Origin: Anagrus nilaparvatae
Lineage: Eukaryota > Arthropoda > Insecta > Hymenoptera > Mymaridae
Direction: 5' to 3'
Assembly: GCA_022575985.1 (NCBI GenBank)
Contig: JAKSXM010000077.1
Span: 124,001-188,000, forward strand
Length of the DNA: 64,000 nt
Shown: piece after piece, positions 1 to 64,000 of the stretch
Layout: every line of letters begins with the position of its first letter
Position numbering within the stretch: the stretch's first letter is position 1
Notes under the pieces: model-generated
The model's input: only the letters and a program-made list of their open reading frames with translations
Told to the model about the DNA's origin: nothing
The model's database searches: none
Program-made: the position numbers and the translations under genes

Positions 1-3000
1 CAACATGACAGTACTTTAACTTTATTCAGTTTCTTGATAAACTTATAAAAATTTTTGATGAATTTTCCTGAATAGATTAAAAATCTTTTATTCTGTTATT
101 AATAGCCGAAAATTAATAGATATTATGCTGCTTCTTATTCTGTTAAGAGTAAGTCAAAAGTTTTCTAAGAGCCAAAAAAATTTGAAAAAACTGCTATAAA
201 CTATCCTAAAACGAATAAAATTGAATTAACATGACAGTACTTCGACTTTATTTAGTTTTTTGATAAACTTATTAAAATTTTTGATGAATTTTCCTGAATA
301 GATTTTTATTCTGTTATTAATAGCCGAAAACTAATAGATATTATGCTGCTGATGAAGCATACTTAAAATTTAATAAGCCAACTGCATAATAAAAAAATAA
401 CGACTTACAATGTTAAGAGTAAGTAAACAATTTTCGAAGAGCCAATGATATTTGAAAGAACTGCTACGAACTTTACTAAAACGAATTAAATTGAATCATC
501 ATGACAGTACTTTGACTTTATGCAGCTTCTTGATAAACTTATTAAAATTTTTGATTAATTTTCCTGAATAGATTTTTATTCTGTTATTCATAGCCGGAAA
601 TTATTAGATATTATGCTGCTGATGAAGCATACTTTAAATTTAATAAGCCAACTGCATAATAAAAAAATAACGACTTACAGTGTAAAGAGTAAGTAAACAA
701 TTTTCAAAGTGCCAATGATATTTGAAAGTACTGCTATGAACTTTACTAAAACGAATAAAATTGAATCATCATGTCAGTACTTTGATTTTATTCTGTTTCT
801 TGATAAACTTATTAAATTTTTTGATTAATTTTCCTGAATAGATTTCAATTCTGTTATTAATAGCCGAAAATAAATAGGTATTATGTTGCAAATGAAGCAT
901 ACTTAAAGTCCATGATATTTGAAAGTACTGCTATGAACTTTACTAAAACGAATTAAATTGAATCACCATGACAGTACTTTGACTTTATGCAGCTTCTTGA
1001 TAAATTTATTAAAATTTCTGACGAACTTTCCTGAATAGATTTTTATTCTGTTATTAATAGCCGGAATTTGTAAGATATTATGCTGCTGACGAAGCATACT
1101 TAAAATTTAATATTCAATCTTAATAATAAAAAAATAACGACATATTCTGTTAAGAGTAAGTCAAAAATTTTCGAAGAGCCAATGATATTTGAAAGAACTG
1201 CTACGAACTTTACTAAAACGAATTAAATTGAATCATCATGACAGTACTTTGACTTTATGCAGCTTCTTGATAAACTTATTAAAATTTCTGATTAATTTTC
1301 CTGAATAGATTTCAATTCTGTTATTAATAGCCGAAAATAAATAGGTATTATGTTGCAAATGAAGCATACTTAAAGTTTAATATGCCAACTGCATAATAAA
1401 AAGATAACGACTTACACTGTTAAGAATAAGTCGAGAATTTGGAAGAGCCCATGATATTTGAAAGTACTGCTATGAACTATCCTAAAAGGAATAAAATTGA
1501 ATCAACATGACAGTACTTTGACTTTATTAAGTTTTTTGATAAACTTATTAAAATTTCTAATGAATTTTTCTGAATAGATTTTTATTATGTTATTAATAGC
1601 CGAAAATAAATAGATATTATGCTTCTGTGAAGCATACTTAAAATTTAATATGCCAACTGCATAATAAAAAAATAACGACTTACACTGTTAAGAGTAAGTC
1701 GATAATTTTCGAAGAGCCCATGATATTTGAAAGTACTGCTATGAACTTTACTAAAACGAATTAAATTGAATCACCATGACAGTACTTTGACTTTATGCAG
1801 CTTCTTGATAAATTTATTAAAATTTCTGACGAACTTTCCTGAATAGATTTTTATTCTGTTATTAATAGCCGGAAATTATTAGATATTATGCTTCTGTGAT
1901 GCATACTTAAAATTTAATAGGGCAACTGCATAATAAAAAAATAACGACTTACACTGTTAAGAGTAAGTCAACAAATTTAGAACAGCCCATGATATTTGAA
2001 AGTACTGCTATGAACTTTCCTAATACGAATAAAATTGAATTAACATGACAGTACTTTAACTTTATTCAGTTTCTTGATAAACTTATAAATATTTCCGATA
2101 TGCAAAGTTCTGCAATGAACTTTCATTAAACAGATTAAACTAAAAAAACGTATCAGTACTTAAAATTTTTTCAGTCTATTGGTAAAATTATTAAAATTTC
2201 AGATGAATGTGTTAGGTAGAATTTTATTTATGTTATTATAATCCAAAAATCCGATGATATTATTATTGTTGCAAAGACGGAAGCTTTAAGAATTAATAAC
2301 AAGTACTAAATAATGTTTTATTCTTTCAACATTTAGTAAATAATATTAAAGATTAACGCCATTTTTAAAACGAGTTTTTCTAAAACGAGGCTGTACTTTC
2401 AACTTATTTATTCTGTTGGTAAAATTGTTAAAAATGCTGAAGAATTTCTTAGGATAGATTTTTATTATTTTATTACTGGTCAAGAATTATTGTTTATTTT
2501 TTATAATAAACTTGTTCAAATTAATCAAATATAATATATAACTGTTGTAAAGAAATGAGAAATAAAATTTAACTTGCCCACTGCTCAATGAAAAAAAATA
2601 TTGTATTCTTTCAAGATTTATAAAATAATTTTAAATGATCAAGTTCGTTGTTAAAGTACCTCTGTGGACTTTTATAAAAAACTTGTATGCAAAAAACTTG
2701 ATAGTACTTTTAATATATAAAGTCTCAAGCTAAAATTATAAAAATTGCTGATGAATTTCTCCCGATAAATTTTTTTTCTGCTATTAGAAGCCAAAAATTA
2801 CAAAATTTTATTTTTTCCAAGAAAATAGAATTAAATTGTAAACAGCCAAACGCATAATTAAAAAATAATCTGTTATTATTTCAAAAAATTTTTACATTCA
2901 TTTCAAGGGTTTCGCAATTAAAGTAAGTTCTGCTACGATCTTTCCTAAAATGAATTTTATTCAAAAATACTGGCGTGGGCTTTTCTGAAGAAAATTATAT

Positions 3001-3080
3001 AAGAAAAAAACATAGCAGTGCTTTTAATGTATCCATTCTGTTATTATTAAAGCTTCCGATGAATTTCTCCAAATATTTTT
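1..3080. repeat. 270-bp AT-rich satellite array
   Basis: Tandem monomers share a block beginning ATGACAGTACTTTGAC. It starts near 5, 231, 501, 771, 968, 1238, 1507, 1776 and 2045, so spacing is about 270 bp, with two short units of 226 and 197 bp. From about 2100 to 3080 the same landmarks recur in much more diverged monomers (near 2143, 2388, 2697 and 3010). The array therefore has a homogeneous core and a decayed edge. No coding potential is seen. Confidence 0.9.
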
Positions 3081-3084
3081 CCTG

Positions 3085-4030
3085 TTATAATAAAGAGGCA
3101 AAGAGTAAATTATAAAAATTTTCCTCCACTTTTGTCAACTTAAGTTTATTTAATTTTATAATTTGCGAATATTGTTCATTTTTTTTGGGGTTATGTTCAG
3201 CGATCTTATGATAAAATGAGGAATAAGCTTGATGCAAAGCATATTGATAAATTAAATTCAAATAAAAAAAAAATTCATACAAATATTATACTTACTTGCG
3301 AAACCTCAAACTTGTTTTTAAGCAATTTTTAAGAGAAAAATTGAAAAAAAAGAGAAAAAAAAAACTCAACCTGAACCCCTATAAACTCCACGGATTTCAC
3401 TGAAACTTGGCATAGATCTTATTTGTAATCAAATATAACAATTTCCTCCACTGTTGACCACTTAAATTTATTTAATTTTATAATTAACGAATATTGTCCA
3501 TTTTTTTTGAGGTTATGTTCAGCGCTTTTATAATAACATGATAAAGCTTCAGGCACATCACAGTTTATAAGGTCCAGTCAAATCAAAGAAAAGTTTTTTT
3601 AGAATATTACATTTACTTGAAACCTTAAACTCGTTCTCAAGCGACTTTTCCGAGAAAAACTTAACCTGGAGACCTATAGGTTCAACCGATTTTTCTGAAA
3701 ATTGGTACAGGTCATACTTGTAATAAAATATAAAAATTGCCTGCATTTTAGACCACTTAAATTTATTTAAATAGAAAATTTACGTATATTTTTCATTTTT
3801 TTTGAGGTTATGTCCATCGCTTTTTTATAATATGAGGCGCTTAAGGCGAAATATATCTAGTTTGGTCAAAAATGATTGAAATAAATGACCAAAAATATAT
3901 TTTTTGAGGCTTCTATTGAGTTACAATGTTTTATTTAAATTTTTCAGCGTTTTTTGACCGAAAAGTGCGATGTGTACACGGTTAACGTTAACCGATTTCG
4001 CCCAAACTTGGCACAGGTCATTTTTTAACC
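3085..4030. repeat. Diverged ~300-bp tandem repeat, three copies
   Basis: A block reading roughly TTTTTTTTGAGGTTATG recurs near 3180, 3505 and 3800. A second block with a CGATTTC...AACTTGGCA core recurs near 3390, 3690 and 3990. The copies are about 300 bp apart and diverged. Short ORFs on the minus strand here are not credible genes. Confidence 0.7.
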
Positions 4031-4079
4031 AAAAAATCACTTTAGACACCCAAGCGTTCAAAACTAAAATTTTCGCTCC

Positions 4080-4650
4080 AGGATAGAGTTTATACTTTTG
4101 CTGAAATAAAAATTTACTTAGCTTAGGCCATGTTATTTCATCTCACAACATTTTTGGACCAAAACTTAAAATATAACTTGTGATTAGGAAACAACAAGAC
4201 TTAACTTAGTTTTAATTATACATTAATTTATTAAAGTTTTAAAAACATTAATTTAATCAGTATCAGTATTTTGAAATGTACTTTTACTGAAATTAAATTT
4301 TTACTTAGCTTAGGCCATAAAATTTCATCTCACAACATTTATGACCCAAAAGTTATAACATATTTATTAGGAGTTTATACTTTTGCTGAAATAAAAATTT
4401 ACTTAGCTTAGGCCATGTAATTTCATCTCACAACAATTTTGGCCCAAAACTTAAAATATAACTTGTGATTAGGAAACAACAAGACTTAACTTAGTTTTAA
4501 TTATACTTTAATTTATTAAAGTTTTAAAAACATTAATTTAATCAGTATCAGTATTTTAAAATGTACTTTTACTGAAATTAAATTTTTACTTAGCTTAGGC
4601 CATAAAATTTCATCTCACAATATTTATGGCCCAAAAATTATAACATATTT
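4080..4650. repeat. 285-bp tandem duplication with internal half-repeats
   Basis: The block ACTTAGCTTAGGCCAT occurs near 4115, 4300, 4400 and 4587. The 285-bp unit is present twice and each unit contains the block twice. A related family (TTAACTTAG...ATCTCACAAC...GGCCC) reappears at 36730-37600. Confidence 0.75.
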
Positions 4651-5164
4651 ATAAATAATACGGTAGGAAAAAATTTATGAAAAAAAGAAATTTTAGTCCA
4701 GCGATTTAATTTACATATGAATATATATTTGCAGAAGAATAAACTTTAAATATACAGGTGCCTGTTTACCATTTATTTGCCTGCTGGACACATTTTTTAC
4801 CCCTATAGTCCATTTTTATCCCTGGGAATCAATTTATACAGCGGGATCTCATTCTTTCCTACTGAACCCATATTTTACCCTTATAGTCCATTTTTTTCCC
4901 TGGGAATCGATTTGTACAGCGAGATCTCATTTTTTTCTGGTCGGGCCCAATGAGCCCCTGGATAACTAATTCTATCAGTTGGTATTCATTTTATTATGTG
5001 GGATATTTATATCCTCGGTAATTACCTTTTACATTAGTAATTTATTTATTCCTCTTCTATAATGCCCCTGACTATGTTACGAATCCCTATAGGGCGAATT
5101 CCTTACGTGCTAATTAGTGCTAAATTTAAAAAAAAAAAATTTTGTATACAGTGCCTGTATTCCG
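4651..5164. repeat. Non-coding; 77-bp tandem duplication at about 4796-4950
   Basis: TTTTACCC(C/T)TATAGTCC followed by a CCCTGGGAATC and GATCTCATT segment is repeated with a 77-bp period, starting near 4796 and 4873. The rest of the interval has no gene or recognisable element. Confidence 0.6.
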
Positions 5165-5993
5165 TGAAAAAATGTTGGCTTCGTACGGGAGTAATCACTT
5201 AAACAGGTATATTGGGAATTCATCGTAATAGCTCTTTCTAAAAACCTACTGGTTGTTATTATGGGTGAGAACCAGAAGAAATGAATTAAGCCTGCTTACA
5301 TAAATGAAAAGTACTTGATAAATTAGATTTAAATTAGAAATTTATAAAATTTGGACCCAAACTGTATATAAAGTCCAGTAATAGCTTTCCAAAGCTTTTT
5401 GAGAATGCGTCAATGAAACTATACTTGTAAAATACTAATTAGTTGAATTTTATATTTTTTTAGGACAAAATTTGTTTATACATTCTAGTTTGGATTTTAT
5501 TTATCAAATAATTTTCAATTATGCAAACAGGGTGAATTGGTGAATTTCATGGCTTATGATTCTTACTCGTACAAACATCCAGAACTTGGTAATAAACCAT
5601 ATCGTTGAATTCCCAATAAACTTTTATGTTTACATAAGTTAGACCCTCTTAAGAAGCTGGTTTTAAATTAATACGCAATTTGGTATTCGCTAATAAAGAA
5701 GTAGAAAAAAAAGAAATCACTTGAATAGGTTTTTTGGGAATTCATATATCGTAATGGCTTTTTCTAAAATCCTGGATGTTTTTATGTGTAAGAATCAGAA
5801 GCAATGAATTAAGCCTGCTTAAATAAATGGAATCTACTTAACAAAGTAGATTTAAATTAGAATTTTATCAAATTTGGAACCAAACTGTATATAAAATTCA
5901 GTAATAGCTTTCCAAAGCTTTTTGAGAACGCATCAATGAAACTACACTTGTAATGTAAAATACTAATTACATGGATTTTATATTTTTTTATAA
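5165..5993. repeat. 522-bp tandem duplication immediately upstream of LINE-A
   Basis: A segment starting AATCACTT near 5193 recurs near 5715. The copies share long stretches, such as GCTTTCCAAAGCTTTTTGAG, and end in TATATTTTTTTA. The second copy abuts the 5' truncation point of LINE-A at about 5994. Confidence 0.75.
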
Positions 5994-8738
5994 AATGTAT
6001 TCGGTATTGCCGAAACTAGACTTGGATCAGATGTCTGTGACAATGTCATAAACATACCAGGCTATAGCGTATTGAGACAAGATTGCAATACTCATGGTGG
6101 TGGAGTTCTCTTATATATCAAAGAGAATTTTAAAGCCAAGATATTGTGTTCTTCACAAACTGAACAAGCTGTCAAACCTTTCAGACCTGAATTTCTACTT
6201 TGCTCTATTTGGCAGGGTAACTCTATTCCAACATTATTAGGTATTGTATATCGTCCCCCTGATGTCAATATCAGGTCAGATCGTGAATTTATTGACTCAC
6301 TAAGCCTACATATTTCTGATTATAGCCATAAGGTTATAATTGGTGACTGGAATGCTGATGTACTTAACACTAACAATCCAGATACGCGGTTTTTAGACAC
6401 TCTTACGAGTAACTTATCAGTTAAACTGATAAACACAGGTCCGTCACATCATACAGAAGACAAAGACACTTGGATAGACTGTATTTTTGTTGACAAATGT
6501 GATACCGTACTAAGTTCTGATCGTCATCTTCCTAACTTTCCAAGTAGACATGATATCATCTCAGTCACCATAGAAACATTTCATCCTGAACCTCCAAATG
6601 TACCAGTTAAATACAAGGCTATTAATACAATAACAGCTCATAATTTAAATAGTTACCTAGCTAAACTTGATTGGAGAGCCTTCTCTCCTGAGACAAATGA
6701 CTTTGACATTGAGCAGGGTCTTTCAACATTGACAAATAATATACAAAGTGCTATTGACACACTAGCCCCTGACAAAACTTTAAGACCTGAGAAAATCAGA
6801 TTTCCTTGGCTCAACTCAGAACTTCGTTTATTAAAATCAAAGCGTGATGCCACTAGTAGAAGATACCATAGAACAGGCTCTAAAAAATTTCTAAATGAGT
6901 TTCTATTGCTTGCAAATGAATATGAGGAACAGTCAGAGAATGCTCGTTGCTCATATATGCATAACCGCATTTGTGGCACTCTTGATGCCAATAAGAATTT
7001 CTGGAAGGAAATGAAGAGTCTTGGACTCATCCCTACAATCAATGATGCCCTTCATGGATTTTCCCCTGAAGAACTAAATTCGTATCTTTCAAATATTTCC
7101 ATCTCTGCTACTGAAGATTCTTCCTTGCCGTTAAACATCATTAACAGTTCTTCACAAGAGGGCTTCGTTTTCAAAGAGGTGTCTACAAATGACGTCATCC
7201 TTGCAGTTTCTCATTTTTGTTCGCAGGCGAAAGGGGATGATGAAATTCCTCAAAGTGTCATAGCCAAGGCGCTTCCAACAATAGCCTTGCACCTAACCAA
7301 ACTATTTAATGCCTCACTTTCGAAGGGTATTTTCCCAGCAGAATGGAAAAAGTCTAGAGTTCTAGCAATAAAAAAAATACCTATACCATCGACTCCTTCT
7401 GATTTTCGCCCTGTATCTCTCTTATGCTTCTTGTCGAAGGTCTTGGAAAAGCTTGCTCATGATCAGGTGGTAGGCTTCTTGAATAAAAGAAAAGTTATGG
7501 ATATATATCAAACAGGCTTTCGCAAATACCACAGTACTCAGTCTGCTTTAATTAAATTAACTGGTGATATACGCCTGGGTAAGGAAAAGAAGCTAGCTAC
7601 CCTGCTAATGCAGTTTGATTTTTCTAAGGCATTCGACAATGTTTCACCATCTAAGCTTCTTAAAAAACTTCAGGTGATTGGCTTTTCAAAGTCAACATTA
7701 ATCTGGTTCTGGTCATATTTGAGTGGTCGCTCAATGTGTGATGCCTCCAAAGTATCCTCTTCCTCATATCGTAATATAAACATAGGAGTGCCCCAAGGCT
7801 CAGTACTTGGTCCACTCCTGTTTTGTATTTACATGAATGATCTAAAGGATCACTTGGATGAGCATAGCACTTTCAGGCTTTTGTATGCTGATGATCTTCA
7901 TATATATGTCCAAACACCATTACATCTAATAGAGCAGGGCATAGAACAATTAACAAAGTCAGCAAAAATAGTGGTGTCATGGGCAGAAGCAAATGGCTTA
8001 TCCTTAAATATTAAAAAGACCAAGGCCATTGTTTTCGGATCTTGTAAATCCTTAAAAACATTCAAAATGCTAGACATACCAAAAATAAATCTCAATATGA
8101 ATGGTGACTGTATCCAATTTGTGGATCAAGTTACCTGCCTTGGTGTTATACTTGATAATACCCTCTCCTGGCGTTCTCACATTCAACAGGTCACCAAAAA
8201 AATGAATAGGGTACTCTATGGTCTTCGAATCATCAGGCCCTGCACATCTCAAAATCTCCGTAAACGTCTAGTTGAATCACTAGTGATGCCGCATTTAGAT
8301 TATTGTAGTGTTGTTTACTCTGATATTTCTAAACAGCTGACTGACCAGCTCCAGAGACTTTCTAACTCAAGCATTAGATATATTTTCGGTCTAAAATGGC
8401 AGGAGCATATTACTCCTTACAGGAGACGACTTAACTGGATGCAAATAACCACGCGCATGGACTATTTTGCATCATTGACTATGTATAAAATAATACGTAT
8501 GAAACAACCCCCTTTTCTGTTACCTCTATTTAAACCATACAAAAGAGACAGACCAACTCGTGGACCACGTAAAGATCTGGATATACCCTCCGTTATACAC
8601 AATTGGGGTTTACAATCTTTTCAAGTTAAATATGCTAAATTTTGGAATAAAATTCCTCCATGCATACGTGATCTCCCATCATATAACCAGTTTAAAAATA
8701 GCATTAAAAAATATTTATTTAGTCTGGATAATAAATAA
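5994..8738 (+). pseudogene. LINE-A ORF2, 5'-truncated: endonuclease and reverse transcriptase (Jockey/CR1 type)
   Basis: This is the ORF2 polyprotein of a non-LTR retrotransposon. The frame is open from 5994, directly after a TAA at 5991, and starts inside the AP-endonuclease domain: I-A-E-T-R-L, then THGGGVLLYI, GDWNAD and the SRHD motif that ends the domain. RT motifs follow in order: SDFRPVSLL, QFDFSKAFDNV (catalytic Asp), GVPQGSVLGPLL, LYADDL (catalytic pair) and LSLNIKKTKA. The C-terminal region (LRKRLVESLVMPHLDYCSV) is typical of Jockey/CR1-group elements. ORF1 and the start of the endonuclease are missing, as expected for 5' truncation during target-primed reverse transcription. The remaining frame has no internal stop, so the copy is fairly young. 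The exact clade cannot be fixed by eye. Confidence 0.9.
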
Positions 8739-9213
8739 CTATTAATTTACTTTATTCACTTACTTATTTTAATTTATACTTTATTTACCATATTTAATTA
8801 ATTTATTGACTATTTTTATTGACTAATTCTATTAATTATTGACTATATATTATATTATATATTTATTATTTACTGTTATTTAAATATAATTATTGACTGT
8901 TATTTATTTACTTATAGATTTATTGACGTTATAGCAATTGTTATATAGATATATAGATACTTATCAATTAATTATTAGTGTCAGATTGTTGTTGACCTTA
9001 ATTTGATTCTATTTGAATTATTTTACTTTAACATTTACTCTAATTATGAATATTATTTTATTTTCAATTTTATCATATATTGTATTTTAAAATCTTATAC
9101 AAATTGTAAACATTATTTCTGTATCATATATTGTATTAATTTATATTTCAATTGTAAATGAGTGTATACTAAATTTTTTGTCATGGCAAATAAACTGAAT
9201 AATAATAATAATA
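8739..9213 (+). mobile_element. LINE-A 3' UTR and AAT-repeat tail
   Basis: This AT-rich, non-coding stretch contains many TATTGACT-like repeats. It ends in GCAAATAAACTG followed by AATAATAATAATAAT, a microsatellite tail of the kind found on CR1/Jockey-group LINEs instead of poly(A). The tail runs straight into LTR sequence at about 9214. Confidence 0.8.
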
Positions 9214-9940
9214 ATTAACGTTATAGATAAGCAATAAATTTTGGCCTTGACTATTATAACAAAAATCTATTATTGACTAAAAAAAGATGAAAAGAGACGC
9301 CTTAAGATTACCAGGCAAATAACACCCCTCTCTCAAAAAAAAGGTTTAGACCAACGCGTTGTTGAAGTCAATAATATAAATAGTAGCCAAAGGTGTAAAA
9401 ACAGGGCAATCAGTAAAGTAAAGTCAATTCTAAAACATTTAATTCACGGTTAGTTAAAAGATTATGCATTATACTTATTTAGCTATTTTAGTAATTGTTA
9501 TAATTAGTTTATTAAGTTTCTTTTATATTTGCATTTATCAATAAATAGTTATTTTGGTTTATTGGTTATCCTATTAAAATAAAAGTGTTTTTATTTATCT
9601 TCATCTTTATCTATCCAATTCTATTTTCAGCTATCAATTAACCATAAGTTTGCTATTTCAATCATAGAAAAAACACGCCTTCCCGGATACAAGTAACTTT
9701 AATAAGTTACGAGTATAAAACTAGGCAAATTCAAGTATTAATAAAGTTACGAATTTATTATAGTTATATTTGTACATGTACATGGTATATATGTATATGT
9801 ACCTGTATACACGGTTATATTGAAGTATATAGATTCACTATAAGCCTACATTCATTTATTAAATAACTAAAGTCCGTTTAAATAAATTATATAAATTATT
9901 AATTAAAATTAAATAAAATAATAATCAAAAATTCGTAACA
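9214..9940 (+). mobile_element. 5' LTR of the giant gypsy-like element, missing its first ~260 bp
   Basis: It matches 30019-30745 almost perfectly, with about six substitutions in ~727 bp. It ends in TAACA, the complement of the TGTTA that opens the 3' LTR. The first ~260 bp of the LTR seen at 29757-30018 is absent, replaced by the LINE-A tail. Two of the four ~55-bp GGCCTT repeats of U3 remain. The low LTR divergence indicates a recent insertion. Confidence 0.9.
9375..9414 (+). promoter_or_regulatory. Putative LTR core promoter: TATA-like box and TCAGT initiator
   Basis: TATAAA at 9375-9380 is followed by TCAGT at 9410-9414, which matches the arthropod initiator consensus. The spacing of about 37 bp is slightly long for a TATA-Inr pair. 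The same pair is present in the 3' LTR. This is motif evidence only. Confidence 0.35.
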
Positions 9941-9944
9941 AAAT

Positions 9945-9956
9945 TGGGGGCTCGTC
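9945..9956 (+). promoter_or_regulatory. Primer binding site, tRNA-Pro type
   Basis: TGGGGGCTCGTC lies four bases after the LTR end. These 12 bases match the well-known tRNA-Pro primer binding site used by several retroviruses, and the match ends after 12 bases. Its position fixes the LTR/internal boundary at 9940/9941. Confidence 0.8.
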
Positions 9957-10057
9957 TTTAGGGAGTTTTTATCTATTGAAAAAGCAAATAATTCTACAAT
10001 TTTCAAATTTCTATTTTCTCTATTCTTTCTTAACTAATACTATCAAAAATATATACA

Positions 10058-10921
10058 ATGAGCCTAGTAAAAGCATTAAGTGAGAAAATATTGGATGGCG
10101 ATAAAAACGCCACTAAAGTATACGATATATTATGCAAAGATGCAAAGGATCATGTGGAAATAAATGATGACACAACAGTAGAAGCAGTCTTGGACTGGTA
10201 TAGCAAATACTATAGAGAAACAAGAGACAAAGAAGCAACATCAACAAGAGAGGAAAGGGAAGAGTTAACAAAACAGTTAGAAAGTCGAGTTGATAAGCAA
10301 GTATTAACTGATATATTAAAAGACGCTACTTTGGCGGCTATGTTAAGTGAATTATTGGCAAGTAAAATTCACCCAGCCGAAATAATTGACATTATTACGG
10401 GAGTAAAAGCAGAAGATTCTTCTTTAGCGGTATATTTTGATAATAGAATATATAATATATTAAAACAACATTGTAAATTTACAGAAGCAAAAGAAAAACC
10501 ATCTGTTAAAGAAATTTCAAAATGTTTAGCCTACAAGCTGATGGAAACAGATGCGAGCGCAGCACTAACAGAAAGCGCAACTGAAATACAAAATTATTTG
10601 CCAAAAGAAAATAAAGATGTACTGGACAAGGCGCTAAGAAATAAAGAGACGCTAAAAATTTTAATTGATTTATATAATGCCGATTTAGGTCCTGAATTCT
10701 TCCTGGAGGAGCTGTGTGCAGAATATACGATTTGTTTGTTAGACGACAATAGTGTCATAACTCCAATAACTTCAGGGGTAAAAAGTATAAGAAAACCTAT
10801 TTTTTACCCCGAAGTAACGGAAAATCCTGCACATACCGTGGGCGTCACAGCTCATATACAAGAGTTAGCCCAACAAACTATTAATAATAATTTTTCAGGC
10901 TTGGCAAGCAGTACAAATTAA
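10058..10921 (+). pseudogene. gag: gag, N-terminal segment, ended by an in-frame TAA
   Basis: This 287-codon segment starts at the first ATG after the primer binding site. It is rich in Lys, Glu and Ala, looks helical, and has no domain I recognise. The TAA at 10919 lies in the same frame as the next two gag segments (10922-11719 and 11720-12091). I therefore read 10058-12091 as one ~677-codon gag interrupted twice. An N-terminal region this long ahead of a gypsy capsid is unusual. The alternative is a separate small protein with gag expressed from the ATG at 10937. Confidence 0.7.
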
Positions 10922-11719
10922 AGACCGGTTCCACAAATGGCTAATCATTATACGCCGTACTCCACGATGTACCATACGGCAGAACAAACAAGGCAGCCAG
11001 AGGTATGCAGAAGGTATGGGACTTACCATAATGGTAATTGTCTCAGAAGAAATACATACGACACAAATGAGTATACTGGGGCAACGTATTCACAAAATTC
11101 ATCGTTATCAAAGATAAGGCCATTCTCGATAAAAGACACAATCAACACGATTCCAGAATTCACCGGTTCTCAAGAAGAGGTGGAAAATTTCGTAATCGGG
11201 TGTGGCAGGGCAAAAGGTATGATACCCCTAGAAAACGAAAGCGAGGTAGCACCGTTAATTCTGTTAAGGCTAAAAGGAGAGGCAGCAAAAGCAGCTATTG
11301 GACACAATTTCCACTCCATACAAGAGGTCATTGACTTTGTAGAATTCTCCTTTGGAAATCCCAAAACGTCGCACGAGCTAGGAGGGGATTTAGCGAAGGT
11401 ACGACAAGGAGGGAAAGAGAAGGTCGTATTATTTGCCAACAAAATAAAAGAGCTGGGAAGAAAAATAAAAAAGGCGGCGGTACTGGAGGGGAGACCATTG
11501 GAAGACGCCATGTTAGACAGAGACATGCTTAGGTTCTTTTTGAAAGGTATGAGAACGGAGATAAGAACAAGGTTAATGCCATATGCTACATTCGCAGATA
11601 CTCTCAACGAGGCGATAGTGGTAGAGAGGGAATCTTGCTCGTATGAGGAGGTGAAAACATCGAAAACAGAAGAAATAAAAGTCGTAAGTACGCATACCAC
11701 ACCAAATAATAATTACTAG
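10922..11719 (+). pseudogene. gag: gag, capsid-like segment, ended by an in-frame TAG
   Basis: The frame continues from 10922, with a possible re-start ATG at 10937. A basic, Tyr-rich N-terminal stretch is followed by a gypsy-type capsid-like region: IPEFTGSQEEVENFV, a LRLKGEAAKAA helix, then FLKGMRTEIRTRL and a Glu-rich end. This is the usual arrangement in Ty3/gypsy Gag. The TAG at 11717-11719 interrupts the frame just before the zinc-knuckle region. Its role in a particle would be assembly around the genomic RNA. Confidence 0.8.
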
Positions 11720-12091
11720 TTTTTATGCCTTAGACAAGACCACACGACTCTTTTATGCCCGGAATTGCCAAAATTCGTAGAGGGTAGAAAACAACAGGCT
11801 GTTGAAAAGGACAATAGAGGGCAATTAAAGTGCAGTCATTGTTCAAAGAATGGTCATGTCAAGGAGAATTGTTTGACCAATCCTGGTAATTTGAACAAAC
11901 CGGAGTGGATAGTTAAGCGACAGCAAATGGAATGCCATAACTATAAGAGAAAAGGACACACAGCTCGTTTCTGCAGATCAAGGCCTGCCAATACAGGAAG
12001 GGCAGAGGAAAATAATCAGGGAAACGGCAGCAGCCAACCGATGGGCGCGAATCGGGAGGCTCCAAGTACATCGAACACACAATCTATTTAA
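11720..12091 (+). pseudogene. gag: gag, nucleocapsid segment with zinc knuckles
   Basis: In frame with the capsid segment after the TAG at 11717. It encodes one intact CCHC knuckle (CSHCSKNGHVKENC, CX2CX4HX4C) and a second in which the second Cys is Tyr (CHNYKRKGHTARFC). A Cys/His cluster also directly follows the stop. Zinc knuckles bind the packaged RNA. The segment ends with TAA at 12089 after overlapping the protease frame by about 75 nt, where a -1 frameshift signal lies. Confidence 0.8.
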
Positions 12092-12546
12092 GTCGAAATA
12101 GCAACGCGCCAACAGTCGTCTTATCTTCTGCCAGTTTAGGTAAAGAATTTGACTACCTCTTGGATTCAGGAGCCAGCGCGAATTTATTGAAGCAAAAAGC
12201 AGTGCCAGATGAGGTAAAAATTCGTAAAAATGAAATTGATAAGTTAATTGGAATTTCAGATCCTTCAGTCAAGTCATTGGGAAGTATAGAAATAAAAATT
12301 TGCGGAATTTTAACAAAATTTCATGTTGTAGAAAATAATTTTCCAATTGATGAAACAGGGCTGATAGGAAACAAGTTTTTAGACAGCAACAAGGCAAGAT
12401 TATATTTTGACGAGCGCTGTTTATTGCTTCAAGGACAAAAATACCCCTCCCAGTCAAAAAAAGAGGTATTAAAAATTACATCGAAAGAAGTAGAGGCTGG
12501 AGAAGACAAGGATGACTGTAAAATTCAGGTAGAAAGGGTGGGATAA
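12016..12546 (+). CDS. Retroelement aspartic protease (pro frame)
   Basis: The frame is -1 relative to gag and is open from 12016. The DSGAS motif (codons from about 12163) is the catalytic Asp-Ser/Thr-Gly signature of retropepsins. A later GLIGNKFLDSNKARLYF stretch fits the I-(I/L)-G-(N/R) flap-to-helix region of gypsy proteases. Retropepsins act as dimers to cut Gag and Pol. The frame stops at a TAA (12544-12546), and pol resumes in the same frame after it. That TAA is therefore either a nonsense mutation or a real boundary between pro and pol. Confidence 0.8.
   Translation, partial: SGKRQQPTDGRESGGSKYIEHTIYLSRNSNAPTVVLSSASLGKEFDYLLDSGASANLLKQKAVPDEVKIRKNEIDKLIGISDPSVKSLGSIEIKICGILTKFHVVENNFPIDETGLIGNKFLDSNKARLYFDERCLLLQGQKYPSQSKKEVLKITSKEVEAGEDKDDCKIQVERVG
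12019..12060 (+). promoter_or_regulatory. -1 ribosomal frameshift signal, gag to protease
   Basis: The heptamer GGGAAAC at 12019-12025 is phased as G-GGA-AAC in the gag frame, the X-XXY-YYZ arrangement needed for -1 slippage. Seven bases later a stem can form: 33-35 pairs with 58-60 and 38-42 pairs with 51-55 (positions 12000+), with an 8-nt loop at 12043-12050. The -1 frame opens at 12016, just upstream of the heptamer, and runs into the protease. All three parts fit a retroviral frameshift site. Confidence 0.8.
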
Positions 12547-15500
12547 CAAGATAAAAAAAATTCTCCTACTCTAAAAGTAAATGTTAAAAATATAAGAAAT
12601 AGTAAAAGTTATATTGAAAGCGTTTACAGAGAGGATAAACGCGTTGGCGTTCACAGGCATAGTAAACGCCTTAGCGTTTATAGGTTTAGTAAACGCTTCA
12701 AAAATGCTGAGCAAGTAATTTGTAGAGATAAGTCTTTAAAGAAAAAAATATTAGTAGCATTAAAAGATGCATATAAAAAATTAAGTAAAGCAAATAAATT
12801 GGAAAATTTTTCTAGCAGGGCTCCTGTAGTAGCTGGTAATAGTGCTACAGATGTGGTTGACAAAAATATACCCATGTTAGAGGAATTTTCCTGTAGGGCT
12901 CCTGTAGTAGTTACAAAAAATACTACAGATGAGATTATAATTAATAAATTGGAAAATTTTTCTAGCAGGGCTCCTGTAGTAGCTGGTAATAGTGCTACAG
13001 ATGTGGTTGACAAAAATATACCCATGTTAGAGGAATTTTCCTGTAGGGCTCCTGTAGTAGTTACAAAAAATACTACAGATGAGATTATAATTAATAATTT
13101 GGAAAATTTTTCTAGCAGGGCTCCTGTAGTAGCTGGTAATAGTGCTACAGATGTGGTTGATAAAAATATACCCATGTTAGAGGAATTTTCCTATAGGGCT
13201 CCTGTTGTAGTTACAAAAAATACTACAGATGAGATTATAATTAATAATTTGGAAAACTTTTCTAGCAGGGCTCCTGTAGTAGCTGGTAATAGTGCTACAG
13301 ATGTGGTTGACAAAAATATACCCATGTTAGAGGAATTTTCCTGTAGAGCTCCTGTAGTAGTTACAAAAAATACTACAGATGAGATTATAATTAATAATTT
13401 GGAAAATTTTTCTAGCAGGGCTCCTGTAGTAGCTGGTAATAGTGCTACAGATGTGGTTGATAAAAATATACCCATGTTAGAGGAATTTTCCTGTAGGGCT
13501 CCTGTAGTAGTTACAAAAAATACTACAGATGAGATTATAATTAATAATTTGGAAAATTTTTCTAGCAGGGCTCCTGTAGTAGCTGGTAATAGTGCTACAG
13601 ATGTGGTTGATAAAAATATACCCATGTTAGAGGAATTTTCCTGTAGGGCTCCTGTAGTAGTTACAAAAAATACTACAGATAAGATTATAATTAATAATTT
13701 GGAAAATTTTTCTAGCAGGGCTCCTGTAGTAGCTGGTAATAGTGCTACAGATGTGGTTGATAAAAATATACCCATGTTAGAGGAATTTTCCTGTAGGGCT
13801 CCTGTAGTGGTTGGTAAAAATACTACAGATGAGGTTACAAGTAATAGGTTGGAAAATTTTTCCAATATTGAGGTCATTGAAAATCCTGCAGTAAATAATA
13901 GAAATAATGCAGAGATAATAGAATGTATAAATTTTCTTGCAATTAATTTGGTAGTAATGGTAAAATCAATGAATTTTATAATATGGTGTATATTTTATTT
14001 TTTGAGTGAAAGTAAAAATAGAGTAAATAAAAATAAAGCAGTTGAAAATAAAAGTAGTGAAAATAGTAAAGCAAAATATCATGATATACAGTTGAAATTT
14101 CATGAAAAAAATAATTTTAAGCCTCCAATAAATAAAAATTTGTATCAGGGAGGCTATGCAGGCGCTTATAGATCAAGTAAGGACACAAATGAAAACAGCA
14201 TTGAAAAATCAGTGGAGCAAGAAGTCGAAAAAGATGAGGACTTATGTATGGAGCATCTTGAGATATTAGAGGGCTTGGTAAATGAAACGTTGATCACAAA
14301 AAACGTATTTTGTAAAAGTGATTTTTTGGCAATTATTAATAATTTAGTAAACGAGGTAAATCAGTGTAAATTATATGAATTTATTGAGCCATTTGATAAT
14401 TTAAGTACTATTATTGAAATGGATAATTTATCAAATAACATGCAATTTTTAGATCAAACCAAGGTACTAATAAATGAGGTCAGAAAAGAATTGAATAATA
14501 GTGAAAGGATCTTGTACATGGAACTAACGCCTGAGCAAAGAGTCGAAAAGGTTAAGGAATTATCAAATCTAGGCCATTTAAGTGATGAGGATAAGAAAAT
14601 TGTGGAGAAAATTCTGGAAGAAAATGCAGACGTTTTTCATATACCAGGAGAACCTTTATCCTTTACAAACGTTTTTCAGCATCGAATTTTTACTGTTGAT
14701 GAGGTACCAATTACGTCTAGAATGTATAGAATTTCACCTTTTCTAGCAGAAGAGTTAAAGGAACAATTAAACAAGCTTTTGGCAGAAGGTATAATTACAC
14801 CATCACACTCATCTTATAGCCATCCAATAATGTTAGTACCGAAGAAACCAAACAGCCAGGGGATAGTAAAACATCGTTTAGTTTTGGATTTGAGGCGATT
14901 AAATGATAAAACTATCTCTGACCAGTATCCTTTACCAAATTTATTGGACCTACTGGACAGCATAAATGGCTCAAAGTACTTCTGTTCGCTCAATTTGAGT
15001 TCTGGTTTTCATCAAATCCTAATCCACAAAAAGGACAGGCATAAAACTGCATTTGCCACCATGTATGGACTATATGAGTACACTAGGGTACCATTCGGTG
15101 CAAAGAATAGTCCAAGTAGTTTTATGCGGCTGATCCAAATGCTATTTAGAGACCTAGAAGGAGTAATAGCATATATTGATGATTTCCTGATACATGCCAA
15201 GACATTAGAAAAACTATTAGAACTGGTAAAAGAAGTAATGCGACGTTTAAGAGAAGCCAACTTAAAGTTGCAACCAGAAAAATGCTTTTTTTTACAAACT
15301 GAAGTGACTTATTTAGGCCATTTTATTTCCAAGGATGGAGTAAGACCAAATCCTAAGAAACTTGAGGCAGTTGAAAAATTTCCAGTACCAACTACAACTA
15401 AAAATGTTAAACAATTTTTAGGAATAACATCTTATTACAGGAGACATATACCTCAATTTGCTAAAATCGCTAAGCCACTTACATCACTGCTTAAAAAGGA

Positions 15501-17112
15501 TCAAGAATTTATTTGGAGCAACGAGGCACAAGAAGCCTTTGAAATATTGAAGAAAAAATTATGTGAAGCTCCAATATTGCAGTATCCAGATTTTAGTCGT
15601 GACTTCATCCTTACGACAGATGCCAGCGGGGTAGCTTTGGGTGCAGTGCTTTCTCAAGGTGAAATAGGAAAAGACTTGCCAGTAGCATATGCTTCAAGGG
15701 TTCTAATTGATGCTGAGCGAAAATATTCGGTGACGGACCAAGAGGCACTTGCTGTTGTATGGGGTGTGGAATATTTCAGACCCTATTTATATGGTAAGAA
15801 ATTTTATTTAGTTAGCGATCATAGAGCCTTAAGTTTCATGCAATCAAAAAAGGATCCGAACTCAAGAGTGGCTCGATGGAGGTTAAGGATAGCAGATTAT
15901 GAATATGAGTTCATTCTTAAAGATGGAGCTAGTAATGTCAATGCCGATGCATTATCAAGAAATCCTGTACTATATTTTGAAGCTATACCAGTAAAAGTGT
16001 CAAAAATTTATACTTTTCAGGCAGAAGAAATGCAGCAAAGAAAAAAGAAACGCATACTTGGAATTACAGAAAGAATGCAAACAAGAAGAGCAGGCCAAAG
16101 TCAAAAATATCAAGAGGCAATTCAAGCCTTGATGCCTAATAGGAAAAAGAAGAAGAGGGCACTAGCCGAACAGAAAGACATTCCAGCTATAACAGAAAGT
16201 GATAACAGGGAGGAAGTAGAAATAGGTTCCAACAGTCCGGTAAATAGTACATTTGATTTTAATACAGATGTGGTAGGACAAGAATTAAATAATCCTGAAG
16301 TATTAGATGACTTGCCTTTTGCAAGTGCTGACTTAAATACTTCAGAATTAAATAATTTTAGGGACTTAGTAAAGGCCGATAAATTTGTCTATAATAGAGA
16401 CAAAATTTTCATGAGAAAAGACAATTGGGCCTATTTCATAACATCTTCTGGTAAACCTGTTTGCACTGGTGCTTTAGAGTTGGATGCCTTAAGTAAAATA
16501 CCGATAAATTTAAATTTAATAGTTGGTGAACCAAAAGTCATTAAAATAGGTAGTAGTTATCATATTTTACTACCTATTAGAGAAAGTGATCCTATTTCTA
16601 TGACAGAGGTAAGTGAAAATATGTCAAAATTGTTTAATAAATTAAAAACTCTGTTAAAGGAATATGGAATCAAGTCATTCAGTATAGCTAAGTCGAACAG
16701 GATTAATTTTATAAAATGGCTTGAAATTCTCAGAAAATTGAAGAAAACTCTACAAGGCAATGAAGATACAAAAATCATAGTTTGTTTAGGAGAGGTAAGA
16801 GTGCCACATCCATCAGAAAGAGAGGCTTTAATTAAGGACGCTCATGACACCTTAGTCTCTGGTCATCGTGCATTTTTGAAAACTTACAAACGTCTAAGAA
16901 CCAAATACAGCTGGGAAAATATGAGGGATGAAATACAAGACTATATCAGGCAGTGTTTAACCTGTCAATTAAAGAAATTGGTAAGGCGAAAAGTTAAAAA
17001 TAAAATGCAGATAACCGACACTCCTATACAAGCAGGGCAGAAATTGAGTATCGATATAGTAGGACCTTTAACTACAACAAAAAAATTAAATACCGTTATT
17101 TTTACTATGTAG
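12547..17112 (+). pseudogene. pol: pol: repeat-bearing linker, reverse transcriptase, RNase H, start of integrase
   Basis: The frame is open from 12547 to a TAG at 17110. Order: a basic linker; seven 50-residue repeats (12799-13848); a charged connector; then RT from about 14690. RT has the QYPLP, SGFHQI, YTRVPFGAKNSP and AYIDD motifs. RNase H follows (TTDAS, DQEAL, SDHRAL, NADALSR). Next come a Lys/Arg-rich linker, an unassigned region of ~250 residues, and the integrase HHCC domain (about 16846-16965) with the first core Asp (IDIVGP). Oddity: RT motif A reads SLNLSSGFHQ, with Asn (AAT at 14992-14994) where catalytic Asp is expected, so this copy's RT is probably inactive. The family is Ty3/gypsy. 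Confidence 0.9.
12799..13860 (+). repeat. Coding minisatellite in pol: seven 150-bp units, each of two 75-bp halves
   Basis: Units start at 12799, 12949, 13099, 13249, 13399, 13549 and 13699, with a partial eighth at 13849. Each encodes 50 residues built from two similar 25-residue halves sharing a (S/C)RAPVV core. One half begins LENFSSRAPVV and the other MLEEFSCRAPVV. Copies are nearly identical at the DNA level and the period is a multiple of 3, so the pol frame is kept. It lies between protease and RT, where no repeat domain is expected. The long minus-strand ORF here is a shadow. Confidence 0.95.
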
Positions 17113-17877
17113 GATACATTGACTAAATACAGTGTAGCAGTACCATTGCCTGATTCACAAGCCAGTACGGTAGCCGATGCATTTGTGAAGAGGTATATAA
17201 CCGTTTTTGGGGCTCCGCAGACCTTGGTTTCAGACAGGGGTGCAAACTTTATGTCAAAACTGTTCGCAGCAGTAGCTAAGCCGTTCAAAATCAAGCAAAT
17301 AAGAACGTGTGCATATACACCAAGGTCAAATCCCGTGGAACGGATGCATCATACCCTTGGTCAGTTCTTAAAAGTATTTGTAAATAACAATGAGGATGAC
17401 TGGGATGATTATGTAGAATTGGCAACTTTTTCCTACAATTCCATGGTGCACGAATCCACAAAAGCAACTCCTTTTGAATTAATGTTTGGAAGGTTAGCAA
17501 GAACACCTTCTGAAATCAAGGAACCAATCGAAAATGAAAACACTGTAGATGCATATTTAACTAATCTAATAACAACTTTGAACAAGGTACAAAAAATTGC
17601 AAAAGAAAATGTAATAAAAGCCAAAGAAAAATCGAAAGAGCGCTATGATCAAAACTTGTTAGAGCATATTTTCAAAATTGGCGAAAGTGTTTTCTTATTG
17701 CAAGGAGGTAAAATACGTAAGTTAAAGGATCAATATAAAGGGCCATATGCCGTAATCAACAATTATAAAAATGGAAATGTAAAAATAAAAACTGGTAAAA
17801 ATAAATTTAGCGTAGTAAATGGAAATAGGTTACAGCATTCATATATAAAACCTAAATTTCCACTAGAAGAGTATTAA
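17113..17877 (+). pseudogene. pol: pol: integrase catalytic core and C-terminal domain, after an in-frame TAG
   Basis: Same frame as upstream pol, separated only by TAG at 17110-17112. It holds the second catalytic Asp (VSDRGANF) and the Glu of SNPVERMHHTL, completing the D,D-35-E triad begun at IDIVGP. A GPY/F-type end follows (DQYKGPYAVINNY), as in many gypsy integrases. Integrase inserts the reverse-transcribed DNA and makes the target duplication. The nonsense codon lies in the core domain, so the copy is unlikely to make active enzyme. Confidence 0.9.
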
Positions 17878-17939
17878 ATAGAGAAAGTAGTTATTAATAT
17901 AGTTTATATTATAAGTTGTAAATGTTAAAGTTATTAGAG

Positions 17940-18247
17940 TTAACAAAATGCGTTATTAAGAATAAATAACGTATTTGCGTTAAGTTCATCGATAACGCCA
18001 AATGAAAATAAAAGTAAGACACCGAAAGCGTTAACTCAATCAGTTACCGCATTTGCATTAAAATAGTATTTAACGCAAAATAAAAAAAATAATAATAATC
18101 TACAAAATGCGTTAACATGGAAAAATAACGCTTTTGCGTTAAGTTTATCGATAACGCAAAATGAAAATAAAAATAAGATACCAAAAGCGATAATTCATGA
18201 GGTTAGCGCTTTTGCGTTAAAGTAATATTTAACGCAAAGTAAAAGTA
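17940..18247. repeat. ~168-bp tandem duplication rich in GCGTTA/TAACGC motifs
   Basis: Two copies start near 17946 and 18115. Each is dense with TAACGC and GCGTTA, often arranged to form short hairpins such as AACGC-N-GCGTT. Similar motifs appear elsewhere in the non-coding parts of this element. No ORF. Confidence 0.75.
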
Positions 18248-21200
18248 ATTATACAACGTGACCACGAAATCATGGAGTTGTGATTATAAGCCAAAGTGTA
18301 GGTAGAAAAAGCGAAAAATAAATTATGGGATTTTAATGATTTTATGTGTTTTCTCGATTGGTAAGTTCAAAATTTTGGTACGGCTTACCAGTTTTCCAGA
18401 AAAAGAAAAATTTTCACCAAAAAAACGAAAAGGGTCAATTTTTTTTTATTAATATTTTTAAAAATGCATAAAAAATAATATTCCACCGATTAGTTTTAAT
18501 TAATGTTGCATATTTTTTAAAATATCTCATATTAAAGTTTTAAATTTTTAATCATTTTTGAAAATGGTAATATTACCTTCTGAAAGGTAAGCCGGCTAAG
18601 TTCAGACAATATATCATATAGGTTAGTAGGATTTAAAAATAAATAAACTATAGAGCACTATAGTTTTTCTGCTACTCTAATTCTCGATAACCGCATAAGG
18701 AAGATATTTCGAGGTTATTTATTTATTTGTATTTTTTATTAATTATAATTGTATAATAGTTTATTTAATTAAATGAGCGCATAAAGGAATATTTTTTCTG
18801 CAAATGAAATCATGTTTTCTCACATTATTTTGTAAATTAAAAGATCCTAACCTACCAAATAATTATACAGCAACAAAAATTTTTGCAAGCAAATTTATTA
18901 AATTGAACTTAGATACCAGGAAATAAATTAACAATTATGTACAAATATCTATTTATTTAATAAGACTATCTGCTAAGAAATTATAAATTTATTGTGAGGA
19001 ATTATAAATTTATTTTTCAATTTGCGATTGGCTATGGTAAAAGTTGGAAAAGAGCCAATAAACAAGCCAATCGCAGTTAAGTTTAAGTTTAAGTTTCTTT
19101 TAATAGGCACTTTTGATACCGACTATTTATTGAAAGATTAAAATAAAATAATTTTAGTACCGAAAGAGAAACGCCTTAAAAGGGGGTAGTTTCATGTTCA
19201 AGTTTCATGATCAAGATTGCTGATCAAGTTTACTTTCATTGCGTTGTGGCTAGCTTGCAGTTGTGACCCCGATTTTATGGAGTTGGTAGAATCACCCAAA
19301 GGATATTAACTTTTGCGCGACGTAACCGATCGAGAAACTCAGATTGCTAAGCTCCGATCGAGAAACTACAATCGACCAACTTCTCTAATTGCCCCGTGCA
19401 TTAAGCTTGCGTATACCTTCTTGCTAAGCATTCAGGAGAATCCTGCTTGCTAAGCATTCAAAAAATCCCTACTGCTAAGCATTCAGGAAATCCTGTTTGC
19501 TAAGCATTCAGGAAATCCCTAATTGCTAAGCATTGAGGAAAAGCCTGATTGCTAAGCATTCAGGAAATCCTGTTTGCATAAGCATTGAGGAAGTTCCTGA
19601 TTGCTAAGCATTCAGGAGAACCCTGCTTGCTAAGCATTGAGGAAAAGCCTGATTGCTAAGCATTCAGTAAATCCTGTTTGCTAAGCATTCAAGAAATTCC
19701 AGATTGCTAAGCATTCAGGAAATCCTGTTTGCTAAGCATTCAGGAAATTCCTAATTGCTAAGCATTCAGGAAAAGCCTGATTGCTAAGCATTAAGGAAAT
19801 CCTGTTTGCTAAGCATTCAGGAAATTCAAGATTGCTAAGCATTCAGGAAATCCTGTTTGCTAAGCATTCAAGAAATTCCAGATTGCTAAGCATTCAGGAA
19901 ATCCTGTTTACTAAGCATTCAGGAAATTCCTAATTGCTAAGCATTCAGGAAAAGCCTGATTGCTAAGCATTAAGGAAATCCTGTTTGCTAAGCATTCAGG
20001 AAATTCAAGATTGCTAAGCATTCAGGAAATCCTGTTTGCTAAGCATTCAGGAAATTCCTAATTGCTAAACATTGAGGAAAAGCCTGATTGCTAAGCATTC
20101 AGGAAATCCTCTTTGCTAAGCATTCAGGAAATTCCTGATTGCTAAGCATTCAGGAAATTCCTGATTGCTAAGCATTGAGGAAATTCCTGATTGCTGAGTA
20201 TTGAGGAAAACCCTGATTGCTAAGCATTCAGGAAATCCTGTTTGCTAAGCATTTAGGAAATTCCTGATTGCTAAGCATTCAGAATATCCTGATTGCTAAG
20301 CATTCAGGATATCCTGATTGCTAAGCATTCAGGAAATTTCTGATTGCTAAGCATTGAGGAAAAGCCTGATTGCTAAGCATTCAGGAAATCCTGTTTGCTT
20401 AGCATTCAGGAAAGCCTGTTTGCTAAGCATTCAGGAAATTCCTGATTGCTAAGCATTCTGGAAATCCTGTTTGCTTAGCATTCAGGAAGATCCTGACAGG
20501 ATTTCCTGAATGCTTAGCAAGAAGGTATATGCAAGTTTAATGCTCGGGGCAATCAGAGAAGTTGATCAGCATGCTTGATCATGAAACTTGAACATAAAAC
20601 TACCCTCTTTTAAGGCGTTTCTCTTTGGGTACTAAAATTATTTTATTTTAATCTTTCCATAAATAGTTGGTATCAAAAGTGCCTATTAAAAGAAACTTAA
20701 ACTTAAACTTAACTGCCATTGGCTTGTTTATTGGCTCTTTCCCAACTTTTACCATAGCCAATCGCAAATTGAAAAATAAATTTATAATTCCTCACAATAA
20801 ATTTATAATTTCTTAGCAGATAGTCTTATTAAATAAATAGATATTTGTACATAATTGTTAATTTATTTCCTGGTATCTAAGTTCAATTTAATAAATTTGC
20901 TTGCAAAAATTTTTGTTGCTGTATAATTATTTGGTAGGTTAGGATCTTTTAATTTACAAAATAATGTGAGAAAACATGATTTCATTTGCAGAAAAAATAT
21001 TCCTTTATGCGCTCATTTAATTAAATAAACTATTATACAATTATAATTAATAAAAAATACAAATAAATAAATAACCTCGAAATATCTTCCTTATGCGGTT
21101 ATCGAGAATTAGAGTAGCAGAAAAACTATAGTGCTCTATAGTTTATTTATTTTTTAAATCCTACTAACCTATATGATATATCGTCTGAAATTAGCCGGCT

Positions 21201-21540
21201 TACCTTTCAGAAGGTAATATTACCATTTTCAAAAATGATTAAAAATTTAAAACTTTAATATGAGATATTTTAAAAAATATGCAACATTAATTAAAACTAA
21301 TCGGTGGAATATTATTTTTTATGCATTTTTAAAAATATTAATAAAAAAAATTGACCCTTTTCGTTTTTTTGGTGAAAATTTTTCTTTTTCTGGAAAACTG
21401 GTAAGCCGTACCAAAATTTTGAACTTACCAATCGAGAGAACACATAAAATCATTAAAATCCCGTAATTTATTTTTCGCTTTTTCTACCTACACTTTGGCT
21501 TATAATCACAACTCCATGATTTCGTGGTCACGTTGTATAT
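18248..21540. mobile_element. Foldback-like structure between pol and env: ~1-kb inverted arms around a minisatellite
   Basis: The left arm (about 18248-19230) and right arm (about 20555-21540) are near-perfect inverted copies. The left arm starts CAACGTGACCACGAAATC and the right arm ends with its complement. Pairing resumes at about 19380-19440 with about 20490-20555. The left side has ~150 bp of extra sequence (19230-19380). Both outer edges lie next to TATA, so a short target duplication is possible. The loop is a minisatellite. It may be a foldback/MITE insertion or a resident part of the element. The single ORF in the right arm is not credible. Confidence 0.85.
19420..20500. repeat. Minisatellite of ~25-27 bp units, about 40 copies
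   Basis: The consensus unit is TTGCTAAGCATTCAGGAAAT followed by (T)CCTGA or a close variant. Each unit contains two near-palindromes: TGCTAAGCA and CAGGA-N-TCCTG. Units vary (TTGAGGAAAAGCC, TTCAGGAGAACCC) and form higher-order patterns, for example an alternation repeated near 19740 and 19920. One unit at the right end (20495-20520) is inverted. Confidence 0.9.
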
Positions 21541-21599
21541 AAAAGGCGCTAACGTAGGAAAATAACGCATTTGGCGTTATAAGGTATAAAAACGCATAA

Positions 21600-21630
21600 T
21601 TTTTAAATAAGTTTATTTTGATTTCAGATG
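21600..21630 (+). promoter_or_regulatory. Putative splice acceptor at the env start codon
   Basis: A T-rich tract (about 21611-21625, TTTATTTTGATTTCAG) ends in AG at 21626-21627, directly before the ATG of the first envelope gene. Errantiviruses and retroviruses make env from a spliced subgenomic RNA. The position suggests an intron reaching back over gag-pol and the foldback hairpin. The donor was not identified. Confidence 0.55.
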
Positions 21631-23460
21631 AGATTTGTAGTATTCTTGATGGCAACTTTATGGTCAAGTACATGGGGAGCTGAAAAATCAATAATAGCCT
21701 TCGATTGTGCTCAGCAGTACAACAACATCTCTACCTTTCCCTTAATCGATATTGGGGAATGCCATGTCGCCATGAATCCAAAAGTTTATGTTGAAAAGAC
21801 AAAAATTGCATTACTTCTACTTAATGATTATGCGAAAGTGCACGTTAAGTTATGCAAAATAGAAGTTACTAGGGAAATAAGTTATTGTGATGCAGGCTGG
21901 TACAAGAGAACAAGAATATCCGGGATACCAGGAGGAAAAATTTCGTATATTGAACATGTAACTCGGTTACAATGTGACACTATGCATAATACATTAAATT
22001 TTCATTTTAGAAATCAAATTTTAGTGCCTAACTTAATGCCAAATAATTCTAGATCAATGCCCGTTCAGTTGGCAGGGCATAGGAGCGACAGAGGCATGAG
22101 CTGTATGAATGGCTATTATTCTGATCCTTACGGTACCTGGAGTGAGGTGGTGGTAGATGGTTGGATAAAAGTTACTTTAGAAGACTATGAAGCCACTGTA
22201 GACATCGATAACAACAACGTAATTTTGAATACAGGTGTGAAATGCAAACTAAATTCAGAACAATGTATTGATCTGTATGGTGGTTTTGCATTCTGGAATG
22301 CTGCTCCAAGAGATCGTTGTGCAGATAAGTATTCAAAATTATACGCAGGTCCAGTTGACAAGATAACAGATCCAGAAATGCCAGATCGACCGGTATATGC
22401 CTTAGAGTCTTCAATAATGTTTGCTTTTACAGCAAAGGGAAAATTTTCAGCTTGCTCAAAAAAATTCACTAGGACTGACGACCCACGTATTTTTATAGCT
22501 GAAATGGAGAATCCTGAATACCTGGAAGTGCAGGATTCAATATCACCTGAAAATTCAGATTTAATGGCTTACATGAACTCAAAATTTTTATATGTAGAAA
22601 AACATCATAAAATACAATTAAAAAACTTATATCATGATGTTATATTACAGAAGTGTAATTTAGAAAAGAAAGTAATAGCTAATGCCTTAAGTCTAGCAAT
22701 TTTAGACCCAGCCAGTTTTGCTTACCAAATTGTTGGGGGGCCAGGTTTTGTTGGATTGGTCTCTGGTGAATCAGTGAACATCGTAAAGTGTATCAGCGTA
22801 CCAGTAAAGTATCGGAAAACAACCTCTTGCTATCAGGAACTTCCAGTATATAAAGATGATGAAGAGTACTTTATGGCTCCTAGGACACACATATTAACTA
22901 AAACTGGTACCTCGGTAGAGTGCAATACATTGGTACCCAGTATGTTCCTTTTAGGTGAAACATGGTTTAAATTTTCACCTGATATTTCAGAAGCCAAGAA
23001 GCTACAAGTTTTACAGCCAGGCACTCAGTCTACTTGGAAGTACGTGGATCCTAAAAACTTGGCTGAAGCTGGTATCTACACCGCTGATCAGTTGAAGAGT
23101 CTTAAAGAATACATGAGATTTCCCTTGGAAAAATCTGCTGTATTAAACAGTGTCGCAAGAGGTATGATGGGTCAAAATGTAACTGGAGACAAGTTATATC
23201 CGGCATTTTTGCTAGATGCAGATTCCATAAGTAAGATCATTCAGTCAACATGGGAACAGTTTTGGGGAAAATTTATGGCATTTGGAACCGCATCAGCAGG
23301 TATTTTAGGACTAATAATGGTAGCTCGACTAATTAAGTTTTGTGCAGATACAGCCATCCACACCGTAACTCTGTATAATATTTATGGAATTTCATTACAT
23401 TTGCTGGGAGCTGTTTGGGATTCTGTTACCCAACTTAATTCATTTAGGTCAAGAAAATAA
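21628..23460 (+). CDS. Envelope glycoprotein 1, chuvirus-glycoprotein-like
   Basis: A 610-residue Cys-rich protein with a signal peptide (residues ~1-18, MRFVVFLMATLWSSTWGA). The long ectodomain is followed by a membrane segment (~549-571) and a second hydrophobic stretch (~579-597). The mature N-terminus, with FDC about eight residues in and an SL/PL-I-D-x-G-E-C spacing, resembles glycoproteins of chuviruses, which arthropod LTR elements are known to have captured. Such proteins mediate membrane fusion. An AG acceptor abuts the start codon. After the stop, another frame (23384-23641) reads like a cytoplasmic tail, so the 3' end may be frameshifted. The membrane-glycoprotein call is firm. The chuvirus link is by eye only. 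Confidence 0.65.
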   Translation: MRFVVFLMATLWSSTWGAEKSIIAFDCAQQYNNISTFPLIDIGECHVAMNPKVYVEKTKIALLLLNDYAKVHVKLCKIEVTREISYCDAGWYKRTRISGIPGGKISYIEHVTRLQCDTMHNTLNFHFRNQILVPNLMPNNSRSMPVQLAGHRSDRGMSCMNGYYSDPYGTWSEVVVDGWIKVTLEDYEATVDIDNNNVILNTGVKCKLNSEQCIDLYGGFAFWNAAPRDRCADKYSKLYAGPVDKITDPEMPDRPVYALESSIMFAFTAKGKFSACSKKFTRTDDPRIFIAEMENPEYLEVQDSISPENSDLMAYMNSKFLYVEKHHKIQLKNLYHDVILQKCNLEKKVIANALSLAILDPASFAYQIVGGPGFVGLVSGESVNIVKCISVPVKYRKTTSCYQELPVYKDDEEYFMAPRTHILTKTGTSVECNTLVPSMFLLGETWFKFSPDISEAKKLQVLQPGTQSTWKYVDPKNLAEAGIYTADQLKSLKEYMRFPLEKSAVLNSVARGMMGQNVTGDKLYPAFLLDADSISKIIQSTWEQFWGKFMAFGTASAGILGLIMVARLIKFCADTAIHTVTLYNIYGISLHLLGAVWDSVTQLNSFRSRK

Positions 23461-23641
23461 TAATAGAAGAGCACAGGCCCCACCGAGAGAACCGGAGGAA
23501 GTCATCGAAACAGAACCAACGGCACCTATGATGCAAACAGAAATAAATCAGGGTTCACCTATATACCCGTTGTTAGGGTTAACTATTGGTGACCAAAACT
23601 TAGCTCAAGAGCGTGAAACAGAAAAAAGACACTTAAATTAA
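23384..23641 (+). pseudogene. Alternate-frame tail overlapping the end of envelope 1
   Basis: This frame overlaps the last ~75 nt of envelope 1 and continues 180 nt past its stop. It encodes a hydrophilic Pro/Glu-rich stretch (APPREPEEVIETEPTAPM) followed by IYPLLGL. Such a composition suits the cytoplasmic tail of a membrane protein better than a separate gene. I infer a one-base indel near the end of envelope 1. A short independent ORF is the alternative. Confidence 0.45.
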
Positions 23642-23838
23642 TTTTTCTAGTAATTTTTCTTCTACATGGTCACTTTCTTTTCCTTTTTCTTTTAACTAGA
23701 ACTTTCTTTTATCTTTTAGGGTTAAAAGTTGTTGTTTGGTATAAGGGTAGTAATTAATCAAAAAAAAAAAAAAAAAAAAAAAATTTTTGAGTAATGAGTT
23801 AATTATCTTTAAGTTTATTTTATTATTTAAGGTGAAAT
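23642..23838. other. Intergenic spacer with a 22-base A run
   Basis: This T-rich spacer between the two envelope genes has an uninterrupted A run at about 23760-23782. A TTATTATTTAAG tract precedes the next gene and could be a splice acceptor. No gene seen. Confidence 0.6.
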
Positions 23839-25257
23839 ATGCAGTTCTTCCTGGGAATTTCGTTAATAATTGCATCAGTAAAAGGGTCACAGAACAGACC
23901 AGAAGTGACACCTATTGAAAACAATCCTGGCATAATATTCGAAGCGATGGGCAAGGTGAAAATCATCAACGATCCATTTACTATATTTACCTTGGTGGAC
24001 ATAAAAATCATAGATGAAGTATACATTCATCATTTAAAAAGTGTTAAAGGTAACGTCAGCAATCTTATAATGTCTAGCCTGAAATACACAGAAGAACTTA
24101 AGGGTGTAGCAATAGAAGAATATGAGAACTTTGGTAAATTAATTAACGAAACAGAAATGCAATTTACTAGTAACCCAAGAGCTTTGTTTTTCGTAAATGA
24201 AGCCAAAAGAATTTTCAGAAATGCTCATGCAGAAATGCAAGTTATGAATGCTACATTAGCGGACACTTTTAGGATAGCCAAGGAATTTGATTATCTGGCA
24301 ACTACTATGGGGGCAATAGCAAGAAAAGATACCCCCAAAGAGTTTGTGAATAAAATTGATTGGGTAAGAGTAAAGAATCAGTTAAATAAATTTTTTGGCG
24401 AAGAATTACTGCCAGTAGACCAATGCAATTATGTAGTTGACTTCAAGGTAGTCAGATTAAACAACAGAACATTGGCATTTATGATAAACATACCAACCAT
24501 ACAAAAGGATGAATATTCTTTGTATAAATTACATAGATTGCCATCATTTATAAATATAGGAATTAATTATGTTTATACTCGAGTAATATATAAAAATGAC
24601 TATTTAGGTGTAGGTAAATCCGGCCATAGGACTTTTTTTTTATCAGAACAAGAAAAAAGGAACAACATTGAATGCCGTTCAGAACATATATACTTAAAAA
24701 GAGCACCAGTAATTAGTTTAAAGGTCAATTGTGAAGCCGAGCTATTATTACATAACACCATGTCCTGCCCAAGGGAGGAAGATTTTGCACACGAATCAAT
24801 ACTAGAACTCGTTCAGGGAGGAGTACTGTACTCAATGGCGGAAGAAACAAAAGCAAAAATCAAATGCGTAGGGTACAGTCAAGTGAAAAAGTTATCAGGT
24901 TTAGGTTTAGTTAAAATACCGCCATCTTGTGAGATGACTATAGGTAATCATATTTACAAAGGAAGCGGAAATACTGAGCCTAAAATAATTACTCCGAAAG
25001 GAAATATGTTCATAAAAGATGTAACTAAGTTTATAAAGACCACGCAAGATACATTTGTTCCCACTACACTACCAGTGAAAAATAGTTCTTGGAGGCACGT
25101 TCTCAAATTTCACAAGTTTGAAGTAATATTGGTAATAACCTTCGGGTTAACATTGATAAATTTAGCAATGTTAATAGTAAAAATAGTAAAAGGAAATAAA
25201 ATATATAATCCCTTGGAACAGCATCCCATGGAGGCTTGTATAAACTCACCTGAGTAA
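23839..25257 (+). CDS. Envelope glycoprotein 2, baculovirus-F/errantivirus Env-like
   Basis: A 472-residue protein with a signal peptide (~1-17), a large ectodomain, a single C-terminal membrane segment (~429-450, VILVITFGLTLINLAMLIVK) and a short tail. The segment NPGIIFEAMGKVKIIND near the mature N-terminus matches the G-(I/L)-x-(F/Y)-E-x-(L/I/M)-G pattern common near the start of F-type proteins. The Cys-rich end (IKCVGYSQV...PPSCEM) fits the same family. No obvious multibasic furin site is visible, so processing is uncertain. It is unrelated in sequence to envelope 1. AATAAA lies right after the stop. The alternative is a generic viral membrane protein. Confidence 0.6.
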   Translation: MQFFLGISLIIASVKGSQNRPEVTPIENNPGIIFEAMGKVKIINDPFTIFTLVDIKIIDEVYIHHLKSVKGNVSNLIMSSLKYTEELKGVAIEEYENFGKLINETEMQFTSNPRALFFVNEAKRIFRNAHAEMQVMNATLADTFRIAKEFDYLATTMGAIARKDTPKEFVNKIDWVRVKNQLNKFFGEELLPVDQCNYVVDFKVVRLNNRTLAFMINIPTIQKDEYSLYKLHRLPSFINIGINYVYTRVIYKNDYLGVGKSGHRTFFLSEQEKRNNIECRSEHIYLKRAPVISLKVNCEAELLLHNTMSCPREEDFAHESILELVQGGVLYSMAEETKAKIKCVGYSQVKKLSGLGLVKIPPSCEMTIGNHIYKGSGNTEPKIITPKGNMFIKDVTKFIKTTQDTFVPTTLPVKNSSWRHVLKFHKFEVILVITFGLTLINLAMLIVKIVKGNKIYNPLEQHPMEACINSPE

Positions 25258-25363
25258 TAAATAAAGAGGAAATAAAATTAGTTAATAAGGTTTAGGATAT
25301 ATAAAATATAATTAAATAGTAATATGAAACATGTTTTTGGTTACAGGAAAAATCCCAAATAAA

Positions 25364-26024
25364 ATGGCAGTTTTTGATTTAAAATTGTTTAAGAAGCAAT
25401 ACCAGGATTATGCTCCATCTATAAAAGAAAAAAGAAAGGTTGTCCTCTCAAGATAAGAAAATTATTAAAAGCACTAAAAAATGTACCAAGAAAAGGTTTG
25501 CTTAAAGAAATAAATGAATTACTGGTTTCAGGGAATTATGAGATTTTTTCTACACCAACAGAGGTCTTAACGTTATTACTATTTAAAAATAAAGAACCTA
25601 TCAAAATTTTAACAGCTATTACAGATGCAATTGAAGAAATAGATGTAATAATTGGAAATAAGTCAAAAACAAGTTTCAGAACGGAACGAGCAAAATGGGT
25701 TACTAGGGAGCTATTAGAAAGATACGCTTGGGATATTCCATCATCAGTAAAGTTAAAACAACAAGAATTTTTTTATTGTATAAAAAATCTTAAAGAACAA
25801 GGATATATCATAGAAGGCACAAATAAGTTTCTATGTAACTTTTGTAAAAAAACATTAAATATGGACTTATTAAATTGGAAGTTACAAGCTATTAGTCAGG
25901 GTGTATAAGCTGCAAGGCAATTTTATGGTCTCCTGAGAAAATTCAAGATTGTTTTAAATGTTATAAGCAATTTGGAGTCCATAAGGAATTAATAAGAGCA
26001 AAGGAATATTTTATACACTTTTAA
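25364..26024 (+). pseudogene. Small zinc-ribbon-like accessory ORF, broken into three frames
   Basis: An ATG at 25364 follows a TTTTGGTTACAG acceptor-like site (ends 25346) and encodes ~30 residues to a stop at 25454. The main ORF (about 25429-25908, a different frame) carries a helical region and a CNFC pair. A third frame overlapping its end and running to a stop at 26022 carries CISC and CFKC pairs. Pairs of CX2C at this spacing suggest a zinc ribbon. I read this as one ~200-residue gene with two small indels, but separate ORFs cannot be excluded. It does not match a protein I know. Its place, last in the sense direction after two env genes, is that of a retroviral accessory gene. Confidence 0.5.
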
Positions 26025-26656
26025 GGTTATTAAAATTATTAGTAGACTAGATTTTAAGGTACTAGTTAATAAGAATTCAAGGTTAGAGAAAAACAAAATA
26101 AATAATAACAAAATTTAGTCAGAAAGAAAATAATAAATATATATGTTAATAAAATACAACAAATCTTTTTTTTATTAACTTTCTTAATTTAAATTAAAAA
26201 TAGAAAAATAGTAACTTATCACATGATTTAACGACTGTTGATCGGTAGTCTGGGTGATATTCGCTCCAGGATGATTATTTAAGAAAAATTCACGATTCAT
26301 AATGAAGTTAAAAATAAGAACAAAATTTTTTTTTAATGAACAGTAACGCAGTCAAAAGGCAACTAACGATATCTAGTAGACACGTCTAAAAATGAGTCAA
26401 AATTTTTGGTGTACTTCGTTAATTAAAAAAAGAAATATGTAACAAAAAAATAAAAGAGAGCAGAAACAGAATGCAGAGCAAGTGTTAAAGTAAATAATTT
26501 TTTTTTGGAAATATAGGAAAAGCAGGATGCAATAAAATTAGTTAAACATTTTTTTTTTTCATATATAATTTTTTTTTAATACAAAAATAAAAAGAAATGA
26601 TAACAAAAGAAATTACAAATTTTTTCTTATATATATAAAATTTACAAAATTTTTTT
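26025..26656. other. Non-coding, A/T-rich convergent spacer
   Basis: It lies between the 3' end of the sense ORFs and the 3' end of the antisense gene. Frequent runs of 8-10 T occur from here to about 29650. No gene or element is recognised. Confidence 0.6.
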
Positions 26657-28982
26657 TTAATCTTGTTTGCGTGATCGCTTATGAGAAGTATTCGCAGATG
26701 CATCATCTTCATCAGATGAACCGTTAGCCTCAGGAGCATCATTAGGTGGAAGAGGATTGGCAATCAGCCATTGCTGATAAGCTGCTTTATGGCGATCACA
26801 CGTAATATGACGAGCTATTGTTTTGCTGGTGTATTCTTTTCGGCATGGTTCACACTTAATTTTTTTGCCTTTACCATGCACCGTTTCCTGATGGGTAAGA
26901 AGATGGGCGGCGGAAATAGGGTTAATAGGGCAGTCTGGACATGCAAAGGACCTATGAACTTGATGTTTATGTTTTTTTAAGGCAACTAAGGAACCTAAAT
27001 TAGGGGTAGGGCAAAGATTTTCAGCGCAAGTAACATTAAAATCTACTTGAAAAGAATAGTCAGGCAAGTCTACTATTAGAGGTTGCCTACCACCTACACT
27101 AAGAGGACAGGAGCATAAAAACTTTTTGACAGAATGAAGTGCCAAAACAAGGGGCAACAAACAACGGGACTTGACAACAGAAAAACCAGGACTGTAATAT
27201 GCATATCCTACGCCCGACCCAACAAACACCATCTGACCACGGCGTTGGATAAAATCATAGGATGGAATTTGGTGGGTGGAAAGAAAAGCCTTGCTAGGAA
27301 AGAAACCTGGGGTACGGAGACAAGCGAGGTCACAGTTGCAAAAATTACATAAGTCACCGTCCTTACATCCTTCTTCGTTGCAAAGACCAGATTTTACCTT
27401 CAAGTCGGGCCAAACGGTTAGGAGTTTTTGTACCGAGGTTTTAGGAAGCACTGTCCAAAGCAGGAAGTCACCATCAGTCAAAAGATGAACAGAAGGGAAC
27501 TGACCAAGTTCAGTTCGGTGCATAAAAAAGGATTTTGGGCCATGGAAACTCCAAGCAGATGAGTTTACCCCTATAAATAAAATAAACAAAAATATAACGT
27601 TTTAATAAGAAGTGAATACAAATATTATTTTAATAATTCTCAGTTACCTAACAGGTTTACTTTCAAAAATGCTGGAAGAGTATCCGCAAAACAATGTGTG
27701 GCAGCAAAATTCAGGAACTCGTCATTATAAGGAAGGTCCTGATTATGGACGTTATACCAAAAACGTCCAGAAACTAAGTCTTGATCACGTAATGATTGAA
27801 TAAAAGTCAAAGGGTCTTTTCCTTCAGGAACAGTGAAAGTAGAGGATTCGTCCAGTTGGGTCAGAAACTCTTCGCTAATGGAAGGATGAACTGGCATTCG
27901 CCAATAACGGGATGGATTACCATCAAACTTCTCCTTACAGAAAGCTTGGTGATCTACATCAGCCAGATAAGTAGACATACGAGTAAAATTGTCATCAGCA
28001 GGAAGTGTGGTCATTGCATCTTCGAACTAAAATGAAAAATTATGAAATAAAGTATGAAATCGTTCTTATAATTAAATATAATAAAATAAGTTTTTTTTTA
28101 AGAAGCAATAAAAGTAACTCACCAAGATGCAAGACTCGTGTTGCAAAGTAGCCTGTTTCCGAATAAAAAAATTAGGTAATTCACCTAAACCCAGACCAGG
28201 GATCCTTTTCAACTCATCATTGGAAAACAAAGTCGCAGATCCCTATGAAAAACAAAATTTTTTTAAGTTAAAATTTTCCTCATATAGTTTTAAGTATTGT
28301 AAAAATGCGATAAACTGTGTAGAAACGCATTTGTGATAAAAGCAGCGTTAACGCGTAATATTCAAAATAAGTAATAAGCACAAATGTAATAACAAACATG
28401 ATTAATACATTTTTTTTTTAAATATTTAATCAAACAAATAAGTTAGAATAAGAAAGTAAGTTAATTTTGTTAATAACTGATTATTTTGAGTCAAAGGACT
28501 ATTCAAGAACAAAAATTAAAAGAATTTTTTTTTTTAAATTAAAGATAGAGTTATATGAATTTTGCGTTAACCAAATACGGTAAAGCAAATACGGTAACAC
28601 GTACAGTTATCGCATAATAGTACATTCGTAGAAACCGAATATAAAATAACAATACCCTTTTATTCAAAATATTCAGTTAAATAAAGCACAAAAATATAAA
28701 TTTTAATAATAACTGTAACAATTTTTTTTTTTACAAAATGCAATAACTATGAAAAAGAAAGGTGCAATAATTCATTAAAATTAAACAAAATTTTTTCTAA
28801 GAGTACGGTTTATTACAATTTATATAAATTATAAAAACATAGTTGAAAATAAATAGAAATAAGTTTTTTGACCTTTTATCGAGTAAATATTTTTATTTAA
28901 TTTCTATTTAATTTCTACACTCGAGTATCAACTCTAATAAATTTTATAGTTGAAAATAATTTTTACTTACTTGAAAATCCAT
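26657..28982 (-). CDS. Antisense four-exon gene: degenerate JmjC domain plus three C2H2 zinc fingers
   Basis: Exons on the minus strand: 28971-28982 (ATG and three more codons), 28123-28242, 27648-28026 and 26657-27570. The three introns have GT/AG ends (donors GTAAGT, GTGAGT, GTAACT) and the frame is kept throughout, giving 474 residues. Residues ~171-305 follow a JmjC layout: an H-R-T-E segment (188-191) where HxD/E iron ligands sit, TDGDFLLWTVLP, a Cys cluster, then QRRGQMVFVGSG and GYAYYSPGF. The layout recalls KDM4-type demethylases, but the distal iron-binding His position appears to be Ala294. Three C2H2 fingers (~350-440), an acidic stretch and KRSRK follow. Likely a nuclear, DNA- or chromatin-binding, possibly non-enzymatic protein. 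Confidence 0.65.
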
Positions 28983-29756
28983 AATAAATAATTATTTATA
29001 ATAATTTGATAACACTCACAATAATAATAAAAATAATTGCACTAAGTATTTAACTACAAATTGTACTTTGTTAAAGATAGGCAAAGTTAAATAAGAGAAA
29101 AAAAATTTTTAGGTATATCAGACAAACTTGTTAAATAAAGAATACTGACATAACCGGTAGTCAATAGTAAAAATAATTGTAACATAAAAAGTAAAAATGG
29201 GACAAAATGAGTAGTTATCATAAAAATTCGATTAATAAATAGATTAGAACACCTAGATAAAATTAGATAAGTAAGATAAAATTTTTTTAAAACGAATAAA
29301 ATTTTTTCTTTGTTTGAAAAATGCTTGCAGCATTTTTTTTATAAGGAGAAGGGAATATAGGATAAAAGTAAAATGAGGAGAATTTTACTCAAAAGTAATT
29401 ATAAATCACTATGCAAAAAAAAAAAAAAAAAATTTTATAATAATAATAATTTTTTTTTATGAAAATGTATTAGCTAGTAAGAAAAATTATAAAATTAAAA
29501 CTTAAGTTTGACTTATAGAGAATCTTAAATAAGCAAGTATAATGCAAAATCCGAGTTCGGTAATAATCAAATTAAATTTTTTGTTAACATTCTTAATGGG
29601 TTCATTACAGATGTTCGGTCGAATAATTGAATTCAATTTAATTTATTTTTTTTTTTGCAAATTATTCTGTTTTTACAATTTTGGCAATTATGTTTGATTG
29701 ACTTGTAAACAAGTTTCAAAAAACTCTGTTTGAGTTTTTTTTCATAAGGAGAGGAG
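28983..29756. other. 3' untranslated region of the giant element
   Basis: A/T-rich and without credible ORFs. It presumably includes the promoter of the antisense gene. It contains two hairpin-plus-purine-tract modules at 29317-29354 and 29718-29756. Confidence 0.6.
29746..29756 (+). promoter_or_regulatory. Polypurine tract for plus-strand priming
   Basis: AAGGAGAGGAG lies immediately before TGTTA, the first bases of the 3' LTR, exactly where reverse transcription needs a polypurine tract. A U-rich run precedes it, as in many retroelements. A second tract, AAGGAGAAGGGA, lies at 29343-29354. Confidence 0.85.
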
Positions 29757-30745
29757 TGTTAGAATGAGATAAAAGATATAGCAGCAAAAGCGTTAACAGG
29801 CATGTTAACGCAAATGCGATAAACTTCGGTTAAACGCATTGAGCTCGCTATTAATATTTTTTAGTTAATTAATAACGTTTTATTTAGCCTTGGCTATTTC
29901 ACAATGCTCTTATCATTTTAGATAAGAAGTAGTGTTTTTTGGCCTTGGGTATTTCACAAACGATTTAACAATTTAGATAAGTTATAATGTTTGTCGGCCT
30001 TGACTATTACTCAGCGTTATTAACGTTATAGATAAGTAATAAATTTTGGCCTTGACTATTATAACAAAAATCTATTATTGACTAAAAAAAGATGAAAAGA
30101 GACGCCTTAAGATTACCAGGCAAATAACACCCCTCTCTCAAAAAAAAGGTTTAGACCAACGCGTTGTTGAAGTCAATAATATAAATAGTAGCCAAAGGTG
30201 TAAAAACAGGGCAATCAGTAAAGTAAAGTCAATTCTAAAACATTTAATTCACGGTTAGTTAAAAGATTATGCATTATACTTATTTAGCTATTTTAGTAAT
30301 TGTTATAATTAGTTTATTAAGTTTCTTTTATATTTGCATTTATCAATAAATAGTTATTTTGGTTTATTGGTTATTCTATTAAAATAAAAGTGTTTTTATT
30401 TATCTTCATCTTTATCTATCCAATTCTATTTTCAGCTATCAATTAACCATAAGTTTGCTATTTCAATCATAGAAAAAACACGCCTTCCCGGATACAAGTA
30501 ACTTTAATAAGTTACGAGTATAAAACTAGTCAAATTCAAGTATTAATAAAGTTACGAATTTATTATAGTTATATTTGTACATGTACATGGTATATATGTA
30601 TATGTACCTGTATACACGATTATATTGAAGTATATAGATTCACTATAAGCCTACAGTCATTTATTAAATAACTAAAGTCCTTTTAAATAAATTATATAAA
30701 TTATTAATTAAAATTAAATAAAATAATAATCAAAAATTCGTAACA
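29757..30745 (+). mobile_element. 3' LTR of the giant element, complete (989 bp)
   Basis: It begins TGTTA after the polypurine tract and ends TAACA, a 5-bp terminal inverted repeat. The last ~727 bp match the 5' LTR with about six differences. U3 contains a ~55-bp repeat marked by GGCCTT near 29886, 29941, 29996 and 30048. The flank after 30745 is ATAAC. The other copy of the target duplication cannot be checked because the 5' end is lost. Confidence 0.92.
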
Positions 30746-31260
30746 ATAACTATCTTATTTCATTTTTTGAGTTTTTTCATATATCAAATAGCCGACAATA
30801 TAGATTGAAATTTTTGTAGTTTTTTCATATTGTAAGCTGACAATATGAATTTTACTATACAGTTAAATTCTTAAAATTTTTGTTTTTTTCTATTATTCTT
30901 AGGACTGCCGATGTCTACATTATTTCATATTCAAATTTTTTAGTCATTTCATATATAAAACAAAAGAGCTTCGGTGCAAATTACTCCTTGGAAAAAATGC
31001 TATAGAGTTGACGCTTTTTTTTTAATTTTAGCTCACGGCACAGAGTTACAACTGTTTAAAGCTAAGAAGTACCATATTTAAAAACCCAGAAATTGGTCAT
31101 TTTCATCACTTCATATCTTAAAATGGTATGTATTAAAATATAAAAACCAAAATGCTTAGTTTTTATTAAACGAATTTCTAAAGCCGCTTTTTTTTTGTTT
31201 TTTATTTAATGTATTCATTAAAAAGAAATAGCAAAACAAAAGACTTAGAGTCTGATTTAT
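30746..31260. repeat. Flank of the LTR insertion, then inverted partial copy of a dispersed ~620-bp block
   Basis: From about 30956 to 31255 the sequence is the reverse complement of part of the block at 41505-42118 and 51707-52322, with shared landmarks around CCTTGGAAAAAATGCTAT, GAGTTACAACTGTTT and TTTTATTTAATG. The block abuts satellite DNA here as it does at the other two sites. 30746-30955 holds nothing recognised. Confidence 0.7.
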
Positions 31261-32392
31261 TGAGTTATTGGTTTTATTTATTAAAATAATAGTATTGAAT
31301 TTAGCAGAAACTATACTTCACTTTAATTTTTTTTTCTAAAACAATCCTGTTTTATAGAAATATTGTAATTTAAATTGTTTTTATGCAATGATAGCATTGA
31401 AATATATGTATTAAATTTATAAAAATATACCCCGCTTTCAATTTTTTCGAATAATAGCCTGTTTTTTAGAACAGTTGTAATTTCAATTGCATTGAAATAT
31501 TGGTAATTAATTTAGCAAAAACTATACCTCACTTTAGTTTTATTTCGAAAAGTGTCCTTTTTTATAGAAAAGCTGTAATTTAAATCGTTTTTATGCAATA
31601 ATAGTATTGATATATTATAGTATTGAAATTATCAAAATATACCCAACTTAAATGTTTTTCAATTCCGTCGTGTTTTATTGAAATGTTGTAATTTCAAATG
31701 TTTTTATGCAATGATAGCATTGAAATATCAGTATTGAATTTAGCAAAATATACCCCACTCAAATGTTTTCGAATATTGTCCTGTTTTATAGAAATCTTGT
31801 AATTTCAAATATTTTTCTGCAATGATAGCATTGAAATATTAGTATTGAATTTAACAGAAATTATGCCGCTCTTTAATATATTTTTCGTTAAGAACTTAAA
31901 AAGATTGACTCATATTGATGGTCCACAATTTGAAAAACATCTAAAAATTTTAATATATATTATCGGGTGTTTTATATATGAAAAAGCTTAAATAATTTCA
32001 TTATAAAAGAAAATGGATATCGCCTGTATAAAACATGAAAAAATAAAAATTTTTAAAATTTATAATTTATAGTTAAAGTTAAATTGATAGTCCACAATTT
32101 AAAAACCTTCTAAAAATTTTAATATATATTGTCGGGTGTATTATAGCAGAAACTATACGCTATTCTATATATTTTTTGAATAGTGTCCTCTTTTAAATGA
32201 AAGTTGGAATTTCAAATATTTTTATGCAATGATTGCATTGAAAAATTTTTATTGACTTTAGCAGACACTATACGCTATTCTATATTTTTTTCGATTAGTG
32301 TCCTCTTTTCAATGAAAGTTGGAATTTCAAAAATTTTTATGCAATTATTGCATTGAAATATTTTTATTAACTTTAGCAGAAACTATACGTCA
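31260..32392. repeat. ~120-bp satellite, first stretch
   Basis: Monomers share ATTTTTATGCAATGATAGCATTG, then GCAGAAACTATAC, a variable ATTTTTTTCGA-type stretch and a TCCTGTTTTATA element. A distinctive longer unit (TTGATGGTCCACAATTTG, about 31915) reappears inverted near 35670 and direct near 39625. No genes. Confidence 0.85.
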
Positions 32393-33076
32393 CACAGTGG
32401 GGCAAAACGGTCAAAAATCGCTCTTGGACTCAATTTTTGAGCTATTCACTTAAAACCGGTTTTAAAATACTTCTAGAAGTGTCTAATTTCATTTTTTACT
32501 AATTAGCTGTCAGCGAGACTGTCAGCCAAAAGCGCAAATTTAACAAAATTTTAAAATTAGCAAAAATTTCAAAATTTTATATTTTGAATTTAAAGTGTTT
32601 TATACTTAATTTTTTTACTGTTTACTCAATCTATATATAAGGGATAATTGCGTTACATATATTTTAAATATATATTCTGGCATAAATATTACATAAATAA
32701 TTTCAGTTTTACTTCAAATTACAATGTTTTTCGCTTTCTATAAAAATTTATCAAGAAATATATATATATATATATACAGAATATATATATAAAATATATA
32801 AAAAACAATTATCCCTTATAGAAAGGTTGAGTAAACAGTAAAAAAATTAAGTGTAAAACACTTTAAATTGATAATATAAAATTTTTAAATTTTCGCTAAT
32901 TTTGAAATTTTGTTAAATTTGCGCTTTTGGCTGACAGCTAATTCGTAAAAAAAAATCAAAAAAGCCGCAGTGACACATGAAATTAGATACTTATAGAAGT
33001 AGTTTAATACCGGTTTTAAGTGAATAGCTCAAAAATTGAGTCCAAGAGCGATTTTTGAACGTTTTGCCCCACTGTG
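32393..33076. mobile_element. Hairpin MITE with CACAGTGGGGCAAAAC ends and 5-bp target duplication
   Basis: A 684-bp element. The inverted arms of ~265 bp (32393-32655 and 32810-33076) start CACAGTGGGGCAAAACG and surround an AT-rich loop. CGTCA at 32388-32392 is repeated at 33077-33081. It sits inside a satellite monomer. The monomer near 39805 (GCAGAAACTATACGTCATTT) shows the site without the element. No transposase is present, so it is non-autonomous. Confidence 0.93.
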
Positions 33077-33300
33077 CGTCATTTTACATTTTTTTATAAT
33101 AGTGTCATGCTTTATACAAATGCTGGAATTTCAAATATTTTTATGCAATGTTAACATTGAAATATTTTTATTGACTTTGGCAGAAACTGTAAACCATTCT
33201 AAATTTTTTTGAATAATGGTTTGTTATATATAAAAATTGGTATTTCAAATATTTTTATGCAATGTTAAAATTGAAATATTTTTATTACTGCGCCATTTAT
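33077..33300. repeat. ~120-bp satellite, continuation after the MITE
   Basis: The same monomers resume at the target duplication and end near 33300. Confidence 0.8.
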
Positions 33301-33690
33301 GGCGCCGTTTCTAAGTTAAGTTAGAAACACACTAATATACGCGAAAATACTCTTTCTCTCTCATTGATAATCGCAATTCTCTCGAATATGTATCGAAATA
33401 GTCGGAATTCTCTCGAATATATATCGAAAGAATAAGTCAAAGTGCGAGTGTATACTGACTATACATATACATATAAACATAATATATATATAATATAGAA
33501 ATAGAAATATAGCGTCTGCTCTCGCCCGGTACAAGATATTATCATAGAATAATAATATTATTCTATGATATTTATTTGATTACAGCATTCTTTGATTATA
33601 GAGTTAGCAATATTTTTATTTTTACGTTAAAACTATCTATATTTTTTTAATATAGAGTTTCTTATACATATATACAAACACGTATTGGTT
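33301..33690. other. Non-satellite spacer
   Basis: It begins with the short palindrome GGCGCC. A tandem ATTCTCTCGAATATRTATCG segment follows (about 33370-33430), then AT-rich DNA with a small palindrome near 33545 (ATAGAATAATAATATTATTCTAT). No gene. Confidence 0.5.
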
Positions 33691-34870
33691 ATGTATCTTT
33701 CTTTTAATGCAGACAACCATAAATAAAAAAAGTAATTATTAGGTAAATGAACAATTTTTTTCTTTTAAGTTTTTAGCTTTTAACTAAAGGTATATTCAGT
33801 TACAAGAAAAATATTATTCAGTTCAGCTTTATATTTACAGTCTCATGTATTACTTAAGTATCAAGAGATCCATTGCTGGAGCAGTATTTATTCTTACGAT
33901 GAATGTTCTGCAGTTTAAAAACTCATTAATTGCAGGAAACAAGTAATCAGTATCTAAGGCTGACAAGACTCATATGGTGTTATAGATAATTTCTTTTGAA
34001 CTCCAGAACATTGATCGTACAAACAAAGACTACTCTAGTGATGGATTTTTTGATAGTTAAGTAAAACTTGAATGAAAAATATTATTCAATCATTTATTTT
34101 TATTTTTTAAATAATGAAATAACTATTTCTTTTGTTTTATATGTCTAGCATGTATCTTTCTTTTAAAGCAGTCAACAATAAATAAAAAAAGTAAATAATT
34201 AAATGAACAATTTTTTTCTTTTAAGTTTTTAGCTTTTAAGTAAGGGTTTCAAAAATATAATTCAGTTCGGCTTTATATTTACAGTCTCGTATATTACTTA
34301 AGTATCAAGAAATCCATTGCTGGCGGAGCAGTGATTATTCTTACGATAAATGTTCTGCAGTTTGAACACTCATTAATTGCAGCAAAACAAGTAATAAGTA
34401 TCCGAGTAAGTATCTGAGACAGACAAGAAACATTTAGTGTAATAGCTAATTCCTTTTGAACTCCAGAACATTGATCGTAAGAAAAAATAATACATGAGTC
34501 ATGGATTACTTGATACTTAAGTAACACATGAGACTGTAAATATAAAGCTGAACTGAATTATATGTTTGAATGCTGTAATTATAAACTAAAAACTTAAAAG
34601 ACAAAAATTCTTAATTTATTTATTTATTTTCTTTAAAGATGCAACCTAGACATATAAAAAAAAAAGAGATGGTTGTTTCATTATTTAAAGAAAATAAATA
34701 AATAAATTAAAAGTTTTTGTCTTTTAAGTTATTAGTTTATAACTAAAGCATTCAAAAATATAATTCAGTTCAGCTTTATATTTACTGTCTCATGTATTAC
34801 TTAAGTATCAAGAAATCCATGACTCGTGTTGTGTTTGTTCTGGAGTTCAAAAGGAATTAGCTATTACACC
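33690..34870. repeat. ~430-bp duplicated unit plus an inverted copy, centred near 34650
   Basis: A unit containing CAGCTTTATATTTACAGTC and ACTTAAGTATCAAGA occurs near 33830, 34270 and 34770. A reverse-complement copy ends near 34560. The last two form a palindrome whose centre is AT-rich and lies near 34650. Confidence 0.7.
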
Positions 34871-34879
34871 ATGGTTCTT

Positions 34880-36540
34880 GTAGTGTATGACTATTAAAAA
34901 AAATTTTAGAATAGCGTATAGTTTCTGCTAAAGTAAATATAAAAATTTTAATGCTATCATTGCATAAACACATTTTAAATTACAACTTTTATATAAAACA
35001 GGACACTAATCGAAAAAAATTTAGAATGGCGTATAGTCTCTGCTCAAGTCAATAAAAATATTTCCATTGCATAAAAATATATGAAATTACAACTTTTAAA
35101 TAAAACAGGACGACTAATCAAAAAAAAATTTAAAATGGCGTATAGTTTCTGCTAAAGTCAATAAAAATATTTCAATTCAATCATTGCATAAAAATATTTG
35201 AAATTCCAACTTTTATATAAAACAGGACGACTAATCGAAAAAAATTTAGAATGACGTATAGTTTCTGTCAAAGTGAATAAAAATATTTCAATATTAACAT
35301 TGCATAAAAATATTTGAAATACCAATTTTTATATATAACAAACCATTATTCAAAAGAATTTAGAATGGTGTACAGTTTCTGCCAAAATCAATAAAAATAT
35401 TTTAATGTTAACATTGCATAAAAATATTTGAAAATCCAGCATTAGTATAAAGCATGAAACTATTATAAAAAAATGTGAAATGACGTATAGTTTCTGCTAA
35501 AGTTAATAAAAATATTTCAATGCAATAATTGCATAAAAATATTTGAAATTCCAACTTTCATTTCTAAAAGGACACTATTCGAAAAAAATATATTATAGCG
35601 TATAGTTTCTGCTATAATACACCCGATAATATATATTAAAATTTTTAGATGTTTTTCAAATTGTGGACCATCAATATGAGTTAATCTTTTTAAGTTCTTA
35701 ACGAAAAATATATTAAAGAGCGGTATAATTTCTGTTAAATTCAATACTAATATTTCAATGCTATCATTGCAGAAAAATATTTAGAATTACAAATTTTCTA
35801 TAAAACAGGAGACTATCAGAAAAAAATTTTAAATGGCGTATAGTTTCTGCTGAAGTGAATAAAAATATTTCAATGCAATCATTGCACAAAAATATTTCAA
35901 GTTGCAACTTTTATATAAAAGAAACTGATCCAAAAAAATGTAAATGGCGTATAGTTTCTGCTAAAGTCAATAAAAATATGCCAATGCTATCATTGCATAA
36001 AAACATTTTAAATTACAACTTTTATATAAAACAGGACCCTAATCGAAAAAAATTTAGAATCGCGTATAGTTTCTGCTAAAGTCAATAAAAATTTTTCAAT
36101 GCTATAATTGCAAAAAAATATTTTAAGCTGCAACTTTTATATAAAACAGGACACTATTAGAAAAAAATATAAAATGATGTATAGTTTCTGCTAAAGTCAA
36201 TAAAAATATTCCAATGCAATCATCCCACAAAAATATTTCAAGTTGCAACTTTTATATAAAACAGGAAACTGATCGAAAAAATTTAAAATGGTGTATAGTT
36301 TCTACTAAAGTCAATAAAAATATTTCAATGCTATCATTGCATAAAAATTTTGAGAATAAAAAAATATTTCAATACAATTATTGCATAAAAGTGTATGACT
36401 ATTAAAAAAAATTTTAGAATAGCGTATAGTTTCTGCCAAAGTAAATATAAAAATTTTAATGCTATCATTGCTTAAAAACATTTTAAATTACAACTTTTAT
36501 ATAAAACAGGACAGTAATCGAAAAAAATTTAGAATAGAAA
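34880..36540 (-). repeat. ~120-bp satellite, left arm of a large inverted repeat
   Basis: The satellite monomers lie here in inverted orientation and match 38770-40320 read backwards, including rare variants: the CTCTGCTCAAGTCAAT unit near 35040, the TTGATGGTCCAC unit near 35670 and the AATAGTCATAC unit at both ends. ORFs here are satellite read-through. Confidence 0.85.
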
Positions 36541-38505
36541 CAAATTATTACAAAAAGATTTGTGCATTTATTATTATATTTAGAGCGCCGTTTGCTGGCT
36601 GGTTAGGGGCCTGGCAAGTTAAGCATTTTGTGAAAATAATAAATGTTTATAATAATTACGTAAGCAAATTATATTTATGGAAGACCCTGGGTGACGAACA
36701 GGTCCCAGGGGTTCCATTAAAAGAAATTAATTATTTATATCAAAATTTTAGGTTAACTAGAATGCTACTTAACTTAGGGCCAAAAAAATTGATCTCACAA
36801 CCTTTACGGCCCGAATGTGTATAGGCAATAATCTTAAAAGTTTTATTGTTCTATCCTTTTTTAGTGTCTCTGGGCTCAGATCGCATGTAAATGCCAAAAA
36901 ACCCGTACTTAACTTAGACGTAATTATACTTTAATTTATTAAAGTCTTACATCTATTTAAAATTAGTTTTCAGTTATTAAAAAAATTATATAAAAAAACT
37001 GTGCTCATTAAAGAGTTTCAGAAATGATAATATATATTATTTGTAAATTTATTTGTATCAAAATTTTAGGTTAACTAGAATGCTACTTATTATATTTATG
37101 GAAAATCCTGGGTGACGAACAGGTTCCAGGGGTTCCATTAAAAGAAATTAATTATTTATATCAAAATTTTAGGTTAACTAGAATGCTTACTTAACTTAGG
37201 GCCAAAAAAATTGATCTCACAACCTTTACGGCCCGAAAGTGTATAGGCAAAATTATCTCAAAAGTTTTATTGTTCTATCCTTTTTTAGTGTCTCTGGGCC
37301 CAGATCGCATGTAAATGCCAAAAAACCCATACTTAACTTAGACGTAATTATACTTTAATTTATTAATGTCTTACATCTATTTAAAATTAGTTTTCAGTTA
37401 TTAAAAAAATTATATAAAAAAACTTTGCTCAAAAAAGAGTTTCAGAAATGATAATTTATTATTTGTAAATTATTTATATCAAAATTTTAGGTTAACTAGA
37501 ATCCTACTTAACTTAGGGCCAAAAAAATTGATCTCACAACCTTTACAGCCCGAAAGTGTAGGCAATAATCTCAAAAGTTTTATTGTTCAATATTCTTTTA
37601 ATGTCTCTGGGCCCAGATCGCATGTAACTGCCAAAAAAGCGATACTTAACTTAGACGTTATTATACTTTAATTTATTATAGTCTTATATCTAATATCTTA
37701 TCTATGAAAATTAGTTTTCAGTTATTAAAAAATTTATAAAACTAACTGTGCTCATAAAAGTATTTCAGACATGATAATTTATTATTTGTAAAAGTTGTTT
37801 ATATGAAATTGTAGCAATTCTGAATGCTTGCTTAACTTAGGGCTAAAGTATTCTTAAAATTTATGTTAAAATTTTTAATAGTTCAAAATAATACAGTTTG
37901 AAAAAAATAATAAATATAACAAACACTTATTTGTAAATAGTGCATGCATAATAAAAAAAATGTAAATTACATGTAATATATGAAGTGTTAAAAATAGAGA
38001 ATAAAATTTCAATTAAAATCAGATTTTTTTAAAATTCGAATACGAATTTAAGGTAATTCAATGTATTTTATTTTTCAAAATGTAGATATTCAAAAATGCT
38101 TGCGAATTTCCCAAACAAAATAAAATAAATAATTTTTGCTAATTTAATGGTAAAAATTTGCATAAAATTAATTTTCATAGAGTCATCACCCAAATTCTTG
38201 ATCAGCGACCCAAAGAACCCGTTAGGACTTAATTTGGTCGCTCAAAGTGCAGAATTAGCAAAAACATCCTTTTTAGGGATTGTTTTTGCTCATTTAAGGA
38301 TGAAATATTTATTATTCAAAAAAAATTCCCCCAAATTCTTGATTAGCGGCCCAGAGAACCGGTTAGGACTTAATTTGGTCGCTCAAAGTGCGAAAATAGA
38401 AAAAACACCCTTTTTAGGGGTTGTTTTTGATAATTTGAGGGTGAAATATTAATTATTTATCAAAAATTCCCCCAAATTCTTGATTAGTGACCCAAAAAAC
38501 CCCGT
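36541..38505. repeat. Spacer of the inverted repeat: ~310-425-bp and ~140-bp tandem repeats
   Basis: 36580-37850 holds three copies of a unit with GATCTCACAACCTTTA and CAGATCGCATGTAA (near 36880, 37303 and 37617). 38190-38500 holds 2.3 copies of a ~140-bp unit with GCGACCCAAAGAACCCG and TTTAGGACTT-like landmarks. No gene. Confidence 0.75.
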
Positions 38506-41470
38506 GTTTTTATTGACTTTAGCAGAAACTATACACCATACTAAATTTTTTTCGATTAGTCGTCCTCTTGTATATAAAAGTTGGAATTTCAAATATTTTT
38601 ATGCAATGATTGCATTGAAATATTTTTATTGACTTTAGCAGAAACTATACGCCATTTTAAATTTTTTTTTGATTAGTCGTCCTGTTTTATATAAAAGTTG
38701 TAATTTCATATATTTTTATGCAATGGAAATATTTTTATTGACTTGAGCAGAGACTATACGCCATTCTAAATTTTTTTCGATTAGTGTCCTGTTTTATATA
38801 AAAGTTGTAATTTAAAATGTTTTTAAGCAATGATAGCATTAAAATTTTTATATTTACTTTGGCAGAAACTATACGCTATTCTAAAATTTTTTTTAATAGT
38901 CATACACTTTTATGCAACAATTGTATTGAAATATTTTTTTATTCTCAAAATTTTTATGCAATGATAGCATTAAAATATTTTTATTGACTTTAGTAGAAAC
39001 TATACACCATTTTAAATTTTTTCGATCAGTTTCCTGTTTTATATAAAAGTTGCAACTTGAAATATTTTTGTGGGATGATTGCATTGGAATATTTTTATTG
39101 ACTTTAGCAGAAACTATACATCATTTTATATTTTTTTCTAATAGTGTCCTGTTTTATATAAAAGTTGCAGCTTAAAATATTTTTTTGCAATTATAGCATT
39201 GAAAAATTTTTATTGACTTTAGCGGAAACTATACGCGATTCTAAATTTTTTTCGATTAGGGTCCTGTTTTATATAAAAGTTGTAATTTAAAATGTTTTTA
39301 TGCAATGATAGCATTGGCATATTTTTATTGACTTTAGCAGAAACTATACGCAATTTATATTTTTTTGGATCAGTTTCTTTTATATAAAAGTTGCAACTTG
39401 AAATATTTTTGTGCAATGATTGCATTGAAATATTTTTATTCACTTCAGCAGAAACTATACGCCATTTAAAATTTTTTTCTGATAGTCTCCTGTTTTATAG
39501 AAAATTTGTAATTCTAAATATTTTTCTGCAATGATAGCATTGAAATATTAGTATTGAATTTAACAGAAATTATACCGCTCTTTAATATATTTTTCGTTAA
39601 GAACTTAAAAAGATTAACTCATATTGATGGTCCACAATTTGAAAAACATCTAAAAATTTTAATATATATTATCGGGTGTATCATCGCAGAAACTATACGC
39701 TATAATATATTTTTTTCGAATAGTGTCCTTTTAGAAATGAAAGTTGGAATTTCAAATATTTTTATGCAATTATTGCATTGAAATATTTTTATTAACTTTA
39801 GCAGAAACTATACGTCATTTCACATTTTTTTATAATAGTTTCATGCTTTATACTAATGCTGGATTTTCAAATATTTTTATGCAATGTTAACATTGAAATA
39901 TTTTTATTGATTTTGGCAGAAACTGTACACCATTCTAAATTTTTTTCGATTAGTCGTCCTGTTTTATATAAAAGTTGGAATTTCAAATATTTTTATGCAA
40001 TGATTGAATTGAAATATTTTTATTGACTTTAGCAGAAACTATACGCCATTTTAAATTTTTTTTTGATTAGTCGTCCTGTTTTATATAAAAGTTGTAATTT
40101 CATATATTTTTATGCAATGGAAATATTTTTATTGACTTGATCAGAGACTATACGCCATTCTAAATTTTTTTCGATTAGTGTCCTGTTTTATATAAAAGTT
40201 GTAATTTAAAATGTGTTTATGTAATGATAGCATTAAAATTTTTATATTTACTTTAGCAGAAACTATACGCTATTCTAAAATTTTTTTTAATAGTCATACA
40301 CTTTTATGCAATAATTGTATTGAAATATTGTTTTAATCTCAAAAATTTTTATGCAATGATAGCATTGAAATATTTTTATTGACTTTAGCAGAAACTATAC
40401 GCCATTTTAAATTTTTTGGATCAGTTTCCTGTTTCATATCAAAGTTGCAACTTGAAATATTTTTGTGCGATGATTGCATTGGAATATTTTTATTGACTTT
40501 AGCAGAAACTATACATCATTTTATATTTTTCATTTTTTTTTTAATTTTTTGACTAAATTGCAAATGTTCTATCATTTAGTATACACAAAAACGATCATTT
40601 TCCATTCAGCAGAATTTTTTTCATAAGAAATTGCGTTTTTTGGCCACTTTTTTTTTTTTACTACACTGTAAGTCTCCTGTTTTATAGAAAAATTGGAATT
40701 TCAAATATTTTTTCAAATATATCGCGACTTATTGTAAAATGCGCCTAAAACAAGTTAATTTTAGATATTATTTTTAATATAAATTGAGAAAATTTTTATG
40801 CAATGATTGTATAAAAATATTTTTTTAATTTCAAAAATTTTTATGCAATTATTGCATTAAAATATTTTTGTAATTTCAAAAATTTTTATGCAATGATTGC
40901 ATTGAAATATTTTTTTAATTTAAAAAATTTTTATACAATGATTGCATTAAAATTTTTTTATTTACTTTAGCAGAAACTATATGCTATTATTAATTTATAT
41001 AATTTATAAATAAATTTTTTTCTAACATTCTCCTGTTTTATAGAAAAGTTGGAATTTCAAATATTTGTATGCAATAATTGCATTGATAAAATTTTTATGC
41101 AATGATTGCATTTAAATATTTTTTTTAATTTTAAAAATTTTTATGCCATGATTGCATTGAAATATTTTTTTTAATTTTAAAAAATTTTTAGCAATGATTG
41201 CATTGAAATATTTTTTTTAATTTCAAAAAAAATTTTTTAGCAATGATTGCATTAAAATTTTTTTTTGTTATTTGTCTTGTTTTATAAGAAAATTGTATTT
41301 TTTTTATTGACTTAACCAGAAACTATACGCCATTATAAATTTTTTTTCTAACTGTCTCTTGTTTAATAGAAAAGTTGGAATTTCAAATATTTTTATACAA
41401 TGATTGCATTTAAATATATTTTTAATTTTATATATTTTTATGCAATGGTAGCATTTAGATTTTTTTAAAG
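38506..41470 (+). repeat. ~120-bp satellite, right arm of the inverted repeat and decayed continuation
   Basis: 38770-40320 pairs with 34880-36540. From about 40530 to 41470 the monomers are shorter and degenerate (TTTTTATGCAATGATTGCATT with variable spacers). The 75-codon ORF at 39554 has an identical inverted twin at 35517, showing it belongs to the repeat. Confidence 0.85.
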
Positions 41471-41479
41471 AAAATGAAA

Positions 41480-42118
41480 TATAAAATATATAAAATCATA
41501 TAAAAAATGGATATCAGCTGTCCTAAATATAAAAAAATAAAAAATTTCAAAAAATTAGACTCTACGGCGTTTTTTTGATATTTCTCTTTAACTAACGAAT
41601 GAAATTAAAAAAAAATAAAAGTGGCATTAGAAAAGTGTTTAATAAATACAAAGAAACTTGGATTTTACATTTTGACACAATCCATTCCGAGATCTGAAGT
41701 GATGAAAATGTCCACTTTTTGATTTTTTTAATTTTGAAGTTCTTAGCTTCAAACAGTTGTAACTCTGAACCGTGATCTCAAATTAAAAAAAATAAAAACG
41801 TCAAATCGATAGCATTTTTTCCAAGGAATAATTTGCACTAAACTTCGTTTCAAAAAACCTCTTAGATCCTGAGAAAAATCAGTTTTAGTGAAAAAAATGA
41901 AATTATTTTGCGTTTTCGACCACTAACTTCTGATATTGATTTCTCGAAATCATTTAAATATTTTTTAAAAATTAGAAAAAGGTCTGGAGATATTTCTTTA
42001 AAGATTACTTTAAAACCACTTTCATGTATTTTTGTCCGTACAATTCTTCATAAATGCGTGTCCAATAAAATCAAAAATAGTCAATTCATTAAATTATTTC
42101 ATTTTAATATATATAGGA
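41480..42118. repeat. Dispersed ~620-bp block ending in an inverted Helitron-like 5' terminus
   Basis: It matches 51707-52322 over its whole length, for example AGAAAAGTG(T/C)TTAATAAATAC, CCTCTTAGATC and CGACCACTAACTTCTGA. It ends TTATTTCATTTTAATATATATAGGAT, the complement of the terminus at 48048 and 50270. Not coding. Confidence 0.8.
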
Positions 42119-42630
42119 TTATAAGAGCAAATGTTTTAGAACTAAAACAAGAACTTCATTATTTAAATTAACTATGTTGCTTTTGTGAAGTTCTATTAAT
42201 TCATTAGAAACTATTGACTTTTTGAGTTATTTCTTTGCAGGTTCCAATGAACTACACAAATGCAGCACAATTAATTTAAATGTTGTAGTTGTAGAAAACA
42301 GCTTTAAAAAGTATAAGCACACGAATTGCCCCTCAATTTATCATATGGGGATTGAAGGTAATCGATATTCGAGTCGATTAGTATAGGTTAGAAAAGTGTA
42401 ACCCCTCTATTTTTTCGCGCTATTTTCAAAAAACCATTTTTTAAATGTTATTTAAATGGAGCACATTTTGGCCAATATCGCCAAAATTGGTACTAAAAAT
42501 TAAAAACTGTCTCGGGAAGTTTTTTGTTACCAAACAGTACCACTTCCTGAGAATCTCAAGTCGCTCCTATCCAGAGCAGATTTCGCCGAATATTCACCTC
42601 CCCCATTTATTTAATTGTATAATACTGTAT
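42119..42630. other. Non-coding spacer
   Basis: No gene, tandem repeat or element end is recognised. Confidence 0.4.
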
Positions 42631-42631
42631 A

Positions 42632-44473
42632 TATAGGAATCCTTCGTTATTCGCGGTAGTTAGGTTCCAAGAAACTGCCGCGAATAACGAAACCGCGATA
42701 AACGAGACCTTAGTCTTATGGGAAAATGGGGGTTAGGTTCCGGTTAAATAAAAAAACTCAATTTAAACATATGTATGCATATATTTATTCATTGATTTGT
42801 AAATTAGGACAGTAATATTTAATCCTTATAATAATCTGTTAATTGCGAATGTTTAGATCTCCTTAAATTATTATATAATTCTTCATAATTTTGAATTGCC
42901 ACTTCACAACTGCGTCTAAAAGTTAAACTTCTGTTCATGATTGGATCATTATTCATTGCAAGTTCTACAGCAATTTGAATATGGTTTATAACTTGCAGCA
43001 CTATTTTAGCACTAAAGTGAGGTGGACTTGAATTTATTTCTTCCTCTGGTTCATCTGAATAACCTGTTAACTTTTCAAGCTCTTCAATTGGAATCTCAGT
43101 TTGTTGAGAATTTACAAGCTCTAAAACCTCCGAATGTTGAAGATCTTGGAAACCTTGACCACCGATCTCTCTAGCCATATTTATGACTCCTTGAAGCACT
43201 TCTTCTAACTCAGACTGTTTATTTTTTTTAGACTTTTCTGGAACAACATTAGGTAGAAGTTTTCTCCAACTTGCATTTATAGTGGTCTCGCTAACTTCGT
43301 TCCAAGATTCTTCAACATAAGATATTGAATCCATTATCGTGAAATTTTTCCAAAAATTTCTTACAACATTTTCAGGATTAAAATCAATGCAAATCTGGTG
43401 GTGGTTTACACTTTGGACCATTTTTCTAATTACGCGCCTTAAATAGTATGATTTAAACGTCGCGATAACAGTTTGATCCATAGGTTGGATTAAGGCTGTC
43501 GTATTTGGCGGAAGAAACATTACTTCGATGTTTGGATGCGCGTCTTGAAGGCTTTGTGGATGGCTTTTACAATTATCCATGAGAAGAAGCACTTTAAAAG
43601 CCAAATTGCGTTGAATCAAAAATTCTTTTACATCGGGTACGAACGATTGATGAAACCATTCTTCAAAGTTAATCTGCGTTACCCACGCCGTCTTGTTTGA
43701 TCTCCAAAAAACTGGAAGTTGATTTTTATTCTTTAGAGCTCTTGGAGTTTCTGATCTATAAACCATCATCGGTTTACATTTGAGATTTCCCGACGCATTG
43801 GCACAGAAAACAAGAGTAAAACGATCCTTGGCCACCTTAAAACCTGGCGCTCTTTTTTCCTCTTAAGTCAACCATGTTCAAGTCGGCAATCTTTTCCAAA
43901 AAAGTCCCGTTTCATCCAGGTTAAAAATTTGATCAGAAAGGTATTTTTTTTCTTGGATAATTTTTTTTAGTTGCGCAGGAAACTCAAAGGCAGCTTGATG
44001 ATCGGCAGCAGCACTCTCGCCTAATTAAATCATTAAATATATTTATAATGTTTTAATTTTTTTCCAAACAAATTTTAAAAAATTTTTCGTGAAGAGAAAA
44101 TTGCGTTTTGAATCTTTCGAACCATCCTTTGCTGGCATTAAATGGCCCATCTGTACCATATTTTTCACTTAAATAAGTATGTAACACTGTTGTTTGATCT
44201 CGTATAGCAGCTGTAGTAACTGGAATTTTTTTATGTATTTTATTGTATCCAAATCATAAGCATTTCTTCCATTTTTTCCATATTATTCCGTCTAATTATT
44301 TTAATATTTTTTGCATGTGAGCCTAAATTTGATACACTGTCACGAATTTTTTTTTCATTATTTCTTATTGAGCGTATCGTCGATTCATTCACATCGAATT
44401 TTCGTGCTATGGAAGCAATTTTATCACCATTTTGAATTAAATTTAAAATTTTTAACTTGTCCGCTAAATTCAT
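42632..44473 (-). pseudogene. pogo/Tigger-type transposon remnant
   Basis: Transposase of the Tc1/mariner superfamily, pogo/Tigger branch, read right to left. 44240-44473 encodes a psq-type HTH (KLKILNLIQNGDKIASIARK). About 44040-44235 encodes a CENP-B-type second HTH (FNASKGWFERF). The DDE core follows: NLDETGLFW, LLMDNCKSHP and IQPMDQTV carry the three catalytic Asp residues. It ends at 42819. In-frame stops occur near 43865-43890 and the frame is broken by AT-rich sequence near 44050, so it is dead. The left terminus has a hairpin at 42648-42691 (TTCGTTATTCGCGG pairing with CCGCGAATAACGAA). No matching right terminus was found. Confidence 0.85.
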
Positions 44474-47409
44474 AAAATTTCAAATTAAGAAACCGGGTCG
44501 TTCTGGCGTAAATATCTGGAAAAATATTACTTTCACAAAAAAATGATTAATATTATTTTGCAAGGACAAAATTGGGAAAATTTTGAAATCAACCAGAACC
44601 GTTGAAAATAAGCAGAAAAAAAGACATGGGCAAAATAAACTTTTTTCCAATTTTTTTATGCCAATTTTTTAGCGCTATCTGGACTGAGATGCTTGAAAAA
44701 AAATCCTTTAACGAAAATTCAGAACACTTGTTTCTAAATATGTCCAGTCATTTTTAGCCCTATCGTGTAATTATTGTTTACGTTCTGGACTGACAAAGTT
44801 TGGTAAAATCGTATATTTTGTAAGGCATTATAAGTTTTTGGCCAGCAGCGTAAACATTATTTACTTTAAACAGCCAAATTTTTTAGCATTTATTTCAAGT
44901 TATTTGTATTTTAATTTTTTGGTTTAAATTTTCATCTGTAAGAAGATTTAGCCGTTTAAAATTGTCTATTTTATGTTTATAATGGTTAATGCTCTTTTTT
45001 TTTAGGCGAAATTTAAAAAAAATGGTCGTGCCAATTGAAATTTTGCATATCACATGAAATTTTGGCGTTAACCTTAGCTTTGAAATGGTTCATAACGTTA
45101 TCATTAGCTAAAAAATAGTTATGGCCAAAAATCCTTTTTTTTCAACAATTTTATAAAATTTTTATATTTAATCCAATTAAAACATTCCAGTCCCTCTATA
45201 CTCTATTTCTAAGTGTTATAAAAAATTTTCGTACAGTATCGTATGTTTAGATGATAATTCAATAAAATGCTACTGTCAAATTTCAAATACCGGTTTTTTT
45301 CAGCTGTAAATTAGCCGTAAAACCTAAAGTAAGTAATAAAAAAGGCATAAAGATTTTTGTATTTTTGGGTAAATATTAAATTTTATGAATAATTTTTACA
45401 CGACAAATGTTTATAGGCAGGGGGTTTTTCAAGAACGTAATGGGGGGGGGGGGGAGGGAGCAAATGAACTAAGAATTATTTCAATTTAGAGACTTAGAAT
45501 TATTTGAGTTTAGATTTAGAACTGAAAATTATTTTCATTTAGGGACTTTGAATAATTTTGACTTAGGGACTTAACATAATTTTTAAATAAGGATTTTAAG
45601 TGCTTAAAATTATTTTTTTGGGGGTTAAGGCAAGTTTCTCTACTATGAGCGCTATTTTAAAGGATATTTTGAATTGGACAAAAAAATCCACTTTGCATTC
45701 AATGGTGGATCTAGAAAATTTGGGGGGGGTCATTTAAATTAAATAACAAAAAAATTGCTTAAAAAGGTTCTTAAAATTTTTTTTGGGGGTCTAACTGGTA
45801 CTTCTCGTTAATTATGTAACGTAAAATTAGATAAAAAAGGTAAAACTGACCGCTAATTGGGGGGGGGGGGTATCTATAAATAATATATCAATGGTTTTTT
45901 CTTAGTATATCATCTGCTCCTAAGAGAATTTCACTAAATTATTTGACTAGCATAAATATCGCTTTTTTTTATGCTTATATTGAAAGATTTAAAAAACAAA
46001 TTTGAATAACAGTTGTTTTAAATTTTTTTACATTTTGGGGTAGTTTTCATACCCAGGGTTGCAAATATTGTTACTTTTTCGGCTGTAAAATAAAAAGGGT
46101 CAACAAAAAAAATTTAATAACGTTCTTTTTATTTTTTAAAAAAATTTAGGTTTATTTTTCACCCCCCCCCCCCCTGGGAAGGGGTTGAATTCATTTCATA
46201 ATAGTAAATATACGATAAAATATTTTCAAAAAATTGATCCAAATCCAAAAAAATTAATTTGAGGGCATAATAAAAAAAAAATCTTTATTAATTTTTCTGA
46301 AAAAATGGGATTTATTTGATAATTTTAGCTTAAATTCCAAAATATTAAAAAAAAACTCCAAAGTAAGGGTAGTTTTTCCTGTTTACAGGGTGTTTGAGAA
46401 ATTTCTGACATTAAAATCGTAATCAGTGACCCGAAAAACCCCCTGGTACCTATTTTCACCAAAATTCATTTAATATTGCCCGAGATATTAAATATTTATT
46501 TTTTTTTGGACAAAAAAACAGTTTGGCCAATTTTTACAACGTTCTGGACCAACTCCAACTAACCAAAATACTTTACACCTTACTTAACAAATTTCAGAAA
46601 ATTTCAAGTTGATCTGACTTGCCTCTAATTACTGCTTCATTTTACAAAAAAATTTACCTCCTTTCCTGTATTAAATGTTATGTGTTGCATCTACAAATAT
46701 ATATATTTGTAAATATGTAATATATATTGTAAATACATATTTATATCTGTCAGAGTAAATGGGTCTTAAGCTATTCGCTATTGGGTAACTTACCCATTTT
46801 CCCCAATTAGCCATTACGGAATAAAATCCCTAATTTGCTTTAAGTCTTTGATTCATTTGTTTATTTTGAGATTATTTCTTAAAGGGCCCGTCAGGAATAG
46901 TCAACAGCTAAGGAAAATATAATTAATTAATATAAGGAAAAAATAATTTTTTAAATAATTATTAATAAAAAAAACCTAGCTATTTCATACTGAAAATTAT
47001 TGGATATCATTTCAATCGTAGGTTGAATTTGAAGTATGATTCACAAGGCAAGAAATTTAAAAAATATATCAGAAAGCATTAATGTACCTATTCCATACAG
47101 TATACTTTTCTAAAGTAAATGGAGGGGGGAGGGGGAGAGATATCAAAAATATCATAAGGTAAATTGCTATCCAATAATAATATCATCGTCTTAAAAGTGG
47201 CCATAGAATGAAAGCTACATTTATAACTTAACAGGGGTTGCTATATAAGAGACTTTTTAGGGTTTTATAATATATTTTATCCATAAAAAAATAATTACAC
47301 CCCAAATTTAGAAAACACATTAAGTTAATTTTTTAAACAATTGTTTATTATCTATATTATAACTAGATATTAGACAAATTTATTTATATATCTATATCTA
47401 TATATATAT
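44474..47409. other. Non-coding, repeat-poor stretch with G/C homopolymers
   Basis: No credible ORF. G runs occur near 45444, 45722 and 45858, and a C run near 46160. CAGTGACCCGAAAAACCCCC near 46427 resembles the 140-bp repeats at 38190 and the complement of those at 63570-64000. Confidence 0.5.
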
Positions 47410-48047
47410 GTTACACCCCAAACGTGTAATTGACCAATTCATGAAATGGTCAAGCCCCTTGCCCATTTCATGAATTGGTCAAAAAATAGTAAAAATACCC
47501 TGCCAACTAGCTGGCACTGAGGTTCCTCAAACAATGGGCTGTAATCTTTATTTACAACAAATATTATTGATTACAACCATGCAATTATACATACATTTTT
47601 CGTTTTTAGTAGCTGGTAAAGTAGGTTATTAAGATCATTTTGTTATTAAAGCGTCCATGAATTGGTCGCGCTGGCGTTAATGGATTTTAAATCATTTTTG
47701 CATAATTAAAAAGAGACAAATATAAAAAAAGCTAATTTTATTTTTTTTTATAAAATTTTATTTTATTAGAATATATAATTATCCCTTAATAATTAAAATA
47801 TTGGGTAATATAATTTTTTTGTTTTGTCAAAGAAATGGTTGGTAACGATGACAAAATTACAAATATTCGCTCAATTATTATAAAAAGATAGGAGTTTTTA
47901 CCAGAATTTATAATAATTTCTTATAATTTATTTTCTCAGTGTACTTCTTGCATTTGACCAATCTTCCGCAACAATAATAATAATAATAATTTGTAATAAA
48001 AAAAATAACCACATTAATTGCTTCAAGATTTTAACATTATTTATATT

Positions 48048-48100
48048 ATCCTATATATATTAAAATGAAATAATTTAAAAAAGTTGTCACCCTAATCAGT
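48048..48100 (+). mobile_element. Helitron-like 5' terminus, partner end not found
   Basis: A|TCCTATATATATTAAAATG followed by AAATAATTTAAAAAA is the same terminus as at 50270. No CTAG 3' end is seen before the next copy. Confidence 0.5.
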
Positions 48101-48369
48101 GTATAACTCAAAATCTATATCACCAAAACGATCAAACTAAAGTGCTATGTATTTGTTAATGCGTTATCTAAAACAAGTTTTTTTGGTTTTTAATTTAACC
48201 CTTTCATTAAAGAGAAATCTCTAGAAAACCAATTTACTTTAAATTATAAAAAATTATCTTTTAAAAAATTAATATCTGAGACAAAATATATATATTATTA
48301 TATTATTTTATATAACAAAAAATATATATTAAAAAATTTCTACTTTTATCAAGCTGTGAACAATTAATG

Positions 48370-49890
48370 TGACTTTTGCAATAAAAGATTTTATTTTGAA
48401 ATTTTTATTTTTTCATGTTTAAGACAAACGAATGAAATTTTATAAAATTTTTTAATTCTTAAATTTTTTAATTTTTTAATTTTTTAATTTTTTAATTTTT
48501 TACAATCCATATAACTTTTGCAATAAAATATTTTTTTTGAAAATTTTTATTATTTCGAGTTTAAAACACACAAATGAAATTTTATAAAATTAATAAAATT
48601 TTGGACAATCCATATGAGTTTTGCAATAAAATATTTTTATAAGAAATTTATTTATTTCGGTTTTAAAACACAAATGAAATTTTAGGAAATTTATAAAGTT
48701 TAGGACAAACAATATGACTTTTGCAATAAAATATTTTTTAAATAAATTTCTATATTTCGTGATCAAAACACAGAAATGAAATATTATGAAATTTATAAAG
48801 TTTCGGACAATCAGTATGACTTTTGCAATAAAATATTTTTTTAATAAATTTATTTATTTCGTGTTTAAAACACAGAAATGAAATATTATGAAATTTATAA
48901 AGTTTTGGACAATCAATATGACTTTTGCAATAAAATATTTTTATTGCAAATTTCTTTATTTCGGTTTTAAAACTCACAAATGAAATTTTACGAAATTTAT
49001 AAAGTTTAGGACAAACAATATGACTTTTGCAATAAAATATTTTTTTAATAAATTTCTATATTTCGTGTTTAAAACACAGAAATGAAATATTATGAAATTT
49101 ATAAAGTTTCGGACAATCAGTATGACTTTTGCAATAAAATATTATTTTAATAAATTTATTTATTTCGTGTTTAAAACACAGAAATGAAATATTATGAAAT
49201 TTATAAAATTTTGGACAATCAATATGACTTTTGCAATAAAATATTTTTTTAAGAAATTTATTTATTTCGTATTTAAAACACACTAATGAAATTTTATAAA
49301 ATTTATAAAATTTTGGACAATCCATATGACTTTTGCAATAAATTATTTTTATTGAAAATTTCTTTATTTCGGTTTTAAATTGAAATTTTAGGAAATTTAT
49401 AAAGTTTTGGACAATCCATATGACTTTTGCAATAAAATATTTTTATAAGAAATTTCTTTATTTCGGTTTTAAAACACACAAATGAAATTTTATAAAATTT
49501 ATAAATTTTCGGACAATCAATATAACTTTTGCAATAAAATATTTTTTAAAGAAATTTATTTATTTCGTGTTTAAAACACAGAAATGAAATATTATGAAAT
49601 TTATAAAATTTTGGACAATCAATATGACTTTTGCAATAAAATATTTACATTTAAAATTTCTTTATTTCGATTTTAAAAAACAAAAATGAAATTTTATAAA
49701 ATTTATAAATTTTCGGACAATCAATATGACTTTTGCAATAAAATATTTTTTAAAGAAATTTATTTATTTCGTGTTTAAAACACACTAATGAAATTTTATA
49801 AAATTTATAAATTTTCGGACAATCCATATGACTTTTGCTATAAAATATTTTTATTGAAAATTTCTTTATTTAGGTTTTAAAATTAGAACA
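48370..49890. repeat. 102-bp satellite, about 14 copies
   Basis: GGACAATC(C/A)ATATGAC...GCAATAAAATATTT units start at 48603, 48703, 48805, 48907, 49009, 49111, 49213, 49315, 49409, 49511, 49613, 49715 and 49817. Nearly all are spaced exactly 102 bp. Because 102 is a multiple of 3, long repetitive minus-strand ORFs appear; they are artefacts. Confidence 0.93.
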
Positions 49891-50269
49891 TTTATATAAG
49901 ACATTAGACTTTTATAAAAAAATATTAGATTGCTAGAATATAGATTATTTTATAATCTACAATGAATAGAAATATCAAAAAATAACTATTATGTTGTTAT
50001 TTCCACACAACCCTGAAGGTAAACAACTAGTGCATTTTTTTTTAAGTGGTGTCCCCAGTAGGTCTATTCCACTAAAAATTTTAACAATAACATGTAAATA
50101 AATATTAGAATAGCATTCATTCATTCAAATTTTTTAAAAATAATAATTATTCTTCATTTATAACGAATTATTTAATACAACAAATTATAAATACATATTA
50201 GTTATTTTATTTTTATTAGAAATTATTAAATTATTTTTTTTTAGTTTTAATAAAGACAAATTTAATAGA
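49891..50269. other. AT-rich spacer, nothing recognised
   Basis: No ORF, tandem repeat or element boundary. Confidence 0.4.
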
Positions 50270-52494
50270 TCCTATATATATTAAAATGAAATAATTTAAA
50301 AAATTTAATATTTTTGATTTTCTTACAAGTCAATTTCTAAAATTTTGATTATCATTGCATAAAAATATATTAAATCAAAACATTTCTATAAAAGAGGTCA
50401 ATATTTGAAAACATTTAAGTGGGGTATATTTTACTAAATTCAATACTAATTATTCAATGCTATTATTGCATAAAAACAATTGAAATTACAAAATTTCTAT
50501 AAAAAAGGACAGTATTCGAGAACATTTAAATGGGGAATATTCTGCTAAATTCAATACTAATATTTCAATGCTATCATTGCATAAAAATATATTAAATAAA
50601 AAAATTTCTATAAAAGAGGTCAATATTTGAAAACAATATATTTCAAGGTCAATATTTAAAAACATTTAAGCATGGTATATTTTGATAAATTCAGTACTAA
50701 TAATTCAATGCTGTCATTGCATAAAAAGCATTAAAATTACAACATTTCTATAAAACAGGACAGTATTTGAAAACATTTAAGTGGGACACATTCTGCTAAT
50801 TTGAATACTAATTATTCAATGCTATTATTGCATAAAAACAATTGAAATTACAACATTTCTATAAAAAGGACAATATTCGAAAACATTTAAGTGGTGTTTA
50901 TTTTGCTAAATTCAATACTAATATTTCAATGCTATCATTGCTTAAAAACATTGAAATACAGCTTTTCTATAAAACAGGGAAAAAAAATTTAAAGTGGGTT
51001 ATATTTTGCTAAATTCAATACTAATATTTCAATGCTATCATTGCATAAAAATATATTAAATAAAAAAATTTCTATAAAAGAGGTCAATATTTGAAAACAT
51101 TTAAGTGGGGTATATTTTACTGAATTCAATACTAATAATTCAATGTTATTATTGCATAAAAACACTTGAAATTACAATATTTTTATAAAAAAGGATAGTA
51201 TTCGAGAACATTTAAGTGGGGAATATTCTGCTAAATTCAATGCTAATATTTCAATGCTATGATTGCATAAAAATAATTGAAATTACAACTTTTCTATAAA
51301 ACAGGAAAGTATTCGAGAACATTTAAGTGGGGTATATTTTACTGAATTCAATTCTAATAATTCAATGCTATTATTGCATAAAAACACTTGAAATTACAAC
51401 ATTTTTATAAAAAAGGATAGTATTCGAGAACATTTAAGTGGGGAATATTCTGCTAAATTCAATGCTAATATTTCAATGCTATTACTGCATAAAAACAATT
51501 TAAATTACAACATTTTTATAAAACAGGTCAGTATTCGAGAACATTTAAGAGGGGAATAATCTGCTAATTTCAATACTAATATTTCAATGCTATTATTGCA
51601 TAAAAATAATTGAAATTAAAACATTTCATGTCTAAAACATGAAAATATTTCAAATATTTCAATCTATATTGTCGGGTGTTTTATATATGAAAAAATTCGA
51701 AAAATTTCATGGAATAAGAAATTGGATATCGGCTGTCTTAAACATGAAAAACCCTAAAATTCAAAAAATTTGACTTTAAGTCTTTTTTTGCTATTTCTCT
51801 TGAATGAATGCATTAAATAAAAAACAAAAAAAAGTGGTTTTAGAAAAGTGCTTAATAAATACAAAGCAATTTGGTTTTTACATTTTGATACAAACCATTT
51901 TAAGTTATCAAGTGGCAAAAATGACAACTTTTTGAGTTCTTAAATTTAAACTTCTTAGCTTAGGTTCACTCTGAACCGAGAGCTCAAATTAAAAAAAACA
52001 AACGGACATTGATAGAATTTTTTCGAAGGATTAATCTGAACTTAAGTTCGTCTCAAAAGACCTCTTAGATCTTGAGAAAAATCAGTTTTAGTGAAAAAAA
52101 AATGAAATTTTTTTATGTTTTCGACCACTAACTTCTGAGTTTGATATCTCAAAATCTTTTGAATATTTTTTAAAAATTAAAAAAACGGCGGGGATATTTC
52201 TTTAAAAATTAATTTAAAACAACTTTCATGTATTTTTGTCCATACAGCTCTTCATAAATTAGTGATAAATAATATTAAAAATAATCAATTTTTTCGATTA
52301 TTTCATTTTAATATATATAGGATAGGATTTTATGATTAAAATATTTTTTTAAACAATTTTTAAATGAAAAACAAAAATTATTTTAATTTCGCGCAGCAAT
52401 ATTTTTTATTTTTAGACATCAACGGATAGTGTGATAGTTAAATGTTCAAAATTACTGTCACATTCTGCCGAGCGTAGCGAGGCCAATCAGCTAG
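50270..52494 (+). mobile_element. Non-autonomous Helitron carrying satellite cargo (2.2 kb)
   Basis: The 5' end is TCCTATATATATTAAAATG preceded by A. The 3' end is a GC-rich hairpin (CCGAGCGTAGCGAGG) followed 7 bases later by CTAG and then T. This is the A|TC...CTRR|T signature of Helitrons. Inside are ~110-bp monomers of the satellite family seen at 31260-41470 (50300-51640), the ~620-bp block (51650-52322), and an inverted copy of the 5' terminus ending at 52322. No Rep/helicase ORF. Confidence 0.8.
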
Positions 52495-52559
52495 TTTCTA
52501 TTAATCACAAAATAATAAATTATTTAATTCTATAAATTTTTTGATTCTTAAAAAAATGC

Positions 52560-55030
<2,471 letters not shown>

Positions 55031-55560
55031 TTTCTAACTAGTTTTTATATTTTTTGTGTTAATATGAAATCTTTTTTTAATCGAAAATAGTCCAGTTGCA
55101 ACAATAAAAGTTTTAGGTTACTTTTTGCAGGTATTCAAAATTATTATTAGTTGTTTACGTTTTGAGGGTCACTAAACACAAGTATGATATCAGTTTTTAC
55201 CTCAGATGACAGAGTTTTGTAATTTTGACTTAAATAGATTTGACTTAAATAGTTTTTATCGTAATTTTGACTCAAATACAAAGATTGTATGATTCCGGTT
55301 ATTATTTTGAAAAATTTTTTAATATTTTGTTATTTATTTTAAATGTGAATATACTTAAAAATATAAATTTTCTAATTAATTAATTTTCTAACTATATATT
55401 TTTATTAGAAATTTTTTACTTAAAAATTATTTTTAATTTAGATATATTTTTTATTAATATGTATTATGAATTATTAATTATTAAAATTAAAAAATATAAT
55501 TATGACTCCCGTGTACATAAATGTTATTTTTATTCATTCCAAAATTATTGACCAACTAGT
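55031..55560. other. AT-rich spacer inside the 8.3-kb region
   Basis: No gene or repeat recognised. Confidence 0.4.
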
Positions 55561-55708
55561 GTAAAAAAATCGAATATTTTTGACCAATTCATGAAATGGT
55601 CAAAATTTTGACCAATTCATGAATTGGGCAAGTGGGTTGACTATTTCATGAATTGGTCAAAAAGTTGACCATTTCATGAATTGGTCAATTACACGTTTGG
55701 GGTGTAAC

Positions 55709-56088
55709 ATATATATATGCCGATAGAGAATTTTTTTAGTTTGATAATCACGCCTAGATGACAGTAGCTAGAAAGGCGCGGTTTGCGGCAAAAAACGCGG
55801 AAAATTTGCAGGAGTGTCATGGGCTATACAGGATTTGGATTAATGCGAAAGAGAATTTTTGTCGCCAAAAAAACGTTTTTTCAAAAAATAAATCATTTTT
55901 GATGTTTACGTAAATTTTCAAAAAAATCGTAATTAACTTAAAAACTTGGAATTTTTTTGTAATCAGAAAATTTTTTTTATGATTAAGAATTGTTTTTTAC
56001 GTGTCCATCTAAATTTTCAAGCAAATAGGTTAGATGTTTCCAGAGTTACATATATTTTTTAGCATAAAATTTGGATTTCAAATTTACA
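55709..56088. other. Non-coding spacer
   Basis: No gene or repeat recognised. Confidence 0.4.
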
Positions 56089-56822
56089 TCCTATATATAT
56101 AAATCTTTACTTATGTATGTTTGTATGTCGGAACGTGATAAACGAGAACACAATAAAAGCTACAGAAATTGAGTTTACGGAAAAAGACGGCAAAAATTAC
56201 GGGTCAAAACATAGGCTAGGTTTTATTTCGATTGATTACGGCAAAAAAATTTTATTTTGAAAAAACTGGATTTCCAAAAAAAAAATTTTTAACAAATTTA
56301 AAAAAAAAACCAAAAAAACTGAAAACCGAGGCAAAATTTTTTTATCAAAAAGAATTTCATTCGATTCAGGTATATTTTTTACGTAATTTTCAAGATAATC
56401 GGTTCGATCTTTCAAAAGTTACAATAGTTTTTCGATAATTATAAAAGTTTAGGACTTATATTATTTCTAATTTTTATCAGCTACTGATGTAGTAACTGAA
56501 TATAGTAACTAAAAAAAGCTTGAACAGCTATTATCATACAGAACCCTAGAATTCGAGGGAAACAACGACTACTTGTGGATCCTATGGAAGGGTAGCTAAG
56601 CTTTGTATTGCTGATCACTAATTATCTGTCTGGGTTCATAAGCCCGTAATTTTTATGATTCAGTAAATTTTAGATAATACTTCGGGTAAAAAAAGGTAAT
56701 TTTAGAAAATATTGAGTAACCTAAAACAATATATTATTGGAAAAATAAAGCAGCAGGGGTCAAGGGGGGCGCAGCCCCCATGGTGGCTGCCGGGGCGAGC
56801 GAAGCGAGCCGGATGCAGCTAG
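56089..56822 (+). mobile_element. Short non-autonomous Helitron (734 bp)
   Basis: The 5' end is TCCTATATATATAAATC preceded by A. The 3' end is a GC-rich segment with the hairpin GGCGAGCGAAGCGAGCC, then GGATGCAGCTAG followed by T. An upstream palindrome GGGGGCGCAGCCCCC gives a local GC island. No Rep/helicase ORF, so it depends on an autonomous partner. Confidence 0.8.
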
Positions 56823-56826
56823 TATA

Positions 56827-56899
56827 AATATATATTAGATTTTGATTCCATGTACTAAATTCATAAGAATATAAAAATCATTAAGAAATAAAATTTCTT
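56827..56899 (+). repeat. Left member of a ~70-bp inverted pair flanking LINE-B
   Basis: Near-perfect reverse complement of 62358-62430 (core TTTTGATTCCATGTACTAAA). It lies immediately outside a MITE. Confidence 0.85.
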
Positions 56900-56901
56900 A
56901 C

Positions 56902-57113
56902 TTCCTACATAGTACATAAATGGTATTTCACTCGAATACATTGAGCGAGATCATCAGTAAGAAACTCAATGTATTCCTCTTATATACCAAAACTCAGCTT
57001 GAGTTGTCTTTGATTTCTTATATACTCTCCCAAATTCATTTCCCTTGCGAGAAAGTATACTTGAAATCAATTTATAACATGGACCACTGTACCATTTATG
57101 TACTATGTAGGAA
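56902..57113. mobile_element. 212-bp MITE with perfect 24-bp terminal inverted repeats
   Basis: TTCCTACATAGTACATAAAT begins the left repeat (56902-56925) and its exact complement ends the element (57090-57113). The interior is non-coding. The superfamily is not identified. Confidence 0.8.
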
Positions 57114-57239
57114 ATTGTATAGGGTCGTTGGAATATGTAGGGTCGTTGCGCACGCATGTAAGTATAAAGAGGCTATTTTTTACTCTCTACAATTACCTGC
57201 GAATAGCTCACTAAATCTTTTTTGTTTTTTGTGAGTTCC

Positions 57240-57464
57240 TATCTTACCATCAGTGGTTTCTTACACTAGAGGTAACACATTTACTCGGAAGTTCAAACTT
57301 CTCTCACTAGATAGCAGTTAACTGCTACTTCTTTATACTTTTTCTTTATACTTCTTTCAAATTTCATTGAGTAAACTTGTAACTCTTAGAATATTTAAAT
57401 TCTTCTCAAATAGATTATCAACAACAAAAATTTATAAAAATTTTTTTTTCTTCAATTCCATAAA
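57240..57464 (+). promoter_or_regulatory. LINE-B 5' untranslated region (start approximate)
   Basis: A pyrimidine-rich leader with an ATCAGT motif near 57250, which resembles an arthropod initiator as used by internal LINE promoters. The exact 5' end is not marked by a visible target duplication. Confidence 0.4.
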
Positions 57465-58622
57465 ATGAATTCTTTATTCTGTGCTAAATGTAATACTGAA
57501 TTACTTCAGCCCTTTTCTTGCAAAATTTGCAATAATAATTTTCATGAAACTTGTGATCTCATTATTTTAAAATCACCGGATAATGTAATTTTCCATATTT
57601 GTGGTGCTTGTTCTCAACTAGACCATGTTAGGAAACAATTTTCCATTCAACCTAGTAGAGAGAGATCAAACTCATCATCCAGCACAAGTTCAAATAAACG
57701 TAGGAAAGCCGACCTGGAGACTCTCTATCAGCAATCCATTGCTGAAAATTCATCCAAAAACTCTGTTCCAACTACTACTTCTGCTCCATCTTCTAAACCG
57801 ACTTTTTTTTTCTCTGGTTCAAATCAAAACTATTCTAGTTCTTCTCTGCCTGTCTCTATGGCTACAACTTCTAGTTTATACAATCCACAGCCACTAATAA
57901 CCATCAATCCAGAGACAGCTTCACTACAGGAAATAAATGAGGCCTTTTACAAAAACTTTGAGCTTCTTAGAGAGGATTTTAACCAGCTCAACAATGTGTG
58001 CAAAATTCAACATCAATTCATCATGAACTGCTCCACAACTATTAGTGGTCACGCTAACATCCTAAAAGCACACGAAGGTCAACTTGAGGACTTCAATCTT
58101 CGTCTCAGATCCTTTGAGATCGATCATTCAAGTAACCTCATGATTTCTGGGATGGAAAATATAGATAATCCTAATGTCGATTTAAAATGTATGGTTGTGA
58201 TGCTTGCAAACTTTCTAAATTTAAATATAACCAAATCTGATATCAGGAAAGCTAGGGTGGTCAAAAACCCCAATAATTCTTCAATTGTACAAGTTACTTT
58301 CTACTCTAAGGCCCACTGTCTACAACTTCTAGATTTAAAAAGATCTCATGGTAGAATCTCAAATAGTGATGTCTTTAACTACTCAATATCAAGTAACCAG
58401 ATCTATATTAATGAATACCTGCCTCAGGAAGTACACAAACTCCTAACTTCAGCTAGAAACTTGAAAAAATCCATGGGACTATTTAAAACCTGGCATAAGA
58501 GTGGTCAAATCTTCATCCAAGTTACGCCTAATGAAAGAGCCATCACCATAAACAGTGACAAAGATCTCCAGGACTTATCAAAATATCTTTCTACGCACTC
58601 CATTCCAGCACCAGCAATATAA
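57465..58622 (+). CDS. LINE-B ORF1: PHD-like zinc finger and nucleic-acid-binding domain
   Basis: A 385-residue ORF1 protein. The N-terminal Cys/His series (CAKC, CKIC, FHETC, HICGAC) is a PHD-type finger, as found in ORF1 of several CR1-group LINEs. A Ser-rich linker, a helical stretch (~150-215) and a C-terminal region (SDIRKARVV, VQVTFYSKAHCLQLL, INEYLP) follow. The last resembles the RRM/baculovirus FP-type domain of ORF1 proteins. ORF1p coats LINE RNA. It ends at TAA (58620); the same frame continues with the Pro-rich segment at 58680, so the TAA may be a nonsense mutation. Confidence 0.8.
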   Translation: MNSLFCAKCNTELLQPFSCKICNNNFHETCDLIILKSPDNVIFHICGACSQLDHVRKQFSIQPSRERSNSSSSTSSNKRRKADLETLYQQSIAENSSKNSVPTTTSAPSSKPTFFFSGSNQNYSSSSLPVSMATTSSLYNPQPLITINPETASLQEINEAFYKNFELLREDFNQLNNVCKIQHQFIMNCSTTISGHANILKAHEGQLEDFNLRLRSFEIDHSSNLMISGMENIDNPNVDLKCMVVMLANFLNLNITKSDIRKARVVKNPNNSSIVQVTFYSKAHCLQLLDLKRSHGRISNSDVFNYSISSNQIYINEYLPQEVHKLLTSARNLKKSMGLFKTWHKSGQIFIQVTPNERAITINSDKDLQDLSKYLSTHSIPAPAI

Positions 58623-59192
58623 ACTCAATCTCCAGGTCAACACTTAAATCAACACTTAAATTGGAGTCAGAACAATCAAATGCCTCAATTCAACTACGCT
58701 CAATTACCTCAAAGAACTCCATCATCCAGGGGACGTTTCCAAACCTCACAATCAGCTCAGCCACCTCCAAGAACTTCTCAAAATCAAGGTCAAACACGTT
58801 TAAATAATAATAATTTTATAAATAATAATAGACATTTTGTAAACTCCTCTCTCCCACCTCGTCCCAAAAATAAAAATTCCTCTATTCGCCCAGCAAATCC
58901 TCAATCACATCATTTTCAATTTAAACCTTCCTCTTTTCCTCCATCTCAATTTCAATTTCCCCCTCCTCCTGTAACATCAAATTTTCCGCCCCCACCTACT
59001 TCCCTCCAGCTCTCTCTCTCTCAACCTTCTACCTCAGTTATGCACCCCCCTCCTTTGTCCGCTCCTATTACTACTTCTCAAATCACACATCCTCCCTCCA
59101 CTTCCCCCACCACAAATTTTACTCAATCTCAGTTAAGCCAATTCGATACCTCTACACTCACTCAAAATCATGATTCACAAAATTCCCAATAG
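58623..59192 (+). CDS. LINE-B ORF1 C-terminal Pro/Ser/Gln-rich segment ending in UAG
   Basis: In frame with ORF1 after the TAA at 58620. Low complexity: rich in Pro, Ser, Gln and Asn, and likely disordered. It ends with CAA-TAG-CAA-CTA at 59187-59198. The frame is then open straight into ORF2. No known function; possibly the tail of ORF1p, or a separate small ORF from the ATG at 58680. Confidence 0.6.
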   Translation, partial: TQSPGQHLNQHLNWSQNNQMPQFNYAQLPQRTPSSRGRFQTSQSAQPPPRTSQNQGQTRLNNNNFINNNRHFVNSSLPPRPKNKNSSIRPANPQSHHFQFKPSSFPPSQFQFPPPPVTSNFPPPPTSLQLSLSQPSTSVMHPPPLSAPITTSQITHPPSTSPTTNFTQSQLSQFDTSTLTQNHDSQNSQ

Positions 59193-61901
59193 CAACTAAA
59201 CTGTACAGCAACAAATAAAAACTCAAATTTCTCTTATACCGCTTCTTCAAATTCTTTTCGCTCCCATAAACCTCATAAACTAACTCCTAACTCCTTTTCT
59301 GTATGCCATTTTAACGCCAGTTCTCTGTGCAAACCAAATCGTTTAGATTTTTGTAGATCTTATTTTTCCTCCGCAAAACACCATGTTATAGCAGTCTCTG
59401 AAACCTGGTTCAACTCCGCTTTCACTGACAAAATGGCTCATATTCTTGGATACTCGCTAATCCGAAATGATAGACAAGGTCGTAGCTCAGGCGGTATTGC
59501 CCTATATATACGAGAAAATCTAAAATATAGAATTCTCAAAATGAGCCAGGAAACGGGCGAACTCAAACTTCCCGAATACCTAATCTGTGAAATTACCTTT
59601 GCCAACACCCTTATCATGGTTGCTGTTACTTACAGGCCGCCTGACTCCCCTTTCCACAGAGGTATCAATTTCCTTGATGTTTTAGCTGATGCCGCCGAAA
59701 ATTACAGCAACAAAATAATTTTAGGTGACCTAAATACCAACATGTGTTACTTTAATCACAAATCAAATTTAATCTATGACTTCATATCAAAAAATAAATT
59801 ATACTTAGTACCTCATGGAGACACTCATATAGGCCCCACAAATGATTCAGCCATTGACCTTAGTATCATTGATGAAAATGATCGAATACTTTCATTTAGC
59901 AAATTACTTTTTATCAATAGTCACTATCTTACTCAGTTCTGTTTAGATATCTTTGTACCTAAAACCCCTCCTACCAAAATATTCTACAGAAATATTGATG
60001 GTATAAATCAAAACGAATTCACCCTAAGGTTACTTGAGTTCAATTGGTCCTTTGCATTCACTAATTTAGATATTGACCACATTTGGAACACCACAGCTTC
60101 CAATATAATCAAAGTTTTGGATTCTCTTGCACCTATAAAAGAATTCACTATTGACAAAAAGTCATCTCCCTGGCTCTCCCCCGAACTAAATGCAGAATCT
60201 GCCAAACTTGACAGGCTCTACAAAAGTTATAAAAACAATAGAATCCCTCAAAAATTAAATGCTTATAGGGATTTTAAAGAAAAATTACTTGAGAAAATCA
60301 CCACTGCCAAAAAGAACTACTACTCAGATAAACTTTCCACAAAAAACCCACCTGCTACCATTTGGAAAGACCTTGACCATCTTGGCCTAACTAACTCTCC
60401 TCCATCTCGGAAAAATTTCCTCTCGCCAGATTCAATAAACAGTTATTTTATCTCAACGCAAAATGCGTCAATTTCTAATAATATCACTCATTCTCCAACT
60501 GGCTCCCCATCTAGGCCCCCCTTCAAATTCAAAAACATTACCAGCGACGATCTCCAATGGGCTTTCAAACAATTTAGCACTAAATCTGTTGGCCCCGATG
60601 GGATATCTCTCAAAGTTCTAAAACTTTGCCTTCCGGTTCTTTCCAAAGTTTTCATATCTCTTTTCAACAAGTCCATAATCTTAAACAAAATCCCCTCAGC
60701 TTGGAAACACAGCAATATTCTCCCAGTAGCAAAAACCTCTAATCCCTCTTCTCCAGCAGACTACAGACCAATATCTCTTTTATGCATAATCTCTAAAATA
60801 CTAGAAAAAATCCTCCATAAACAAATTATCGAATACATCACGCACCACAATATTCTTGACTCTTTTCAGTCTGGTTTTCTCAAAAATCACAGTACAAACT
60901 ATTTACTCACAAAGCTAACTGATGATATCTGTAAAGGCTTTCACCAAGATCGCATCACTATACTACTTCTGTTAGATTTATCTAAAGCCTTTGATAGGGT
61001 TTCCCATACTATCCTTCTGGACAAGCTTTCTGCTATTGGTTTTTCTCCCCAAGTTGTTGGCTGGTTCACAGAATATCTATGTAACCGTACCCAGTCAGTT
61101 ATTTTGGAAAATAAGTCCTCTTCTACACTTAACATAGTCAGCGGGGTTCCCCAAGGGTCAGTCCTTGGTCCCTTACTGTTCTTAATTTACATAAATGACC
61201 TTGGCCGTAAAATCATTTACTCAAAGCGCCTAATGTTTGCTGACGATCTCCAAATTTACTTGCAAGTACCTTACAAAGATTTAAATTTGGGAATGTCCCT
61301 ACTCCAAAATGATCTTCATGAGATTAAAAATTGGTGTTCTACCAACAACTTCAAAATAAACATTGACAAGTCCAACTTCATGATCTTTAGCAAAAAATCA
61401 AGTACTTTCGACAGTAATACTTCCTTTCATTTTAGTGGTACTAGAATCCAGCTTACTAAAACCGTAAAGAACCTTGGTCTCATCATTGATCAGGAAATGA
61501 AATGGCGTTCTCAAGTCAACCACATAGTAAAATCGGCCAATAATGTCCTCTATAGGTTAAGACATTTCAAGCACTTAATCAACTCGAATCTCCGTAAGCA
61601 GCTTGTTACTGCTCTTGTTTTTCCCATCCTTGACTCTGGCGTCTTTCCCATGGGTAATTTGCTTGACCATCAATATAATCGCCTACAAAAATTATTAAAC
61701 GCCTTCGTCAGATATGTCTGTGATATTAGATACCCGTTTCGCACCTCCCCTGACAGAATAAAGCTTGGATGGCTAAACGTTAAACTCAGAGCAAAATACT
61801 TAAGTGCTGTCCACATTTATAACGTACTAAAAAATGGGATACCTGCATATCTCAAGGAAAAAAATCAAAATCTATATTCCTGCAAGAACCCTCCGCCCTA
61901 A
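59193..61901 (+). CDS. LINE-B ORF2: AP endonuclease and reverse transcriptase (Jockey/CR1 type)
   Basis: Open from the codon after TAG 59190 with no earlier stop; the first ATG at 59433 is inside the endonuclease. Endonuclease motifs: FNASSL, VSETWF, SSGGIALYI, TYRPP, GDLNTN. RT motifs: PADYRPISLL, LLDLSKAFDRV (catalytic Asp), GVPQGSVLGPLL, MFADDL, FKINIDKSNFM. It copies LINE RNA at nicked target DNA. The frame ends early at 61901; the expected C-terminus lies in another frame (61834-62091), so there is a frameshift near 61880. Start and length suggest ORF2 has no ATG of its own upstream of the endonuclease. Confidence 0.88.
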   Translation, partial: QLNCTATNKNSNFSYTASSNSFRSHKPHKLTPNSFSVCHFNASSLCKPNRLDFCRSYFSSAKHHVIAVSETWFNSAFTDKMAHILGYSLIRNDRQGRSSGGIALYIRENLKYRILKMSQETGELKLPEYLICEITFANTLIMVAVTYRPPDSPFHRGINFLDVLADAAENYSNKIILGDLNTNMCYFNHKSNLIYDFISKNKLYLVPHGDTHIGPTNDSAIDLSIIDENDRILSFSKLLFINSHYLTQFCLDIFVPKTPPTKIFYRNIDGINQNEFTLRLLEFNWSFAFTNLDIDHIWNTTASNIIKVLDSLAPIKEFTIDKKSSPWLSPELNAESAKLDRLYKSYKNNRIPQKLNAYRDFKEKLLEKITTAKKNYYSDKLSTKNPPATIWKDLDHLGLTNSPPSRKNFLSPDSINSYFISTQNASISNNITHSPTGSPSRPPFKFKNITSDDLQWAFKQFSTKSVGPDGISLKVLKLCLPVLSKVFISLFNKSIILNKIPSAWKHSNILPVAKTSNPSSPADYRPISLLCIISKILEKILHKQIIEYITHHNILDSFQSGFLKNHSTNYLLTKLTDDICKGFHQDRITILLLLDLSKAFDRVSHTILLDKLSAIGFSPQVVGWFTEYLCNRTQSVILENKSSSTLNIVSGVPQGSVLGPLLFLIYINDLGRKIIYSKRLMFADDLQIYLQVPYKDLNLGMSLLQNDLHEIKNWCSTNNFKINIDKSNFMIFSKKSSTFDSNTSFHFSGTRIQLTKTVKNLGLIIDQEMKWRSQVNHIVKSANNVLYRLRHFKHLINSNLRKQLVTALVFPILDSGVFPMGNLLDHQYNRLQKLLNAFVRYVCDIRYPFRTSPDRIKLGWLNVKLRAKYLSAVHIYNVLKNGIPAYLKEKNQNLYSCKNPPP

Positions 61902-62091
61902 AAATCGTCCTCACCTAGTAGTTGATACATCCACTAACCCTATTTACAATAATTCCTCACTCGTATTCATGATCTCTTTCTGGAACTCTCTTCCCGAAGA
62001 AATCCGTCTGTCAAGCTCAGTGGAAGTTTTCAAATCTAGTCTTTACCAACATCTCCTTGAGATTGACAGACGTGAATCTAACCTCCCCTAA
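61834..62091 (+). pseudogene. LINE-B ORF2 C-terminus in a shifted frame
   Basis: This frame carries the usual C-terminal segment of Jockey/CR1-type ORF2 (FWNSLPEEIRLSSSVEVFK), like FWNKIPPCIRDLPS in LINE-A. It overlaps the end of 59193-61901 in a different frame, marking an indel. Confidence 0.8.
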
Positions 62092-62320
62092 CTCACATTT
62101 ACTCCTACATTCCATACACTTTAAATCTAATAAGCCTCTTTTCCCCTCTACCCCTATTTTCTAGTTTATAATTATTATCATATTGTATTATTATATTATT
62201 TTTTATATATTGTAAATATTTTATTATACCAAATTTAATTAGCGTGTAGCAACAAATTTTTATCTATTTAATTAATGTACTTCAATATTTTTTGTACAAT
62301 CTTGTACGATAATCTTATTA

Positions 62321-62357
<37 letters not shown>
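62092..62357 (+). mobile_element. LINE-B 3' UTR and poly(A) tail
   Basis: A short AT-rich 3' UTR with ATTAATAAAAAA just before a run of ~34 A (62322-62356). The poly(A) tail differs from the AAT-repeat tail of LINE-A. Confidence 0.85.
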
Positions 62358-62358
<1 letters not shown>

Positions 62359-62430
62359 AGAAATTTTATTTCTTAATGATTTTTATATTCTTATGAATTT
62401 AGTACATGGAATCAAAATTTAAAATATATT
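62358..62430 (-). repeat. Right member of the ~70-bp inverted pair flanking LINE-B
   Basis: Reverse complement of 56827-56899, starting right after the poly(A) tail. Confidence 0.85.
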
Positions 62431-63160
62431 TATATATATTTTGTTTTATTTTAATTTGCTTTACGGGCATTCTTGATTAGTTATTACATTCATATTCACA
62501 TCTAATGCCATGCATTTGGTGCTTTGAATGTAATACATTTTACTCAGCTATAGCATTTGTTGCCATACATTGCCATTTTAATATTCATCTTTTTCTCCTA
62601 TTAAAATTGACTAGATGATTAAAAAAAATAGTACCCAGACATAAAAAAATGTAAAATTTCCTGCTGAATCCGAATTTGAGGTCAGTTTTTTGAAATTTTG
62701 CCCCTGGGCGGCTCAAACTGCATTTTTCGTCTTAGAATGTCGCTGGGTGGTTATATGCCCTTTAAAAAGCGTCAGAAGCATAATAATGGCTTTTTTAAAT
62801 CAAATTTTAACGTCAAAATCACACTTTTTAAGCGCCTTATAGTATTTTTTAATTATATTTGTACTCAAATGACTTTTTTATGCTTCCTATACATAAACTT
62901 GATATTTTTCAAAGATTTTTAGTCCATTAATTCACGTGTCTACAATAAAATGCCTATTTTATGCGTATTTCATTAAAAATAAAAATTTGAAAAAATTGAC
63001 AATTAAACACTTAAACCTCACAAAGTTATAACTAAAAAACTTCTGGTTGGTCTTATTCTTTTTATGTAAGTGTCACCTTTTTAAACGCCGTAAATAGCAA
63101 TTTTTTATCATTAATTTTCTCATTAATGTAGCCAATTATCCAAATGGCCATTTTTGGCTA
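62431..63160. other. Non-coding spacer
   Basis: No credible ORF or clear repeat. Confidence 0.4.
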
Positions 63161-63167
63161 AAAATGA

Positions 63168-63511
63168 CCAATTTTTTAATTGCTGCCAAATTCGTAATTT
63201 TTGACAAAAAAGGGTTTTATATGTCTCAAAAATTTTCTTTAAGCTTCCAGTTTCCAAAAATATTTACTTGTCTCATTTTCTTGAGTCGTTTTTATGATAT
63301 GGCTCTTCAAAGTTAACATTAAAAATGAGCTTTTTTAAAAAATCATAACATTGAGACCCCGACTTCAAATTATCATATCTGATTAACAAATAACTAAAAA
63401 AGGTAGAGTAAAGAATTTTTGGAAATTTGTGGGAATATTTTGAGACAAATAAAACCCTTCTTTGTCAAGAAAATTACGAATTTGGCATCAATTTAAAAAT
63501 TGGTCATTTTT
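63168..63511. repeat. Inverted repeat, ~85-95-bp arms
   Basis: 63168-63250 (CCAAATTCGTAATTTTTGAC, GGGTTTTAT) pairs with 63415-63511 (AAAACCCTTCTTTGTCAAG, ACGAATTTGG). The loop is ~165 bp. A G run lies at 63516-63529. Confidence 0.75.
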
Positions 63512-63559
63512 CACGGGGGGGGGGGGGGTTTGTTTTGTTCGTGGCCACCAACAGATTTG

Positions 63560-64000
63560 GTCTCCTATAAGTTTTTTGGATCACTGAACACGAAAATCGG
63601 GGTTTTTTCTATGAGAAATTGGGGCTTGACCCTGAAGTTACCCAAAACTACCCCTAAAAAGGGCATTTTCGCTGTATTCACTCTAAGCATTTGAAATTTG
63701 GTCTAATAGGATTTTTTGCGTCGCTGATAACAAAAATCGATGTTTTTTCAATTAAAAATTATGTCTTTACCCTTAAATTAGCCTATACTACCCCTAAAAG
63801 GGGTGTTTTCATTACATTCGCTCTATCTTTCCAAGATTTGGTTTCATAGGGTTTTTTGGGTCGCTGGACACGAAAATCGGGGTTTTTCTATGAGAAATTG
63901 GGGCTTGACCCTTAAGTTAGCCAAAACTACCCCTAAAAAGGGCATTTTCAATGTATTCACTCTAAGCATTTGAAATTTTGTCTACTAGGATTTTTTGGGT
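63560..64000. repeat. ~142-bp tandem repeat, three copies to the window edge
   Basis: GAAAATCGGGGTTTTT...ACCCCTAAAA...GGATTTTTTG units start near 63590, 63730 and 63870 and run off the window. The short ORF at 63500 lies inside this repeat. Confidence 0.8.

Follow-up and report, generated by a model that had tools for sequence, protein, structure and literature searches.

A conserved, spliced antisense gene of the JmjC family with zinc fingers in envelope-bearing Ty3-like LTR elements, possibly acting on chromatin

HBZ of HTLV, a spliced gene in antisense orientation close to the 3′ LTR, encodes a nuclear bZIP regulator, and VANDAL elements are DNA transposons of plants, in this respect unlike the element described here. 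We have analysed a window, by which we mean the whole stretch of 64,000 nucleotides, in which an LTR element carries a gene that shares with the HTLV gene its splicing, its antisense orientation, its place near the 3′ LTR and possibly a role as a nuclear regulator. On the other hand, the bZIP domain of the HTLV product is unrelated to the domains found here, and HTLV is an exogenous retrovirus. An antisense promoter has been described in the 3′ LTR of HTLV (PMC7264820). VANC of the Arabidopsis VANDAL transposons is a sequence-specific anti-silencing protein whose targets are often tandem repeats (PMC5735166). The likeness lies in a transposon-encoded protein and in tandem-repeat targets, to be set against the tandem units of the LTR here, for which anti-silencing is our hypothesis; however, VANC concerns DNA methylation and is a different protein.

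Plant LTR retrotransposons, namely Grande (gene23), RIRE2 and Retand, have antisense ORFs between pol and the 3′ LTR, and the review's account of them describes no clear similarity to a database protein for any (PMC7264820). These ORFs have the place, the antisense orientation and the conservation across copies in common with the present gene, and the Grande product is nuclear; in that account introns go unmentioned, whereas here a spliced JmjC and C2H2 gene resides in an animal host. Giant Ty3/Gypsy elements of orchids carry an ORF for an AlkB-type m6A demethylase (PMC9289625), which is also a case of a large Gypsy element with an extra ORF of a 2-oxoglutarate-oxygenase family, but of an RNA demethylase type; the main text of that report mentions neither JmjC nor jumonji, and the portion concerned with this ORF does not call it antisense or spliced. 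Among cellular proteins, Rph1/Gis1 of budding yeast combine JmjC with zinc fingers (PMC4085034). Gis1 (PMC4085034) and Epe1 of fission yeast, which is said to act non-enzymatically against silencing (PMC7192584), have a natural His-to-Tyr change at an iron ligand of the JmjC domain, as the protein described here does. Unlike these cellular genes, the present gene lies within a retroelement, and more of its catalytic residues are lost. Among the open-licence papers listed, judged by titles and the starts of abstracts, none names a retroelement-borne JmjC gene.

Two envelope genes lie on one side of the antisense gene and the 3′ LTR on the other, all within a Ty3-like element of about 21.5 kb, which reads along the plus strand. 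The 3′ LTR (29757-30746) has a start inferred from a purine tract at 29746-29756 followed by TGTTAG, and its part 30019-30746 matches the 728-bp 5′ LTR (9214-9941) with 6 mismatches in 728 positions. With a probable start at 29757, the 5′ LTR appears shortened, its first part probably missing. Frames in the gag position and through pol (10034-17877) contain in-frame stops in the window copy; the gag-position frames from 10034 gave no Pfam gag match, and Pfam places a retroviral protease at 12016-12546 and reverse transcriptase, RNase H and integrase at 12547-17877. In several other copies, the region of the integrase match lies in an open frame of about 1800 codons. The Ty3/Gypsy-type assignment is based on the LTRs and on the order protease, reverse transcriptase, RNase H and integrase, an order shared by BEL elements and retroviruses. 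Downstream follow env1, a Monjiviricetes (chuvirus-type) fusion glycoprotein (21622-23460, E 2e-180), and env2 of the Baculo_F type (23836-25257, E 4.3e-9), so that two unrelated envelopes adjoin in one LTR element (21622-25257). The envelope types by themselves suggest an animal host. A survey of chuvirus-type glycoproteins, in the part that treats such capture, gives no clear case for Gypsy elements (PMC10084718), and the window element, with its LTRs and two envelopes, looks like one. A plus-strand ORF of 171 amino acids (25393-25908) recurs beside the antisense gene in related elements, with partial matches of 72-93% at eight other loci and of 56% at locus L038.

Other features of the window were recorded as well. 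Between integrase and env1, an inverted repeat of about 990 bp (98% identity) surrounds a minisatellite of about 26/51 bp and is perhaps a nested element (18250-21539). Between protease and reverse transcriptase (12643-13992), there are 150-bp, that is 50-codon, in-frame repeats with near-identical middle copies, and this stretch is also open on the antisense strand. Outside the element, reverse transcriptase and endonuclease matches fall in two ORFs (5994-8738 and 59193-61901), and we noted a DDE_1 transposase (42819-43862) and large arrays of tandem and inverted repeats that have diverged (31000-41500 and 48300-51800).

The minus-strand gene starts with an ATG at 28982 and consists of four exons that join into 474 codons and a stop ending at 26657. 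Exon 1 (28971-28982) has only the four codons MDFQ ahead of a GTAAGT donor, exon 2 (28123-28242) encodes residues 5-44, exon 3 (27648-28026) residues 45-170 and the first base of codon 171, and exon 4 (26657-27570) the JmjC-like core, the C2H2 fingers, the basic tail and the stop. The GT-AG introns measure 728 nt (28243-28970, 21% GC), 96 nt and 77 nt, and their GC content of 16-21% compares with 41-43% in exons 2-4. A sequence-only reading had proposed these four minus-strand exons, with GT/AG introns and a frame held over 474 codons, and joining them again gave the same model. The gene is open in the window copy, although gag-pol there has in-frame stops. The three sense frames across 26657-28982 contain 47, 50 and 66 stops, so that the conservation described below is not accounted for by a gene on the sense strand.

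Relatives were searched for in 489 Mb of genome, which gave at least 127 matches for exon 4 and at least 77 for env1, both counts being lower bounds. Within 25 kb of env1 lay 41 of the 127 exon-4 matches, 39 of them antisense and convergent and 2 on the same strand. After the matches were collapsed into at least 112 JmjC loci and at least 72 env1 loci, with a proximity limit of 15 kb, 37/72 env1 loci had a JmjC relative nearby (35 antisense-downstream, 1 antisense-upstream, 1 sense-upstream) and 35/72 had no JmjC match within that distance. The 149 integrase loci were binned by identity, with two that fell between bins left out. At 80% identity or more, 21/63 had an antisense-downstream gene and 42/63 had none; at 50-60%, the gene was antisense-downstream at 18/40, antisense-upstream at 1, sense-upstream at 1 and absent at 20; at 40-49%, an antisense-downstream gene was found at 0/44. 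Presence in two tiers and 0/44 in the third indicate that the gene belongs to some branches of the element lineage, none having been found in another. Where no JmjC match lies within 15 kb (62/103 integrase loci of the upper two tiers and 35/72 env1 loci), the loci may be fragments, may have diverged or may truly lack the gene.

These counts bear on the question of whether the gene belongs to the element at all. The sequence-only reading had placed it antisense inside the retroelement, and this is borne out by its position between env2 and the 3′ LTR and by the antisense-downstream arrangement at 35 of the 37 env1 loci; absence from all other copies, which would have spoken against that reading, is not what we found, with relatives at 37/72 env1 loci. 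The antisense placement between pol/env and the 3′ LTR was found across many copies, the 3′ LTR itself having been located for the window copy. The 69/112 JmjC loci that are near neither integrase nor env1 (43/112 are near at least one of them) may be host genes or parts of other elements, and could be used to argue for frames that arose by chance or for a host gene that lies under the element or next to it. For the gene in the window, however, the position between env2 and the 3′ LTR and the antisense-downstream recurrence in many copies make this explanation scarcely credible. The recurrence rules out a host gene under or beside the element. A chance set of frames is ruled out by purifying selection, recurring splice sites and the recurring antisense position, which together place the gene beyond chance.

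The splice sites were followed through 38 loci, the window copy counted as L001; L017 and L025 coincide in position, which means that these loci are not all independent. At 30/38, an AG and two bases stand exactly ahead of codon 172, which is the acceptor of exon 4. In the other eight (L006, L016, L017, L021, L024-L027), either a cut or frame-broken match displaces the projected point or, in L026, there is no AG at it. The acceptor is kept even in L028-L038, where protein identity is about 25-30%, and exons 1-3 could be traced in the closer copies only. The small first exon, four codons and then GTAAGT, occurs at 9/38 loci (L001-L005, L008-L010, L025) and a seven-codon form at 5/38 (L012, L014, L015, L018, L020); pattern hits in L016, L026, L036 and L038 look like chance and were left out of these counts. 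Considering that a sense RNA cannot splice antisense introns, the introns would survive reverse transcription. This explanation, already offered by the sequence-only reading and drawn here from the strand, fits the recurring splice sites, which are as it would lead one to expect.

For exon 4, dN/dS was computed in 22 pairs, 5 of which had no defined dS. In all eight pairs with a dS of 0.89-1.93, the ratio was 0.127-0.215, these pairs sharing sequences and thus not being independent. Five closer pairs gave 0.23-0.815, the highest value coming from the closest pair, the window copy and L002, in which a dS of 0.025 represents too few changes to judge, and four saturated pairs gave 0.114-0.293. 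The antisense gene is under purifying selection as a protein, and the dN/dS comparison with other copies that the sequence-only reading had put forward as a check thus came out in favour of conservation. For other elements, the literature considers antisense transcripts as regulators (PMC7264820, in the part on such transcripts), and an antisense RNA that pairs with the sense RNA might be all that matters here, the protein being incidental. Against this stand the selection at the protein level and the recurring splice sites, and we regard it as very improbable.

The gene and the envelopes do not always travel together. Five env1 loci that are 90-93% identical to the window env1 have an antisense-downstream JmjC gene only 26-34% like that of the window, and four copies with a JmjC gene 90-93% like the window's have env1 at 84-85%. 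In addition, L002 and L009 have integrase and then the antisense gene, with no match to env1, env2 or the 171-aa ORF between them. The discordant identities suggest a probable exchange of the 3′ module between subfamilies, and its retention in L002 and L009 suggests a use that is not tied to the envelopes.

The JmjC-like core comprises residues 172-331 (27089-27568, minus strand; found by Pfam, profile and alignment), including a Cys-rich insert (27332-27382) and a CxC within 27089-27115. Three C2H2 fingers follow at residues 352-376, 381-402 and 410-431 (26954-27028, 26876-26941 and 26789-26854, together within 26789-27028), and the basic C-terminal tail KRSRKQD (26660-26680) is a possible nuclear signal. 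The fingers and the tail had been noticed in the sequence-only reading and were found again by direct reading at residues 352-431 and at the C terminus; the fingers are detected weakly by Pfam in the window copy and also appear through phmmer matches to C2H2 proteins of the PDB. Pfam JmjC matched the exon-4 frame of the window with 22.5 bits (E 1.6e-4) and the whole protein with 21.8 bits (E 2.8e-4), under the curated cut-off of 24 bits. The close relative P0001, the one protein-database entry matched by the window protein at E <= 1, likewise fell under it (22.3 bits). The same genome also has more remote relatives that exceeded the cut-off, L028 with 34.7 bits (E 2.7e-8) and L031, L033, L034, L036 and L037 with 54-60 bits (E 2e-14 to 3e-16).

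A PDB search with the window protein gave no JmjC chain at E <= 1. A profile of the JmjC region only (A3; eight rows, two of them window-type) matched 50 different PDB sequences (E <= 1e-3), and 44 of these are named KDM4 or KDM6, UTY included; the other six are JMJ14, JMJ13, RPH1, KDM5A, a '2-oxoglutarate oxygenase' and a protein of rice. When the longer profile A1 was used, zinc-finger proteins ranked first and the best JmjC match was KDM6A (2.5e-9); in the protein database this profile added a second relative, P0002, at E <= 1e-6. Scans of IMG/VR found no relative of the JmjC gene and none of env1. Structure predictions, built on 3 rows, reached a pLDDT of 32.6 and 34.4 and were too poor for use. 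On these profile and alignment matches the antisense protein belongs to the JmjC domain family, where the name covers the family and not an activity. The JmjC-like layout of the sequence-only reading therefore holds for the family, through the distant relatives above the cut-off and the KDM6 and KDM4 matches, but not for an activity, since the iron site is lost; the HMM search that it had proposed as a check succeeds for six relatives (L028, L031, L033, L034, L036 and L037), the window protein itself staying below 24 bits.

In KDM4, an Asn and a Lys lie near 2-oxoglutarate, which is the basis for our reading of two of the five catalytic columns, and the zinc site of the KDM4 type is Cys-x5-His ... 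Cys-x-Cys. Where the full set is H-E-N-K-H, the window copy has R-E-H-L-Y, with four of five residues lost. Its HRTE (27509-27520) is a remnant of the HxE iron-binding motif with Arg in the first His column, and its GVGYAYY (27194-27214) places Tyr in the column of the third iron-ligand His. Among 16 aligned rows, the window clade, P0001 counted, has R-E-H-L/V-Y (8/16), five rows keep all five residues (L031, L033, L034, L036, L037) and three have L-S/G-N-T-Y (L028, L029, L035). Tyr thus replaces the third iron His in both degenerate groups. In the zinc-site columns, Cys is present in 16/16 rows and His in 15/16, with Arg in the window copy, the KDM4 pattern having been compared by description only; in the CxC of the core (11 rows), the first Cys is invariant and the second nearly so. 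A tree of 19 rows supports each of the two degenerate groups well (100/100 and 100/99). Its deep order is weak (63/52) and carries a long-branch warning, so that one and two catalytic losses are indistinguishable.

On the one hand, the loss of four of five catalytic residues rules out assuming an active demethylase in the window copy, and demethylation by its subfamily cannot be assumed either. On the other hand, judged by the residues kept, the enzyme-like form sits in subfamilies other than the window's. L036 and L037 lie antisense inside elements that have env1 and integrase, as does L038, which has an internal stop and a first motif similar to the H-E-N-K-H type; L031, L033 and L034 have neither integrase nor env1 nearby. 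Degenerate groups are among the eight pairs of low dN/dS, indicating that the degenerate form is not mere decay. The sequence-only reading had inferred a captured host chromatin gene that could act on the silencing or targeting of the element; such a capture and such an effect are conceivable, and the catalytic loss in this subfamily speaks against a simple form of that reading.

The pseudoenzyme site of the window subfamily could also point to a self-limiting repressor or a plain transcription factor, in which the JmjC-like part would serve as a scaffold and the fingers would bind the LTR and set copy number or the transcription of either strand. Gene activation by Gis1 does not require its JmjC domain (PMC4085034, in the part on gene activation), and tandem units in the LTR offer possible sites. 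These units of about 55 bp lie in the 3′ LTR at 29860-30060, the array 29860-30008 amounting to 2.7 units, and a pattern chosen by eye, which makes its chance figure too favourable, GGCCTTGRSTATT, occurs in them at 29886 (one mismatch), 29941, 29996 and 30048, with a further occurrence at 9243; we consider these units, speculatively, a candidate protein-binding array. However, five of 16 rows, two of them (L036, L037) in elements, keep all catalytic residues, which pure DNA binding would not need, and the JmjC core is under purifying selection, which the Gis1 precedent leaves unexplained because the domain is dispensable for activation there. A repressor or transcription factor of this kind is a serious possibility, yet rather unlikely.

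Three neighbourhoods of JmjC loci away from integrase and env1 were examined, around L034 (L039, L040), L033 (L041) and L035 (L043). Near L035 (L043:629-1921), the JmjC relative is about 2 kb from an ORF that we take to resemble a capsid protein. This ORF had no Pfam match and 101 matches in the genome, two of which, seen by eye, lie no more than 5 kb from a JmjC match (C62:33.5 Mb and C317:7.67 Mb); the pair is perhaps a DNA element of the Maverick/adintovirus type. At L033 (L041:2610-3068) and L034 (L039:1821-2489), long JmjC-C2H2 ORFs that keep the five catalytic residues have as neighbours an ORF for a histone fold and one for an RNase_T exonuclease, and may belong either to the host or to other mobile elements. 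An array at C62:66759926-66765355 holds six weak JmjC-related matches (28-29% identity) spaced by about 0.9-1.2 kb.

Its retention at the same place in many related elements suggests that the gene is probably a tool for controlling the packaging and silencing of the element by the host. Our main reading, to which we give a probability of about 50%, is that of a conserved antisense accessory gene of an envelope-bearing Ty3-like LTR lineage, encoding a chromatin-acting protein that probably works against silencing, catalytic in some subfamilies and a pseudoenzyme here. The gene would be expressed from its own minus-strand transcript and spliced three times, and the stretches removed would be no introns in the sense RNA and would outlast reverse transcription. 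The C2H2 fingers would direct the protein to DNA, and the LTR units mentioned above may be their target, which is a guess. The JmjC-like part would bind or act on nucleosomes in the nucleus, and by blunting the silencing of the element or its LTRs the protein may bring a gain to the resident element. Histone demethylation is possible for the H-E-N-K-H subfamilies, and in the window subfamily a conserved pseudoenzyme may bind or recruit instead, as Epe1 is reported to do. A narrower version is more tentative, and we hold it at somewhat below even odds: an ERV-like Ty3 lineage would carry a spliced antisense chromatin eraser or anti-silencing factor with fingers aimed at the LTR repeats, a working demethylase in some subfamilies and a conserved pseudoenzyme in others including the window's, its 3′ module swapped by recombination.

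A protein with a chromatin-type domain may instead guide the integration complex towards particular kinds of chromatin, in the manner of the chromodomain found in chromoviruses (PMC9289625, in the part on chromoviruses). Since the gene is separate and antisense and not fused to integrase, we consider such tethering improbable.

Antisense genes of LTR elements were already known. The one described here combines DNA-binding fingers with a domain that can be recognised as that of a chromatin enzyme, it has recurring introns, clear selection and many copies, and enzyme-like and dead JmjC versions coexist in one genome. The case also suggests a search route, in that such genes could be found through introns conserved antisense to retroelements. 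If the anti-silencing role is true, these elements would encode an arm against heterochromatin, and their subfamilies would allow JmjC function with and without catalysis to be compared in a natural setting.
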